The notes under the pieces were generated by a model. It was given only the letters and a program-made list of their open reading frames with translations. It was not told where the DNA came from and did no database searches. DNA of 45,652 nucleotides from a virus. Positions 1 to 45,652 of the stretch are shown here, piece by piece. The DNA lies in the IMG/VR virus record IMGVR_UViG_3300034108_000189, positions 1-45,652 of that record; one strand, written 5' to 3'. The stretch's first letter is position 1, and each line of letters begins with the position of its first letter. A program made the position numbers and the translations under genes.

Positions 1-1484
1 CCTTGTGTACGACCCATGTAGTCCATAGTACCATTTTGATACCACCATTTCAATTGATTATCCCAAGACAATTTCAACAAGAAGATGTTGTCATTAGTAT
101 TGTCAGTGATATCAAAGATAATGAATGAGTAAGAAGATAATGGGAAACCATCAATGATTGGGTTCTCAATATCATTTGTATGAACATTGTCAAATGCTGG
201 GTTAAGAACAAACTTAACATTTGCCAAGAATGGGATTACATATGAAGTATATGCAAAACCAAAGTTCAAGTCCATACCTTTACCAGTGATTGCACCGATA
301 TCAGCAGCCTGGATAAGAAGACCAGAAGAGATAGCCTCTTGTTTGATAGCCTCATTAACCATTCTCATACCACCCATACCAGTTTGTACAACTAGGCTAC
401 GTTTTGGATCTGGACCTTGGAATTCAACTTTACCATTGAAGAAGTTGTAGATCTCAGAACGGAACAAGTCAAGTGTGAAGTTGTTTTTGTTGTATACTCT
501 TTTGAATGAGTTATCCAACTGCTTCCAAAGACCCACAGACAATCTAACATCATCTGGACCATCTTGACGAACTCTACCACCATGTCCCCACATTAAGTAA
601 GTCTCAATGTCAGTTGCAATTTTGCTCAAGTGAGCTGCTTCCATGTTTGTTAAGAAAGTACGTGACAAGTTACCGTTGTCAAATGCTTTTTTAACAGAGT
701 CTTTACCCATTACTTTAACCATGTCTTCCAAAGAAGAAATTGATGGATCCATAGTTTTGTCATATGATCTCCAGATCTCAGTTACAGGAACTGAACCATC
801 TGCATTCATTCCACCTTTGATCATCAAGTCAGCACGGCTAGAGATAGAGTAGTGAACGTGAGCTTCTGCACCACCTACGTAGTTGTAGAATTCACGGAAA
901 CCTGCATTAGTAATGATGTCAGAGAATCTCTCACCATACTCACCACGTGCAGAACCTTTACGGAATACTTTAGTACCGTTAGCTAAATACTTGTCATCAA
1001 GATATTTATAGTTGTCGTTGTTTACTAACTGAACAGTATAGATGTAACCATCACCTAAAGGAAGAATATCTTCTTGTGTAATGTACATCTCAACACCATT
1101 GTATTTGTCATAAGTGATGATATCACCATGTCCAAATTCTCTTTTGTTAAGTTTGATACGGAATGTAGTACCATCAACACCTTTGAAGTTGTTGTCTGGT
1201 TCAATATCCTCAACAATGTAAGGAAGGTCAATAGAAACCGGAGTTTGCCATCTGTATTCCCCACGTGCGTTATCTACCATGATAACATTTTTGCCACCAA
1301 ATGAAGACATCTGATAAAGAGGCATTTCAACTTTTTGAGCCATAGCCCATAGATCCACTGGACCAAGGTCCATTGGCTCTGCATCTTTCAGCATATTCAC
1401 CAAGTGGTAAGAATCCACATGGGAACTTGCATTGTAAGCGGTATCCCTGAGGAATATACCATTGTTCATTACTGGAGTTGCCAT
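1..1484 (-). CDS. Major capsid protein, 3' end outside window
   Basis: Forms the icosahedral head shell. The reading frame starts at the ATG at 1484 (protein begins MATPVMNNGIFLRD) and stays open through base 1, giving at least 494 residues; the stop lies outside the window. It is the gene after terminase, portal and a scaffold-like protein, the position of the major capsid gene in crAss-like phages, whose capsid proteins are about 490-500 residues. The segment GHGGRVRQDGPDDVRL near the middle and the even, soluble, mixed alpha/beta composition fit this. Its codon use is richer in G and C than the neighbours, as expected for a highly expressed gene. The family assignment is from memory; position alone makes capsid the likeliest role. 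Confidence 0.8.
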   Translation of the reverse strand, partial: MATPVMNNGIFLRDTAYNASSHVDSYHLVNMLKDAEPMDLGPVDLWAMAQKVEMPLYQMSSFGGKNVIMVDNARGEYRWQTPVSIDLPYIVEDIEPDNNFKGVDGTTFRIKLNKREFGHGDIITYDKYNGVEMYITQEDILPLGDGYIYTVQLVNNDNYKYLDDKYLANGTKVFRKGSARGEYGERFSDIITNAGFREFYNYVGGAEAHVHYSISSRADLMIKGGMNADGSVPVTEIWRSYDKTMDPSISSLEDMVKVMGKDSVKKAFDNGNLSRTFLTNMEAAHLSKIATDIETYLMWGHGGRVRQDGPDDVRLSVGLWKQLDNSFKRVYNKNNFTLDLFRSEIYNFFNGKVEFQGPDPKRSLVVQTGMGGMRMVNEAIKQEAISSGLLIQAADIGAITGKGMDLNFGFAYTSYVIPFLANVKFVLNPAFDNVHTNDIENPIIDGFPLSSYSFIIFDITDNTNDNIFLLKLSWDNQLKWWYQNGTMDYMGRTQ

Positions 1485-1512
1485 TGTATATATTAATTTA
1501 AATTGTTACTAA

Positions 1513-2775
1513 TTAAAATCTCTTGAACAAATTATTTGGTCTTGAGAGTGTTCTTTGCGGTTTATTACCCGCTCTTCTTGGTTCATCAGACTCTTGTATT
1601 GAAGAAGAAGTAATTTTTCTTGCCTCTTCTGTTTTAAGTTGTCTAACTGTTTTCTCTACAGCAGCCTTAGAACCTTGTTCTTTAATCTTGCCTTTGTATC
1701 CTTCTGGATCAGAAAGTAACCAAAGAGCTTCTGAAATAAGATCATGTCTTGGTTCTACAAACTGATACTTTTCTAAAAGATGTCCTAATAAGTTAGTTTG
1801 TCTTCCAGAGATAGATGGATAACTTGGTTGTACTAATCCTGAGTATAACATACTCTGGGTTTTCTTATCAAGTTTAATTCCATTTAAGTCACCTGCAACA
1901 AGTGTGTTATACACATTCTCTGTGTATACTCTTGCTTGTTGAGCTTGTTGTTCTTTTTTGTGCTCTTGTTCTGCAAGTTTTCTAGCTACTACTTCTTCTT
2001 GCATTCTGTCTAACTGTGGTTTAAACTGTTGAGCTTTTGCTTCTAGTTTACCCATATCGGCCCAGTCATTGATTTCAGCTTCAATCTCTTCTGGAGAGCC
2101 AAATCTTTTAGCATATAAGTATTGTCTTGCAATCTCTGCTTGATCATACTCATTACTTGGATCTAGATCAATTACTTCTTCTACCTCTGCAAGAGTTCTA
2201 AAGAGAGCTTTTAAATCTGTACCACCATCAGCTACATATTTAGCTGCTACTTGAAGTTCTTCAGGAAGAGATTGAAAGAACTCTCTTGGAGTATCTTGTC
2301 TGATCTTATTCTCTCTTTCTTGGAAGTTAGCTTCAAATAATTCTCTGAAGTCTTTAGTAGTATATTCCTCTAATGGTTTGTCATCATCAAAGGGAATAAG
2401 TGTACCTTCTTCAATCATCTTTAGGGCTAGCTCAGAAAGACCGGACTTATCTACTTTAGGTCTTCCTTTGTTACCAGTTTCTTCTTCTTGACTAATCATG
2501 TCATCAAGTTGAGCTATTGCTTCATCAACTTGCTTTGCTGATACTGGTGCTGCTGGATCAGGATTATCATCTTTCTTGTCAAGGAACGTGGTGTCTAAAT
2601 CCTGTGTTTTTGAGAACACAGACTTTGGACTGTCATTTGAACTATCAGTATCTGAGGGTAACATTACATTCTCTGCCCCAGGCATTCCAAATAGTTCATC
2701 AATGTTTACATCTACCTGACCTACCGTTGTAGAGTCTTGTACCTGATCTTCAGGCTTTTTGTTGGTTTCTTCCAT
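1513..2775 (-). CDS. Probable scaffolding / capsid assembly protein
   Basis: The 420-residue protein is strongly acidic at its N terminus (many D, E, S, Q and P, disordered-looking), has a helical, coiled-coil-like region rich in E, Q, A and K around residues 230-290, and ends in a basic tail (SRPNNLFKRF). Acidic extended helices with a basic C-terminal anchor between portal and capsid genes are typical of scaffolding proteins. No enzyme motif is visible. It lies 28 bases upstream of the capsid start, so the two are probably co-transcribed. A TTTTGTATATT box lies about 25 bases before its start. It could also be a head-associated protein that remains in the virion. Confidence 0.62.
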   Translation of the reverse strand: MEETNKKPEDQVQDSTTVGQVDVNIDELFGMPGAENVMLPSDTDSSNDSPKSVFSKTQDLDTTFLDKKDDNPDPAAPVSAKQVDEAIAQLDDMISQEEETGNKGRPKVDKSGLSELALKMIEEGTLIPFDDDKPLEEYTTKDFRELFEANFQERENKIRQDTPREFFQSLPEELQVAAKYVADGGTDLKALFRTLAEVEEVIDLDPSNEYDQAEIARQYLYAKRFGSPEEIEAEINDWADMGKLEAKAQQFKPQLDRMQEEVVARKLAEQEHKKEQQAQQARVYTENVYNTLVAGDLNGIKLDKKTQSMLYSGLVQPSYPSISGRQTNLLGHLLEKYQFVEPRHDLISEALWLLSDPEGYKGKIKEQGSKAAVEKTVRQLKTEEARKITSSSIQESDEPRRAGNKPQRTLSRPNNLFKRF

Positions 2776-2799
2776 TACTGTTGGTTTTGGTTATAATTT

Positions 2800-2812
2800 A
2801 ATATACAAAATA
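2800..2812 (-). promoter_or_regulatory. Putative promoter box, scaffold-capsid unit
   Basis: On the minus strand this reads TTTTGTATATT, in the 95-base gap between portal and scaffold. The same core recurs before several other minus-strand transcription units (10546, 13933, 25905). It partly resembles the Bacteroidota -7 box TAnnTTTG. Confidence 0.4.
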
Positions 2813-2870
2813 AACTTCAAATATTTAAAATAGGAATGATAATTTTTTGGACTATATAGCTAGCCATTAT

Positions 2871-5615
2871 CTATTTCTTCTCAGAAGATTTTTTATCAAA
2901 TCTATTTTTATTTTCTCTAGCTACTTGTAGTTGTTTATCTGCTATTTCTCTCTGAGTTTGTAACTTCTGTCTTTCAAGATCCATCTTCTGAGATTGTCTC
3001 ATGTTTTCATTAGTTTGTTTCTCTCTTTGAAGATCTGTTTGTTGTTGATACTGCTCTGTTTGTCTAATATCTTTCATGGCATCCATATAGTCAGATTCCA
3101 TGTTTTTATTTACATCAGTCATAGCACCCATACCGGCAGCTCTAATTTCAGCAACTAGAATATCTCTTTGTCTATCTTTCTCTTTCTCAGCAGCAACAGA
3201 ATCAATTTTCATTTTCTCAATTTGTTGTTGAGACTGAATTTGTTGTTGCTGCATTTCTTGCTGCTGTTGCATTTCTTGTTGTTTCTGAGCTTGTTGTTTT
3301 TCTTCAGAATCTTTAAGTGCTGTACTAAGTTCAGCTACAGATTCAGATTGAACAACTTTACCTAGATCATAGATAGATGCACCAGTAGTATTATTTTGCA
3401 TAGCCATTTGCTTTAACTGTTCAAGAACAGCTCTATGGTTTGCAGTGGTACTACAGAATATGTTAAGGTCTCTCATTAGGAGATCTGTACCATTAATCTC
3501 AAAATTTACTTTTTCATCTGCTCCACTAATATAACTTAGTCTTGCAGATGGTTTAGTTGAGTTATAGTATTGTGCTAGGTCTGTACGCATTTGATGTACT
3601 CTAGGCATTAGATAATCACAGTGTTGGATAAAGAATATCTCTGTCTGTGCATAAGAAGCCGCAGCTGCTTGTTCTACACCTGTAGCAGTCATCTGAGATA
3701 ACTGTTGTCCCATTCTCTGTGGATTGACACCAATTACTTCATATGCTTGTTGCTTAAAGTGATTAGCCAATTGAATTCTTGACATTAATCTTTCTGTCTG
3801 AGCTAGATCTAATTTTTGGAAATGGTTAAAGTTTAATGCATTCTCTGTATTTGTAATAGATGTATCAAGAGGAAGAATTTGGAAGTTCTTCATTGCTACA
3901 TATGCATTAGCATAATTACCCTTACCCCAGTCTTCACCAAGTGAGTGCTTGGGTAAACTATTTTGGTCAAGCATAATTACTGTACCAAGTTCATCTACTA
4001 AGATATCTGCAATCTGATTATTTACAATGTTGTATCCAATCTGGTATGGTTTCATTAAATCAATAAGTGCAGTAGACTTAGTATTTCTATCTGAGAATAC
4101 GGAGCCTTCTACTGGCAACTTACAACCATACAAACTATTGTCTCCCTTAAATTGAAACTTAAGTGGAGCAATATGGTTATTCTGTATACCAATATAAATT
4201 GGAGAAAACCCACCAGGGTTATTCATACCCCAGAAAGAAGGTAAGTTAGGACCAATCTTAATACCACCCCAAACTTCATTTACCCAGATCCAGTCAATAT
4301 GCTCTCCAAAGATTACGTTATCTCTTGTCTTGTTCTTAAAGAGTCTTGTATCATATACAGGTTTATCTGTTACCTTATAGTCTTCTGTAATAATTTCAGT
4401 AAGTACTTCTCCGGTATCAGTTACTTTAGTTAGATGACCTACTTTTCTTTGAGACTTCCAGTAACCGGTAGTTACTCTAAGTAAGAATGCTGTACCCTGA
4501 TCAAAGTAGTCTTCTCCTTGTGATAAGATTTGATTTATAATATCTCCACCATTGTATACAGAACCTGCTACAGCAGAAGTATATTGTCTATATGCAAGTG
4601 ATGGCATATTAGTATTCCAGTCATGAGTTTTAGTAGCATCATAGAATGAACCATCATTCTGTAGTCCACCAATATTATAACCTGCAGATCTGATAGGATA
4701 AATTGCTTCAAGAGCCTCAAGTTGCTCTTCTGTCATGATATAACCAAACTTATCAATAACATCAGATACAGTAAGCATGTCAATTTTACCTACCCAGTTA
4801 CCTTGAGAAATATATCTTGCATCTGGAGATTTATGGTAGAATGTAACTGCAGGATTCCAGAGCTCTACTTCATAATCATCTTCCATCATATGAAAATGCC
4901 AAAACTCTCTATCTGTAATAAGCATGTCACGGAAACCTCTTTCTTCAAGTTCTTCCATTCTAAATCTCTCAACATCTACTTTATGTTGATGAGTTGCCCA
5001 TTCTTCCACCATTGATCTATAACTCTTTTTAAAGAATTGTTCAATTTCGGGAAGTGTTTTGAGTTTGTCTGGAGAAAGTTCTTCTTGTGCTTCTGCAGAT
5101 TCTGGATCTAGACCTTGTTCAATGAGAGAAGTAACAATCTTCATCTGAGCATCAGCCATAAGAGTCTCTTCTACCATTGCTCTTTTTTGCTCAAGCATTT
5201 CATTATATGAATGCTCATCAATAGCTCTGTATGTAAGTTTAGTAGATCTCTTAGCAAATTCAGCTACAAGAACATTAACAACATTTGGAATAATAGGATA
5301 GAACTTTAGTTCTAGTACTGAGGGGTCATCTTTGGTAAGTAGTTCTACAACATCTTTGTACTCATTGTTCTCTTCTATAATATAGTCAGTTCTATCAATG
5401 ATACCTTTTGCAAGTTTGTAGTTCTTCATTAACTTGCGGGCATTTCTACGGATTTGTTTTAGACCATTCCATTCTAACCAGTCTAAGTTCCAGGCAGCCC
5501 ACTCATCATCCTTCTCTTTCTCAGGTACGAACTGAAGTGGTTGCATAACACTACCAAGTCTGTTTTGCTCAACCTTAGCACCCTTTTTTAATTGTAAAGC
5601 ATTATATACCTGCAT
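2871..5615 (-). CDS. Portal protein
   Basis: Forms the dodecameric ring through which DNA enters and leaves the head. At 914 residues it is longer than usual portals but of the size seen in crAss-like phages. The first 700 or so residues are a soluble alpha/beta domain with helical segments. From about residue 760 the protein becomes a long coiled coil rich in Q, M, E and K (runs such as QQQEMQQQQEMQQQQ), ending in a lysine-rich tail (FDKKSSEKK). It starts 6 bases after the terminase stop and precedes the scaffold gene, the standard terminase-portal-scaffold order. The identification comes from size, position and overall character rather than a short catalytic motif. Confidence 0.82.
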   Translation of the reverse strand: MQVYNALQLKKGAKVEQNRLGSVMQPLQFVPEKEKDDEWAAWNLDWLEWNGLKQIRRNARKLMKNYKLAKGIIDRTDYIIEENNEYKDVVELLTKDDPSVLELKFYPIIPNVVNVLVAEFAKRSTKLTYRAIDEHSYNEMLEQKRAMVEETLMADAQMKIVTSLIEQGLDPESAEAQEELSPDKLKTLPEIEQFFKKSYRSMVEEWATHQHKVDVERFRMEELEERGFRDMLITDREFWHFHMMEDDYEVELWNPAVTFYHKSPDARYISQGNWVGKIDMLTVSDVIDKFGYIMTEEQLEALEAIYPIRSAGYNIGGLQNDGSFYDATKTHDWNTNMPSLAYRQYTSAVAGSVYNGGDIINQILSQGEDYFDQGTAFLLRVTTGYWKSQRKVGHLTKVTDTGEVLTEIITEDYKVTDKPVYDTRLFKNKTRDNVIFGEHIDWIWVNEVWGGIKIGPNLPSFWGMNNPGGFSPIYIGIQNNHIAPLKFQFKGDNSLYGCKLPVEGSVFSDRNTKSTALIDLMKPYQIGYNIVNNQIADILVDELGTVIMLDQNSLPKHSLGEDWGKGNYANAYVAMKNFQILPLDTSITNTENALNFNHFQKLDLAQTERLMSRIQLANHFKQQAYEVIGVNPQRMGQQLSQMTATGVEQAAAASYAQTEIFFIQHCDYLMPRVHQMRTDLAQYYNSTKPSARLSYISGADEKVNFEINGTDLLMRDLNIFCSTTANHRAVLEQLKQMAMQNNTTGASIYDLGKVVQSESVAELSTALKDSEEKQQAQKQQEMQQQQEMQQQQIQSQQQIEKMKIDSVAAEKEKDRQRDILVAEIRAAGMGAMTDVNKNMESDYMDAMKDIRQTEQYQQQTDLQREKQTNENMRQSQKMDLERQKLQTQREIADKQLQVARENKNRFDKKSSEKK

Positions 5616-5620
5616 ATCTA

Positions 5621-7828
5621 CTATTTAAAGTTTTTAAAAGCTGACCTATTAAAAACTTGCCCATTAATAACTTTAGACCCCTGTCCCATATGACGGAACG
5701 GGGTTCTATTTAATTTAAACAAATTATTTGACTTTTGCAAGTTTTTAGAAGCATCATCCATGATAACTCTCTTAGAGTAACCTCTGTTAGCTTGCTGTAT
5801 TCTCATGAAAGCAACTAAGGCTGCAAATGAAACAAGTCTATCCACGTTGACACCATCTGCATATTCTTGCATTTCTTTAAGTAACATAGGATCTGGAATA
5901 CGTTCTATTCCATATTTGGTTCTTACAATAGTACCATCTGTTTTAGTTTCTACATCTAGTTCCTCTTTACAGTACTCAATGGTATAACTTAACAAGTGTG
6001 CTTTAAATAATGTACCTGTGTTTTTCCAACCATACTCCTGGAATACGTTAGCATTTGCACCCAGATCTTTCAAGAACATGATCTGACTCTTAGGTACAAG
6101 ATATCTTTGTTTCTTTTTAGATATCATGTATTGGATAAATAGTGAAATGTTGTTCTCAATTACTGTCCAAGCATTGTACCATTCAATAATTAACTCTAGT
6201 CTCTGATGAGTTTTGTTGATATCATCAAACCTACCACACCATGCAGCTACAATCTTATCTGGTTCTATGTATGTTTCAGTTTCTCCCATAGTAACTTTAG
6301 TTACTTCTACAGGAGCTTTCATAATATAAATAGAACAGAGTGATTCTGATGTTGTTGTTTTACCTTCTGACACGGGGTCAATAGATGCATAGTATTGTCC
6401 AAAGGTTGGATCTTTAATAGGTCTTTCCCATACAACAAGTACTCCTGTTTTGTCTTCTAATTTCTTGGATACTGGAAACTCTTTAATAGGTTGCTTATCT
6501 GTAGATCTTACAGTAATTTTACCCATGTCATCAGTAAAGATATCTAAGAACTCATAAGCATATTCTTTCTCCTCAATTCTTCTTTGCTGTGCAGCAACCA
6601 AGTGTGTAGGAAATAAAGATACTGATCTATGTGCAAATGCTTCTCTAATATTTCTTGGGTGCTGAGATATCCTAAGCTGATAGTCTTCTGGATTAAGTTC
6701 TTTCTTCCACTGCTCAAACTGTCTATCTAAAGCTTCTAGAGCTTCAGTTACAAGAGAGTTACCAAAGTCATCAATATAGGGAGGCATTGACCATTGCTCA
6801 GGAATAAACAATCCTGACAAACCAGTAGTACCTTTTTCATCAATAAGATCAGTTTCAACTGCATAAATATCTTTTGAAAGTGGATTCAAGATCATGTCTC
6901 TTAGTGGTTCACACTGGGACAAGTCACCCACAGATCCTGCTGCAATGAACATACCTGTAGTAACCATACCTGATCTCATGGCTGGGCGCATATACTCATA
7001 TGTCTGATCCATCTTTGGAGCAATACCTGCCTCCTCATGGAAGAAGTATTTTACCGGACCCCCTACACCATTTGTTGGATCTTTCTCAAATGACATACCT
7101 TGTATAGTACCCTTGAGACCAACTTCTGTTTTTCTATCTCCTTTTCTAACTTCAATCTTCTGTTGCCACATCATTACCTTGTCTGGAGACATAGGTCTAT
7201 ACCATGCTGTATGCTCATTTAAAAATGCTGCATACTCCTGTAAGAATTTCCAGGAACCTTTCTCATTTATATAATCCTTAAGTGATGCACCAATCTTAAG
7301 AGTAACCCCGGGCTCAAACCATTGCTGATTTATAAGTTTACCCATGTGGTAGTATGAAGATGCAATCTGACGTTTCTTTAGAATACCTACATGTTTATAG
7401 TTTAACTCTGCTAGTAGTTCATAAAGAGCCATGTGATACTGAGCATCTCGAATCTTAGCAAATCCAAACTTCTGTAGTTCTTTATCAAAGATTGGTAAAA
7501 AATTTAACCACATGTAGTACTCTCTTGCAAGAAACCATGTGTTAGTACTATCTTTTACAATAATACCTTTTCTACATTTTTGCTTTTGGTCATCCCAATA
7601 GTTTACAAAGTCCTTAGACTTAAAGGGGGCTGTGCAATATACTCCATCACTTCTAAACTTGTTTGACTCTGATATAAATATCTGATTAGTAGTGTCGTTG
7701 AAGCCGTACTTACCAGGTTCCTTGAAAACTCCAAATATGAAGTTGTTGAAGTCCTCTCTGGAGTCAAAGTTTGTGGTTGTCCATTGTCCGTTATCATAGG
7801 TTGGTATGTCTTGATAGATTTCACTCAT
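5621..7828 (-). CDS. terL: Terminase large subunit
   Basis: ATP-driven DNA-packaging motor and headful nuclease. The 735-residue protein has an N-terminal ATPase half with a basic segment (ILKKRQIASSYY, about residues 149-160) where a degenerate Walker A is expected, and a Walker B-like stretch, VKYFFHEEAG, near residue 258. The C-terminal RNase H-like nuclease half begins with YYASIDPVSEGKTTTSES (about residue 475), whose aspartate is the likely first metal ligand, and continues through FLKDLGANANV. The absence of a textbook GKT P-loop is notable, but variant Walker A sequences are common in terminases. The gene overlaps nothing and is spaced 2 bases from its upstream neighbour, so it is in one operon with the portal. 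Confidence 0.88.
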   Translation of the reverse strand: MSEIYQDIPTYDNGQWTTTNFDSREDFNNFIFGVFKEPGKYGFNDTTNQIFISESNKFRSDGVYCTAPFKSKDFVNYWDDQKQKCRKGIIVKDSTNTWFLAREYYMWLNFLPIFDKELQKFGFAKIRDAQYHMALYELLAELNYKHVGILKKRQIASSYYHMGKLINQQWFEPGVTLKIGASLKDYINEKGSWKFLQEYAAFLNEHTAWYRPMSPDKVMMWQQKIEVRKGDRKTEVGLKGTIQGMSFEKDPTNGVGGPVKYFFHEEAGIAPKMDQTYEYMRPAMRSGMVTTGMFIAAGSVGDLSQCEPLRDMILNPLSKDIYAVETDLIDEKGTTGLSGLFIPEQWSMPPYIDDFGNSLVTEALEALDRQFEQWKKELNPEDYQLRISQHPRNIREAFAHRSVSLFPTHLVAAQQRRIEEKEYAYEFLDIFTDDMGKITVRSTDKQPIKEFPVSKKLEDKTGVLVVWERPIKDPTFGQYYASIDPVSEGKTTTSESLCSIYIMKAPVEVTKVTMGETETYIEPDKIVAAWCGRFDDINKTHQRLELIIEWYNAWTVIENNISLFIQYMISKKKQRYLVPKSQIMFLKDLGANANVFQEYGWKNTGTLFKAHLLSYTIEYCKEELDVETKTDGTIVRTKYGIERIPDPMLLKEMQEYADGVNVDRLVSFAALVAFMRIQQANRGYSKRVIMDDASKNLQKSNNLFKLNRTPFRHMGQGSKVINGQVFNRSAFKNFK

Positions 7829-7830
7829 AG

Positions 7831-8346
7831 TTACTGGTCATATGCCATTCCGATTCCACCTCTTACTTTACTAGATTGCTCATCTTGAAGATCTTTATAT
7901 ACTCCTTTAAATGATGCTCTAATCTGGTCAAAGTTTTTTGCTGCTGCTACAAGAGAGTTAATATTACCATCTCTACCTGCAGTAATCTGCGTAGTCTCCA
8001 TATATCTAGCTAATCTATCTAACATAGATGCCATACCTTTGTATGCTCTAGATGTAGGAGTCTCATACATTCTCTGGCAGAATAAGAGAGCTGTATGTAT
8101 ATCATCATCCTCTGTAGAGAATTCTGCTTCTATCTCTTTTAATATAATATGTTCTTTATCTACTTCTGGAGTATGAAAAAAAGGATTCATATCCGGGTTA
8201 GGACATGTCATATAGAAGAGATATAGATATACTTTAAGATAATCATCTGGATAGTTATCCATGACATCTTTAAGTGCTTTAAGTGTATAACAATGTTCTG
8301 TAGGAATTACTTTACCATTCTGAACATCAAATAGTCTTACAATCAT
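7831..8346 (-). CDS. Conserved phage protein beside terminase (possible small subunit)
   Basis: A soluble, mainly helical protein of 171 residues with no recognised catalytic motif. Its stop lies 2 bases before the terminase start, and its start overlaps the end of the nuclease gene by 4 bases. The position directly before terL suggests a terminase small subunit or another packaging factor, but no DNA-binding helix-turn-helix is obvious. The C-terminal third (RDGNINSLVAAAKNFDQIR onward) resembles the helical oligomerisation regions of small terminases only in a general way. The role is inferred from context alone. Confidence 0.5.
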   Translation of the reverse strand: MIVRLFDVQNGKVIPTEHCYTLKALKDVMDNYPDDYLKVYLYLFYMTCPNPDMNPFFHTPEVDKEHIILKEIEAEFSTEDDDIHTALLFCQRMYETPTSRAYKGMASMLDRLARYMETTQITAGRDGNINSLVAAAKNFDQIRASFKGVYKDLQDEQSSKVRGGIGMAYDQ

Positions 8347-9179
8347 TTCTTTTTAATTAAGTGTGGGAACTCTTTCATAAAGTTAATTATTGAAATGACT
8401 TCATCATATAAATAAGGTACCGGCATCTGAATAACTTCTTTAACAATAGGTTCACCATTTACATCTAGTTTAGATATTGGATAACCATATTTGTCTTCAC
8501 CATCTACTTCAAATGTAATATGATGTATAAATATCTTTCCAGCCTGTAATTTAGGGTTATGCTTTAATATAATATACATATAAACACTGAGTTGTAATGC
8601 ATAGTGATTAAAGTTGCAATCATCTAAATGCTGTACTGGATCAAGCATTTTTTCTGACATGCCCTCCCAGTTCTTAAAAGATTCTGTTTTAATCTCCTTA
8701 TTAGTTTTGTAGTCAATAATATTAACTCTACCATTGACTACTTCAACTAAATCTGATTGGCCACATAAACCTGCTGACTTAAGATAGACCATATGTTCAG
8801 GATATATACCTGGATCTAGTTTTTGTAGAGGTGCTATTTTTAAACCATTCTCTCCTTCATAAGGTTTAAATACTGGAACTGTTACCCCTTCTCTTTCTAT
8901 AGAAGCCAATGAACATAAGTCAGATTCTCTTTGGTTATGATAGAATGTACCAAGTGTTGTAGCTCTAGTAGCTTCATTATCCCATATCTGTACAATGAGT
9001 TTGGGTTCTACACCATACCATTTTGATCTCTTGCTCTTAGTTACTCTCTCTGCTACTTTTTTTGCATCAAAAGGTTTCTTTAAACAAGATATCAATGTTG
9101 TTACACTAGTCCATTTGATCTGATCATTTGGATCTACACTAACATAACTGTGGTCATCTGCATTAAATACTATGCTCAT
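8343..9179 (-). CDS. PD-(D/E)XK nuclease, RecB/Cas4-like
   Basis: A likely DNA exonuclease of the PD-(D/E)XK superfamily, 278 residues. In order: GTFYHN with H81, the position of the helical-region histidine of RecB-type nucleases; SDLVEV with D143; IIDYKTNK with D156 and K158, the D-x-K of the active site; and a QLSVY helix with Q196 and Y200, matching the Q-x3-Y signature that follows the core in RecB/Cas4 enzymes. No four-cysteine iron-sulfur cluster set is visible, so it is RecB-nuclease-like rather than Cas4 proper. Likely roles are recombination, end processing or host DNA degradation. It sits in the packaging module and overlaps the next gene by 4 bases. Confidence 0.78.
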   Translation of the reverse strand: MSIVFNADDHSYVSVDPNDQIKWTSVTTLISCLKKPFDAKKVAERVTKSKRSKWYGVEPKLIVQIWDNEATRATTLGTFYHNQRESDLCSLASIEREGVTVPVFKPYEGENGLKIAPLQKLDPGIYPEHMVYLKSAGLCGQSDLVEVVNGRVNIIDYKTNKEIKTESFKNWEGMSEKMLDPVQHLDDCNFNHYALQLSVYMYIILKHNPKLQAGKIFIHHITFEVDGEDKYGYPISKLDVNGEPIVKEVIQMPVPYLYDEVISIINFMKEFPHLIKKK

Positions 9180-9469
9180 AATTGTTCTAGTTTATCTTCT
9201 TCCTCTTCTGTAGCAATTGCTTGCCATTTACCAAGAGGACATTCTGAAGAAAGAGATCTTGTCTTAAAAGTTAATGAGCATCCACATTCATTACAACATG
9301 GTGCTGTACCCTTTACTGCACATTTCTTTCCCTTACTTGGGCATTCATCACAGACATCATATCTCATGCGGGCAACATCTTCTACAAACTCATCTCTAAT
9401 AACTGAGTTCTTAATGCCTTCAATGATCTTAGTCTTGTTCTCCCAAATTGCTCTGAGTGCTGCTTTCAT
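9176..9469 (-). CDS. Small zinc-ribbon protein
   Basis: A 97-residue protein beginning MKAALRAIWENK. Cysteine pairs CDEC, then a C, then CCNECGC and finally ECPLGKW form a probable zinc-binding fold in the C-terminal half, followed by an acidic tail. The pattern ending in CPLGKW occurs in many phage proteins of unknown function. An in-frame ATG 48 bases upstream (9517) exists but would lengthen the overlap with the preceding gene to 89 bases; the start at 9469 overlaps it by 41 bases and begins the well-folded part. The role is unknown. Confidence 0.66.
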   Translation of the reverse strand: MKAALRAIWENKTKIIEGIKNSVIRDEFVEDVARMRYDVCDECPSKGKKCAVKGTAPCCNECGCSLTFKTRSLSSECPLGKWQAIATEEEEDKLEQL

Positions 9470-9827
9470 TATTTTTGTTTTTAGTAAATTCTTCTTTTCT
9501 CTTTTTTTCCTGTTCAATCTTTACAGACACATCATTTAATAACTGAAGCTTTTCTTGCATAGCTTTTTTATTATGGTATGCTCTAAAGGTTGATACGTCA
9601 TGAGTAGGAAGCATTTTAGTTAACTTTGATATGTAAACTTCTGCTAGTTTTTGTTTTATAACAAACTGGCCTAAACCTTCTACATTTATTCTTGGATGCT
9701 TAAGACTACTTAACTGACTTCTAAGATCTTTATAATAAAACTCTACCATATCACCGACAAGGCTTTCTAAAACATTTAGTTCTTCTGCAACTTCCTTGTA
9801 TAGAGTACTAGATTTTTTAGGATTCAT
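9429..9827 (-). CDS. IHF/HU-like DNA-bending protein (tentative)
   Basis: A 132-residue protein. The segment FYYKDLRSQLSSLKHPRI, followed by NVEGLGQFVIK, resembles the helix-turn and first strands of HU/IHF subunits, where a helical dimerisation region precedes a glycine-rich turn (usually GFG-F). The C-terminal 50 residues are a lysine- and glutamate-rich helix, unlike compact HU proteins. An IHF-like gene near terminase is reported in crAss-like phages. It may help packaging or genome architecture. The match is from memory and moderate at best. Confidence 0.45.
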   Translation of the reverse strand: MNPKKSSTLYKEVAEELNVLESLVGDMVEFYYKDLRSQLSSLKHPRINVEGLGQFVIKQKLAEVYISKLTKMLPTHDVSTFRAYHNKKAMQEKLQLLNDVSVKIEQEKKRKEEFTKNKNNESSTQSNLGEQD

Positions 9828-10208
9828 CTATTCAGCTTCTTGAGAATCAGTACCTAAGAACTTAAAATCTAATAAAACTGTACCCTCTGTTTGCACCATC
9901 ATATTTGGATTTAATATTATAGACTTTTTATTATCATCACTTCTTATAACAAGCCCTATCTTCTCTGCTTTATTTATAGAATTCCTTACAGTCTGTGGGG
10001 ATTTAAAGATCCAACCTTCTTCTGAAGAAGCATCATAACAGAAGTCTGTTAGTTCAACTGGTTGATTAAAGCTTAATAGTGTTAAACAGTTCAAGTCAGA
10101 TTCACTTAGAGAAAGTTTATTAATGTAACAATGCGTTAGGATCTGATACTTGACCAGATCCCATTTAGGCATTTTTACTCTTTTCTGTACTTGATTAACT
10201 ATAGCCAT
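9828..10208 (-). CDS. Winged-helix DNA-binding protein (tentative)
   Basis: A 126-residue basic-to-neutral protein. Residues about 70-112 (FKSPQTVRNSINKAEKIGL, then VIRSDDNKKSIILNP) look like a recognition helix followed by the two-strand wing of a winged helix-turn-helix. It abuts the IHF-like gene with no gap. It could be a regulator or the DNA-recognition (small terminase-like) component of packaging. No family name is claimed. Confidence 0.5.
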   Translation of the reverse strand: MAIVNQVQKRVKMPKWDLVKYQILTHCYINKLSLSESDLNCLTLLSFNQPVELTDFCYDASSEEGWIFKSPQTVRNSINKAEKIGLVIRSDDNKKSIILNPNMMVQTEGTVLLDFKFLGTDSQEAE

Positions 10209-10210
10209 GA

Positions 10211-10522
10211 CTATCCTTTTCTGAGCTTTCTTTTACTCTGCTCAGGCATAGAAGGTTCTTTATCAATATCATTATCAGAACCTCTTTCTTCTAACTCATC
10301 TTCTGGTTCTAATTCTTGTTCTTGTTGAGATTGAGCCATCATAGCATACTGCATTTGAATGTGCGTTCTCTTATATCTTACCTCATCAATCTTCATAAGA
10401 ACTTCTTCATACTTGAGTTGTGCTTCTAAGTAGGGCAAGGAATCAGTATAGAATTGAAGCATTTGTTCTTTTTGAGCAGCCAACTCTTCAGCTGTAAACT
10501 CTCTTTCTTGTTGGTTTTCCAT
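10211..10522 (-). CDS. Acidic coiled-coil protein
   Basis: A 103-residue protein dominated by E, Q, L and A in its first 70 residues, which suggests one long coiled coil, followed by an acidic stretch (EPEDELEERGSDNDIDKE) and a basic end (SKRKLRKG). No motif is recognised. It is the first gene of a minus-strand unit that starts at a TTTTGTATATTTG box about 24 bases upstream and runs through terminase. Confidence 0.55.
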   Translation of the reverse strand: MENQQEREFTAEELAAQKEQMLQFYTDSLPYLEAQLKYEEVLMKIDEVRYKRTHIQMQYAMMAQSQQEQELEPEDELEERGSDNDIDKEPSMPEQSKRKLRKG

Positions 10523-10545
10523 AATAATTAATTTTTGGTTTAGAA

Positions 10546-10560
10546 CAAATATACAAAATA
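10546..10560 (-). promoter_or_regulatory. Putative promoter box for packaging operon
   Basis: On the minus strand this reads TATTTTGTATATTTG, containing TATATTTG, a match to the Bacteroidota -7 consensus TAnnTTTG. It lies 24 bases before the first gene of the packaging unit and just downstream of a terminator. Confidence 0.5.
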
Positions 10561-10583
10561 AGTTTAAATGTATATTGTTTAAA

Positions 10584-10614
10584 TAAAAAATCCAGGCACA
10601 GAAAGTACCTGGAT
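10584..10614 (-). terminator. Intrinsic terminator after the lysis-side unit
   Basis: The minus strand reads ATCCAGG, an 11-base loop, then CCTGGAT followed by TTTTTTA. The stem is a perfect 7 bp. It separates the small basic protein gene from the packaging operon promoter. Confidence 0.72.
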
Positions 10615-10633
10615 CATAGTAGTTTAAGTAATG

Positions 10634-10939
10634 TTACTTTTTCTTAGCAGTTCTTTTTACAGTACCACCTTTTTTCATACCTAATTTTTCTTTAATAGCA
10701 TCACGGTTTTTATAAACTAAAGCACCAGCAACTCCTGTTGCTAAAGCACCTACAGCTTTTTTAACTCCTTCAGGAATACTACGTTTTCCATATTTAGTTA
10801 CTTTACCACAACCACTTTTGCGTCTTCTTCTTCTTTTACCGTCAGCACCTGTATATTCTTCCATACAAGAATCATCAGAAGCACCACCTGTTTGGTAACT
10901 CTTCATAGAACGGATCATTTGATTTTTACTATCTATCAT
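10634..10939 (-). CDS. Small basic protein with glycine-alanine hydrophobic segment
   Basis: A 101-residue protein. The middle is extremely basic (GKRRRRRKSGCGK, about residues 34-46). It is followed by a small-residue hydrophobic helix (VGALATGVAGALVY, about residues 62-75) and a lysine-rich tail. The G/A-x3-G spacing could form a membrane-associated or packing helix. Such proteins may bind DNA in the head or act at the membrane; nothing decides between these. It is the last gene before the terminator at 10584-10614. Confidence 0.55.
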   Translation of the reverse strand: MIDSKNQMIRSMKSYQTGGASDDSCMEEYTGADGKRRRRRKSGCGKVTKYGKRSIPEGVKKAVGALATGVAGALVYKNRDAIKEKLGMKKGGTVKRTAKKK

Positions 10940-10941
10940 GA

Positions 10942-11100
10942 TTATCTGTTTTTAATTGTAAAGTTTAAGATAGTAAGTAAGTAAAAGCTTCTAGAGATAT
11001 CAATTTCAACAGAGAGTACATCAATAAAAGATACTCTTAACTTAATTGCAAACTTATCCCATTGCTTTGTATAACTATCCCAGCCGTTTCTAAACTTCAT
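10942..11100 (-). CDS. Small hypothetical protein, 52 residues
   Basis: An uninterrupted frame from the ATG at 11100 to the TAA at 10942 encodes MKFRNGWDSYTKQW onward to FTIKNR. It fits exactly between the endolysin stop (7-base gap) and the next gene start (2-base gap), as expected for a real gene in a tightly packed operon. The C-terminal half has amphipathic or hydrophobic stretches (SFYLLTILNFTI) that could associate with membrane. The function is unknown. Confidence 0.5.
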   Translation of the reverse strand: MKFRNGWDSYTKQWDKFAIKLRVSFIDVLSVEIDISRSFYLLTILNFTIKNR

Positions 11101-11106
11101 AAGTTA

Positions 11107-11574
11107 TTATTTAAGTGGAAGATATTTAGTAGCACTACCTGCCTTAACAGCTTTAAGGATTTGCTTACGTTGTGCACCATCTGAGTTGTAAGATACATGC
11201 ACCCAGTCAGGATTAGTATCTGTACCAAATTCCCAGATAAGTTGATCAAAATTAACATTTGCTTTGATAAAGTCAAATACCATTTTATTAGTTACACCAT
11301 TTGAACTACCATCCATATCAATGTCAATAGCTTCTCCTTTACAATGTTGTGATGAAGATGCGCCACCCACAGCCTTATTCAAAGCAGCGGAACGGTATCC
11401 TGAGCTTAAATGGATAGGAACACCAAAGTGTTCACGGATTGGTTGAAATACATTTTCAGCCAATTTCTTGAAGTTCTCAATATGCTCTGGTGTAGGCATA
11501 TTACTAATTCCTCTTCTTTTTGCAGTCTCACTTCTTGTTACTTCTGCAAGTGCTAAATTTTTACTTAATTGCAT
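11107..11574 (-). CDS. Endolysin, peptidase M15 family
   Basis: A zinc-dependent D-Ala-D-Ala carboxypeptidase-like enzyme that cuts peptide cross-links in peptidoglycan at lysis. All the M15 hallmarks are present in 155 residues: SSGYRS (57-62), SQHCKGEAID with zinc ligands H77 and D84, and DWVHVSY with H126 as the third ligand. No signal peptide is present, so export through a holin is expected. A holin-like gene lies 19 bases upstream in the same unit. The length is typical for single-domain phage M15 endolysins. Confidence 0.88.
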   Translation of the reverse strand: MQLSKNLALAEVTRSETAKRRGISNMPTPEHIENFKKLAENVFQPIREHFGVPIHLSSGYRSAALNKAVGGASSSQHCKGEAIDIDMDGSSNGVTNKMVFDFIKANVNFDQLIWEFGTDTNPDWVHVSYNSDGAQRKQILKAVKAGSATKYLPLK

Positions 11575-11593
11575 TGTGTTTTGTTTTATATGA

Positions 11594-11869
11594 TTAATCT
11601 ACTACTTCTTCTGAAGTCTCTTCTTGTTTCTTTGCTTTATTCTTTAAAGCCATAATGCGTCCGGCAGTTGTAATACCAAATGCACCTAAGGTAAGTAACA
11701 TAAATCCATCAAAGATAAATTCTTTGATGATTAGTTCATTACCAATAATACCTGTAATTACATCTACAAATAGTACAAATACCATTGCAAAGAATGATAT
11801 TACCCCTACAAATGCTTGCTCATTAATTTGATTATCATCACTGATCAGTTCTCTAAATAATTTTCTCAT
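11594..11869 (-). CDS. Holin-like membrane protein
   Basis: A 91-residue protein with two hydrophobic segments: about residues 19-43 (AFVGVISFFAMVFVLFVDVI region) and about residues 55-75 (FDGFMLLTLGAFGITTAG). The C-terminal tail is charged (ALKNKAKKQEETSEEVVD). Two membrane passes, small size and a place directly before the endolysin gene fit a holin that lets the endolysin cross the inner membrane. The family was not recognised by sequence. Confidence 0.62.
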   Translation of the reverse strand: MRKLFRELISDDNQINEQAFVGVISFFAMVFVLFVDVITGIIGNELIIKEFIFDGFMLLTLGAFGITTAGRIMALKNKAKKQEETSEEVVD

Positions 11870-11872
11870 AAC

Positions 11873-12421
11873 TTATAATTTAATTGGAACCTTAGTTACC
11901 TTAGGTCTCTCTGGTTTAATAATTGCTCTTTCCCATCCTTTGAGGGGATTTTCCTTTTTCTCATAAGGATCAAAAGGATCTGGACACTTATAAAAATATA
12001 AATCTCCATTCATATTATCCTTTTGTACATAATATTGGCTCAAGTCTACAGCATACATTGTGCTGTCATCCCATGAGTAATATATCCATACATTATTAAT
12101 TGATGCATCTAATAACCAAGCTTCAAGCATATCCAGCCTTTGTGCTATCTCATCATCAAATACATGCTCAATTATTACTCTTTCCTTCTCAAGAATTATT
12201 GTATCTAATATTGCAATAATACTATCTTTAGTAATCAGATCTTTTTTAAATGCTGCAATCTTTGCTTTCTGACTTTCAAATATATTATTAATGTCATCAG
12301 CTTGTTGAACAGTTAAGATTACTACACTATCCCCTTTAATTACCGTCTTCAGTGGGTAGTTTGATTGGCTGAAAATCAAACTGGTCACCAGTAGACTGCT
12401 TAACATTAACATCCTTTTCAT
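11873..12421 (-). CDS. Secreted coiled-coil protein (outer spanin candidate)
   Basis: A 182-residue protein. Residues 1-19 form a signal peptide (MKRMLMLSSLLVTSLIFSQS) with a probable signal peptidase I site after the serine-glutamine; there is no lipobox cysteine. A helical region follows (about 35-95), then a C-terminal part with aromatic residues (VWIYYSWDD) and a proline- and lysine-rich end. Its first 86 bases overlap the end of the preceding membrane-anchored coiled-coil gene in another frame, an arrangement like Rz/Rz1 spanin pairs that fuse inner and outer membranes. The missing lipobox argues against a classical o-spanin. Confidence 0.5.
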   Translation of the reverse strand: MKRMLMLSSLLVTSLIFSQSNYPLKTVIKGDSVVILTVQQADDINNIFESQKAKIAAFKKDLITKDSIIAILDTIILEKERVIIEHVFDDEIAQRLDMLEAWLLDASINNVWIYYSWDDSTMYAVDLSQYYVQKDNMNGDLYFYKCPDPFDPYEKKENPLKGWERAIIKPERPKVTKVPIKL

Positions 12422-12716
12422 GTGCTAGTTCTTTTTTAATGTCTTTAACTATAGACTTTGTACTATCTAAATCTCCTATTACTTCTGCCACCATATTCTC
12501 AAGATTAGCTTTATCTGTTACTAATTCTTGGTTCTCAGCCTTTAGTTGATTAACACTATTGGTAAGTTTCTTATTTGCTGTAGTAAGCTGTTTGTTTTCT
12601 CCGGTAAGTTGTATATTATCTTCTACAACAACAACGTGTTCTGTACCGCTAGAAAATATTTGTATTACCACAATTGTGATAAACAATGCTCCAACTATAA
12701 GAAGTTTCTTTTTCAT
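12336..12716 (-). CDS. Membrane-anchored coiled-coil protein (inner spanin candidate)
   Basis: A 126-residue protein with a short basic start and one N-terminal membrane helix (about residues 4-21, LLIVGALFITIVVIQIF). The rest is a periplasmic coiled coil rich in N, L, K, E and T (about 30-105). This is the layout of Rz-type i-spanins. It overlaps the next gene by 86 bases. A role in lysis is inferred from topology and neighbours. Confidence 0.52.
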   Translation of the reverse strand: MKKKLLIVGALFITIVVIQIFSSGTEHVVVVEDNIQLTGENKQLTTANKKLTNSVNQLKAENQELVTDKANLENMVAEVIGDLDSTKSIVKDIKKELAHEKDVNVKQSTGDQFDFQPIKLPTEDGN

Positions 12717-12961
12717 TTTTTTGTTTTACCAAATAGCATCAACACAGTTTCTTTTAGACTTTTTGAGCTCTCAGTGCTTTCATCTAGTTTCTTTTCTAGA
12801 TCATCTCTGTAATCACCTTCTAGCTCCTCTACTCTTGCTTTTAACTCTTCCTCACTCTTGAGTAGTTTGTTTAAAAACATCCAGCATAAATAACCCAGTG
12901 CTAAAACAGCAAAGCCTAATACTCCGTACTGTGTTAATACTTCAAAGGGACCGAATGACAT
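12713..12961 (-). CDS. Single-pass membrane protein, paralogue A
   Basis: An 82-residue protein with a hydrophobic helix at about residues 12-30 (YGVLGFAVLALGYLCWMFL), then a charged coiled-coil tail. The helix closely matches the helix of the next upstream gene (YGPLGLAVLALGYVAWLFI), so the two are tandem duplicates. Such proteins in lysis modules include BhlA-type holins or bacteriocin-like proteins. It overlaps its upstream and downstream neighbours by 1 and 4 bases. Confidence 0.55.
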   Translation of the reverse strand: MSFGPFEVLTQYGVLGFAVLALGYLCWMFLNKLLKSEEELKARVEELEGDYRDDLEKKLDESTESSKSLKETVLMLFGKTKK

Positions 12962-13161
12962 TACTTCTTAGTTTTTCTCTTTACTACTTTCTTTTCTTCA
13001 AGCTCTTCTTTCATCTTCTTGTTATCATCAAGGTATCTCTTGATAAATAACCAAGCAACATATCCAAGAGCCAATACTGCTAAACCTAGCGGACCGTAGT
13101 CTGCTAGTTGTCCAAATACACCAAAATCTGGTGCAGTTGTTTCTACTGCTGTTGTATCCAT
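12961..13161 (-). CDS. Single-pass membrane protein, paralogue B
   Basis: A 66-residue protein with a short acidic N terminus (MDTTAVETTAPDFG), a membrane helix at about residues 23-41 and a lysine/glutamate-rich cytoplasmic-type tail. It is a clear tandem copy of the 82-residue neighbour through the YGxLGxAVLALGYxxWxF motif. The stop and start of the pair share one base. Confidence 0.55.
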   Translation of the reverse strand: MDTTAVETTAPDFGVFGQLADYGPLGLAVLALGYVAWLFIKRYLDDNKKMKEELEEKKVVKRKTKK

Positions 13162-13424
13162 TATCTTTGTAATATTAATTGTTTAACTGCATCAGATAGC
13201 TCACCTACAGTTCTTGCTAGGTTCTTAATTTCTAACTGAGTTTGTTCTTGAATTGCTTGATACTTAAGTCTTGATTCTTGTTCTACCAATTCAATTTTAC
13301 CTTTAAGTTTACCTAGGCTTTCTGTGTTATTTCTAACATCTGTGTGGATCATTCTTAAAAAGTAACCAAGTACTCCTGTTACTGCAATAAGTCCCCATTG
13401 AACTAACTGTGCTATTTCCATCAT
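13161..13424 (-). CDS. Membrane-anchored coiled-coil protein
   Basis: An 87-residue protein with an N-terminal membrane helix at about residues 5-24 (AQLVQWGLIAVTGVLGYFLR), then a continuous coiled coil to the end. Similar short proteins occur in phage lysis cassettes. It shares one base with the gene that follows and overlaps the one before by 4 bases. Confidence 0.52.
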   Translation of the reverse strand: MMEIAQLVQWGLIAVTGVLGYFLRMIHTDVRNNTESLGKLKGKIELVEQESRLKYQAIQEQTQLEIKNLARTVGELSDAVKQLILQR

Positions 13425-13927
13425 TTTATAATTAATCCTGTTGTTAATAATCCATTCAGTAGAATGGAAATGTTTCTTTGCCTCTTTATTCTCTTTAAAT
13501 CAAAGTCTTTAGTTGCTATAATAGTATCCTTAGCATTGATAATGTATCTCTGCGCTTGGATAATAGTATCCTGGGCTGCTATAATAACATCCTTTTCTTT
13601 ATCTCTACGGTATAGTACATGGATCATTGTGTCCTGAATCTGGACAATGTTGAAGGTATCTTTAGAGTTTCTTACGTTATCTAACTGAGAATGTAAGTCT
13701 AATAAGCCAGCATTAAGTTCTGCAATAAACTCTTTACTATTGTCTATTACTTGCCCTTGCTCTTTTATTAGAGTCTCTTTACCTTCAATTCTTTTCTCAA
13801 TTACTTTTTGCTTACTGACCGGATAAACCTGAGTAGGTTTTCTTAAAAGCAAAAACAGGCACATCACTATAAGACATACCTGTAATATGGTTGAAAGATT
13901 AATACGTGATATATGTATGTTCCTCAT
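13421..13927 (-). CDS. Two-helix membrane protein with central coiled coil
   Basis: A 168-residue protein starting MRNIHISRIN. One membrane helix lies near residues 12-30 (STILQVCLIVMCLFLLL), a long coiled coil rich in I, K, D, Q and T fills the middle, and a second hydrophobic segment (ISILLNGLLTTGLII) ends the protein. An upstream in-frame ATG at 13942 lies inside the TTTTTTGTATATTA promoter-like box, so the internal start is preferred. It is the first gene of the lysis unit. Function unknown. Confidence 0.5.
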   Translation of the reverse strand: MRNIHISRINLSTILQVCLIVMCLFLLLRKPTQVYPVSKQKVIEKRIEGKETLIKEQGQVIDNSKEFIAELNAGLLDLHSQLDNVRNSKDTFNIVQIQDTMIHVLYRRDKEKDVIIAAQDTIIQAQRYIINAKDTIIATKDFDLKRIKRQRNISILLNGLLTTGLIIK

Positions 13928-13932
13928 ACATA

Positions 13933-13946
13933 TAATATACAAAAAA
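13933..13946 (-). promoter_or_regulatory. Putative promoter box for the lysis unit
   Basis: The minus strand reads TTTTTTGTATATTA, only 6 bases before the chosen start at 13927. This implies a very short leader if the box is used. Confidence 0.4.
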
Positions 13947-13947
13947 T

Positions 13948-16167
13948 TTATAACTTACCAAGCATATATTTCTCTGCATTTTTAGTTGTATCATCTGCTG
14001 CAAGCATTACCTTAATGATTTCTGCATCAACATGTTTAGGATGTACCCACCAGTCTTCATAAGGACAATCATCATTAGGAGAGATATTACTTGCAATAAG
14101 CATATAACCTTTACTTAGTAAGAAATTTCTAGACTTTGTTCTAAAAGATTTTGTTACATCTGTATAGTAATCATGTTCATATGTAATTACTCCAAAAGTA
14201 CACTGATCCCAAGGTAACATTGTAAGGATCTCATAAGTAGTTCCTGGTGGTTCACAGTCAACTTGCAAGTAGTCAATATGACCTTTAAGTATAGAGTAAT
14301 CAAACTTTGTAGCGTCACATAGTATAATCTCATTCTTTCTCTGTTGTTTAAACTTGGTAACCTCATGTTCTAAGATTTCTAATGATGTACCAGTCCAACC
14401 CAATTTTTCTAGTAATGCTGTATTACTACCATGGAATGGATCTGCAGCACCAATTTCAAAATACTTACCGTCTTTTTTACCATTAAGCATACTAAGAGTA
14501 AACATATCCTGGTAAGTTTGGGAGAAGTTTTTCATAATGGTTTCTGATCCAGAAAACTTATATCTCAATTGATCATGCAAACCTTTATGATATCTTAAGA
14601 ATGGATCTGGTCCAGTACCCAATGAAGTTATATTAGTCTGTACTAGTTTTCTATATTTATCAGATAGATTATCTGCATTTGCAACCAATTCTAAGAAAAT
14701 TTCTCTAGCTTCTTTTCCTCTACCAATCCACCATGCAGCAACAGCTTTTTGAAAGCCAAGTTGATAACCACCTTCATATGCTAGATTAGCAGTCATAGGT
14801 TTTGCATAAATATGATTTCTTAAACCCATTACAGCATAACTATACATTTGGTGATAGTTCTTTTGCTTTTCATAATACTCACTTAAGAATAAATATGCTT
14901 CTGGTCTACCTGGTTCAAGATTTAATGCATTTAACCAAAGACCAAGTTCAGTAACAGGTCTTCTAGTAAGTGTACATAAAGACTTAGCAACCATTAATAC
15001 TGCTTCATATGTTCTATCAGAATTTTGAGAATACTCAGCAGTTCTTAGATAATAAGACATTGCTGATGCATAATGTCCTTGTGTAAAATAGAATTCTGCA
15101 AGTTCAAATGTTTTATCAGCATTGTATGGGTCATTGATAAATGACTCTAGTTTATATGGAGTTGCTCCTTTAGAGTTTACTTTATCAACTCTATCAGTAA
15201 AATTGCATACATCTTCAATTACATCTGCAGGAACTTTTAAGATATAAGCTGTTGAATCTTGAAATCCAAATGGAATAATAAAGTTTTTACCATCAAATGC
15301 TAAACCACATGAGAATTCAATAGCACCTGTCATAAACTTAAACTCATCAGAGTAGTGTACTATTTTCCAATCTTTATCCCATACAATAAATCTGTGATAA
15401 TAATGAGCATCTTTTCTTCCTTGTTCATTATACCAAAGATCTACTTCATGAGTAAGTGCAATATACATACCGCGATAGGAAATAACTTGTGATCCACCTC
15501 TTATATCTCTTGGAAATATTATGTCTTGTTCTACTAAATGAATAGTTTCTGAAGTGCCTTTCTCAGGATCTACTTTTACTACTTCAGTAGGATTTGACCA
15601 TTTCACATAATGATATGGCATATCAATAATTGGCATCCAATTCTTTTCACAATATGATCCTTTACCTGGTGGTTCAATTCTTACTCTCTTGGTCTCTGTA
15701 GCTTCTTTTTCTATTGTAGAAAGCTCCATTCTACCTTCACCATTAGTTGTAGTATCTCTACGTACTCCTGTAAGATATAATGTATCATCCCAGTAAACTA
15801 CTCTAGCATCTTCAAGTCCTATAAATTCCCAAATAGGTTTTACATCTAGTTTAGATGTATCTACTCTTTGAAATTTATCTATAGAAAGTGTATTAGGATC
15901 TATCTGACATAGATAGTTAGTTGTTCTAAGAGTAACGTCATCCTCTGGATTAAGATATGCTAATGGTCCCCAGGGAGTTTGATATTTCTGTTCTCCTTCA
16001 CTATGATATAGTGCGTATTGAACATGTCTTAGATTCAAAAGATAATATCCATCTACTATAAGTAGAGAAGGGTTAGTTAGTCCTAACCCTTCTGTAAGAT
16101 TTGATGGTATTGTTAAGTAGTTTACAGATCCTCCATTTTGGAGGGCAAGTTGACATAAGTTATTCAT
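13948..16167 (-). CDS. Beta-propeller / TPR / FkbM methyltransferase fusion
   Basis: A 739-residue protein with three parts. Residues about 30-330 resemble a five-bladed propeller of the GH130 / DUF377 type, with GLEDARVVYWDDTLYLTG near residue 117 and CGLAFDGKNFIIPFGF near 285. Residues about 345-500 are tetratricopeptide-like helices (LAEFYFTQGHYASAMSYY and later AYLFLSEYYEKQKNYHQM). From about residue 560 there is an FkbM-type methyltransferase: KYFEIGAADPFHGSN is the SAM-binding loop, and DYLQVDCEPPG and ITYEHDYY are later FkbM motifs. FkbM enzymes methylate sugar or polyketide hydroxyls. It lies next to the giant fibre gene, so modifying a glycan on the fibre or recognising host polysaccharide is a reasonable inference. 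Confidence 0.72.
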   Translation of the reverse strand: MNNLCQLALQNGGSVNYLTIPSNLTEGLGLTNPSLLIVDGYYLLNLRHVQYALYHSEGEQKYQTPWGPLAYLNPEDDVTLRTTNYLCQIDPNTLSIDKFQRVDTSKLDVKPIWEFIGLEDARVVYWDDTLYLTGVRRDTTTNGEGRMELSTIEKEATETKRVRIEPPGKGSYCEKNWMPIIDMPYHYVKWSNPTEVVKVDPEKGTSETIHLVEQDIIFPRDIRGGSQVISYRGMYIALTHEVDLWYNEQGRKDAHYYHRFIVWDKDWKIVHYSDEFKFMTGAIEFSCGLAFDGKNFIIPFGFQDSTAYILKVPADVIEDVCNFTDRVDKVNSKGATPYKLESFINDPYNADKTFELAEFYFTQGHYASAMSYYLRTAEYSQNSDRTYEAVLMVAKSLCTLTRRPVTELGLWLNALNLEPGRPEAYLFLSEYYEKQKNYHQMYSYAVMGLRNHIYAKPMTANLAYEGGYQLGFQKAVAAWWIGRGKEAREIFLELVANADNLSDKYRKLVQTNITSLGTGPDPFLRYHKGLHDQLRYKFSGSETIMKNFSQTYQDMFTLSMLNGKKDGKYFEIGAADPFHGSNTALLEKLGWTGTSLEILEHEVTKFKQQRKNEIILCDATKFDYSILKGHIDYLQVDCEPPGTTYEILTMLPWDQCTFGVITYEHDYYTDVTKSFRTKSRNFLLSKGYMLIASNISPNDDCPYEDWWVHPKHVDAEIIKVMLAADDTTKNAEKYMLGKL

Positions 16168-16185
16168 CTGCTGTTGGTTTTACAA

Positions 16186-16205
16186 CAAATATAATATAAT
16201 TTTTC
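16186..16205 (-). promoter_or_regulatory. Putative promoter box, propeller-FkbM gene
   Basis: The minus strand reads AAAAATTATATTATATTTG, containing TATATTTG, 19 bases before the start codon at 16167. Confidence 0.4.
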
Positions 16206-16213
16206 AACTCATA

Positions 16214-19200
16214 CTATACACAACTTCTTTGTACACTTAATGTCCAAGTAAGTTTTACTTGAAAATCTGGATCTGAAGCAGAAGAACCTGTAACATTATG
16301 ACCTACTGTCATAAATGTATCACATGCATCATAAGCATCAGATAATGGAACTTCTAAAGTATAACAAACATATTGATCAGTTATACTAAAACCTGTTGAA
16401 CCATTAGCTAAAGATGTTTGTGGAAATACATTAGTAATAGGATTCCATGTACTACATTGAATGTACCCAATATAATACTCAATAGCAGTTGGCGGATCTA
16501 CTGTATAGTTATTTTGAATCCATGCCATTCCACATAGTGTAACAACATCACCAGATTGTAAATCATGAGGAAGAGCAATTCCACAATTAAGATTTTGAGT
16601 AAGAATTGGGTCTGTTCTTTCTCTACTAACTGTACTAACAACATTTAAGTCACAACCATTCCATCCACAATCTGCCTCACCAATATAATATTTACCAGAT
16701 CCTAAGTTTGTATCATCTGTATATGAAGTAGAGTTTGAAGCAATTATCCAGTTTTCAACAGTACAACCTCCACCTCCACCACCGGAAGGACCTTGAACAC
16801 CCTGAGTTCCTTGAGTACCAGTACCAATAATACCTTGAATACCTTGCGCACCAGTACTACCCGTAGCACCTGTGGTTCCTTGTGCTCCTGTTCCACCAGT
16901 AGCACCGGTTGCTCCTTGAGCTCCAGTTGCTCCTTGATTTCCTTGTGGTCCAGTAGATCCAACAATACCTTGAATACCCTGTGCTCCAGTAGACCCAGTA
17001 CTTCCCACAATACCTTGTATACCTTGAGCTCCGGTTGATCCTACTGATCCCTGTGATCCTGTAGTACCCTGACTTCCAGTTCCTCCAGTTGCACCTGTTG
17101 TTCCTTGTGTACCCTGAGCTCCTGTATTACCTGTAGTTCCTGTAGTACCTTGTCTACCCTGGATTCCTTGAATACCCTGTAAACCTGTTGCACCAGTAGC
17201 TCCTTGTGCACCGGTACCTCCAGTTCCACCAACAGCACCTTGAGTACCAGTGGTTCCTTGATTACCAGTTGCACCAATTGCTCCTTGACTACCAATAACA
17301 CCTTGAGAACCTGTACTACCAATAGCTCCCTGAGCTCCTGTTGCACCTGTCGTACCTTGAGAGCCTACAGTTCCTTGAGCTCCTGTAGCTCCGGTTGTTC
17401 CTTGTGAGCCTGTTGCTCCTACAGTACCCTGAGTTCCAGTGGTACCCTGTGAACCAGTACTTCCTATTGCACCTTGTGCACCCGTAGCTCCTGTTGGTCC
17501 TGTATTACCTACAATACCCTGGATACCTTGAGAACCTGTGGCACCGGTTGAACCTGTGGTTCCTTGTGCACCTGTATTTCCAACAAAGCCTTGAATACCT
17601 TGACTTCCTGTTGCACCAGTTGCACCCGTAGTACCTTGACTACCTACAGCTCCTTGCGCTCCAGTAGATCCAGTTGTACCAACAGCACCCTGTGCTCCAA
17701 TTGCACCTTGTGCTCCTGTGTTACCAGTTGCTCCAGTACTGCCTTGTGAACCAATTGCACCTTGTGTACCAGTACTACCTGTAGAGCCTTGTGAGCCCGT
17801 AGCACCAATAGCACCCTGTGTTCCAGTAACACCTTGTCGGCCTTGTATACCTTGAATACCTTGTAATCCAGTAGCACCAGTATTACCTGTAATACCTTGT
17901 ATACCTTGTGTTCCTTGTGACCCAGTGGCACCAGTCGCTCCAGTTGTACCTTGACTTCCAGTTGTTCCCTGAGAACCAGTAGAACCAGTTGAACCCTGAC
18001 TACCAGTAGCTCCTGTTGTACCCTGTGTTCCCACAGCTCCTTGAGATCCTGTAGATCCAATTGCTCCTTGGGCACCGGTTGCACCAGTTTGTCCTTGAAG
18101 ACCTGTTAATCCTTGAAGACCTGTTGTACCTTGAGCTCCCGTAGCACCAGTAGTACCTGTAGTTCCTTGAGCCCCGGTAGTGCCTTGACTACCTATAGCA
18201 CCCTGAGAACCGGTTGCTCCAGTTGTTCCTGTAGCTCCTTGAGTTCCAGTGGTACCTTGTGCCCCTGTTGCGCCAGTAGTACCCTGTGATCCAGTTGTTC
18301 CCTGAGCTCCGGTATTTCCTGTAGCACCAGTAGATCCTTGAGAACCTGTTGTTCCTTGAGATCCTGTACTACCAGTACTTCCTTGTGATCCAGTTGCTCC
18401 GGTTGTACCTTGTGCACCAACAGGGCCTATTACACCTTGAGTACCTTGAGTACCAGTTACACCTTGAATTCCTAATGTTCCTTGTACACCTTGGATACCT
18501 AAAGTTCCTTGAGTTCCTTGAGCTCCAGTTAAACCTGTAGTACCTTGTGTGCCGGTAGTACCTTGAGATCCTGTTGAACCAGTAGCACCTTGACTTCCTG
18601 TATTACCAGTAGTTCCTTGACTACCTACTGCGCCTTGTGTTCCTGTTGCACCAGTACTTCCCTGCGCGCCTGTAGCACCTGTGGTACCTTGGCTACCAGT
18701 TAATCCTTGTAAACCTGTTGCACCCGTTGTTCCAGTTGTCCCTTGTGTACCAGTGGTACCCTGAGTTCCGGTTGTCCCTTGGGCTCCAGTAGTTCCTTGT
18801 GCTCCAGTATTACCTAAAGTTCCTTGGATTCCTTGAATACCTTGAAGTCCTGTTGTACCTGTAGTCCCTTGTGAACCAGTTGTGCCTTGGGCTCCAGTCG
18901 CGCCAGTGGTGCCCTGTGAGCCAGTAGCTCCGGTAGAACCTTGAGAACCTATAGCTCCTTGGCTACCAGTAGAACCTGTACTACCCTGAGATCCAGTAGC
19001 ACCAACAGTACCTTGTAATCCTATTACACCCTGTATACCTTGAATACCTAATAATCCTTGAATACCCTGTGTACCAGTAGTTCCTTGGGATCCAGTTATA
19101 CCTTGAGTCCCTTGTGCACCAATAGCACCTTCACGTCCTTGAATACCCTGTACTCCTTGTAATCCTGTAGTTCCTTGCGCACCTGTTGCCCCAGTAGTTC

Positions 19201-22200
19201 CTTGAGAACCAGTAGCACCTACAGTGCCTTGTGCACCTACGGTACCTTGGGCTCCAGTACTTCCGGTAGCTCCTTGTGACCCAGTTAAACCAGTTGTTCC
19301 TTGTGAACCTACAGCACCCTGAGTACCTGTTGTTCCTGTTGAACCTTGAGATCCTGTGGCTCCTGTAGTACCTTGAGAACCGGTAGTTCCCTGAACTCCA
19401 TTAGTACCCTGTGTACCAGTTAAACCTTGTAATCCTTGTATTCCTTGTAAACCCTGTAAACCTACAGCACCTTGTGTACCTATTGCTCCCTGAGTTCCTG
19501 TAATTCCTTGAGAACCAGTAGTTCCTTGAGGCCCATATGCATATAATGCAGCATCTAACCAAGTACCAGTTCCTGCTCCATTAATATCTTGAGAAGTTGG
19601 ATTACCTGTAAATGCAGTTAATTCAATATAATCAGTAGTACCATTGAAATAAAGAATAGTATTAATTGACTGGAAATAACCAATTGTTGTATTTGCAATT
19701 GGATTTTGAGCAATTGCTACTTGTGTAGAACCATTTTTTCTTAATTGTATATTGTTCTGATCATTATTGACTGATCCTGCATTCCACCATACTTGAGCAT
19801 TAACTAAATAATATCCTGCTGTAGTAGGTTTAAATTGATTTGATGTAAACCAGTTATTAGGATCAAAATCATCAACTAAAGTTACTACGGTATCAGTACC
19901 ATTTGGTATGGTTTGAGCTGTTCCATTTTTAACAGCTTTACCTACATAAGATCCTGGTGTTAATAAACCACCATCAAATCCTTGAATACCTTGTATTCCC
20001 TGAGTACCTTGAGTTCCCTGAGATCCAGTAGTTCCGGTGGTTCCTTGACTTCCTGTTGTACCTTGGCTACCTGTACTACCAGTTGATCCTTGGCTTCCTG
20101 TAGCACCTATAGTACCTTGCGTACCAATTTGCCCTTGAGTACCTTGAATACCTAATAGACCTTGGATTCCTTGAGTTCCTTGCACACCTTGTAATCCAGT
20201 TGTACCTTGAATTCCTTGAATTCCCTGTGTACCAACTAAACCTTGAATACCTTGGATACCAGTTATACCTTGTAGTCCTTGGATTCCAGTTGTTCCTTGT
20301 ACCCCTTGTGGACCTGTTACATTACCAACATCATCCCATTCAGTACCATCCCAAACCCATAAATGTCCAGTATCAGTAGTAATATAACCATCACCAATAT
20401 TTCCTGTGTATGAGTTAGGCCATCCAGGTAATGATGTTGAGGTACTCACACTACCGATAATAGTAATTGAGTTACCTGATGTACCTTGAGAACCTAATTG
20501 TCCTTGCACACCTTGTATGCCTTGAATACCTTGTAAACCTTGAGTACCAGTTGTACCTTGAACACCTGTTTGTCCTTGAATACCTGTAGTACCTTGCACA
20601 CCTTGAACTCCAAGTATACCTTGGGTACCCTGTGCACCAGTATTACCGGTTGTCCCTTGTGTTCCTTGAGATCCATTTAATCCAGATGTACCTTGTGAAC
20701 CAGTTGAACCCTGTGATCCTGTAGATCCAGTGCTACCTTGTGATCCAGTAACACCTGTTGTTCCCTGATTACCAATAGTTCCCTGAGCACCAATAGTTCC
20801 TTGTGTTCCAACTTGACCTTGAACACCAACTTGACCTTGTACTCCAAGTTGTCCTTGTATACCTTGAGTACCCTGAACTCCCTGTACACCAAGAGTACCT
20901 TGTACTCCTTGAATACCTTGAGTTCCAACTGTACCCTGAGCACCAATAGTACCTTGATTACCCAATGTTCCTTGAATACCTTGAGAGCCTGTTGCTCCTT
21001 GTAAACCAATTAAACCTTGAGAACCAGTAGATCCTGTGGTACCTTGAGAACCTGTATCACCAGTAATACCTTGCAATCCTGTACTTCCTTGTGCTCCCGT
21101 ACTTCCTGTAGAACCTTGGCTTCCAGTATTTCCTGTTGTACCCTGTACGCCAATTTGACCTTGAACACCTTGAATACCTTGAACTCCCTGAGGCCCAAAT
21201 GTTCCCTGTGTTCCTTGAGTACCTAAAGCACCTTGGGTACCAGTAGCACCTTGTGGACCAAGTTGAGTATAAGTAACTTGGAATGTATTAATAATTACAG
21301 AAGGAATTGCAGGATAAGGAGCTGATGCTGGATCATATTCTAATCTAATATTAGTATTATTAACAGCCCATGCAATTTCATAGTAATCTCCGGCATCTAC
21401 TGTAAATATAAAATCTAATGATGATACATTATAAGCAAGATTAGAAGGTACAAGATATTTAGTAGCTGAATCAGCTACGGAAGTTCCATTCTTTTTTAAC
21501 CAAACATCAACTACATCACCTGAACCCCCTCCACCAGTATAATGGAACTGAACTGAAAAATTAAAAGCATATGTACCTGCAGCTGAATATGTTACTTGAG
21601 TACCTCCTACAACAGATACTCCATTAGAGTAAGAAGTTGTATTGACAGTCATTATATATTCTGTATTGATAGCTGCAGCAGTTTGATCAACTGTAGAATA
21701 CCATGAACCATAATACGCTACAGTACCTCCAGCACCTGTTGTACCGGTAAGACCTTGTACTCCCTGTATACCCTGAAGTCCTAAAGATCCCTGTATACCT
21801 TGAACTCCTTGTGTTCCAGTTAGACCTGTAACACCTTGTAAACCAATAGATCCTTGCGCGCCTGTACTACCAATTGCACCCTGACTTCCGGTATTTCCAG
21901 TTGCACCTTGACTTCCTTCTAGACCTTGTGCTCCTATACCGCCTTGTAAGCCAACAGAACCTTGTGTACCAGTAGTACCTTGACTACCAGTAATTCCTTG
22001 AATTCCTTGGCTACCTTGAACTCCAATAGGACCAATTTGTCCTTGAACTCCTTGCGTTCCTTGAGAACCTAAGATACCTTGTGTACCAGTTTCTCCCTGT
22101 ACACCTACATTTCCTTGAATACCTTGACTACCAGTTGAGCCTTGTGTTCCAGTTATACCCTGACTACCTGTTGATCCAGTTGTTCCTTGACTACCTGTAT

Positions 22201-23896
22201 CTCCAGTTAAACCTTGTAAGCCAACCGCACCCTGAGACCCTGTACTTCCTGTAGATCCTTGAGAACCTGTATTACCAAGTGTTCCTTGTGTACCTTGTAA
22301 ACCAATACTTCCTTGAATACCTTCAGTTCCTTGAGTCCCAATTGCACCCTGGCTACCAGTTGTACCTTGTACACCAAGAGATCCTTGGGTTCCTTGTGCA
22401 CCTTGAGTACCTGTAAATCCAGTAGAACCCTGTGTACCTGTTGTACCCTGACTACCGGTAGAACCTGTAGAACCTTGACTGCCGGTGTTACCAGTAGAAC
22501 CTTGGCTACCAACAGAACCTTGTAATCCTTCTAAACCTTGTAAACCTGTATTTCCTTGTACACCAATAGAACCTTGAGTACCTAAGATACCTTGAGTTCC
22601 TTGGGAACCTACTGTTCCCTGTACACCTTGTTGTCCTAATGTGCCTTGAACTCCCTGGATTCCTTGTGTTCCAGTAGAACCTTGCAAACCAGTTGATCCT
22701 TGTGCACCATCATTACCTGTAGTTCCCTGTGGACCAGAAGTACCCTGAACACCTTGAGAACCAAGAGCTCCCTGTGAACCTGTAGTACCAGTTGATCCCT
22801 GCGTACCTACTGTACCTTGTGAACCTGTGCTACCAGTACTACCCTGAGAACCAGTGTTACCAGTAGTTCCTTGAATGCCCTGAGTACCTATACTACCTTG
22901 TGTTCCTGATGAACCTTGTGTACCATCTGTTCCTTGAGATCCTGTGGTACCTTGTACTCCTAATGAGCCTTGAATACCCTGTGAACCTTGTAAACCTGTA
23001 AATCCTGTTGATCCTTGTGTACCAACAGCACCTTGTGAGCCAGTAGATCCTGTAGATCCCTGACTACCAGTATTTCCTACAGTACCCTGTGGACCGATTA
23101 CACCTTGCAATCCTATGATACCCTGAGTACCAATTTGCCCTTGGGTTCCTGTAGTACCCTGTTGTCCTAAACTTCCTTGGACACCTTGAGTTCCTATTTG
23201 ACCTTGAATTCCCTGAATACCTTGAGCTCCAAGGTCACCTCTCTCACCTTGTATTCCTTGAGATCCCTGAAGACCTGTAATACCTTGTGAACCAGTATTT
23301 CCAGTTGTTCCTTGTGGTCCTGTAGTTCCTTGTACACCCTGAGATCCTAATGCACCTTGAGAACCAGTAGTTCCGGTTTGTCCTTGAGCACCAATTCCTC
23401 CTTGTGCTCCTGTAGAACCTACGGCTCCTTGAGAACCAGTGTCTCCCTTAAGACCTTGAGCACCAACCGTACCTTGAGCACCGGTTGATCCAATAGCACC
23501 TTGAGATCCTGTTACACCAATTTGTCCTTGTGCACCAGTTAAACCTTGTATGCCTTGAATCCCAGTAGAACCTTGACTTCCGCGGATACCTTGAATACCT
23601 TGGCTTCCTACAGCTCCACCACCATCTACCCAGTTTACTATATCTTGTAAACTTTGAGATACTGTTGAATCTGTAGCAATAACTGTTTGGGATCCAGCTG
23701 TAATATTTGCACCTGTATATATTACGCAATCTGCATTGGTTACTTCTGCACACTGTTCTTCTTCAGGACAAGCATCAGGAGTAGGACAAGCTGGTGGAGT
23801 TGTTAAACCAGTTGTACACACAGCACATTTCCCACAATTATTACAACCTGTGTTAGTAAAAATACTTTCTAACTGACCGGATCTTTTAGGTATCAT
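16214..23896 (-). CDS. Giant collagen-like tail fibre / appendage protein
   Basis: A 2560-residue protein. Residues 1-95 form a head with eight cysteines (C18, C21, C24, C27, C37, C43, C49, C57) and a virion-type segment ([13 protein letters not shown]). The remainder is almost uninterrupted Gly-X-Y collagen triplets, broken by three folded inserts: a C1q/TNF-like jelly roll at about 720-880, a short tryptophan-rich module at about 1139-1195 ([16 protein letters not shown]), and a second C1q-like domain at about 1307-1455 ([15 protein letters not shown]). A glycine run (about 2370) leads to a C-terminal cysteine-rich domain. The Y position is nearly always Q or T and proline is rare. Collagen-like phage fibres form trimers; this is probably a host-binding fibre or a head appendage. 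The gene ends 46 bases before the propeller-FkbM gene. Confidence 0.85.
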
Positions 23897-24126
23897 TATA
23901 TCTCTTCTTCTAAGTTAACATCAAATTCAATTGGCTCTCCTAATATAGGTAAGAGAGATTCATCAAATAAGATGAAATAAATATTATCATTCTGTGAGTA
24001 TTCAAAACCTGCCCAATGTTGTGTAACATCATCAGGGCTTTTTGGAATACTATAATATGTATCGCATTGTTGTACAGCAGCTTCTGCATCTGCAACATTA
24101 ATATATGTATAGCCTCTAAAAACCAT
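23896..24126 (-). CDS. Small appendage-associated protein
   Basis: A 76-residue acidic protein ([20 protein letters not shown]). It shares one base with the fibre gene start and overlaps the upstream lectin-like gene by 11 bases, so translation of the three is likely coupled. It may be an assembly chaperone or minor fibre component; no family is recognised. Confidence 0.55.
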
Positions 24127-25003
24127 AGTAGTTTCTTATGTTTTGTTCAATTGCTGCTCTTGTAGTTGTTTGGTCTAAAGGATACATTACTACTTCTGAC
24201 ATTAATCCTGCTAATGCTTCTGTAGCTCTTCTACCAACATATACTGTAGCTGCTGCATTAAATATAGGAGTTCCTGTAGTTGCTACAGAACCACCAGTAG
24301 TACCATTTACATAACTCTGTACATTTGCAGGTCTTCTAATTGAAGTATATACGTAAGGTACTGAGTTAGTAACAGTGGTACCATTACTTGTAAAATTATT
24401 TTGTGCTGTATTAAAAGTAATAGATTGACTTATTCCTGAACTAAATCTAGCCCATTGTCCAATACGAGAATTAACTGTTTGATCTTGATGCAAGAATACA
24501 GCTGTACTTAATGTTGACATTGCAGCTAGTGCAACAGTAAATGTACTTACTACACCAGCATTTGTTGGATCAAATCCAGCATTAACCAATCTATCATTTA
24601 TACCATCTAGTCTTAGATAAGGTGCTCCGTTAAAAATAACGGGTCCACTAGCATATACTAGTGGTTGTTCTATGGCTGTAGCATTAATCAAATTTCTTCC
24701 GTTACCACTTTGATCATACCAAATACTTACTGCACCAGCATTAACACCAAGAAAAGTAGTTAATGCAGTTAAGTCAAGTACATTGTTTACAAAACCAATA
24801 TCTTGAGTTGCATTATCTGTGGTTCTTCTTACTTGAATTGCAGATCCTGCATATGTTGTGTCTAGCTTTCTAAGTGAGTATGCTGCTGATGCACCGGGAA
24901 ATAAATTCAAGAGCAAAGGTGGGACATTAACATTCTGGGTAGAAATATAATTTCCACCATTGAAACCAATGTTCTTTTTGTTTAAAAATATTTTCGTTGG
25001 CAT
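24116..25003 (-). CDS. Arabinofuranosidase-B-type / concanavalin-like lectin domain protein
   Basis: A 295-residue protein. The segment AAYSLRKLDTTYAGSAIQV, then RRTTDNATQDIGF, then VSIWYDQSGNGRNL (about residues 40-125) is the signature of the alpha-L-arabinofuranosidase B catalytic-type (concanavalin-like) beta-sandwich. The rest is a LamG-like sandwich ending in NIRNYYGF. In phages and secreted Bacteroidota proteins this domain usually binds or cleaves host surface glycans. The N terminus (MPTKIFLNKKN) has no signal peptide, in keeping with a virion protein. It is probably a receptor-binding or capsular-polysaccharide-processing spike; whether it is catalytic cannot be told here. Confidence 0.7.
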   Translation of the reverse strand: MPTKIFLNKKNIGFNGGNYISTQNVNVPPLLLNLFPGASAAYSLRKLDTTYAGSAIQVRRTTDNATQDIGFVNNVLDLTALTTFLGVNAGAVSIWYDQSGNGRNLINATAIEQPLVYASGPVIFNGAPYLRLDGINDRLVNAGFDPTNAGVVSTFTVALAAMSTLSTAVFLHQDQTVNSRIGQWARFSSGISQSITFNTAQNNFTSNGTTVTNSVPYVYTSIRRPANVQSYVNGTTGGSVATTGTPIFNAAATVYVGRRATEALAGLMSEVVMYPLDQTTTRAAIEQNIRNYYGF

Positions 25004-25004
25004 A

Positions 25005-25349
25005 CTATGAAATAAAAATAATCAATAACTCACCACCTGTTGCATCATATGCAATAGCATCCAGTGTGTTATTAATTGCTCCTGCATCAAAGTTAACAGT
25101 TTCTCCTGGCTTAAGTATTACACCTTTAATTGTAACATCCGCTGTACCTACATTAGAAAAAGATGCTGATCTTTTACCTGCAGTAATAGTACCACTTGTA
25201 GTAGGTCTTAAGATATTTGTGGTTCTTGAAGCCCCAGCAGTAACACCAGTTAATGAGTTAATTACATCTGTAATACCCTGTAATACTTTAAGTTGAAAGG
25301 GAAAGTTATTTCCTTTATTTCCGTATGTCTTTAAATTTCCTATTGACAT
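25005..25349 (-). CDS. Small beta-rich virion protein
   Basis: A 114-residue protein starting MSIGNLKTYGNKGNNFPFQL, a start found in structural proteins of Bacteroidota phages. The rest is beta-rich with the motif SFSNVGTADVTIKGVILKPGE, typical of small adhesin-like decorations. The gene lies 1 base before the lectin-domain gene. It is probably part of the tail-tip or fibre complex. Confidence 0.55.
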   Translation of the reverse strand: MSIGNLKTYGNKGNNFPFQLKVLQGITDVINSLTGVTAGASRTTNILRPTTSGTITAGKRSASFSNVGTADVTIKGVILKPGETVNFDAGAINNTLDAIAYDATGGELLIIFIS

Positions 25350-25403
25350 TTTAAATAAGTTTAAGTGAATACAATAACTGGGATATCACTACCCCAGTAT
25401 GTA

Positions 25404-25877
25404 TTAATTAAGAATAATATAGTGTACTTTAACTATATTGTTTAATGCAGCTGAACCAGCACCATTACTAAGAACTACTTTGAAAGAACCTGCTGCAATG
25501 TCTGCTACTCCCAATACTGGAATACCAGTTGCTGCTTCATCATATTCTGCAGATACTAAAATTCTTGATCCTGCAGCAACCAAAGCGTTGTTTACAGTAA
25601 AAGAAGTTTTAGCATTAGCTGCTAATGTAGATGATACAGTTGTAATAACACCGTTAAGTGCTTCTACAGTAACTGCAGTGGTAATACTAGTACCTTGAGT
25701 TACATTAGCTGTACGGTACAATGTCTGCAAAGGAGCAGCATTAACAGCAAGTGAAAGATACTGATCATCACGAGATGGATCTTTTGCACCTACTGCAATT
25801 AAGTTAGTAACGTCTGTTGGAAGAGTGGCTCTATAATTCCCAGCCTTAATCCAAGAAATAAAATTTAAAATGTCCAT
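25404..25877 (-). CDS. Probable virion / baseplate-associated protein
   Basis: A 157-residue protein. The ATG at 25877 gives MDILNFISWIKAGNYRATLP, and the middle is an alanine-, threonine- and valine-rich beta region. A longer frame opening 57 bases upstream crosses a promoter-like box, so the shorter start is preferred. It is the first gene of the appendage unit, preceded by a TTTTTTTTGTATATTA box and a terminator. Confidence 0.55.
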   Translation of the reverse strand: MDILNFISWIKAGNYRATLPTDVTNLIAVGAKDPSRDDQYLSLAVNAAPLQTLYRTANVTQGTSITTAVTVEALNGVITTVSSTLAANAKTSFTVNNALVAAGSRILVSAEYDEAATGIPVLGVADIAAGSFKVVLSNGAGSAALNNIVKVHYIILN

Positions 25878-25904
25878 GGTTATAAATATTAAATGTATAC
25901 AGTA

Positions 25905-25920
25905 TAATATACAAAAAAAA
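25905..25920 (-). promoter_or_regulatory. Putative promoter box for the appendage unit
   Basis: The minus strand reads TTTTTTTTGTATATTA, 28 bases before the start at 25877 and directly downstream of the terminator at 25932-25957. Confidence 0.45.
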
Positions 25921-25931
25921 TCTTTAATAAA

Positions 25932-25957
25932 CAAAAATCCCCAGTATAAACCGGGGA
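25932..25957 (-). terminator. Intrinsic terminator
   Basis: The minus strand has TCCCC, a 10-base loop, GGGGA and then TTTTTG. The 5-bp stem ends the unit of small genes above it and insulates the appendage genes. Confidence 0.68.
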
Positions 25958-25984
25958 CTTTCTTGACAGGGTAGGAAACTTGCC

Positions 25985-26188
25985 TTATCCAAGCATATAT
26001 CCAAGTAGAAAAGAAACTATTATAAGGGCTGCTATAGTATAGTTTGCTATTGCACGACCTTTCTCATCCTCTATATACATATTGTACATTTTGTTATAAA
26101 TAGGTCTTGTCATAGCATTTATAACAATCCAAAACATTGCAATACATCCTACTGCAAAAGCTGCTAATAATATTTTCAACCAGATCAT
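25985..26188 (-). CDS. Two-pass membrane protein
   Basis: A 67-residue protein with membrane helices at about residues 2-24 (LKILLAAFAVGCIAMFWIVI) and 48-66 (YTIAALIIVSFLLGYML) joined by a short charged loop. It is the last gene of a small-gene unit and overlaps its neighbour by 4 bases. It could be a superinfection-exclusion or lysis-related protein; unrecognised. Confidence 0.52.
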   Translation of the reverse strand: MIWLKILLAAFAVGCIAMFWIVINAMTRPIYNKMYNMYIEDEKGRAIANYTIAALIIVSFLLGYMLG

Positions 26189-26502
26189 AGTGTGTCTATT
26201 CTTCTTTGTAAATATACTAAAGCTTTTTGTAAATCTTCTTTTTCAGTAGTTCTACTTTTCTTTCCGGCTCTAGCCACATACTTAATTACGTTACCAAGAT
26301 AGAAATCTTTATCTAATCCCCAAGCTTCTAGTACATTAAATACTTCATATACAGAATCTTTACCGCCATAATGACTTGGCCTAGTAGCATCATTAACAAT
26401 AATGATACGGCCAGAAACATCAACCGGGGAACCAGAGATCTCCTCTTTAGAGCAAATAACTTTTTCATACGGTTGCTCTAACTTTTTATTAAAAGTTACC
26501 AT
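26185..26502 (-). CDS. DUF3310-family phage protein
   Basis: A 105-residue protein. The C-terminal 65 residues carry the DUF3310 pattern: PSHYGGKDSVYEVFNVLEAW, then FYLGNVIKYVARAGKK and EDLQKALVYLQRRI. The family is widespread in phages and is sometimes labelled as nucleotide-kinase associated; its role is not settled. The N-terminal 40 residues are not part of the family core. The overlap with both neighbours suggests coupled translation. Confidence 0.78.
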   Translation of the reverse strand: MVTFNKKLEQPYEKVICSKEEISGSPVDVSGRIIIVNDATRPSHYGGKDSVYEVFNVLEAWGLDKDFYLGNVIKYVARAGKKSRTTEKEDLQKALVYLQRRIDTL

Positions 26503-26771
26503 GTAATAGCAATATCATGCTCTCGCACCATAAGCTTGAGAGCTCCATCAATATCTACTACTTCTGAAGTATTTAGAGCATTCATCTGAAGATATACTTT
26601 ATCTCCTACTGCAAATCTTTCTACTTCATCACCTACTGCAAACACATCAAGTGCTGTCCATTTAGTTCTCATGTCTGCTTCTAGTAATGCTTTATCTTTC
26701 TCAGACAATTCAAATGCTGATTCCTTTACTTCAGGTTTATTTACTAGTATTCTTTTTCCGTGTAATTTCAT
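26496..26771 (-). CDS. Hypothetical protein, 91 residues
   Basis: A soluble charged protein with a possible small beta-barrel-like region (VGDEVERFAVGDKVYLQM) that contains a repeated FAVGDxV motif, and a C-terminal EHDIAITW. No family is recognised. It overlaps the DUF3310 gene by 7 bases and follows the Acb2-like gene by 4 bases. Confidence 0.55.
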   Translation of the reverse strand: MKLHGKRILVNKPEVKESAFELSEKDKALLEADMRTKWTALDVFAVGDEVERFAVGDKVYLQMNALNTSEVVDIDGALKLMVREHDIAITW

Positions 26772-26775
26772 TGGT

Positions 26776-27123
26776 TTATTTTAGTGTTATAACTTTTACT
26801 ACTGCCATTTGAGCATTCAGTATCTCACCTACTGCATGATCAAACAACAAACTTTTTACTGGAGTCTTTTCATCCACAGAGTATCTACGTTTAAGAATCT
26901 CAGCCATCTCTGCTGCTAATTCTTTTACTCTATGTACATCCTCGTCACCGCTTGGGTTAAAACTTAGACCTACTAACTGTTCTCCAAAACTTGGTAATCT
27001 TACTTCCTGAATACCGGTTTGTACTTGCTCTTCCATATACTTATCAAATTTAATCCTTGCTTCTAGGTTGGTTTCTGACTCAGCTGTCAGCTTCTGCCAT
27101 ATGTCCAACTGATGTTGGGTCAT
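26776..27123 (-). CDS. Acb2/Tad1-like cyclic-oligonucleotide sponge (candidate anti-CBASS)
   Basis: A 115-residue protein. After a helical N terminus, residues about 50-115 read LVGLSFNPSGDEDVHRVKEL, then AAEMAEILKRRY and finally AQMAVVKVITLK. This matches the small helical-hairpin family now annotated as Acb2/Tad1 domain proteins (pattern G-x-FNPSG-x-x-x-V, a long helix, and AxMxAVK near the end). Characterised members bind the cyclic nucleotides that CBASS or Thoeris defence systems use as signals and so block defence. The match is from memory, and binding residues cannot be confirmed. It is start/stop coupled (ATGA) to the upstream gene in a block of accessory small genes, a common place for anti-defence genes. 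Confidence 0.55.
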   Translation of the reverse strand: MTQHQLDIWQKLTAESETNLEARIKFDKYMEEQVQTGIQEVRLPSFGEQLVGLSFNPSGDEDVHRVKELAAEMAEILKRRYSVDEKTPVKSLLFDHAVGEILNAQMAVVKVITLK

Positions 27124-27371
27124 ACATTCTCATATGTAAGAGCAAAGATTTCTGGCTTGCATGCGTAGAATTCTCCGGCTACTCCTTTGATAATGTAATC
27201 ATCAACATTGGCTAACATGTCTCCTTCTAAGGTATCAATGTATAGATCTTTCACTACACCATGGCTTGTGAAGTAACATGTCTTGCAAAAGTTTAAAACC
27301 TCAAATTGATTCTTGCCGTCCCACTGAACTGCTTCAATTACCACTGGTTTCTTTTTAAACTTCTGTGCCAT
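27120..27371 (-). CDS. Conserved phage protein (PGDYIIKG-type)
   Basis: An 83-residue protein starting MAQKFKKKPVVIEAVQWDG. The rest includes LEGDMLANVDDYIIKGVAG, then EFYACKPEIFALTYE, a conserved pattern seen in many phage proteins of unknown function. The ATG at 27371 is used; the frame upstream only offers TTG inside a TATATTTG promoter-like box. The stop overlaps the Acb2-like start as ATGA. Confidence 0.68.
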   Translation of the reverse strand: MAQKFKKKPVVIEAVQWDGKNQFEVLNFCKTCYFTSHGVVKDLYIDTLEGDMLANVDDYIIKGVAGEFYACKPEIFALTYENV

Positions 27372-27374
27372 GTA

Positions 27375-27388
27375 CAAATATAAAAAAC
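27375..27388 (-). promoter_or_regulatory. Putative promoter box
   Basis: The minus strand reads GTTTTTTATATTTG, with TATATTTG ending 4 bases before the start codon at 27371. If this is the -7 box, the message would be almost leaderless. Confidence 0.35.
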
Positions 27389-27398
27389 TTTTCTAAAT

Positions 27399-27430
27399 AA
27401 AAAAGCCCAGACTTTTGATCTGAGCTTTTT
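27399..27430 (-). terminator. Hairpin terminator, possibly bidirectional
   Basis: AAAAAGC(C)CAGA, a 7-base loop and TCTGAGCTTTTT form a 12-bp stem with one mismatch, with T-runs on both strands. On the minus strand it follows the small basic protein gene. Confidence 0.65.
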
Positions 27431-27497
27431 CATAGTTTTTAACTTTTAAACACAAACATTATGAACAAATGTGTAAACAAATATATAAAATATTTTA

Positions 27498-27635
27498 TTA
27501 CCTACCTTGTGCCCTATAACTTTTTTTGTAGTTCTTGCTTTTTTTCAACTTGCTTGTCTTTGCTTTAGCATGAACACCTGGCCTGGACACTCTTACCTTA
27601 GCCAACTTTGTAGTACCTTCTTTTATCTTTGCCAT
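27498..27635 (-). CDS. Small basic conserved phage protein, 45 residues
   Basis: The frame from the ATG at 27635 to the TAA at 27498 encodes MAKIKEGTTKLAKVRVSRPG, then VHAKAKTSKLKKSKNYKKSY and a final RAQGR. The lysine-rich AKxKTSKLKxSKNYKKxYRxQGR pattern is familiar from small proteins in many phages of Bacteroidota. Extreme basicity suggests nucleic-acid binding. It is flanked by its own promoter-like box (27654) and a terminator (27399), so it may be a single-gene unit. Confidence 0.68.
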   Translation of the reverse strand: MAKIKEGTTKLAKVRVSRPGVHAKAKTSKLKKSKNYKKSYRAQGR

Positions 27636-27653
27636 TGTTATTAATTTATAAGA

Positions 27654-27667
27654 CTAATATACTAAAA
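27654..27667 (-). promoter_or_regulatory. Putative promoter box before small basic protein
   Basis: The minus strand reads TTTTAGTATATTAG, about 19 bases from the start codon at 27635, and overlaps the end of the SET-domain gene at its edge. Confidence 0.35.
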
Positions 27668-28048
27668 TTATATATACTCATCTTTATATTCATTAAAGTC
27701 ATCATCAAATTCAGAATAATTTGAAAACAATTCTTCTCCGGGTTCAATGTCTCTAAGTGCAATTGTAACATCTGTAATGTTATCAAGGTTGTTTTGATAA
27801 CTGTGATTAATAAAATTATTTATATCACATGAAGCCAAATAGTATTCTCCTTCTATCCAGCCATATCTGTTAAAATATTCTTGCTGGACTACAGACATTT
27901 CTTTTACTTTAGCTATAGGAACTTTAATATCTACACCCTCTATAAACTCCCATACTATAGAACCCTTAGGAATAAATTCTGTAGCAAATAAACCTAAGCC
28001 CATTCTTGGGTCCGTAGCCACTTTAACCTCTGCTCTAAATAGAAACAT
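27668..28048 (-). CDS. SET-domain lysine methyltransferase-like protein
   Basis: A 126-residue protein. SET motifs in order: MGLGLFATEFIPKGSIVWEF (residues 16-34), NFINHS (78-83, with the conserved N81-H82) and EPGEELFSNY (102-111, with the catalytic-type Y111). In characterised SET proteins these form the SAM and lysine-channel core. Pre-SET and post-SET zinc clusters are absent, as in many bacterial and viral stand-alone SET proteins. It may methylate a host or virion protein. The gene is separated from its upstream neighbour by 2 bases. Confidence 0.75.
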   Translation of the reverse strand: MFLFRAEVKVATDPRMGLGLFATEFIPKGSIVWEFIEGVDIKVPIAKVKEMSVVQQEYFNRYGWIEGEYYLASCDINNFINHSYQNNLDNITDVTIALRDIEPGEELFSNYSEFDDDFNEYKDEYI

Positions 28049-28050
28049 AA

Positions 28051-28683
28051 TTATTCTGTATCATAGAACATTCTGTCAGAATCTTCTGTATGCCACTTAT
28101 CAAATCCTTCGCAATTATAACTATCTGTATTGACTAGATAATCTGGTTTCTCTGGAAAAGGTTTAGTAACAAAGCTAGGCTCAGACCATTTAATTCTGTT
28201 ATTAGGTTGCAACGCTATCTGTCCGTTATCAAGTAAAATGATATGATGGCTTTTATGCTCTAGTGGATCTTCTGCTAATGATAAGTCTGTATTTAAATCA
28301 TTGGCTCCCCAGTTAATGGTAGCATAGTAACTACCAGGATAGAACTTGTGATCCTTCATGTATACTTCAACTTTTGTATCATACACGTAAGACAAATGCA
28401 GTAAAGTAAAGTTATAAGAGAAACAGTTCCATATCTGCAAGAAGTGAAATGGTAGATCTGTGTCCGGTAGCTTAGGTTCATGCAGTAAAGCATGGGATGG
28501 TAACTTGTCCCGCATAACTCCATTCTCCAAGAGTACTTGAAATAATGCTGCTTGTCCCGGCATACACCTTACTGACATTATAACCCCCGGGGTCAATTCT
28601 CCATGACCTTTCTTATGTTGGTACATGTACTCATTTCTAACAAATACCTTAAGGGGAAAAAAGTTGTGTTCTATATATGCCAT
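28051..28683 (-). CDS. Conserved phage hypothetical protein
   Basis: A 210-residue soluble protein rich in aromatic residues and histidine. Segments such as SVRCMPGQAALFQVLLENGV and LPSHALLHEP, and a final DRMFYDTE, are distinctive but not linked to a named family here. It is the first gene of the minus-strand arm, starting at 28683 on the edge of the divergent G/C-rich region. Its expression is probably controlled from there. Confidence 0.6.
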   Translation of the reverse strand: MAYIEHNFFPLKVFVRNEYMYQHKKGHGELTPGVIMSVRCMPGQAALFQVLLENGVMRDKLPSHALLHEPKLPDTDLPFHFLQIWNCFSYNFTLLHLSYVYDTKVEVYMKDHKFYPGSYYATINWGANDLNTDLSLAEDPLEHKSHHIILLDNGQIALQPNNRIKWSEPSFVTKPFPEKPDYLVNTDSYNCEGFDKWHTEDSDRMFYDTE

Positions 28684-28898
28684 ATGTAAATTATTATAAG
28701 ACTACCCAGGGGTAAACGAATGAAGAATAAACCCCCCGGGCAATCTGTTTCATCTGTAGCATGGTAAAGGTAGAAAGTCTGAAGGAAATATACAACTACG
28801 GGGAGGGGTTTTTTACCATACAAGAGTATGTGGTGGGGCATTGCTACAACACCCCCCGGCCCCTGGCGGAGAGGTGGCCACCCCCCTTTGTTTCAGAG
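28684..28898. promoter_or_regulatory. G/C-rich, hairpin-rich divergent control region
   Basis: No convincing gene lies here. It contains a CCCAGGGG/CCCCCCGGG hairpin (about 28705-28740), a CATAC-AAGA-GTATG hairpin (about 28819-28832), G runs (GGGGAGGGG near 28801) opposed by C runs (CCCCCCGGCCCC near 28852), and the perfect palindrome GGTGGCCACC near 28873. It separates the two oppositely transcribed arms. It could hold promoters for the minus arm, a bidirectional terminator, a structured RNA or an origin. Confidence 0.4.
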
Positions 28899-28914
28899 AA
28901 CATCTTACTACACA
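28899..28914 (+). promoter_or_regulatory. Array element 1, AACATCTTACTACACA
   Basis: The most divergent copy (C at position 10 and ACACA at the end). It lies 41 bases before the start codon at 28940 and is the first plus-oriented signal after the switch region. Confidence 0.6.
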
Positions 28915-28939
28915 GGTTACTAACACTAAATTTTTTACC

Positions 28940-29137
28940 ATGGAAAAAGTTTTTCACCCAGACTGCAGCTGCGGTCAACCTGTACTGTATCATATTGATC
29001 AGATACCTGTGTTTGAGAACAATGTTCTGATTGCTATGCAACCAGGTGATGTATGGTTTCACACAAGGTGTGAAGATTGTGATTATGCCATCCTTGTTGC
29101 TAATTCACCAGAAGAAGAAGATGAGTTGCCCTTTTAG
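28940..29137 (+). CDS. Small zinc-finger-like protein
   Basis: A 65-residue protein beginning MEKVFHPDCSCGQPVLYH. Cysteines in CSCG and later CEDC, with histidines at FHP and WFHTRCEDC, could bind one zinc. The ending EEEDELPF is acidic. The ATG at 28940 is chosen because element 1 lies just before it; longer upstream frames would cross the element. The TAG stop is in the loop of the terminator hairpin. Confidence 0.62.
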   Translation: MEKVFHPDCSCGQPVLYHIDQIPVFENNVLIAMQPGDVWFHTRCEDCDYAILVANSPEEEDELPF

Positions 29138-29152
29138 GGCATCTCATTTTTC
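29121..29152 (+). terminator. Terminator overlapping the stop codon
   Basis: ATGAGTTGCCC, loop TTTTA, GGGCATCTCAT (11-bp stem, one mismatch), then TTTTTC. The TAG stop (29135-29137) straddles the loop and the 3' arm. Confidence 0.68.
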
Positions 29153-29155
29153 TTG

Positions 29156-29171
29156 AACATCTTTTTACTTA
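29156..29171 (+). promoter_or_regulatory. Array element 2, AACATCTTTTTACTTA
   Basis: 33 bases before the start codon at 29189 and 9 bases after the previous hairpin. Confidence 0.72.
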
Positions 29172-29188
29172 ATCTTAAATTATATATT

Positions 29189-29359
29189 ATGAAGATTAAG
29201 AAAGGAATGAAGTTAGTATTTAATAATAGAAGTGAAGTTATTATTAAAGGAAGTAATGATAGAGTTAATGGTATGATTGTTACTGATGGTAATGAATATA
29301 GTGTTGATTTTATTATGAGATGGTTAGAGTTTGGTTTTGTTAAATTAGAAGGGGGTTAA
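29189..29359 (+). CDS. Small hypothetical protein, 56 residues
   Basis: Starts MKIKKGMKLVFNNRSEVIIK; probably a small beta-barrel-like fold with a C-terminal helix (FIMRWLEFGFVKLEGG). An upstream in-frame ATG at 29153 lies before element 2 and cannot be transcribed from it, so the start at 29189 is preferred. It resembles short KOW- or SH3-like phage proteins in overall pattern only. Confidence 0.55.
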   Translation: MKIKKGMKLVFNNRSEVIIKGSNDRVNGMIVTDGNEYSVDFIMRWLEFGFVKLEGG

Positions 29360-29369
29360 TACCCCTTTT
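29349..29369 (+). terminator. Terminator with stop codon in the loop
   Basis: AAGGGGGT, loop TAAT, ACCCCTTTT: an 8-bp stem with a T tail. The TAA stop (29357-29359) is the loop itself. Confidence 0.68.
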
Positions 29370-29373
29370 CTAA

Positions 29374-29389
29374 AACATCTTATTACTCT
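29374..29389 (+). promoter_or_regulatory. Array element 3, AACATCTTATTACTCT
   Basis: 32 bases before the start codon at 29406. Confidence 0.7.
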
Positions 29390-29405
29390 ATCTAAACTAA
29401 CACTT

Positions 29406-29606
29406 ATGAAAACACTTAAACAAGTGCAATACTGTGCTATTGCCATTATTTCTTTAGTATTCTTTGAGGCTATGCTAACTATGGGTACTGTATTCCGCTT
29501 TGAGGATTACAACTGGTTTGCCTGGTTTATGCAGTCTGTAGCATTTGCATTTGCAATAACTACAGCCTTGAGAGTAGAACATGAAACAAGTAAGGAGGGT
29601 CAATGA
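29406..29606 (+). CDS. Two-pass membrane protein
   Basis: A 66-residue protein with helices at about residues 9-28 (CAIAIISLVFFEAMLTMGTV) and 38-56 (FAWFMQSVAFAFAITTAL), and a charged end (RVEHETSKEGQ). Early membrane proteins of phages often alter host membranes or block other phages; none is identified here. Confidence 0.55.
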   Translation: MKTLKQVQYCAIAIISLVFFEAMLTMGTVFRFEDYNWFAWFMQSVAFAFAITTALRVEHETSKEGQ

Positions 29607-29615
29607 TCCTCTTTA
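29592..29615 (+). terminator. Terminator with stop codon in the loop
   Basis: AAGGAGGGT, loop CAATG, ATCCTCTTT: a 9-bp stem including two G-T pairs. The TGA stop (29604-29606) spans the loop and the start of the 3' arm. Confidence 0.6.
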
Positions 29616-29622
29616 CTTATTG

Positions 29623-29638
29623 AACATCTTTTTACTTA
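29623..29638 (+). promoter_or_regulatory. Array element 4, AACATCTTTTTACTTA
   Basis: 32 bases before the start codon at 29655. Confidence 0.72.
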
Positions 29639-29654
29639 TCTTAAAACTAATAAC

Positions 29655-29891
29655 ATGGAAAAGAGAAATGCATTATTTGTAGTAACCTATTTTGCTATAG
29701 GTTTATTTGGTGGTTGGTTATTAGGAGCTATGACTTCTAATGATAGACCAAGAGCACAGAATATTAAGGCTGAATATTATCTTGAGTTAAAGAAAGATGG
29801 TTCTGCTGTATTAGAAGACATTGGCGGCAATACTTATCATTGCCCAAAGCTAGAAGACATTGCTTCTGTGTTAGAAAGAGACAACCTGTAA
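29655..29891 (+). CDS. Membrane-anchored small protein
   Basis: A 78-residue protein with one N-terminal membrane helix (residues 7-26, LFVVTYFAIGLFGGWLLGAM) and a soluble domain of about 45 residues (EYYLELKKDGSAVLEDIGGN). The function is unknown; the topology suggests the soluble part faces the periplasm or is tethered to the inner membrane. Confidence 0.55.
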   Translation: MEKRNALFVVTYFAIGLFGGWLLGAMTSNDRPRAQNIKAEYYLELKKDGSAVLEDIGGNTYHCPKLEDIASVLERDNL

Positions 29892-29906
29892 TGGGTTGTC
29901 TTTTAC
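29880..29906 (+). terminator. Terminator with stop codon in the loop
   Basis: GACAACC, loop TGTAATG, GGTTGTC, then TTTTAC: a perfect 7-bp stem. The TAA stop (29889-29891) lies in the loop. Confidence 0.66.
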
Positions 29907-29913
29907 ACACAAG

Positions 29914-29929
29914 AACATCTTATTACTTA
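29914..29929 (+). promoter_or_regulatory. Array element 5, AACATCTTATTACTTA
   Basis: Begins 20 bases before the first base (29934) of the 11-bp closing stem of the structured RNA candidate; no start codon of a credible gene follows. Confidence 0.7.
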
Positions 29930-29933
29930 TATT

Positions 29934-30035
29934 GATATAACAAGGAATGTTTCCAGGGGGAGCAGGGCCAGCCGTGGCTACTGCTTAATATACCTACGAG
30001 AGGAATCCTATGGGGAACACTTGTTATATCTTTTT
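29934..30035 (+). ncRNA. Candidate structured small RNA 1, about 102 nt
   Basis: The sequence begins GATATAACAAG and ends CTTGTTATATC followed by TTTTT, a perfect 11-bp closing helix with a terminator-like U tail. Inside it, GTTTCC can pair with GGGAAC, continuing the helix after short interior loops. AGCAG...CTGCT encloses GCCA-GCCG-TGGC, and further pairing is possible near CCTACGAGAGG. No credible gene fits: the only ATG frame gives 13 codons. It occupies a full cassette of its own between elements 5 and 6. No known RNA family is recognised. It may bind a host or phage protein or act as a decoy or antisense RNA. Confidence 0.66.
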
Positions 30036-30042
30036 ATATAAT

Positions 30043-30058
30043 AACATCTTATTACATA
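30043..30058 (+). promoter_or_regulatory. Array element 6, AACATCTTATTACATA
   Basis: 38 bases before the start codon at 30081 and 8 bases after the U tail of RNA 1. Confidence 0.7.
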
Positions 30059-30080
30059 AGATAACTTAAAACCAACAATT

Positions 30081-30284
30081 ATGATTACAGCATTTTTATT
30101 AGAAGGTAGAACAGCAAGTCTACTTGAAGAACTAAACGGCATCTTCATCCTTGCAAGAGGAGAAGGATTAGACAACACAGAAGTTGAGGACTTATTGCTC
30201 CTGCACACTGATGACTTAGAGCATTATGTTGTGCAGTGCAGAAGAGATGAAGAAGTTGGTTTAGTGCAGTTAGGGGGACAATAG
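30081..30284 (+). CDS. Small acidic protein, 67 residues
   Basis: Begins MITAFLLEGRTASLLEELNG and is leucine- and acid-rich (VEDLLLLHTDDLEHYVV), probably two or three amphipathic helices. No family is recognised. The stop TAG lies in the terminator loop. Confidence 0.55.
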   Translation: MITAFLLEGRTASLLEELNGIFILARGEGLDNTEVEDLLLLHTDDLEHYVVQCRRDEEVGLVQLGGQ

Positions 30285-30300
30285 TTCCCCTTTATTTTTT
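30273..30300 (+). terminator. Terminator with stop codon in the loop
   Basis: GGGGGAC, loop AATA, GTTCCCC, then TTTATTTTTT: a 7-bp stem with one G-T pair. The TAG stop (30282-30284) spans the loop and 3' arm. Confidence 0.68.
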
Positions 30301-30316
30301 AACATCTTATTACTCA
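30301..30316 (+). promoter_or_regulatory. Array element 7, AACATCTTATTACTCA
   Basis: Begins 20 bases before the GATAT at 30321 that opens the second RNA candidate, the same spacing as element 5 to RNA 1. Confidence 0.7.
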
Positions 30317-30320
30317 ATCT

Positions 30321-30416
30321 GATATTGAGGTAAAGTGGTAGTCCCATCCACATTTAAAGCTGGGCATAGTTAGGTAGTACACTTATATCATTAGGGGGCT
30401 TAGGCTCCCTTTTTTC
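30321..30416 (+). ncRNA. Candidate structured small RNA 2, about 96 nt
   Basis: No ATG occurs in this cassette. GATAT at the 5' end pairs with ATATC at 30385-30389, and AAGTG (30333-30337) pairs with CACTT (30380-30384), with a 7-base bulge between. Alternative pairings GTGG/CCAC and CCCA/TGGG share bases with this and may give two conformations. The cassette ends in a strong terminator, AGGGGGC-TTAG-GCTCCCT with a T run. Like RNA 1, it begins with GATAT 20 bases after its promoter-like element. No known family is recognised. Confidence 0.58.
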
Positions 30417-30420
30417 TTTT
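30393..30420 (+). terminator. Terminator of RNA 2 cassette
   Basis: AGGGGGC, loop TTAG, GCTCCCT (7 bp, one G-T), then TTTTTTC. Confidence 0.72.
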
Positions 30421-30423
30421 TTT

Positions 30424-30439
30424 AACATCTTTTTACTTA
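30424..30439 (+). promoter_or_regulatory. Array element 8, AACATCTTTTTACTTA
   Basis: 46 bases before the start codon at 30470. Confidence 0.72.
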
Positions 30440-30469
30440 ACCTGTATTAATCCCTTAAATTATTTTATT

Positions 30470-30865
30470 ATGAAAAGTTCAGAGAAATTGAAAGCCTACA
30501 AGCAATCACAAGCAGATTACAATGATGCAAGTGCTGTGATTGATGGAATCCGCAAGCAAAGTAGTGAGATCCGTGACATTAGTGTCAGTTCTAACTTGGT
30601 CATTGACAGAGCTTCAACAGAGAGACAGTTCTTGTTTGCTCTTGGCATCTTGTCTCAGCAGATTACAAGTTGTCCACTACTGAATCTTCCTGATGCGGAG
30701 TATATAGAGAAACGTGATAAGATCACTGCTCTATGGAAACTTATGCAGGAAGAAAAGGCTTGGGTTCAGTATGCTAGTGAACTGCGTAGGTATACCTATG
30801 AGCTGGAAGACTTGCTTGATAGTGATGACAAGTTTCAGCTGTTGGAATATCCGAAGAAGAAATAG
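30470..30865 (+). CDS. Helical hypothetical protein, 131 residues
   Basis: Begins MKSSEKLKAYKQSQADYNDA and is helical and charged throughout, with an IRKQSSEIRDISVSS stretch and a C-terminal tyrosine/leucine-rich helix (YTYELEDLLDSDDKF). Codon use is richer in G/C than the neighbouring cassettes. The function is unknown. Confidence 0.58.
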   Translation: MKSSEKLKAYKQSQADYNDASAVIDGIRKQSSEIRDISVSSNLVIDRASTERQFLFALGILSQQITSCPLLNLPDAEYIEKRDKITALWKLMQEEKAWVQYASELRRYTYELEDLLDSDDKFQLLEYPKKK

Positions 30866-30896
30866 GGAAAGGGAGCTTCGGCTCCTTCCCTTTTTA
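30865..30896 (+). terminator. UUCG-capped terminator
   Basis: GGGAA and GGAGC (AG bulge between), loop TTCG, GCTCC and TTCCC, then TTTTTA. The TAG stop ends at the first base of the 5' arm. Confidence 0.75.
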
Positions 30897-30900
30897 TTTG

Positions 30901-30916
30901 AACATCTTATAACTTA
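30901..30916 (+). promoter_or_regulatory. Array element 9, AACATCTTATAACTTA
   Basis: 31 bases before the start codon at 30932. Confidence 0.68.
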
Positions 30917-30931
30917 AACATAAACTATACT

Positions 30932-31129
30932 ATGGACACAGAAACTGTATTTAAAGTTATTACTATGCTTGATGCAAGAATAGGAATATGTGAGGGATTA
31001 CTCAATGGAACAATTGATGAAGACTTTGACATAGCTTACGTATGTGGTGAACAAAATGCTCTCACAGATTTAAGAGATCACTTGCAAGGGTATATTGAGC
31101 TACAAGTAGCACAAGTAGAAGGGACCTAG
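30932..31129 (+). CDS. Small acidic helical protein, 65 residues
   Basis: Begins MDTETVFKVITMLDARIGIC and is rich in D and E with an amphipathic C-terminal helix (ALTDLRDHLQGYIELQVAQV). No family is recognised. Stop TAG in the loop of the next hairpin. Confidence 0.55.
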   Translation: MDTETVFKVITMLDARIGICEGLLNGTIDEDFDIAYVCGEQNALTDLRDHLQGYIELQVAQVEGT

Positions 31130-31140
31130 TCCCTTTTACT
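31118..31140 (+). terminator. Palindromic terminator with stop codon in the loop
   Basis: AAGGGAC, loop CTA, GTCCCTT, then TTAC. The perfect stem encloses the TAG stop (31127-31129). Confidence 0.65.
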
Positions 31141-31143
31141 TAT

Positions 31144-31159
31144 AACATCTTTTTACTTA
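31144..31159 (+). promoter_or_regulatory. Array element 10, AACATCTTTTTACTTA
   Basis: 30 bases before the start codon at 31174. Confidence 0.72.
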
Positions 31160-31173
31160 AACTAAACTAAACT

Positions 31174-31314
31174 ATGGAAGAGGTACAAATACAGCTCACA
31201 TGGGATGAGCTACAAGTGGTGTTAGCTGCAGTTAGGCATGTCAAGAACCAAGTGGACAGTGACAAGCTTGACACAGCATATGTGAAATTAAGCACAAAGT
31301 ATAAGGGGGTATAA
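31174..31314 (+). CDS. Small hypothetical protein, 46 residues
   Basis: The frame from the ATG at 31174 to the TAA at 31314 encodes MEEVQIQLTWDELQVVLAAV onward to LSTKYKGV. It begins with ATGG 30 bases after element 10, like its neighbours. It is probably two short helices. The function is unknown. Confidence 0.55.
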   Translation: MEEVQIQLTWDELQVVLAAVRHVKNQVDSDKLDTAYVKLSTKYKGV

Positions 31315-31323
31315 TGCCCTCTT
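31302..31323 (+). terminator. Weak hairpin with stop codon in the loop
   Basis: AAGGGGG, loop TATAATG, CCCTCTT: 7 bp with one G-T. The TAA stop (31312-31314) is in the loop. The T tail is poor; a second small hairpin (TGCCTGCGGCA) follows at about 31331. Confidence 0.5.
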
Positions 31324-31350
31324 ATTCTTCTGCCTGCGGCACCTTTTAAT

Positions 31351-31366
31351 AACATCTTATTACATA
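31351..31366 (+). promoter_or_regulatory. Array element 11, AACATCTTATTACATA
   Basis: 52 bases before the start codon at 31403, a longer leader that contains TATTGTTTAACC, also found after element 12. Confidence 0.68.
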
Positions 31367-31402
31367 GATAGTATATTGTTTAACCCTTTAATTCTTTTTA
31401 TT

Positions 31403-31753
31403 ATGTCAGATTTCTCTGAAACTCGTTCTTTAGTTGCTTATATGCAAGCAGTACAGTCTCCTAACCTTAACATTGTCAAGGGCAAGGAAAAGACAAACCC
31501 TAAAACTGGGGAGCTCTACACACCACGTTATGTGCAGTTCCTCAAGCCTGATGGTGGTGTTCTTGGTACTGCTATGCTTGCAAGCAAGATTGAAAACATT
31601 ACTGCGGCAAATGCACGTGACTTGGACGTGTCGTGGGTAGAGGGTGTAACCGAGGGAGGTTCACCTGTAAAAGGCTATATGGTACACGGACGTAGCACTG
31701 CTGAGGTTATCAGCACGTTCAGTGTTGCAGACTTGGCTACTATTGGTGCCTAG
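31403..31753 (+). CDS. Small conserved phage protein, tandem paralogue 1
   Basis: A 116-residue protein beginning MSDFSETRSLVAYMQAVQSP. It is soluble, with VSWVEGVTEGGSPVKGYMVH and a final STFSVADLATIGA. The next gene encodes a clear relative sharing SALDF/SLVAY-like starts, NLNI, MLxSK, VSWVEG, VKGY and STFSVADxATI. The sense codons are relatively G/C-rich, suggesting high expression. Function unknown; the small size and early promoter suggest a host-takeover or nucleic-acid-binding role. Confidence 0.62.
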   Translation: MSDFSETRSLVAYMQAVQSPNLNIVKGKEKTNPKTGELYTPRYVQFLKPDGGVLGTAMLASKIENITAANARDLDVSWVEGVTEGGSPVKGYMVHGRSTAEVISTFSVADLATIGA

Positions 31754-31760
31754 TGAAACA

Positions 31761-31790
31761 GAGTGCGGAGAAATCCGTACTCTTTTTTTT
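31761..31790 (+). terminator. GAAA-capped terminator
   Basis: GAGTGCGGA, loop GAAA, TCCGTACTC (9 bp with one G-T), then eight T residues. Confidence 0.78.
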
Positions 31791-31810
31791 CTGGCTGCGC
31801 CACCTTAGTT

Positions 31811-31826
31811 AACATCTTTTTACCTA
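31811..31826 (+). promoter_or_regulatory. Array element 12, AACATCTTTTTACCTA
   Basis: 53 bases before the start codon at 31864; the last copy in the window. Confidence 0.68.
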
Positions 31827-31863
31827 CTATGTATTATTGTTTAACCTTTAAAAAACACAAAAC

Positions 31864-32184
31864 ATGAACAACAATTCTGTAGAGTTTATTGAAACTAAGT
31901 CTGCTCTTGACTTTATGAAGAGCATTGGGGCCACTAATCTTAACATCCAGCAGGGTGATAAGAAAGTCCCATATATAGGCTTCAATAACAGTAGCAAGAC
32001 AACTGCTATGTTGTCAAGTAAAGTAACTGCGGTAACTGCCCATAACATTCACGAATTACAGGTGAGTTGGGTAGAAGGTACCAATGAAAACGGTAAAGCT
32101 GTGAAAGGCTATTTACTACACCGTGTTGGTAAGCCTGCTGAGATCCTATCCACGTTCAGTGTGGCGGATATGGCTACCATTTAA
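31864..32184 (+). CDS. Small conserved phage protein, tandem paralogue 2
   Basis: A 106-residue relative of the preceding gene product. Shared blocks include NLNIxxGxK, MLSSKVTAVTA (MLASKIENITA in the first copy), VSWVEGTNENGKAVKGYLLH and STFSVADMATI. The two genes each have their own promoter element and terminator, so the whole cassette seems to have been duplicated. Confidence 0.62.
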   Translation: MNNNSVEFIETKSALDFMKSIGATNLNIQQGDKKVPYIGFNNSSKTTAMLSSKVTAVTAHNIHELQVSWVEGTNENGKAVKGYLLHRVGKPAEILSTFSVADMATI

Positions 32185-32191
32185 GGTACAT

Positions 32192-32220
32192 AAGGGAGTG
32201 TTCTTAGGAGCATTCCCTTT
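32192..32220 (+). terminator. Hairpin terminator
   Basis: AAGGGAGTG, 10-base loop, CATTCCCTTT with a short T tail, directly after the second paralogue. Confidence 0.62.
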
Positions 32221-32225
32221 ATCTT

Positions 32226-32314
32226 TCTCTATATATAGGGAGATGAGACTTAACGGTCTGTTATCTCTCTATATATATAGAGAAGAGAGACTCTTGTGTG
32301 TGGGAGAACCACAC
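32226..32314 (+). other. Long stable hairpin and second stem, no gene
   Basis: TATATATAGGGAGAT (32230-32244) pairs with ATCTCTCTATATATA (32263-32277) as a 15-bp stem with one G-T, and AGAC/GTCT extends it inside with loop TTAACG. A second hairpin, GTGTGG-GAGAA-CCACAC, follows at 32298-32314. No gene fits in 32185-32402. It may be a processing or stability element, or part of an untranslated RNA. Confidence 0.5.
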
Positions 32315-32402
32315 TTCATGATAATACAGCTCTTGAAACATGAGTAAATTCAGTAGTTTCTACTACAGATATAGTAATATATAGCTAAACATAAGCACAT
32401 AC

Positions 32403-32603
32403 ATGAGTAACATACTACATGTATTACTATTAGCTCTATATATATTAGTCTTATTACTATATATACTATTCCTATATAAAGGAACAGAGTATAAGACTCC
32501 GGAATTGTATTTATTCACCCCTAATTATATTTACTATGCATTTAGTTATTGCAAACATTATGTTTGTTCTACAACTACATTCAGGTGTTATTATACCTAC
32601 TGA
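32403..32603 (+). CDS. Small membrane protein
   Basis: A 66-residue frame beginning MSNILHVLLLALYILVLLLY, a strong single membrane helix, then TEYKTPELYLFTPN. The last third overlaps the next gene by 68 bases and looks less protein-like, so the end is less certain than the start. Confidence 0.45.
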   Translation: MSNILHVLLLALYILVLLLYILFLYKGTEYKTPELYLFTPNYIYYAFSYCKHYVCSTTTFRCYYTY

Positions 32604-32757
32604 TGATGTTGATGGTAGAACTATATATTCTATTCCTTCTGCAGGAATAGAGTATGCTTACAAAGCAGAGATTGTCCAGTATCTTGAAACTGGAGTATTT
32701 ATGTATGATGAAACTATAGATGATCCGGTTGATCCATCTATGTTTAAAAACAAATAG
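32536..32757 (+). CDS. Hypothetical protein, 73 residues
   Basis: Begins MHLVIANIMFVLQLHSGVII with a hydrophobic start, then an acidic soluble part (YSIPSAGIEYAYKAEIVQYL, DETIDDPVDPSMF). The next gene starts 3 bases after its stop. The overlap with the gene before is unusual; a start further inside cannot be excluded. Confidence 0.5.
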   Translation: MHLVIANIMFVLQLHSGVIIPTDDVDGRTIYSIPSAGIEYAYKAEIVQYLETGVFMYDETIDDPVDPSMFKNK

Positions 32758-32760
32758 GCT

Positions 32761-32946
32761 ATGATGTTTGAAGATGCAAGAGATATGTTTATGTTATACA
32801 GCATATCTCCGGAATTAACCTGCACTTGTGATGAGTTTCATGAGTGCCAACAGTGCTATGAAGAAAGGCAATCAGCCAGCCGTAATAGCAAGAAGATGAC
32901 CTATGGTACTTCTTATGACATGAGTACTGATAGTTTTACTGATTAA
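32761..32946 (+). CDS. Small cysteine-motif protein, 61 residues
   Basis: Begins MMFEDARDMFMLYSISPELT. CTCDEFHECQQC holds four cysteines and a histidine spaced for a possible zinc site. The C-terminal part is serine/threonine-rich. No family is recognised. It begins 3 bases after the preceding stop. Confidence 0.5.
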   Translation: MMFEDARDMFMLYSISPELTCTCDEFHECQQCYEERQSASRNSKKMTYGTSYDMSTDSFTD

Positions 32947-32949
32947 AAC

Positions 32950-33219
32950 ATGTATATGAAAAAGTCAAGGAAAGCAGAGATTCAGAAATTAGAGAGAGAA
33001 TTGTATTCATTACAATGGGAGAAAGCAGATGTATATGCATCTAAAATAGACCCAGATATGAAGGCAATCTATCTTAATGACATTGACTACAAGGCATATT
33101 GTATTCAACAAAAGATTGAAGATATAGAACATGAGGAGGGTATGTTCCCGCTTAAGCTTATGCTGGCATGTTTTGTTATCTTTGCACTTGTATTGGTTAT
33201 TTATAGAATAAGCCATTAA
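32950..33219 (+). CDS. Coiled-coil protein with C-terminal membrane helix
   Basis: An 89-residue protein beginning MYMKKSRKAEIQKLERELYS; an N-terminal charged coiled coil (to about residue 60) is followed by a tail anchor (PLKLMLACFVIFALVLVIY). It is a tail-anchored inner-membrane type. The function is unknown. Confidence 0.55.
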   Translation: MYMKKSRKAEIQKLERELYSLQWEKADVYASKIDPDMKAIYLNDIDYKAYCIQQKIEDIEHEEGMFPLKLMLACFVIFALVLVIYRISH

Positions 33220-33226
33220 CAAGAAT

Positions 33227-33300
33227 GGTTTCATAGCTCAATTGGATAGAGCAACACACTTCTAATGTGTAGGTTTCTGGTTCGAGTCCAGATGGAATCA
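33227..33300 (+). tRNA. tRNA-Arg (anticodon UCU)
   Basis: A full 74-nt cloverleaf. Acceptor GGTTTCA pairs with TGGAATC (two G-T pairs). The D arm is AGCTCAATTGGATAGAGC. The anticodon stem ACACA/TGTGT encloses CTTCTAA with anticodon TCT, reading AGA. The T arm TCTGG-TTCGAGT-CCAGA is canonical and the discriminator base is A. The 3' CCA is not encoded. AGA is very common in this AT-rich genome, so the tRNA probably supports phage codon use. It is followed by a terminator. Confidence 0.93.
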
Positions 33301-33303
33301 CTA

Positions 33304-33332
33304 AGCCTCTGATTACTCAGGGGCTTTTTTGT
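33304..33332 (+). terminator. Terminator after tRNA
   Basis: AGCCTCTGA, loop TTAC, TCAGGGGCT (9 bp, one G-T pair), then TTTTTTG. Confidence 0.82.
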
Positions 33333-33351
33333 TACACTTAAAATTTTACTT

Positions 33352-33501
33352 ATGAAAAAACTTATTTTATTGATTACAGTATTTACTGTATTAGTGTCTT
33401 GTAAGAGTACAAAGTATTCTTCAGCTGATTGTTATAAAACACAATACAAGCCACTTAAAGCTGAAAAGCATAAGCACGTACAATGTGATGCATATAATTA
33501 A
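33352..33501 (+). CDS. Small lipoprotein, 49 residues
   Basis: The frame 33352-33501 encodes MKKLILLITVFTVLVSCKST and then a short basic tail ending in QCDAYN. The basic start, hydrophobic core and LVSC lipobox are a clear signal-peptidase-II signal, so the mature protein would be a lipid-anchored peptide of about 32 residues. Such phage lipoproteins may block superinfection or injection, or act in lysis; the position far from the lysis module favours the former as inference. Confidence 0.66.
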   Translation: MKKLILLITVFTVLVSCKSTKYSSADCYKTQYKPLKAEKHKHVQCDAYN

Positions 33502-33519
33502 TTACTTAAAATTCTGATT

Positions 33520-33837
33520 ATGAAAGTGTTAGGAAAACTATTTAACAGAGGGAAGAGTTACAAAGCAGACCAAAAGTTTGAGGTACTGCTTATTGAAGAA
33601 GATTCGTGCTTATTGAATGAAGCACTGGGAATCTCTGAAGAAAGGCACAAAGAGATTATTACATTCTCTGTAGATGCATTTAAAGAAGGTGAGAGATATA
33701 CTGACTCCTGCAAGATTGCAATAGAAAAGTGTAACCACATTAATGAGGTTATTCTTGCTATGACTACGTTGGCTAAAGTGAAGACAATGGCTGATGATCC
33801 ACTTGCTTATTTGCTTTCTAAACTTGAGGAAGAATGA
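33520..33837 (+). CDS. Hypothetical helical protein, 105 residues
   Basis: Begins MKVLGKLFNRGKSYKADQKF; helical, acidic in the C-terminal half (KTMADDPLAYLLSKLEEE). Overlaps the next gene by 4 bases (ATGA). No family is recognised. Confidence 0.55.
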   Translation: MKVLGKLFNRGKSYKADQKFEVLLIEEDSCLLNEALGISEERHKEIITFSVDAFKEGERYTDSCKIAIEKCNHINEVILAMTTLAKVKTMADDPLAYLLSKLEEE

Positions 33838-34046
33838 AAATCTTTACATCAGTACTAGGGTTTAACTTTAATGTTACCATAGTAGATAATGAGGGCAATC
33901 CATTGAGAACAGGCGCAAGAGTTATTGTGCCTGTAAATATGGACCCTCCCAATGTAGGAACAAAGATTGGTGGCCAAAGTTGGTTCACCAATTATGATGA
34001 GCAGTTGTTAAACAAAATTAGAGATTATAGGAGGAGAAATGACTAA
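33834..34046 (+). CDS. Hypothetical protein, 70 residues
   Basis: Begins MKIFTSVLGFNFNVTIVDNE and continues as a small beta-rich protein with a basic end (KIRDYRRRND). Its start overlaps the preceding stop (ATGA) and its end overlaps the next gene by 8 bases. Confidence 0.52.
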   Translation: MKIFTSVLGFNFNVTIVDNEGNPLRTGARVIVPVNMDPPNVGTKIGGQSWFTNYDEQLLNKIRDYRRRND

Positions 34047-34467
34047 GATTCACTTACAATTAGATGAAACTGATTTGTATAATGCTCTAAGGGGTATTAT
34101 CAAACATGCAAATGCAGATGAGATAGCCAGAGTACTAGCCCATTGTATTGGTTACTCTGATAATGCATCAAATATATTCTTCAAGACCTATCTTGGTGAT
34201 GTTGCACCTAGAGTATTACCGGAGGGTACTATGATCAAGGTATTTGCTTCTGGTATTAGTTACAAGACCAAGGTAGAGCAAATGAAAGAAAAGGGTCTCA
34301 TTGATGGAGCCGGTAATTGTACTGCATTCATTAAGGAGTTTAGAGGCTTTCACGATAGTACTACATACTATATAACATTTACCAATGTTAATGAAGATGG
34401 TAATACATACCAAGACACTGGTTTTATTAGTTATAAGGATGTAATAGAAGTTATTGAAGAGTTTTAA
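34039..34467 (+). CDS. Hypothetical protein, 142 residues
   Basis: Begins MTKIHLQLDETDLYNALRGI. An N-terminal helical part is followed by a beta-rich region resembling a small barrel (LPEGTMIKVFASGISYKTKV, YYITFTNVNEDGNTYQDTGF). No family is recognised. The next 40 bases lead to a terminator. Confidence 0.52.
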   Translation: MTKIHLQLDETDLYNALRGIIKHANADEIARVLAHCIGYSDNASNIFFKTYLGDVAPRVLPEGTMIKVFASGISYKTKVEQMKEKGLIDGAGNCTAFIKEFRGFHDSTTYYITFTNVNEDGNTYQDTGFISYKDVIEVIEEF

Positions 34468-34510
34468 GATAGTATATCTGTTGATATGCTTTTCCTAACC
34501 AAAGAATACC

Positions 34511-34533
34511 AGGGGCTTTCGGGCCCCTTTATT
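34511..34533 (+). terminator. GC-rich terminator
   Basis: GGGGC, loop TTTCGG, GCCCC, then TTTATT. The rest of the gap to 34621 is AT-rich with a TGTATATTTAC box at 34596-34606, possibly the promoter of the next gene. Confidence 0.7.
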
Positions 34534-34595
34534 CTTGTTTAGCTATATAGTACAACTTTTCTGCATCTAGTTGATATACAATAGAATATTATTCA

Positions 34596-34606
34596 TGTAT
34601 ATTTAC
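34596..34606 (+). promoter_or_regulatory. Putative promoter box
   Basis: TGTATATTTAC, 15 bases before the start codon at 34621. It resembles the TTTTGTATATTTG boxes of the minus arm rather than the array elements. Confidence 0.35.
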
Positions 34607-34620
34607 TAAAGATATAGAAG

Positions 34621-34893
34621 ATGTATTACCAGTTATCAAATGGAAAAGTAGTTAAACTGTCTCTAGAGGAGTTTCTAGAGCTAACTGATGCTGATGTACA
34701 GTTCTTAATGTCTATTGACTATGGTGACCACATAATTGACCCGTTCCATGGGTCTGCTGTAGAGAAAACCTCACACAAAGAATATGATTTTTCATTCTTA
34801 TCAAGTGATGATGATATTTCTCTAGACAGCATTGCCTCAGATGATACACCATTTGATGATCTTATAGATCTATCTGAGGACACAGATTTGTAA
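34621..34893 (+). CDS. Acidic hypothetical protein, 90 residues
   Basis: Begins MYYQLSNGKVVKLSLEEFLE. The N-terminal 50 residues look folded and the C-terminal 40 are almost all D, S and other acidic or polar residues (SLDSIASDDTPFDDLIDLSE), like a disordered acidic tail of a DNA mimic or partner-binding peptide. Unrecognised. Confidence 0.55.
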   Translation: MYYQLSNGKVVKLSLEEFLELTDADVQFLMSIDYGDHIIDPFHGSAVEKTSHKEYDFSFLSSDDDISLDSIASDDTPFDDLIDLSEDTDL

Positions 34894-34920
34894 TTTTTTT
34901 ATTTATTTAATGTTTACTAT

Positions 34921-35394
34921 ATGGATTCTAAAGTCTATGTTGTAGGAGATCCTACGACCAAAGCTGTTGTTGAACAGTCTAAAAACAACCCTGATTATGG
35001 ATATGTAAAAGTTGTCCAATCAAGATCAATGGTAGGTGCAGATGGTTTCTACCGTAAGATGGAAGTGCCTGCACTTATTCATGGTTTTACATCTGATCTA
35101 GTGCATGCAGGATACTATGCAGGTCAAGAACTCCCTGGTAGAGTTGTAATTAAAGAGTCATTGACTCCATTTAATGTAGCTGAACCACACAGAGATCTTA
35201 AGATTGCTGGTACATCCGGTGTTACATGTACAGTGAATAGTCAGCCTATTTATAGAAAGACTATTTATACTGAGGTAGCTTCAGTAGAAGAGACTCTGAT
35301 TGCTCATGATAATATTGATGAGATACGTGCTGCAAATCAGAGAGCAAGTAGTAATAAAACATTGAAACCCCAAGAAGATTTTGATCTGAAGTAG
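34921..35394 (+). CDS. Conserved phage hypothetical protein, 157 residues
   Basis: Begins MDSKVYVVGDPTTKAVVEQS. It is soluble and beta-rich, with FYRKMEVPALIHGFTSDLVH and GQELPGRVVIKESLTPFN as distinctive segments, and an apparently disordered C-terminal tail. It may be a nucleic-acid-binding protein by its beta-barrel-like pattern, but this is only a guess from composition. It is followed by a terminator. Confidence 0.55.
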   Translation: MDSKVYVVGDPTTKAVVEQSKNNPDYGYVKVVQSRSMVGADGFYRKMEVPALIHGFTSDLVHAGYYAGQELPGRVVIKESLTPFNVAEPHRDLKIAGTSGVTCTVNSQPIYRKTIYTEVASVEETLIAHDNIDEIRAANQRASSNKTLKPQEDFDLK

Positions 35395-35416
35395 TTTCAA
35401 TTTATTGATTGATAAG

Positions 35417-35444
35417 ATGGGGGGTCAATAGCTCCCCATTTTTT
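35417..35444 (+). terminator. Intrinsic terminator
   Basis: ATGGGGGG, loop TCAATAG, CTCCCCAT, then a run of six T residues. Confidence 0.78.
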
Positions 35445-35467
35445 GTATGATTAAACCAATGTATATT

Positions 35468-35950
35468 ATGGAAAAGCTTAAAAAACAGGTGAGAAATTAC
35501 CAATTGTACGCAGGTAAAACCTATGTACAGTATGAATCTGATGGCTACTCAGCCTATCAGAACTATCTCTATAAGAGAGCACTCTATGGTTTAGATGCTC
35601 TTACAGAGAAAGAACTTGCTACTATGTGTAGTAAGAAGAAACAAAGAATAATTAATGTTTACAAGCGTGCACAGGTTACACTTAATAAGTTTAAGCAGCA
35701 GCTGACCATTAGATATTCTAACTTAATCTTTGAAACTCTGTTTCCAAACAGTCCAATGACACAGTTCTTATTGGCTGATACTGAGACAGATGAGAAGTTT
35801 AAGAACACTTTAACTTTTAAAGATTTAGGTATTGAGAAGCAAGATATTATTGCTATCTTTATTGCTGAAGGTATTCTTCCAAAGAACTTTTTGGACCTAA
35901 AAGATGCCCCAGTCACCTTACCTAGATTGAAGAATGAAGTCAAAGCTTAA
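35468..35950 (+). CDS. Hypothetical protein, 160 residues
   Basis: Begins MEKLKKQVRNYQLYAGKTYV; basic and helical in the first 90 residues, more acidic later. Two earlier in-frame ATGs (35447, 35459) lie only 2-14 bases after the terminator T run, so the start at 35468 is preferred. It overlaps the HNH-type gene by 17 bases. The function is unknown. Confidence 0.55.
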   Translation: MEKLKKQVRNYQLYAGKTYVQYESDGYSAYQNYLYKRALYGLDALTEKELATMCSKKKQRIINVYKRAQVTLNKFKQQLTIRYSNLIFETLFPNSPMTQFLLADTETDEKFKNTLTFKDLGIEKQDIIAIFIAEGILPKNFLDLKDAPVTLPRLKNEVKA

Positions 35951-36344
35951 AGAATGTGATGCCTGTGGTAAACAGAGTGTCATATGGAAGAACCATGAGG
36001 GATTTAAGTACTGTAAATATTGTTGGAGTTGCCAAAAAGCCATTAATAGTGACAGTTCACAGAAACCAAATGATTATAAGATCCCTCAGGTCTCTTCTAA
36101 AAGGAAAAAGCAAGATGCAGAGTATCTCAAGCTGAGAGAAAGGTTTCTTACTGAGAATCCAATATGTCAAATCTCTGTGGCCGGCTGTGGTAATGGTGCA
36201 ACTGATGTTCACCACACCTATGCCGGATCCAACAGGGAAGCATTTTATTTAATTCAATCCACTTGGAAAGCAACATGCAGAAATTGCCATGACTGGGTCC
36301 ACAGCCACCCGTCAGAAGCTAGAATACTAGGCTGGTTAAAATGA
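35934..36344 (+). CDS. HNH endonuclease-like zinc protein
   Basis: A 136-residue protein. An N-terminal zinc finger (CDACGKQS ... KYCKYCWSCQ) is followed by a conserved C-terminal block: CQISVAGCGNGATDVHHTYAG, then CRNCHDWVHSHP and GWLK. The DVHH pair and CxxCH...H spacing fit an HNH/His-Me type nuclease fold. Similar proteins lie in the replication region of many Bacteroidota phages; roles may be DNA processing or recombination (NinG-like). Start overlaps the upstream gene. Confidence 0.7.
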   Translation: MKSKLKECDACGKQSVIWKNHEGFKYCKYCWSCQKAINSDSSQKPNDYKIPQVSSKRKKQDAEYLKLRERFLTENPICQISVAGCGNGATDVHHTYAGSNREAFYLIQSTWKATCRNCHDWVHSHPSEARILGWLK

Positions 36345-36366
36345 TTTATTTACTGATTTAAAACTT

Positions 36367-37113
36367 ATGATTATGAATATGATTGGAAAAGAACTTAAAG
36401 TTAAGCACACAAACACTTATGCAAAATTCTCTATTCTACCTATGAACAGAGGTATTGACAGTAAGCATGTGCAGAAGATGATTACTAGTATCCGCAAGAT
36501 GGGTGTTATTAGATGTGTTATTGCATGTACTACAAACATTATTGAGGGAGAAGAGAAAACTTACATTATTGATGGTCAGCATTTAGCTACTGCATTAGAG
36601 AGAGAAGGTCAACCAATTCCTTACATTGAGATTACTGTTAACTCTGAAGAAGACTTAATTGAGAAGATGGCATATCTTAATAATTCATCTAAGTCTTGGG
36701 ACTTGATGAACTATATCAATGCCTGGAAAATGATCCGTCCGGATTATATGAAGTTGTTCAAGTGGAAGAACATGTATGACATTGAGATTTCTATGTTAGC
36801 ATGTATTGCTACTAACATGCCTTCAATTAGATTTGGTACACAACCTATTAAGAATGGTACATTTCAGATCAGCAATCCAAAAGCAGAAGATATGTGTAAA
36901 GCATTCAATGATATCTTCTTAAAAATTGGTATGGCTGATAGAGGTGTTAAGTTTCAGTTCTTGAATGCATTTATGCAGGCTTATAATCCAACTTACAGTC
37001 ATTCTAAAGTTATGGCTGCTATTGATAAGCACATGAAGACTGTTAAACTCATGTCCAGTGGAGATGAAACTGGTGTATATATTAGAAAACAAATATTTAA
37101 ACTTCCAAAGTAA
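36367..37113 (+). CDS. ParB-like nuclease-domain protein
   Basis: A 248-residue protein. The N-terminal half has the ParB/sulfiredoxin fold pattern, with a basic strand-helix region (RGIDSKHVQKMITSIRKMG) and the signature YIIDGQHLATALEREGQPIP near residue 75, equivalent to the DGxHRxxA motif. The C-terminal half is helical and not recognised. ParB-like proteins in phages are linked to host shut-off or DNA modification rather than partition. Its stop shares one base with the start of the helicase gene, suggesting they act together. An internal ATG at 36373 is equally possible. Confidence 0.68.
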   Translation: MIMNMIGKELKVKHTNTYAKFSILPMNRGIDSKHVQKMITSIRKMGVIRCVIACTTNIIEGEEKTYIIDGQHLATALEREGQPIPYIEITVNSEEDLIEKMAYLNNSSKSWDLMNYINAWKMIRPDYMKLFKWKNMYDIEISMLACIATNMPSIRFGTQPIKNGTFQISNPKAEDMCKAFNDIFLKIGMADRGVKFQFLNAFMQAYNPTYSHSKVMAAIDKHMKTVKLMSSGDETGVYIRKQIFKLPK

Positions 37114-38204
37114 TGACAAGAGAAGAGATTCAAGAAGAAGCATTAAAAGCAACAGAAGGGAGGCGGAAATGTTCCGTAGTATTAGGCACAGGGGTCGGTA
37201 AGACCCTTGTTGGCCTATTACATATTGAGAAGAATACTAGTGAGCTACATAATGTACTAGTAATAGCTCCTAAGAAATCTATCTTTCAGTCTTGGTCTGA
37301 TGATGCTGTAAAGTTTGGTAAACAAGATTTGTTAAAGAGAATTACTTTCTCTACATACATTGGTCTACCTAAGCGTGATCCAAATGAGTATGACTACATC
37401 TATCTTGACGAGTGCCATTCACTTCTTGACTCTCATAGAGTTTTCCTTGATGTGTATAAAGGTGGAATCCTGGGTTTAACTGGGACTCCACCCAAGCACA
37501 GGAGTTCTGAGAAGGGTATGATGGTATCACAGTTCTGTCCTGTAGTTTATACTTTTAAAGCTGATGATGCAATTGATAATGGTATTATTAATGATTACCA
37601 AATCATTGTACATGAGCTCAAATTAGATGAGTGTAAGAATTATCAGGTACAGATGAAGACTAAGTCTTTTGTTACCTCAGAGAAACAAAACTATCAGTAC
37701 TGGGGTAATAGAATAGATATTGGAGCTGGGCCTATTCAGATGCTCAGAGTTATGCGGATGAAGGCTATGATGGAGTATCCAAGTAAGGAGAAGTATACTA
37801 AGAAGTTAATGGAAAGCATTAACACTAAGTGTATTGTCTTTGCTAATACTCAAGAACAGGCCGACAGACTTTGTAGGTTTAGTTATCACAGTGGTAATCC
37901 TAACTCTGAGGAAAATCTAAATGCTTTTAAGGAGGGTAGGATGAATAAACTATCATGTGTACTGCAGTTGAATGAGGGTATTAACATACCAGAACTGAGA
38001 CAAGGTATTATCATGCATGCTTATGGTAATGAAAGAAAGGCCAGCCAGAGAATTGGTAGGTTACTCCGTTTGAATCCTGATGAGAAGGCTATTGTACATA
38101 TACTGTGTTACATGAACACAGTAGATGAGAAATGGGTAAAAGATGCATTAGAGTCCTTTGACCAGAGCAAGATAGTGTGGAGAGAATATGATGTAAAATC
38201 TTAA
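37113..38204 (+). CDS. SF2 DNA/RNA helicase
   Basis: A 363-residue protein. Motif I is GTGVGKT (25-31), motif II is DECH (99-102), motif III is TGT (123-125), and motif VI is QRIGRLLRL in the C-terminal third. This is a compact superfamily 2 translocase, with both RecA-like halves present. It may unwind recombination or replication intermediates. It follows the ParB-like gene with a one-base overlap. The short length compared with UvrB- or RecG-type enzymes suggests few accessory domains. Confidence 0.87.
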   Translation: MTREEIQEEALKATEGRRKCSVVLGTGVGKTLVGLLHIEKNTSELHNVLVIAPKKSIFQSWSDDAVKFGKQDLLKRITFSTYIGLPKRDPNEYDYIYLDECHSLLDSHRVFLDVYKGGILGLTGTPPKHRSSEKGMMVSQFCPVVYTFKADDAIDNGIINDYQIIVHELKLDECKNYQVQMKTKSFVTSEKQNYQYWGNRIDIGAGPIQMLRVMRMKAMMEYPSKEKYTKKLMESINTKCIVFANTQEQADRLCRFSYHSGNPNSEENLNAFKEGRMNKLSCVLQLNEGINIPELRQGIIMHAYGNERKASQRIGRLLRLNPDEKAIVHILCYMNTVDEKWVKDALESFDQSKIVWREYDVKS

Positions 38205-38213
38205 TTTAGTAGA

Positions 38214-38468
38214 ATGGAACTACCTGATGATCATAAGTTGATATTATTTAATGATGATGAGCATAGCTTTGCATATGTTATGGCTTGTCTCATAAAGTTC
38301 TGTGGTCATGAGCCACAACAAGCTGAACAATGTGCTTTAGTAGCTGATCTAGCAGGTCAATGTACCATAAAGCACGGTTGTTGGGCACAGATTTCTACAA
38401 TGCTAGAGTTTCTACAGGGTGTAGGTCTAAATGTCAAAATGGAATCACATGAAGGTGATATGCATTGA
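38214..38468 (+). CDS. clpS: ClpS-like protease adaptor
   Basis: An 84-residue protein. LILFNDDEHSFAYVMACLIK (N-D-D at residues 13-15), AEQCALVADLAGQC (residues 37-50) and a C-terminal LNVKME strand match ClpS, which delivers N-degron substrates to the ClpA-type unfoldase. By memory-based alignment with Bacteroidota ClpS (AEQCALIIHYKGKC), the conserved pocket histidine is replaced by D45, while the N-D pair is kept. The phage may redirect or block host ClpAP. It begins 9 bases after the helicase stop. Confidence 0.75.
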   Translation: MELPDDHKLILFNDDEHSFAYVMACLIKFCGHEPQQAEQCALVADLAGQCTIKHGCWAQISTMLEFLQGVGLNVKMESHEGDMH

Positions 38469-38718
38469 TAGCAGTAATAGACCTGCTAAGATTCCAATTG
38501 AACAGTGGATCAAACAAGGAGAAACTTATACTATTATCAAAATAGTAAAAATGGGACTACAGGATGGCAGATATGGTGTGCTTCTTAAAGAAGTACAAAT
38601 GTCTGCTGACTGTTTTCCATATGAGTACTATGATGCTGATAGATTTATTCCTCTAGATACCAGAGTTCTTAATATGGAAGAAGAAACAGTTAAAGAAGCT
38701 GACTTAGAATTAATTTAA
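38449..38718 (+). CDS. Conserved phage protein, 89 residues
   Basis: Begins MKVICIDSSNRPAKIPIEQW, then KQGETYTIIKIVKM; the rest includes FPYEYYDADRFIPLD. Proteins with this MKVxCIDxSNxP start are widespread in phages of Bacteroidota. It overlaps the ClpS-like gene by 20 bases; the ATG at 38449 is preferred over 38431 because it begins the conserved part. Confidence 0.62.
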   Translation: MKVICIDSSNRPAKIPIEQWIKQGETYTIIKIVKMGLQDGRYGVLLKEVQMSADCFPYEYYDADRFIPLDTRVLNMEEETVKEADLELI

Positions 38719-38720
38719 TT

Positions 38721-39155
38721 ATGGAAGATTATACAAAGGAGGAAGTTCTAAAAGAACTTAGTTCTTTAGACCAAAAGACCCGTAAGAGAAATGTTGTTGA
38801 CCAAAGAAGCTACTTAATTGGTATTCTACACCAAAAATTTGGTCTATCAGAACATGCAATTGCAAAATTAACAGGACTTAAAAGAGAAAAAGTAAACTAC
38901 AATAGAAGGTTACCGGTTCAATTTAAAGATGATGCTGCATATAAAAAAAATGTATATGTATATGCTCAATTGTTTCCTTTTGACTTTAGTAAAAGTTATG
39001 CTATTAAATCACAAAGACAGAAAACAATACAAATAACTGTTGATGATAAACTATTTAAAAAGTTGACTCTAGTTAGAGACTTATTTGGGCACAAAGATGT
39101 TAGAACTACAGTTGCACATTTACTTGAAAAATCTATGAAATTATGGGCAGAATGA
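38721..39155 (+). CDS. Small DNA-binding (HTH) protein
   Basis: A 144-residue protein. Residues about 28-65 (SYLIGILHQKFGLSEHAIAK, then LTGLKREKVNY) look like a helix-turn-helix. The C-terminal part (FKKLTLVRDLFGHKDVRTTV, AHLLEKSMKLW) resembles a ribbon-helix-helix or second helical unit. Probably a transcriptional regulator or recombination accessory factor. Overlaps the next gene as ATGA. Confidence 0.55.
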   Translation: MEDYTKEEVLKELSSLDQKTRKRNVVDQRSYLIGILHQKFGLSEHAIAKLTGLKREKVNYNRRLPVQFKDDAAYKKNVYVYAQLFPFDFSKSYAIKSQRQKTIQITVDDKLFKKLTLVRDLFGHKDVRTTVAHLLEKSMKLWAE

Positions 39156-39406
39156 AAGAAATATACATGCGTGTCATGCATGAAAATAATGGTCAGGTTC
39201 CAGAAGAAATGACTATTGCAGATATGGCTCACATGAAAGAATTAGAAATTTATAATTGGGAAGAGTATGAAAGAGAACAAGAGAAAATTAGAGTATTCAG
39301 AAGTAAACAAGAGAATTCAAGAGAGATTGTCAAAGTTGCACAAACAAGAGAATACTGGGAAAAAGAACTCTATGCGGGTAAAATTAGGAGACTTAAAAAG
39401 GATTAA
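39152..39406 (+). CDS. Charged helical protein, 84 residues
   Basis: Begins MKEIYMRVMHENNGQVPEEM; highly charged helices follow (WEEYEREQEKIRVFRSKQEN). The ATG at 39152 overlaps the preceding TGA (ATGA). The function is unknown. Confidence 0.5.
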   Translation: MKEIYMRVMHENNGQVPEEMTIADMAHMKELEIYNWEEYEREQEKIRVFRSKQENSREIVKVAQTREYWEKELYAGKIRRLKKD

Positions 39407-39408
39407 CA

Positions 39409-39606
39409 ATGAAGAAGGTGACTAGTAGAAGTTTGAATAATATGGTTGTGCTCTCCATGGGTATGATTATAGGTATGTTTGTAATAGGTCTTACAAAGCC
39501 TAGGTACAACAAAGTTAAGACTGTTTATACTTATGTAAAGGTTCCGGATTGGAGTTCTGAGAAGAATCCTAGAAAGATTGCATACTATGAGCACCTGGCA
39601 AGATGA
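39409..39606 (+). CDS. Membrane-anchored small protein, 65 residues
   Basis: Begins MKKVTSRSLNNMVVLSMGMI with a hydrophobic helix to about residue 28, then a basic tail (VPDWSSEKNPRKIAYYEHLAR). Starts 2 bases after the preceding stop and overlaps the next start as ATGA. Confidence 0.5.
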   Translation: MKKVTSRSLNNMVVLSMGMIIGMFVIGLTKPRYNKVKTVYTYVKVPDWSSEKNPRKIAYYEHLAR

Positions 39607-39803
39607 AACACTTTATTAAATATACCTTGGTATGGATAAGCCAAAACTTGTCCATACCTTTTTGGATGGTGGGTCATGTACACTTAAGTGTAAATGTCTA
39701 TCAAGACATACATGAAATACTTATGTCCTTGGGTATGAATATAATTGTGGCAGTAGGATTTATTATTGATTATAAAGATTCAAAAAATGATAACAATATT
39801 TAG
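39603..39803 (+). CDS. Small membrane protein, 66 residues
   Basis: Begins MKHFIKYTLVWISQNLSIPF; hydrophobic segments at about 8-26 and 42-58 (LMSLGMNIIVAVGFIIDY). A short charged end (KDSKNDNNI) overlaps the zincin gene by 17 bases. Unrecognised. Confidence 0.48.
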   Translation: MKHFIKYTLVWISQNLSIPFWMVGHVHLSVNVYQDIHEILMSLGMNIIVAVGFIIDYKDSKNDNNI

Positions 39804-40176
39804 AGGAGCATATTTGCTTATGTTAAGTTACAATCCCTGTGATGTATTTACTTACTTTAATGTAGAAGGAACTCATGGTCTTAATATTATAGACTGTGAA
39901 GCACACCCAAACACAACAGATAGTGCATACATAGCAGGTTGGAGTAATTTTATACCTAAAGAATCTGGTGAGTATACAGATGATGACCCAAGATTTGTGT
40001 TTATTAATCTTTCAAGATGTACAGATTCAGTCAGTACTTTTGGATTGATAATGCATGAGTTAATGCATCAATCATTTGCATTACATAACTTTGATGTAGA
40101 TAAAGAAGAAGAAATTATTACATGGGCAGAAGAAGAAGCTTATGAAGTATTTAAAATTGTTCAAAATGAAAAATAA
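39787..40176 (+). CDS. Zincin metalloprotease-like protein
   Basis: A 129-residue protein with HELMH at residues 90-94, the HExxH zinc-binding motif, preceded by a hydrophobic GLIM. The following helix carries several acidic residues (KEEEIITWAEEEAYE), one of which (about E116) may be the third zinc ligand. The rest is not matched to a named peptidase family. A substrate is not known. An in-frame ATG at 39823 is a possible later start. Overlaps the next gene by 11 bases. Confidence 0.58.
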   Translation: MITIFRGAYLLMLSYNPCDVFTYFNVEGTHGLNIIDCEAHPNTTDSAYIAGWSNFIPKESGEYTDDDPRFVFINLSRCTDSVSTFGLIMHELMHQSFALHNFDVDKEEEIITWAEEEAYEVFKIVQNEK

Positions 40177-40369
40177 AGCAGGAGTAGTTCTAATAACATT
40201 ACTACCAATTATATTATGGGGATTAGCCCTTTTTGGAGAAATTAGATGCATATACAAAATGTGTACATGCAATTGGGAACCGGTTGGTAAAGCTGAGATA
40301 GTTTATACTGTAGGTACATTTACAGGTGCAGGCGTTGTAATTGGATATCTTAATATTGAAGATAAGTGA
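40166..40369 (+). CDS. Two-pass membrane protein, 67 residues
   Basis: Begins MKNKAGVVLITLLPIILWGL; helices at about 6-24 and 49-63 (TVGTFTGAGVVIGYL), with a cysteine-containing loop (KMCTCNWEPVG). Overlaps the zincin gene by 11 bases. Unrecognised. Confidence 0.5.
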   Translation: MKNKAGVVLITLLPIILWGLALFGEIRCIYKMCTCNWEPVGKAEIVYTVGTFTGAGVVIGYLNIEDK

Positions 40370-40391
40370 AAACCTTTAAACAACAAGAACA

Positions 40392-40514
40392 ATGAAACTA
40401 AACAAAGACGACCGTAGAGAGGAGATGAATGGTTATGGAACTATAATCCTAGCAGGAGTATTATCATTAGTATTTATTGGTGTGCTACTATGTGCACTTT
40501 TTAATTTATTTTAA
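40392..40514 (+). CDS. Tiny membrane protein, 40 residues
   Basis: The frame from the ATG at 40392 encodes MKLNKDDRREEMNGYGTIIL and a single membrane helix (ILAGVLSLVFIGVLLCALF). Positive and charged residues precede the helix as in real tail-out membrane peptides. The next gene starts 1 base after its stop, supporting it as a true gene. Confidence 0.5.
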   Translation: MKLNKDDRREEMNGYGTIILAGVLSLVFIGVLLCALFNLF

Positions 40515-40515
40515 C

Positions 40516-40605
40516 ATGGAAAACTATCCAAAATGGGTAAACAATCTTGTTTACTTTTTAGCCGGAATTGGCTTTGGTCATATTTTATTTAATTTTATAC
40601 TCTAA
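40516..40605 (+). CDS. Tiny membrane protein, 29 residues
   Basis: The frame 40516-40605 encodes MENYPKWVNNLVYFLAGIGF then GHILFNFIL. It fills the gap between two genes with 1-base and 3-base spacing. It is short enough that it could be chance, but an uninterrupted hydrophobic peptide in tight spacing is suggestive. Confidence 0.4.
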   Translation: MENYPKWVNNLVYFLAGIGFGHILFNFIL

Positions 40606-40608
40606 GTT

Positions 40609-40800
40609 ATGCCTGATTTAACAATGTGTGAGGGTGCTGATTGTCCATTAAGGGAGACATGCTATAGATATAAAGCTACAGAAAGTGAATTTAGACAGTC
40701 ATATTTCTCTGATCTGCCTTATAATAAAGAAGAAGAGAAATGTGATTATTATTTTCCAACTAAACTTATGGACAATGGGAAAAATAATACTAGAATTTGA
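40609..40800 (+). CDS. Small conserved cysteine protein, 63 residues
   Basis: Begins MPDLTMCEGADCPLRETCYR. The pattern C-x4-CPLRxxCYRYKA, then QSYF...PY...EEKCDYY, is familiar in small proteins of Bacteroidota phages. The four cysteines probably bind zinc or an iron-sulfur cluster. The function is unknown. Confidence 0.62.
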   Translation: MPDLTMCEGADCPLRETCYRYKATESEFRQSYFSDLPYNKEEEKCDYYFPTKLMDNGKNNTRI

Positions 40801-41011
40801 CTCTTCTGAGGAAAAAGATGATGCTAGAACAGCACTAGATGCCTATAAATGGAGAGGTGTTGCTTGGGATCTTGATCAAGAACTTAGAAAGGTTGTTAAG
40901 TATGGACGTATTGATAACAGAGAAGCTACTACAGAAGAAATTGAAGCTGCTGAAAAAATGAGAGAAGAATTAAGAAGGATCTTAGAAGATTATAACCTAA
41001 ACCTAGAATGA
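40775..41011 (+). CDS. Conserved small phage protein, 78 residues
   Basis: Begins MGKIILEFDSSEEKDDARTA, then ALDAYKWRGVAWDLDQELRK. The helical pattern with W and D-L-D-Q-x-L-R-K is seen in many phage proteins of unknown function. Overlaps the preceding gene by 26 bases and the next by 4 bases (ATGA). Confidence 0.6.
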   Translation: MGKIILEFDSSEEKDDARTALDAYKWRGVAWDLDQELRKVVKYGRIDNREATTEEIEAAEKMREELRRILEDYNLNLE

Positions 41012-41190
41012 TGAGTGTAAATAAGAAAGACTACAAGATTGTAGAAGTAACACATGGTTTTCAAACCAAGTATGCTGTAAAGAAGAAAGTTTTCTGGATC
41101 TTCTGGAAAACAGTAAAGAACAATGCAGGATTTGATATAGAGTATGATACTAAGAGAGCAGCTCAGTCATATATCAATTTCCTAAAGTGA
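41008..41190 (+). CDS. Small basic protein, 60 residues
   Basis: Begins MMSVNKKDYKIVEVTHGFQT; short beta-rich basic protein (YAVKKKVFWIFWKTVKNN) with a C-terminal helix. Its start overlaps the previous stop. Unrecognised. Confidence 0.52.
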   Translation: MMSVNKKDYKIVEVTHGFQTKYAVKKKVFWIFWKTVKNNAGFDIEYDTKRAAQSYINFLK

Positions 41191-41236
41191 CCAATTCTAC
41201 AGAAATGTTAGGAAAAGTGCAGCGGATTAAGAAATT

Positions 41237-42106
41237 ATGAGTGTTGTAGAAGAAGTCACTAGAAAAAGTATGATTATTAGACCAAGTGGGAGGAGCACTG
41301 ATTACATTGCTCCTTCTTTTGGTCATGGCTGTTTGTATAACTGTACTTACTGTTATATGAAGAGACATAAGCCGGAAGGATTGACCATAGCTAAGAATAC
41401 TATGGATATCCTGACAGAAATCAATTCCCATGCATTCTTTGCAGATGTAGAGAAACCAAATCAAACTGGAGATTACATTACATATGATATCAGTTGTAAT
41501 GAGGACTTTGCTCTACATGCTAAGTATCATGACTGGGAAACAATCTTTAAGTTCTTTAGAGATCATCCACTTGCTATGGGTTCATTTGCTACTAAGTATG
41601 TGAATAGAGATCTACTTGCACTTAATCCTGAGGGTAAAGTTAGAATTAGATTTAGTCTAATGCCAGTTGATTTGCAGAGGGTTCTTGAACCTCATACAAG
41701 TAGTATTATTGAAAGACTCATGGCTATACCAATGTTTTTAAATGCTGGTTATGATGTGCACTTAAACTTTAGTCCTGTTATTGTACATGATAATTGGTTA
41801 CAGCATTATATGAGCTTGTTTAACACTGTAGACAGAATAGCCAAAACACACGGCTGGGCTGATGATAGAGTTAAAGCTGAAGTAATCTTTTTAACTCATA
41901 ATGAAGAGAAGCATAGATACAATGTGGAACACAAGTTGCCAGGTGAAGAGTTTCTTTGGACACCTAAGATACAAGAAGGTAAGATATCTCAGTATGGTGG
42001 TAGAAATGTAAGGTATGAGCATAATAGAAAGGCAGACTACATAAAACAGCTTATTCAAATACATGATGGAATCATTCCTTGGAATACCGTCAGATACATC
42101 TTTTAA
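41237..42106 (+). CDS. Radical SAM enzyme, spore photoproduct lyase-like
   Basis: A 289-residue protein. GCLYNCTYCY contains the C-x3-C-x2-C cluster site (C32, C36, C39) for a 4Fe-4S cluster that cleaves S-adenosylmethionine. Later VRIRFSLMPVDLQ, LEPHTSSIIERL and AGYDVHLNFSPVI match spore photoproduct lyase family proteins, which repair the thymine dimer spore photoproduct. In phage it may repair UV-damaged DNA; the substrate could differ. UDG lies nearby. The enzyme-family match is from memory. Confidence 0.75.
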   Translation: MSVVEEVTRKSMIIRPSGRSTDYIAPSFGHGCLYNCTYCYMKRHKPEGLTIAKNTMDILTEINSHAFFADVEKPNQTGDYITYDISCNEDFALHAKYHDWETIFKFFRDHPLAMGSFATKYVNRDLLALNPEGKVRIRFSLMPVDLQRVLEPHTSSIIERLMAIPMFLNAGYDVHLNFSPVIVHDNWLQHYMSLFNTVDRIAKTHGWADDRVKAEVIFLTHNEEKHRYNVEHKLPGEEFLWTPKIQEGKISQYGGRNVRYEHNRKADYIKQLIQIHDGIIPWNTVRYIF

Positions 42107-42107
42107 A

Positions 42108-42521
42108 ATGGAAAAGAAAATAATGGATGAAATGCTGGCATTGTCAGCAGATATTGCAAAAGAGCATTATGAATTGACAGATAATGTAGATAGAAACTTA
42201 AACTATCTGTGGTATATGTACCATAAGGGTAGTAAAGTTGGGACATTCCGTCCTTTTGTATACATGGCAGAGTTACAACTGCTGAAGAGAATGGGCTACA
42301 TTAATGATGCTGAGATAAAGAACATGATTGCAATGTTAGAATCTTCAGATGAAGAGAACCTACATATGGTTACTCTATCAATTAAGAGCTTTAGAGATCT
42401 AAGAATTCTAGAACATGGTGAGTATAGTAAGGTGAACCAGGTCTATTGGAAGATTGCCAAGGACTATCCACATGAAATACTTAACCATGAAGTATTTATG
42501 CAGACAATGGCAGCTAAGTAA
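42108..42521 (+). CDS. Hypothetical helical protein, 137 residues
   Basis: Begins MEKKIMDEMLALSADIAKEH. Mostly helical, with RNLNYLWYMYHKG and KSFRDLRILEHGE. It starts 1 base after the radical SAM stop, with no gap, and shares one base with the next start, so it is in the same unit. Unrecognised. Confidence 0.58.
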   Translation: MEKKIMDEMLALSADIAKEHYELTDNVDRNLNYLWYMYHKGSKVGTFRPFVYMAELQLLKRMGYINDAEIKNMIAMLESSDEENLHMVTLSIKSFRDLRILEHGEYSKVNQVYWKIAKDYPHEILNHEVFMQTMAAK

Positions 42522-42688
42522 TGGCAAATGTAGTAGTAGAACACATAGTAAAGGAAATAAGATTGGATAATAAGGACATAGAAATTATGAGTCCAAAAAT
42601 TATAGCCGGTTATGTGATGTATAAGTACAAGTGTAGTCCTTATTTAGCTAAACAAATTGCTAAAAAATTAACAGATGACAGAAGGTGA
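42521..42688 (+). CDS. Small helical protein, 55 residues
   Basis: The frame from the ATG at 42521 to the TGA at 42688 encodes MANVVVEHIVKEIRLDNKDI onward to KLTDDRR. The start shares one base with the preceding TAA, and the end overlaps the next gene by 14 bases. Probably a real small gene; no family is recognised. Confidence 0.5.
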   Translation: MANVVVEHIVKEIRLDNKDIEIMSPKIIAGYVMYKYKCSPYLAKQIAKKLTDDRR

Positions 42689-42926
42689 TTTAACAAGTCT
42701 TGGGTTTAATAAAGTAGAAATTAAACATGAAGACAGTCAAAATGGATATGATTACTACTATTATACCCTTGAGGTATTTAATGGTCTAACTCTTTGTTCA
42801 GTAGACAGTGACAGGATAGATGATGATGGTTGGGTTGTTACCAATATGGAGTGGCCCGAACAGTTTAAACTTCAAACTCCACTTGAGATTGTAAGTTTTC
42901 TTGAAAGTGTAGGCTACCAGAAGTAA
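42675..42926 (+). CDS. Hypothetical protein, 83 residues
   Basis: Begins MTEGDLTSLGFNKVEIKHED. Acidic, with a beta-rich core (YYYYTLEVFNGLTLCSVDSD) and a C-terminal helix (PLEIVSFLESVGYQK). Resembles small proteins found in several phages; no function known. Confidence 0.52.
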   Translation: MTEGDLTSLGFNKVEIKHEDSQNGYDYYYYTLEVFNGLTLCSVDSDRIDDDGWVVTNMEWPEQFKLQTPLEIVSFLESVGYQK

Positions 42927-42948
42927 TAACACATTAAAGAATGAGAAT

Positions 42949-43320
42949 ATGTTTACTGTAAAATTAATTAAACGTGATGGTAAGTTAGTTTACCCTGATG
43001 ATAAATCAAAATTGAACTATCAGATTTTCTTAGATAAACTATCTGATGGACAACAAGTTGAGGTGTTTATGGGACTCACATCAGATGATGGTTCTGTAGC
43101 ACAATTAGCTAAAGTCCATGCTTGTATACGTGAGTTAGCCAAAGAATCCGGCTACACATTTGATGAAATGAAAACTATTATAAAGCAGCACTCTGGTCTG
43201 TGTTATGACGCAGATGGTGCTGAATACTGTAAGTCTTTTGCAGACTGTAGTAAAATGGAATTAGTACTAGCTATTGAAGCTTGTATACAAATAGGAAAGG
43301 AATTTAACATCAGTTTTTAG
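42949..43320 (+). CDS. Conserved phage hypothetical protein, 123 residues
   Basis: Begins MFTVKLIKRDGKLVYPDDKS. The segment VAQLAKVHACIRELAKESGY, then SFADCSKMELVLAIEACIQI, resembles proteins in many phages of unknown function related to DNA recombination or replication accessory roles. Its last 11 bases overlap the opposite-strand gene. Confidence 0.55.
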   Translation: MFTVKLIKRDGKLVYPDDKSKLNYQIFLDKLSDGQQVEVFMGLTSDDGSVAQLAKVHACIRELAKESGYTFDEMKTIIKQHSGLCYDADGAEYCKSFADCSKMELVLAIEACIQIGKEFNISF

Positions 43321-43615
43321 TCTGATCATCAGGTACATCTACCTCTACATCAGCAAACTGATTATTTTCCACGGCTTGTCTTTCTATCTCTGCTAGTAAA
43401 AGAGTTAGTGTATAGAAAGACTGCTCCCAATGAGTCATATCTTTATAGTCTTTGTCCATCAGGCCCTTAAGAACTTCTTCTTTCTTATTATCAGGGTTAT
43501 CAGACACTTTAAATAAGTAGAAGAGCACACTTTTTACCATGAAGTAAAAAGACTTATTAACCTGAACTGATACAAGAGCATCATCTTTGAGCTCCTTGAC
43601 TGTAATTTTAGCCAT
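43310..43615 (-). CDS. Opposite-strand conserved phage protein, 101 residues
   Basis: Begins MAKITVKELKDDALVSVQVN. Soluble and helical, with FYFMVKSVLFYLF in the first half and an acidic end (VEVDVPDDQTKN). It is the only minus-strand gene in this arm, convergent with the upstream gene (11-base overlap), and has its own TATATTTG-like box at 43630. A longer frame opens at 43633, but it would begin inside that box. The function is unknown. Confidence 0.62.
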   Translation of the reverse strand: MAKITVKELKDDALVSVQVNKSFYFMVKSVLFYLFKVSDNPDNKKEEVLKGLMDKDYKDMTHWEQSFYTLTLLLAEIERQAVENNQFADVEVDVPDDQTKN

Positions 43616-43629
43616 TGTAATACTTTTTA

Positions 43630-43641
43630 ACAAATATACAT
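43630..43641 (-). promoter_or_regulatory. Putative promoter for the opposite-strand gene
   Basis: The minus strand reads CATGTATATTTG, ending about 14 bases before the start at 43615. The box is on the divergent side of the UDG start and could influence both genes. Confidence 0.4.
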
Positions 43642-44347
43642 GATTATGAGTAATATACTAGATATTGATGATTATAAACAAAAAATATTTAATAAACTTG
43701 AACCTAGTGGTTGGGGTAGAGTTCTTAAACCTTTTATATTTAGTTTAGAATTTGAGAAGATTCTAACTGAACTATATAGTATGTCCAATAATGGACAAAG
43801 GTTTACTCCTGTACTAAAAGATGTGTTTAGAGCATTTGAAGAATGCCCTTATGACGAATTGAAGGTTGTAATGGTTGGACAAGATCCTTATCCTACACTA
43901 GGTGTAGCAGATGGTATTGCATTTAGTTGTGGTAAATCTGAAAAAGAACAACCCTCTCTAAGGTTTATGCTTGATGAAGTACAAAAGATGTACCCATTCT
44001 ATGATAGACCCTTAGACTTGAAAGTATGGGCTAATCAGGGCATACTCTTGCTTAATACAGCTCTTACAACTGAAGTTGGTAAGATTGGTAAACACTATGA
44101 AATATGGGCTCCATTTACCGCATACTTATTTGATTACTTTAAGAACTTTCACCCGGGATTAGTTTATGTCTACATGGGTAAAAAATCTCAAGAGTGGGCA
44201 GACATGTGTGGAGAAAATTGTACTAAATTTATGGTTTCACATCCTGCAAGTGCTGCATATAACGGTAGCAAGTGGGATTCTAAAGGTGTCTTTCAAGAAG
44301 TATGGACCACAGTTAAACATTTATATAATTATTCAATTCACTGGTAA
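43640..44347 (+). CDS. ung: Uracil-DNA glycosylase, family 1
   Basis: Removes uracil from DNA by base excision. A 235-residue protein with the water-activating motif GQDPYP (80-85, catalytic D82), then ADGIAFS, LLLNTALTTEVG, and the late motif SHPASAAYNG in place of the common HPSPLSA. The length is typical of family 1 enzymes. UDG is a frequent gene in crAss-like phages. It shares one base with the next start (TAATG). The first ATG is used; the second at 43646 is equally likely. Confidence 0.9.
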   Translation: MIMSNILDIDDYKQKIFNKLEPSGWGRVLKPFIFSLEFEKILTELYSMSNNGQRFTPVLKDVFRAFEECPYDELKVVMVGQDPYPTLGVADGIAFSCGKSEKEQPSLRFMLDEVQKMYPFYDRPLDLKVWANQGILLLNTALTTEVGKIGKHYEIWAPFTAYLFDYFKNFHPGLVYVYMGKKSQEWADMCGENCTKFMVSHPASAAYNGSKWDSKGVFQEVWTTVKHLYNYSIHW

Positions 44348-44934
44348 TGCAAGAAGTATTTAACAAACTAATAAAAGCAGGACTTAGTCCTAATGCATTC
44401 TATGTATTGTATTGTATACATAATAAGATTGTACCTAGTGATTTGGTAAATGCATCTATTGAAGTTGCCAGATTGAAATCAGGTAACTATATTACTGATG
44501 ACTTGCAATTGTCAAGTAATAGTCTTATATTTATACAAGAAATTGAGAGCTATTTCAAGAAGTCTAAGAAGAAAACATCTAAAAATCTCATGGGTGATGA
44601 TTTTCTAGATAACATTAAAACTTACAATGAGTGCTTCCCGGCAAGTAAATTGCCAAGTGGTGTTTATGCAAGAGTTAACGTAAAGAGTCTAGAAAATGCA
44701 TTTAGATGGTTCTTTGAAACATTTGACTATTCTTGGGAGACAGTTATTCAAGCTACTGAAAAGTATGTAGAAGAGTATTCTATTAATAGGTACAACTACA
44801 TGCGCAACTCACAGTATTTTATTAGAAAACAGAATACAGATAAAACCTGGGATTCTACTCTAGCAACTTATTGTGATATGATTTCACAAGATGATTATGA
44901 AGCACCTGTATTCTTTAAAGAAAAGATAGTATGA
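44347..44934 (+). CDS. Possible helicase loader / replication initiation protein
   Basis: A 195-residue protein. The N-terminal half (LSPNAFYVLYCIHNKIVPSD) looks like a winged-helix domain. The C-terminal half (ATEKYVEEYSINRYNYMRNS, then QYFIRKQNTDKTW and LATYCDMI) is helical and reminiscent of DnaD-like or phage helicase-loader domains. The position just before a membrane peptide and a DnaB-type helicase supports this. Not a firm family match. Confidence 0.5.
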   Translation: MQEVFNKLIKAGLSPNAFYVLYCIHNKIVPSDLVNASIEVARLKSGNYITDDLQLSSNSLIFIQEIESYFKKSKKKTSKNLMGDDFLDNIKTYNECFPASKLPSGVYARVNVKSLENAFRWFFETFDYSWETVIQATEKYVEEYSINRYNYMRNSQYFIRKQNTDKTWDSTLATYCDMISQDDYEAPVFFKEKIV

Positions 44935-45101
44935 TTAGATTTAAATTGTTCTTTGTTGCATTAACAGGAAGTCTTGTTTCCTGGCTGTTAGTTTATACTC
45001 TACTTATAGAAATGAACTTTGTACAGTTTTTAGCAATAGAGTTTATAGTGGGATTATCTCACTACATCTATAATGATGTAAAAGGTAAATTAACAACATA
45101 A
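44931..45101 (+). CDS. Two-pass membrane protein, 56 residues
   Basis: The frame from the ATG at 44931 overlaps the previous TGA as ATGA and runs to 45101: MIRFKLFFVALTGSLVSWLL, then VYTLLIEMNF, QFLAIEFIVGLSHYIYNDV. Two hydrophobic segments. It may be a membrane anchor for the replisome, but this is only a guess from its neighbours. Confidence 0.52.
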   Translation: MIRFKLFFVALTGSLVSWLLVYTLLIEMNFVQFLAIEFIVGLSHYIYNDVKGKLTT

Positions 45102-45110
45102 TCCAAATGT

Positions 45111-45652
45111 ATGGCAGAATTATTTAACGGTGCCCGGGCTCTGAAGCCTGTGAGTGAGAGAGACGCTCTTAGAAAAGCCCTTCTTAAAATGAAGGCTAGA
45201 AGATCTGGTGAGCTTAAGTCACTCAAAAGTTCATGGCCCAAATTTAATGATGCCTTCTGTGATGGATTGGAATGGAGAACTATCACCGTAGTTGGTGCTA
45301 GACCGGGAACAGGTAAAACTTTATTTATGGAACAGTTGATCTCTGATATTATTGAGGAAAATAAAGATCATAAGTTTAGAGTACTTAAGTTCCAGTTTGA
45401 AATGCTTGATGAGACCAATGGTATTAGAAAGCTGAGTCTGAATACTGCTTCTGATTACAATACATTAATGAGCAAGGGGGAACCCGTGGATAAGGATCTA
45501 TACTTAAGATGCGTACAGTACTATGAGCAAACTGCCGAGACTGATGTCATAGATGTAGTATATGATCCGTGTACCGTTGATGAGATGTGTGCTACCATAC
45601 ATTACTATATGGAAAAACACAAGGATGAAAATGGTAACTACACAAATGCTCT
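45111..45652 (+). CDS. DnaB-type replicative helicase, 3' end outside window
   Basis: An open frame of at least 180 codons begins at the ATG at 45111 (MAELFNGARALKPVSERDAL). The Walker A motif is GARPGTGKT (62-70), followed by KFQFEML at the position of the FSLEM-like motif 1a of SF4 helicases. Only the RecA-like ATPase domain is visible; the DnaB N-terminal domain seems shortened. A T7 gp4-like or crAss-like DnaB helicase is likely. It is next to the possible loader and UDG. Confidence 0.82.
   Translation, partial: MAELFNGARALKPVSERDALRKALLKMKARRSGELKSLKSSWPKFNDAFCDGLEWRTITVVGARPGTGKTLFMEQLISDIIEENKDHKFRVLKFQFEMLDETNGIRKLSLNTASDYNTLMSKGEPVDKDLYLRCVQYYEQTAETDVIDVVYDPCTVDEMCATIHYYMEKHKDENGNYTNA

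Follow-up and report, generated by a model that had tools for sequence, protein, structure and literature searches.

In the jumbo phages phiKZ and AR9, a short conserved A/T-rich block near −10, which is phage-specific, is described as being read by a virion multisubunit RNA polymerase (RNAP) (PMC7598289). For P23-45, whose virion RNAP (vRNAP) is tail-tape-fused, an A/T-rich motif is reported upstream of the pre-early starts, kept in vRNAP-bearing relatives and absent in others (PMC10770324). The promoters of coliphage N4 vRNAP are given as conserved from −17 to +1, and T7-like promoters as compact elements in which upstream binding (−17 to −5) and initiation (−4 to +6) have separate blocks (PMC4496689). 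In phi14:2 and crAss001, early genes are described as heading the module of one strand (PMC10136315, PMC8375218). Here we analyze a repeated element in a 45,652-nt stretch of viral DNA (IMG/VR record IMGVR_UViG_3300034108_000189, hereafter the window), which, on the basis of sequence comparison, we interpret as the early promoter used by the virion RNAP that the phage itself encodes, with a probability of roughly 0.83.

Phage identity and its RNA polymerase

The TerL of the window has matches in 131 records, the best places all showing less than 60% identity; by name, these records are largely uncultured (cr) phages and phages of Bacteroides, Flavobacterium and Cellulophaga. The portal protein matches crAss001 gp20 (E = 4e-20), and judged by TerL and portal the window is crAss-like (Crassvirales). 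A longer contig of the same phage (G002; 117,768 bp, 99.99% identical to the window) encodes, outside the window, a giant RNAP of 4070 amino acids with DxDxD and SGGDFDVDK motifs, homologous to the phi14:2 virion RNAP gp66 (PDB 6vr4) by profile match (E = 9e-34). AlphaFold modelled the RNAP core poorly (mean pLDDT 59.7), and the Foldseek match of this low-confidence model to 6vr4 (E = 1.6e-17) is hence taken as support only. The RNAP is present in 15/15 relatives tested. A crAss-like phage carrying its own RNAP is what the original prediction had supposed.

An array of elements heading small cassettes

The 8-mer AACATCTT occurs as an exact match in exactly 12 copies across 28899–31818, every one on the plus strand, confirming the invariant core and single orientation first proposed. 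AACATCTTWTTACNTA is exact in 8 of the 12, with one mismatch at 30301 and 30901 and two at 28899 and 29374. The early cassette array as a whole (28899–32184, plus strand, as are all its parts) comprises 12 putative promoter elements, 10 small open reading frames (ORFs) and two non-coding RNAs, with terminators in between. Putative promoters 1 to 4 (28899–28919, 29156–29176, 29374–29394 and 29623–29643) precede ORFs of 65 aa (28940–29137), 56 aa (29189–29359), 66 aa (29406–29606) and 78 aa (29655–29891), respectively. Promoter 5 (29914–29934) heads the non-coding RNA nc1 (29934–30035), promoter 6 (30043–30063) an ORF of 67 aa (30081–30284) and promoter 7 (30301–30321) the non-coding RNA nc2 (30321–30416). 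Promoters 8 to 10 (30424–30444, 30901–30921 and 31144–31164) precede ORFs of 131 aa (30470–30865), 65 aa (30932–31129) and 46 aa (31174–31314), and promoters 11 (31351–31371) and 12 (31811–31831) precede two ORFs of one family, 116 aa (31403–31753) and 106 aa (31864–32184). The proposed arrangement of one gene per promoter thus holds for the ten ORF cassettes and not for the copies at 29914 and 30301.

Most copies are placed after a terminator and ahead of the following gene. A terminator-like hairpin is found within 45 nt upstream of 10/12 copies (random 0.14) and an ATG ORF 10–75 nt downstream of 10/12 (random 0.27), and a single copy, at 28899, falls inside a same-strand ATG ORF of at least 50 aa (random 0.65), here a mechanical 89-aa ORF (28761–29030). 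Over the whole window, AACATCTT was counted 17 times against 4.0 expected, a number reached in 0 of 100 shuffles. The five extra copies all lie within listed ORFs (5349 and 9374 on the plus strand; minus-strand copies ending at 82, 16411 and 39094), so that the claim of no copy elsewhere in the window stands for the long motif and fails for the 8-mer. The original prediction had suggested extending the motif search to the fuller genome: a matrix of 21 nt, built from 27 sites of two relatives and none of the window, placed the 12 array sites at ranks 1–12 (19.3–28.7 bits) over both strands of G002. Rank 13 (12.9 bits) was antisense within the portal gene, and the top score in the reversed-sequence control was 13.5 bits. 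A search against Rfam returned tRNA alone at gathering level, the remaining matches being at chance level.

Known promoter types were compared with the array. The Bacteroidota host promoter combines TAnnTTTG at −7 with TTTG at −33; TAnnTTTG was found 0 times on the plus strand in 28690–32250, in agreement with the early remark that the motif is not of this host type. Sigma-70 promoters (TTGACA / TATAAT) numbered 11 in 28600–33400 against 18.0 expected. The N4 vRNAP promoter, an inverted repeat that folds into a hairpin with a loop of 3 bases, was rejected, as five of six sites folded as DNA gave 0 kcal/mol and the sixth was weak (−1.2 kcal/mol). In the AR9 nvRNAP late promoter AACA-N6-TA/G, AACA lies at −11 and the start at the last base, whereas the conserved T-purine here is at positions 20–21, not 11–12; the AACA-N6-TA string is present in class A sites, and AACA is missing from most other motif classes. 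An N4-like short GC hairpin before 31351 and 31811 was set aside as a common element, since it accompanies only 2/12 window copies. Such a hairpin also precedes three copies in the relative G016.

Motifs of the relatives and the polymerase gene

Early regions of many relatives hold similar arrays, each lineage with its own different motif. We used the best 80 of 505 relatives and scanned 55 regions, many of them near-duplicates (L129 and the 54 of the best 80 that had 6 kb or more upstream). Among these, 33 were scored; 13 were dropped for having four terminators or fewer and 9 because they yielded no motif. The motif score exceeded the best of three random draws in 31 of the 33, by little in L175 (83 vs 80), and did not do so in L160 and L173; in five loci the random draws yielded no motif whatever. 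The consensus was in some cases chosen manually, and that of L186 is one site read by eye. No clear motif emerged from the best repeated words of G054. Besides its ten TACTGTG sites, G047 has one more, apart from these, with the unlike block AACTTTG. Natural site variants, named by their block, include AACATCTT, TAACTGTG and TCACCTTG.

L175 and L178 are 96% alike, and 7/7 orthologous promoter pairs show different bases at motif positions 1, 4 and 5, while the remaining 18 positions are identical at 118/126. The pairing covers 7/9 L175 sites, two sites per side without a clear orthologue being left out; over all sites, 9/9 vs 9/9 have the fixed base at positions 1 and 4, and 8/9 vs 9/9 at position 5. 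Scans with TCACCTTGNNNTACTANT and TAACTGTGNNNTACTANT gave, among the loci listed, several matches in the L175 record only (7). Genes of one family can stand behind different motifs: 22/62 cassette gene families occur behind at least two motif classes, with B and B2 counted separately, as are C, C' and D. From the window, the families of the ORFs at 29655–29891 and 30081–30284 are also found behind classes B and B2, that at 29406–29606 behind C, D and I, that at 30470–30865 behind F, that at 30932–31129 behind B, C, G and H, and that shared by 31403–31753 and 31864–32184 behind six classes.

Motif distance correlated with RNAP distance (r = 0.63, p = 0.0001, 14 genomes), in contrast to TerL (r = −0.03) and A1 (r = −0.28). 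The RNAP and TerL trees conflict and motif type goes with the RNAP; 16 genomes entered the RNAP comparison and 14 that of TerL, since 2/15 relatives had no TerL match. Within the largest RNAP clade (clade I, 8 genomes), the correlation was not significant (r = 0.20, p = 0.23). These comparisons suggest that motif type follows the phage RNAP gene and not the terminase, and they lend support to the original idea of a single-block promoter for a phage RNAP. The RNAP of a TCACCTTG phage was not found: the RNAP scan yielded 12 loci, and of the 10 records subsequently searched none carried a TCACCTTG array; the clearest switch is for this reason without a polymerase pair.

The proteins adjoining the RNAP are as strongly diverged as the RNAP itself, and the correlation therefore does not separate the RNAP from a linked subunit. 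Accordingly, the sites might be promoters for the host RNAP together with a phage specificity factor, or for a distinct virion-complex subunit encoded near the RNAP gene. Specificity factors with A/T-rich motifs are known, AR9 nvRNAP being described as requiring gp226 (PMC9209446). Against such a factor stand the lack of TAnnTTTG and of any sigma-70-like excess in the array and, in the account of a review, the rifampicin-resistant early transcription of phi14:2 by its virion RNAP (PMC10136315). We consider this explanation unlikely, while granting it some weight.

A predicted start base at a fixed distance

Most sites have a T at position 20 followed by a purine at 21, the predicted start (T20-R21). 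Across ten motif classes, this distance is kept in 103/139 sites with all classes counted, and in 101/118 when classes E (0/14 in the frame used) and H (2/7) are set apart, a separation made after the result was seen. In the held-out type III, for which sites were searched in 16 loci, T20-R21 is present in 28/39. Within the window, predicted starts fall at 28919, 29394, 29643, 29934, 30063, 30321, 30444, 31164 and 31831, and T20-R21 is absent from 3/12 sites: promoter 2, with T at 21, promoter 9, and promoter 11, with A at 20 and G at 21. A start about 20 bases past the motif had been proposed; the predicted base lies 20 nt after the motif's first base, so the figure is right in that count and wrong from the end of the 16-mer, which is 5 nt away.

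The two non-coding RNAs provide a second view of this position. In nc1, a closing stem pairs 29934–29944 with 30020–30030 and is followed by a T run, and nc2 ends in a terminator at 30393–30410. Homologues stand behind other motifs, those of nc1 in L171, L174, L176, L177 and L191 and those of nc2 in L137 and G016. In the window (both RNAs), L137, G016 and L191, they start at site position 21 behind differing motifs, the sequence being common only from position 21 onward. As 8 of the 14 nc1 sequences share the inner core alone, it is the array members that carry the argument from the 5' boundary. A third RNA, nc3 of G004, also has relatives behind other motifs; its common part begins well inside, which makes it uninformative on the start position. 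The T20-R21 spacing and the RNA boundaries fit a fixed distance to the predicted transcript start.

The same boundary bears on the idea that the repeat is a 5' untranslated RNA element, a translation or stability signal rather than a DNA element. In the 10 cassettes with an ORF, its place 30–53 nt ahead of the ATG would suit such a signal, but two copies head ORF-less RNAs, and the homologues of these are alike only from position 21, behind different motifs; we judge this reading very improbable. That the repeat is a recombination site for cassette gain and loss, its promoter role secondary or absent, is scarcely credible: within one frame, cassette content does vary among close relatives, and the cassette of 30932–31129 is missing from G004 precisely promoter-to-promoter, but homologous recombination between promoters explains such shuffling, and a pure recombination site needs no start-like base at a fixed distance, no RNAs starting at that base and no link to the RNAP gene.

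Proposed mechanism and implications

The promoter reading is strongly supported, and the elements are probably early promoters of a crAss-like virion RNAP, re-specified across relatives. The array, the fixed spacing, the start-base conservation, the two RNA 5' boundaries, the concerted change and the RNAP correlation are seen in the sequence itself; transcription, and reading of the block by the RNAP rather than by a linked subunit, are what we infer. Each copy would constitute a 21-bp site in which a recognition block of 8 bp (AACATCTT in this phage) is followed by an A/T-rich spacer, AC at 12–13, T20 and the starting purine at 21. From each site, a single short transcript would be made, which either carries a small protein gene or is itself a small RNA and which ends at a terminator of its own. 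By analogy with phi14:2 and crAss001, the RNAP may enter the cell together with the DNA and make the cassette RNAs first; from their place, the cassette genes are likely to be early. Among relatives, every copy of the block would have changed at once, keeping pace with the exchange or alteration of the RNAP gene. For the lineage, we lean towards a history in which the RNAP gene was exchanged between phages or its specificity changed and the early promoter set was then rewritten in concert, so that one phage group would contain at least 10 promoter-polymerase specificities.

If true, orthogonal polymerase-promoter pairs would exist here as a natural series, and they would act as a barrier against the mixing of early genes among relatives. 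What can be put to the test is a 21-bp promoter whose start base is predicted, along with natural variants and, for many of these, an RNAP sequence; the three-base switch at 96% likeness marks candidate specificity bases. With the variant series, one could study how a promoter set and its reader can change jointly and remain functional, and the series could also yield tools for orthogonal transcription in Bacteroidota.

Comparison with known systems

The studied virion RNAPs nearest to this phage are those of phi14:2, whose gp66 is homologous to the G002 enzyme, and crAss001; in the early regions of both, the same scan gave no such array, only A/T-rich or coding repeats. T7-like polymerases belong to an unrelated single-subunit family, different members of which read different blocks, and they are not known to be injected with the DNA; the likeness lies in a compact promoter with an upstream block. 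N4 likewise uses a virion RNAP, but its sites are hairpins, in contrast to those folded here. P23-45 represents another phage family and resembles this system in the A/T-rich motif upstream of starts. With phiKZ and AR9, the locus shares an A/T-rich block that varies between phages and a virion RNAP. Unlike in those phages, there is one site per small cassette, closely packed, the 16-mer spans −20 to −5 relative to the predicted start, and the block changes in concert between close relatives.

Organization of the repeat array

The 8-mer AACATCTT occurs 12 times across window positions 28899–31818, always on the plus strand, in agreement with the original prediction. The longer string fits exactly in 8 of these copies, the remaining four carrying one or two mismatches. 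The array starts at the junction with a minus-strand module, and its copies occupy the intervals separating one cassette's terminator from the cassette that follows, with a terminator-like hairpin at most 45 nt upstream in 10/12 copies (0.14 at random places) and an ATG ORF 10–75 nt downstream in 10/12 (0.27 at random places). Terminator-like sites number 16 in 28600–33400, against 2.7 expected. The proposed arrangement of one gene per promoter holds for ten cassettes, each with one small ORF (no PHROG or Pfam family matched better than E 0.01), and fails for two, which contain a short RNA and no ORF. Short GC hairpins, TGCCTGCGGCA (31331–31341) and GGCTGCGCC (31793–31801), lie directly 5' of promoters 11 and 12; a similar one precedes three promoters of G016, a related phage contig.

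The first of the two RNAs, nc1 (29934–30035), has homologues in related loci including L171, L191 and L500–L522. A 27-mer of nc1 with 25 fixed bases is present in 24 viral contig stretches (14 distinct sequences) and gave 0 matches in genome_contigs. At four base pairs both partners vary (best cases UA 7 / AU 7 and CG 11 / UA 3); within the 27-mer the bases are invariant because of how it was chosen. nc1, a structured and conserved phage RNA, matched no Rfam family and contains CUACGAGAGGA, which is reminiscent of the sarcin-ricin loop of 23S rRNA. The second, nc2 (30321–30416; in relatives, L137:3601–3710 and L103:4153–4053, minus strand), is a short RNA with its own terminator that distant relatives keep, preceded there by different promoter motifs. 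The related contig G004 has a further RNA-only cassette, nc3, with relatives in two other arrays; the nc3 loci are L019:2825–2974, L194:968–1088 and L181:4965–5054.

Elsewhere in the window, which is crAss-like by both TerL and portal, we observed a 2560-aa tail-fibre-like protein with collagen repeats (16214–23896, minus strand), a 739-aa protein (13948–16167, minus strand) whose best matches are cyanophage glycosyltransferase or methyltransferase genes (44% identity), and a tRNA-Arg (TCT) downstream of the array (33227–33301, plus strand).

Distribution of the motif in the source contig and relatives

The 117,768-bp contig G002 contains the window at 99.99% identity over its full length. Using a site matrix trained on 27 sites of the relatives G004 and L126, window excluded, we found that the window's 12 sites took ranks 1–12 on both G002 strands; the rank-13 site, antisense in the portal gene, scored 6 bits lower, about the level of the reversed-sequence control. 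The motif at this strength is therefore confined to the early array within G002. G004 and L126 carry 11 and 16 copies, in the same frame with partly different cassettes. G004 is missing one cassette, the gap running exactly promoter to promoter, a loss for which homologous recombination between copies would account.

Among 28 TerL-relative records, AACATCTTNNTA formed an array in none and gave one or two matches in 11. In a wider set (the best 80 of 505 loci, located by a conserved near-array protein, alignment A1), a de novo scan of 55 regions revealed many one-strand arrays, each with its own motif, including AACAGCTCA, AACTGTG, CACCTTG, TACTTCTT, GACTTTTTT, TACARCTT, ACAACTTTATAA, AATCTTTAATAA and CTA[AG]CCC; some loci yielded no motif. 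Different motifs precede members of one gene family in 22 of 62 families, which together hold 94 of the 143 cassette ORFs; members of a single family occur behind six motif classes.

Predicted transcript start

With AC set at positions 12–13 of the 21-bp site, T20 followed by a purine at position 21 was present in 103 of 139 distinct sites, including 9 of the window's 12. Without classes E and H, which show no such pair in this frame and were separated after the result was known, the count was 101/118, compared with about 0.21 at other offsets. Type III sites, held out from rule finding, had the pair in 28/39 (p 1e-11, every regex match kept). An independent line for the start base comes from the RNA boundary: nc1 and nc2 homologues occur behind motifs unlike the window's, and a common GATAT starts at position 21 for both RNAs of the window and in L137, G016 and L191, L171/L174 having G at position 21 and then one additional base.

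Concerted motif change and the likely reader

Loci L175 and L178 are 96.4% alike across 12.2 kb of alignment, with AACT[G/A]TG at nine L175 sites and CACCTTG at nine L178 sites. In seven orthologous pairs, positions 1, 4 and 5 each differ in 7/7, the remaining 18 promoter positions being identical at 118/126 and the following 39 bases at 253/273. G047, whose RNAP core shares 96% identity with that of L175, has TACTGTG at ten sites, only base 1 being changed, in all ten. That identical replacements arose at this many sites is difficult to account for unless a reader acts in trans.

On contig G002, the phage of the window has a gene for a 4070-aa protein with SGGDFDVDK, matched by PHROG 2987 (RNA polymerase beta subunit; E 1e-4). 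A profile from 13 RNAP cores hit the virion RNAP of phi14:2 (E 9e-34), and a homologue is present in 15/15 relatives searched. RNAP and TerL trees are discordant: L175, L182, L174 and L160 are 92–96% alike in TerL and 35–49% in RNAP, with motifs of four types; the TerL proteins of L182 and L180 are 76% alike, and the two fall in a common RNAP clade (54%) and both have motif type II. The type III genomes L160, L186, L201, L197 and L142 (motif resting on 2, 1, 2, 5 and 3 sites) form one RNAP clade. Across 14 genomes, motif distance correlated with RNAP distance (r 0.63, p 0.0001; unchanged with TerL partialled out) and neither with TerL distance (r −0.03) nor with near-array protein A1 (r −0.28). 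Leaving out type II kept the correlation in place (r 0.58, p 0.001), as did omitting L160 and L186 (r 0.62, p 0.0006); within RNAP clade I (8 genomes) it was not significant (r 0.20, p 0.23).

Close linkage is not the cause, since about 39 kb separate array and RNAP core in the related contig G034. A protein encoded next to RNAP could be the reader instead, as the RNAP-adjacent proteins are likewise strongly diverged or were not found. At the sequence level, the array, its spacing, the conservation of the predicted start base, the RNA boundary, the concerted change and the RNAP-gene match are established; under the mechanism we propose, the virion RNAP would read the block, RNA would start at position 21, and, on the model of phi14:2 and crAss001 (PMC10136315, PMC8375218, available portions), infection would begin with expression of the array.

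Comparison with known promoters

We found no crAss-like virion RNAP promoter in the literature searched, mostly papers accessible without subscription, which is weak evidence of novelty; the word "promoter" is absent from the available part of PMC7886860. According to the accessible portions of the respective papers, early promoters of jumbo phages vary between phages and centre near −10 (PMC7598289), N4 promoter sites are hairpins (PMC4496689), and an A/T-rich motif serves the vRNAP of P23-45 (PMC10770324). Of six sites folded here as DNA, five gave no hairpin and the sixth a weak one (−1.2 kcal/mol). The AR9 late motif, given there as AACA-N6-TA/G (PMC5312081, PMC9209446), resembles class A sites in letters only.
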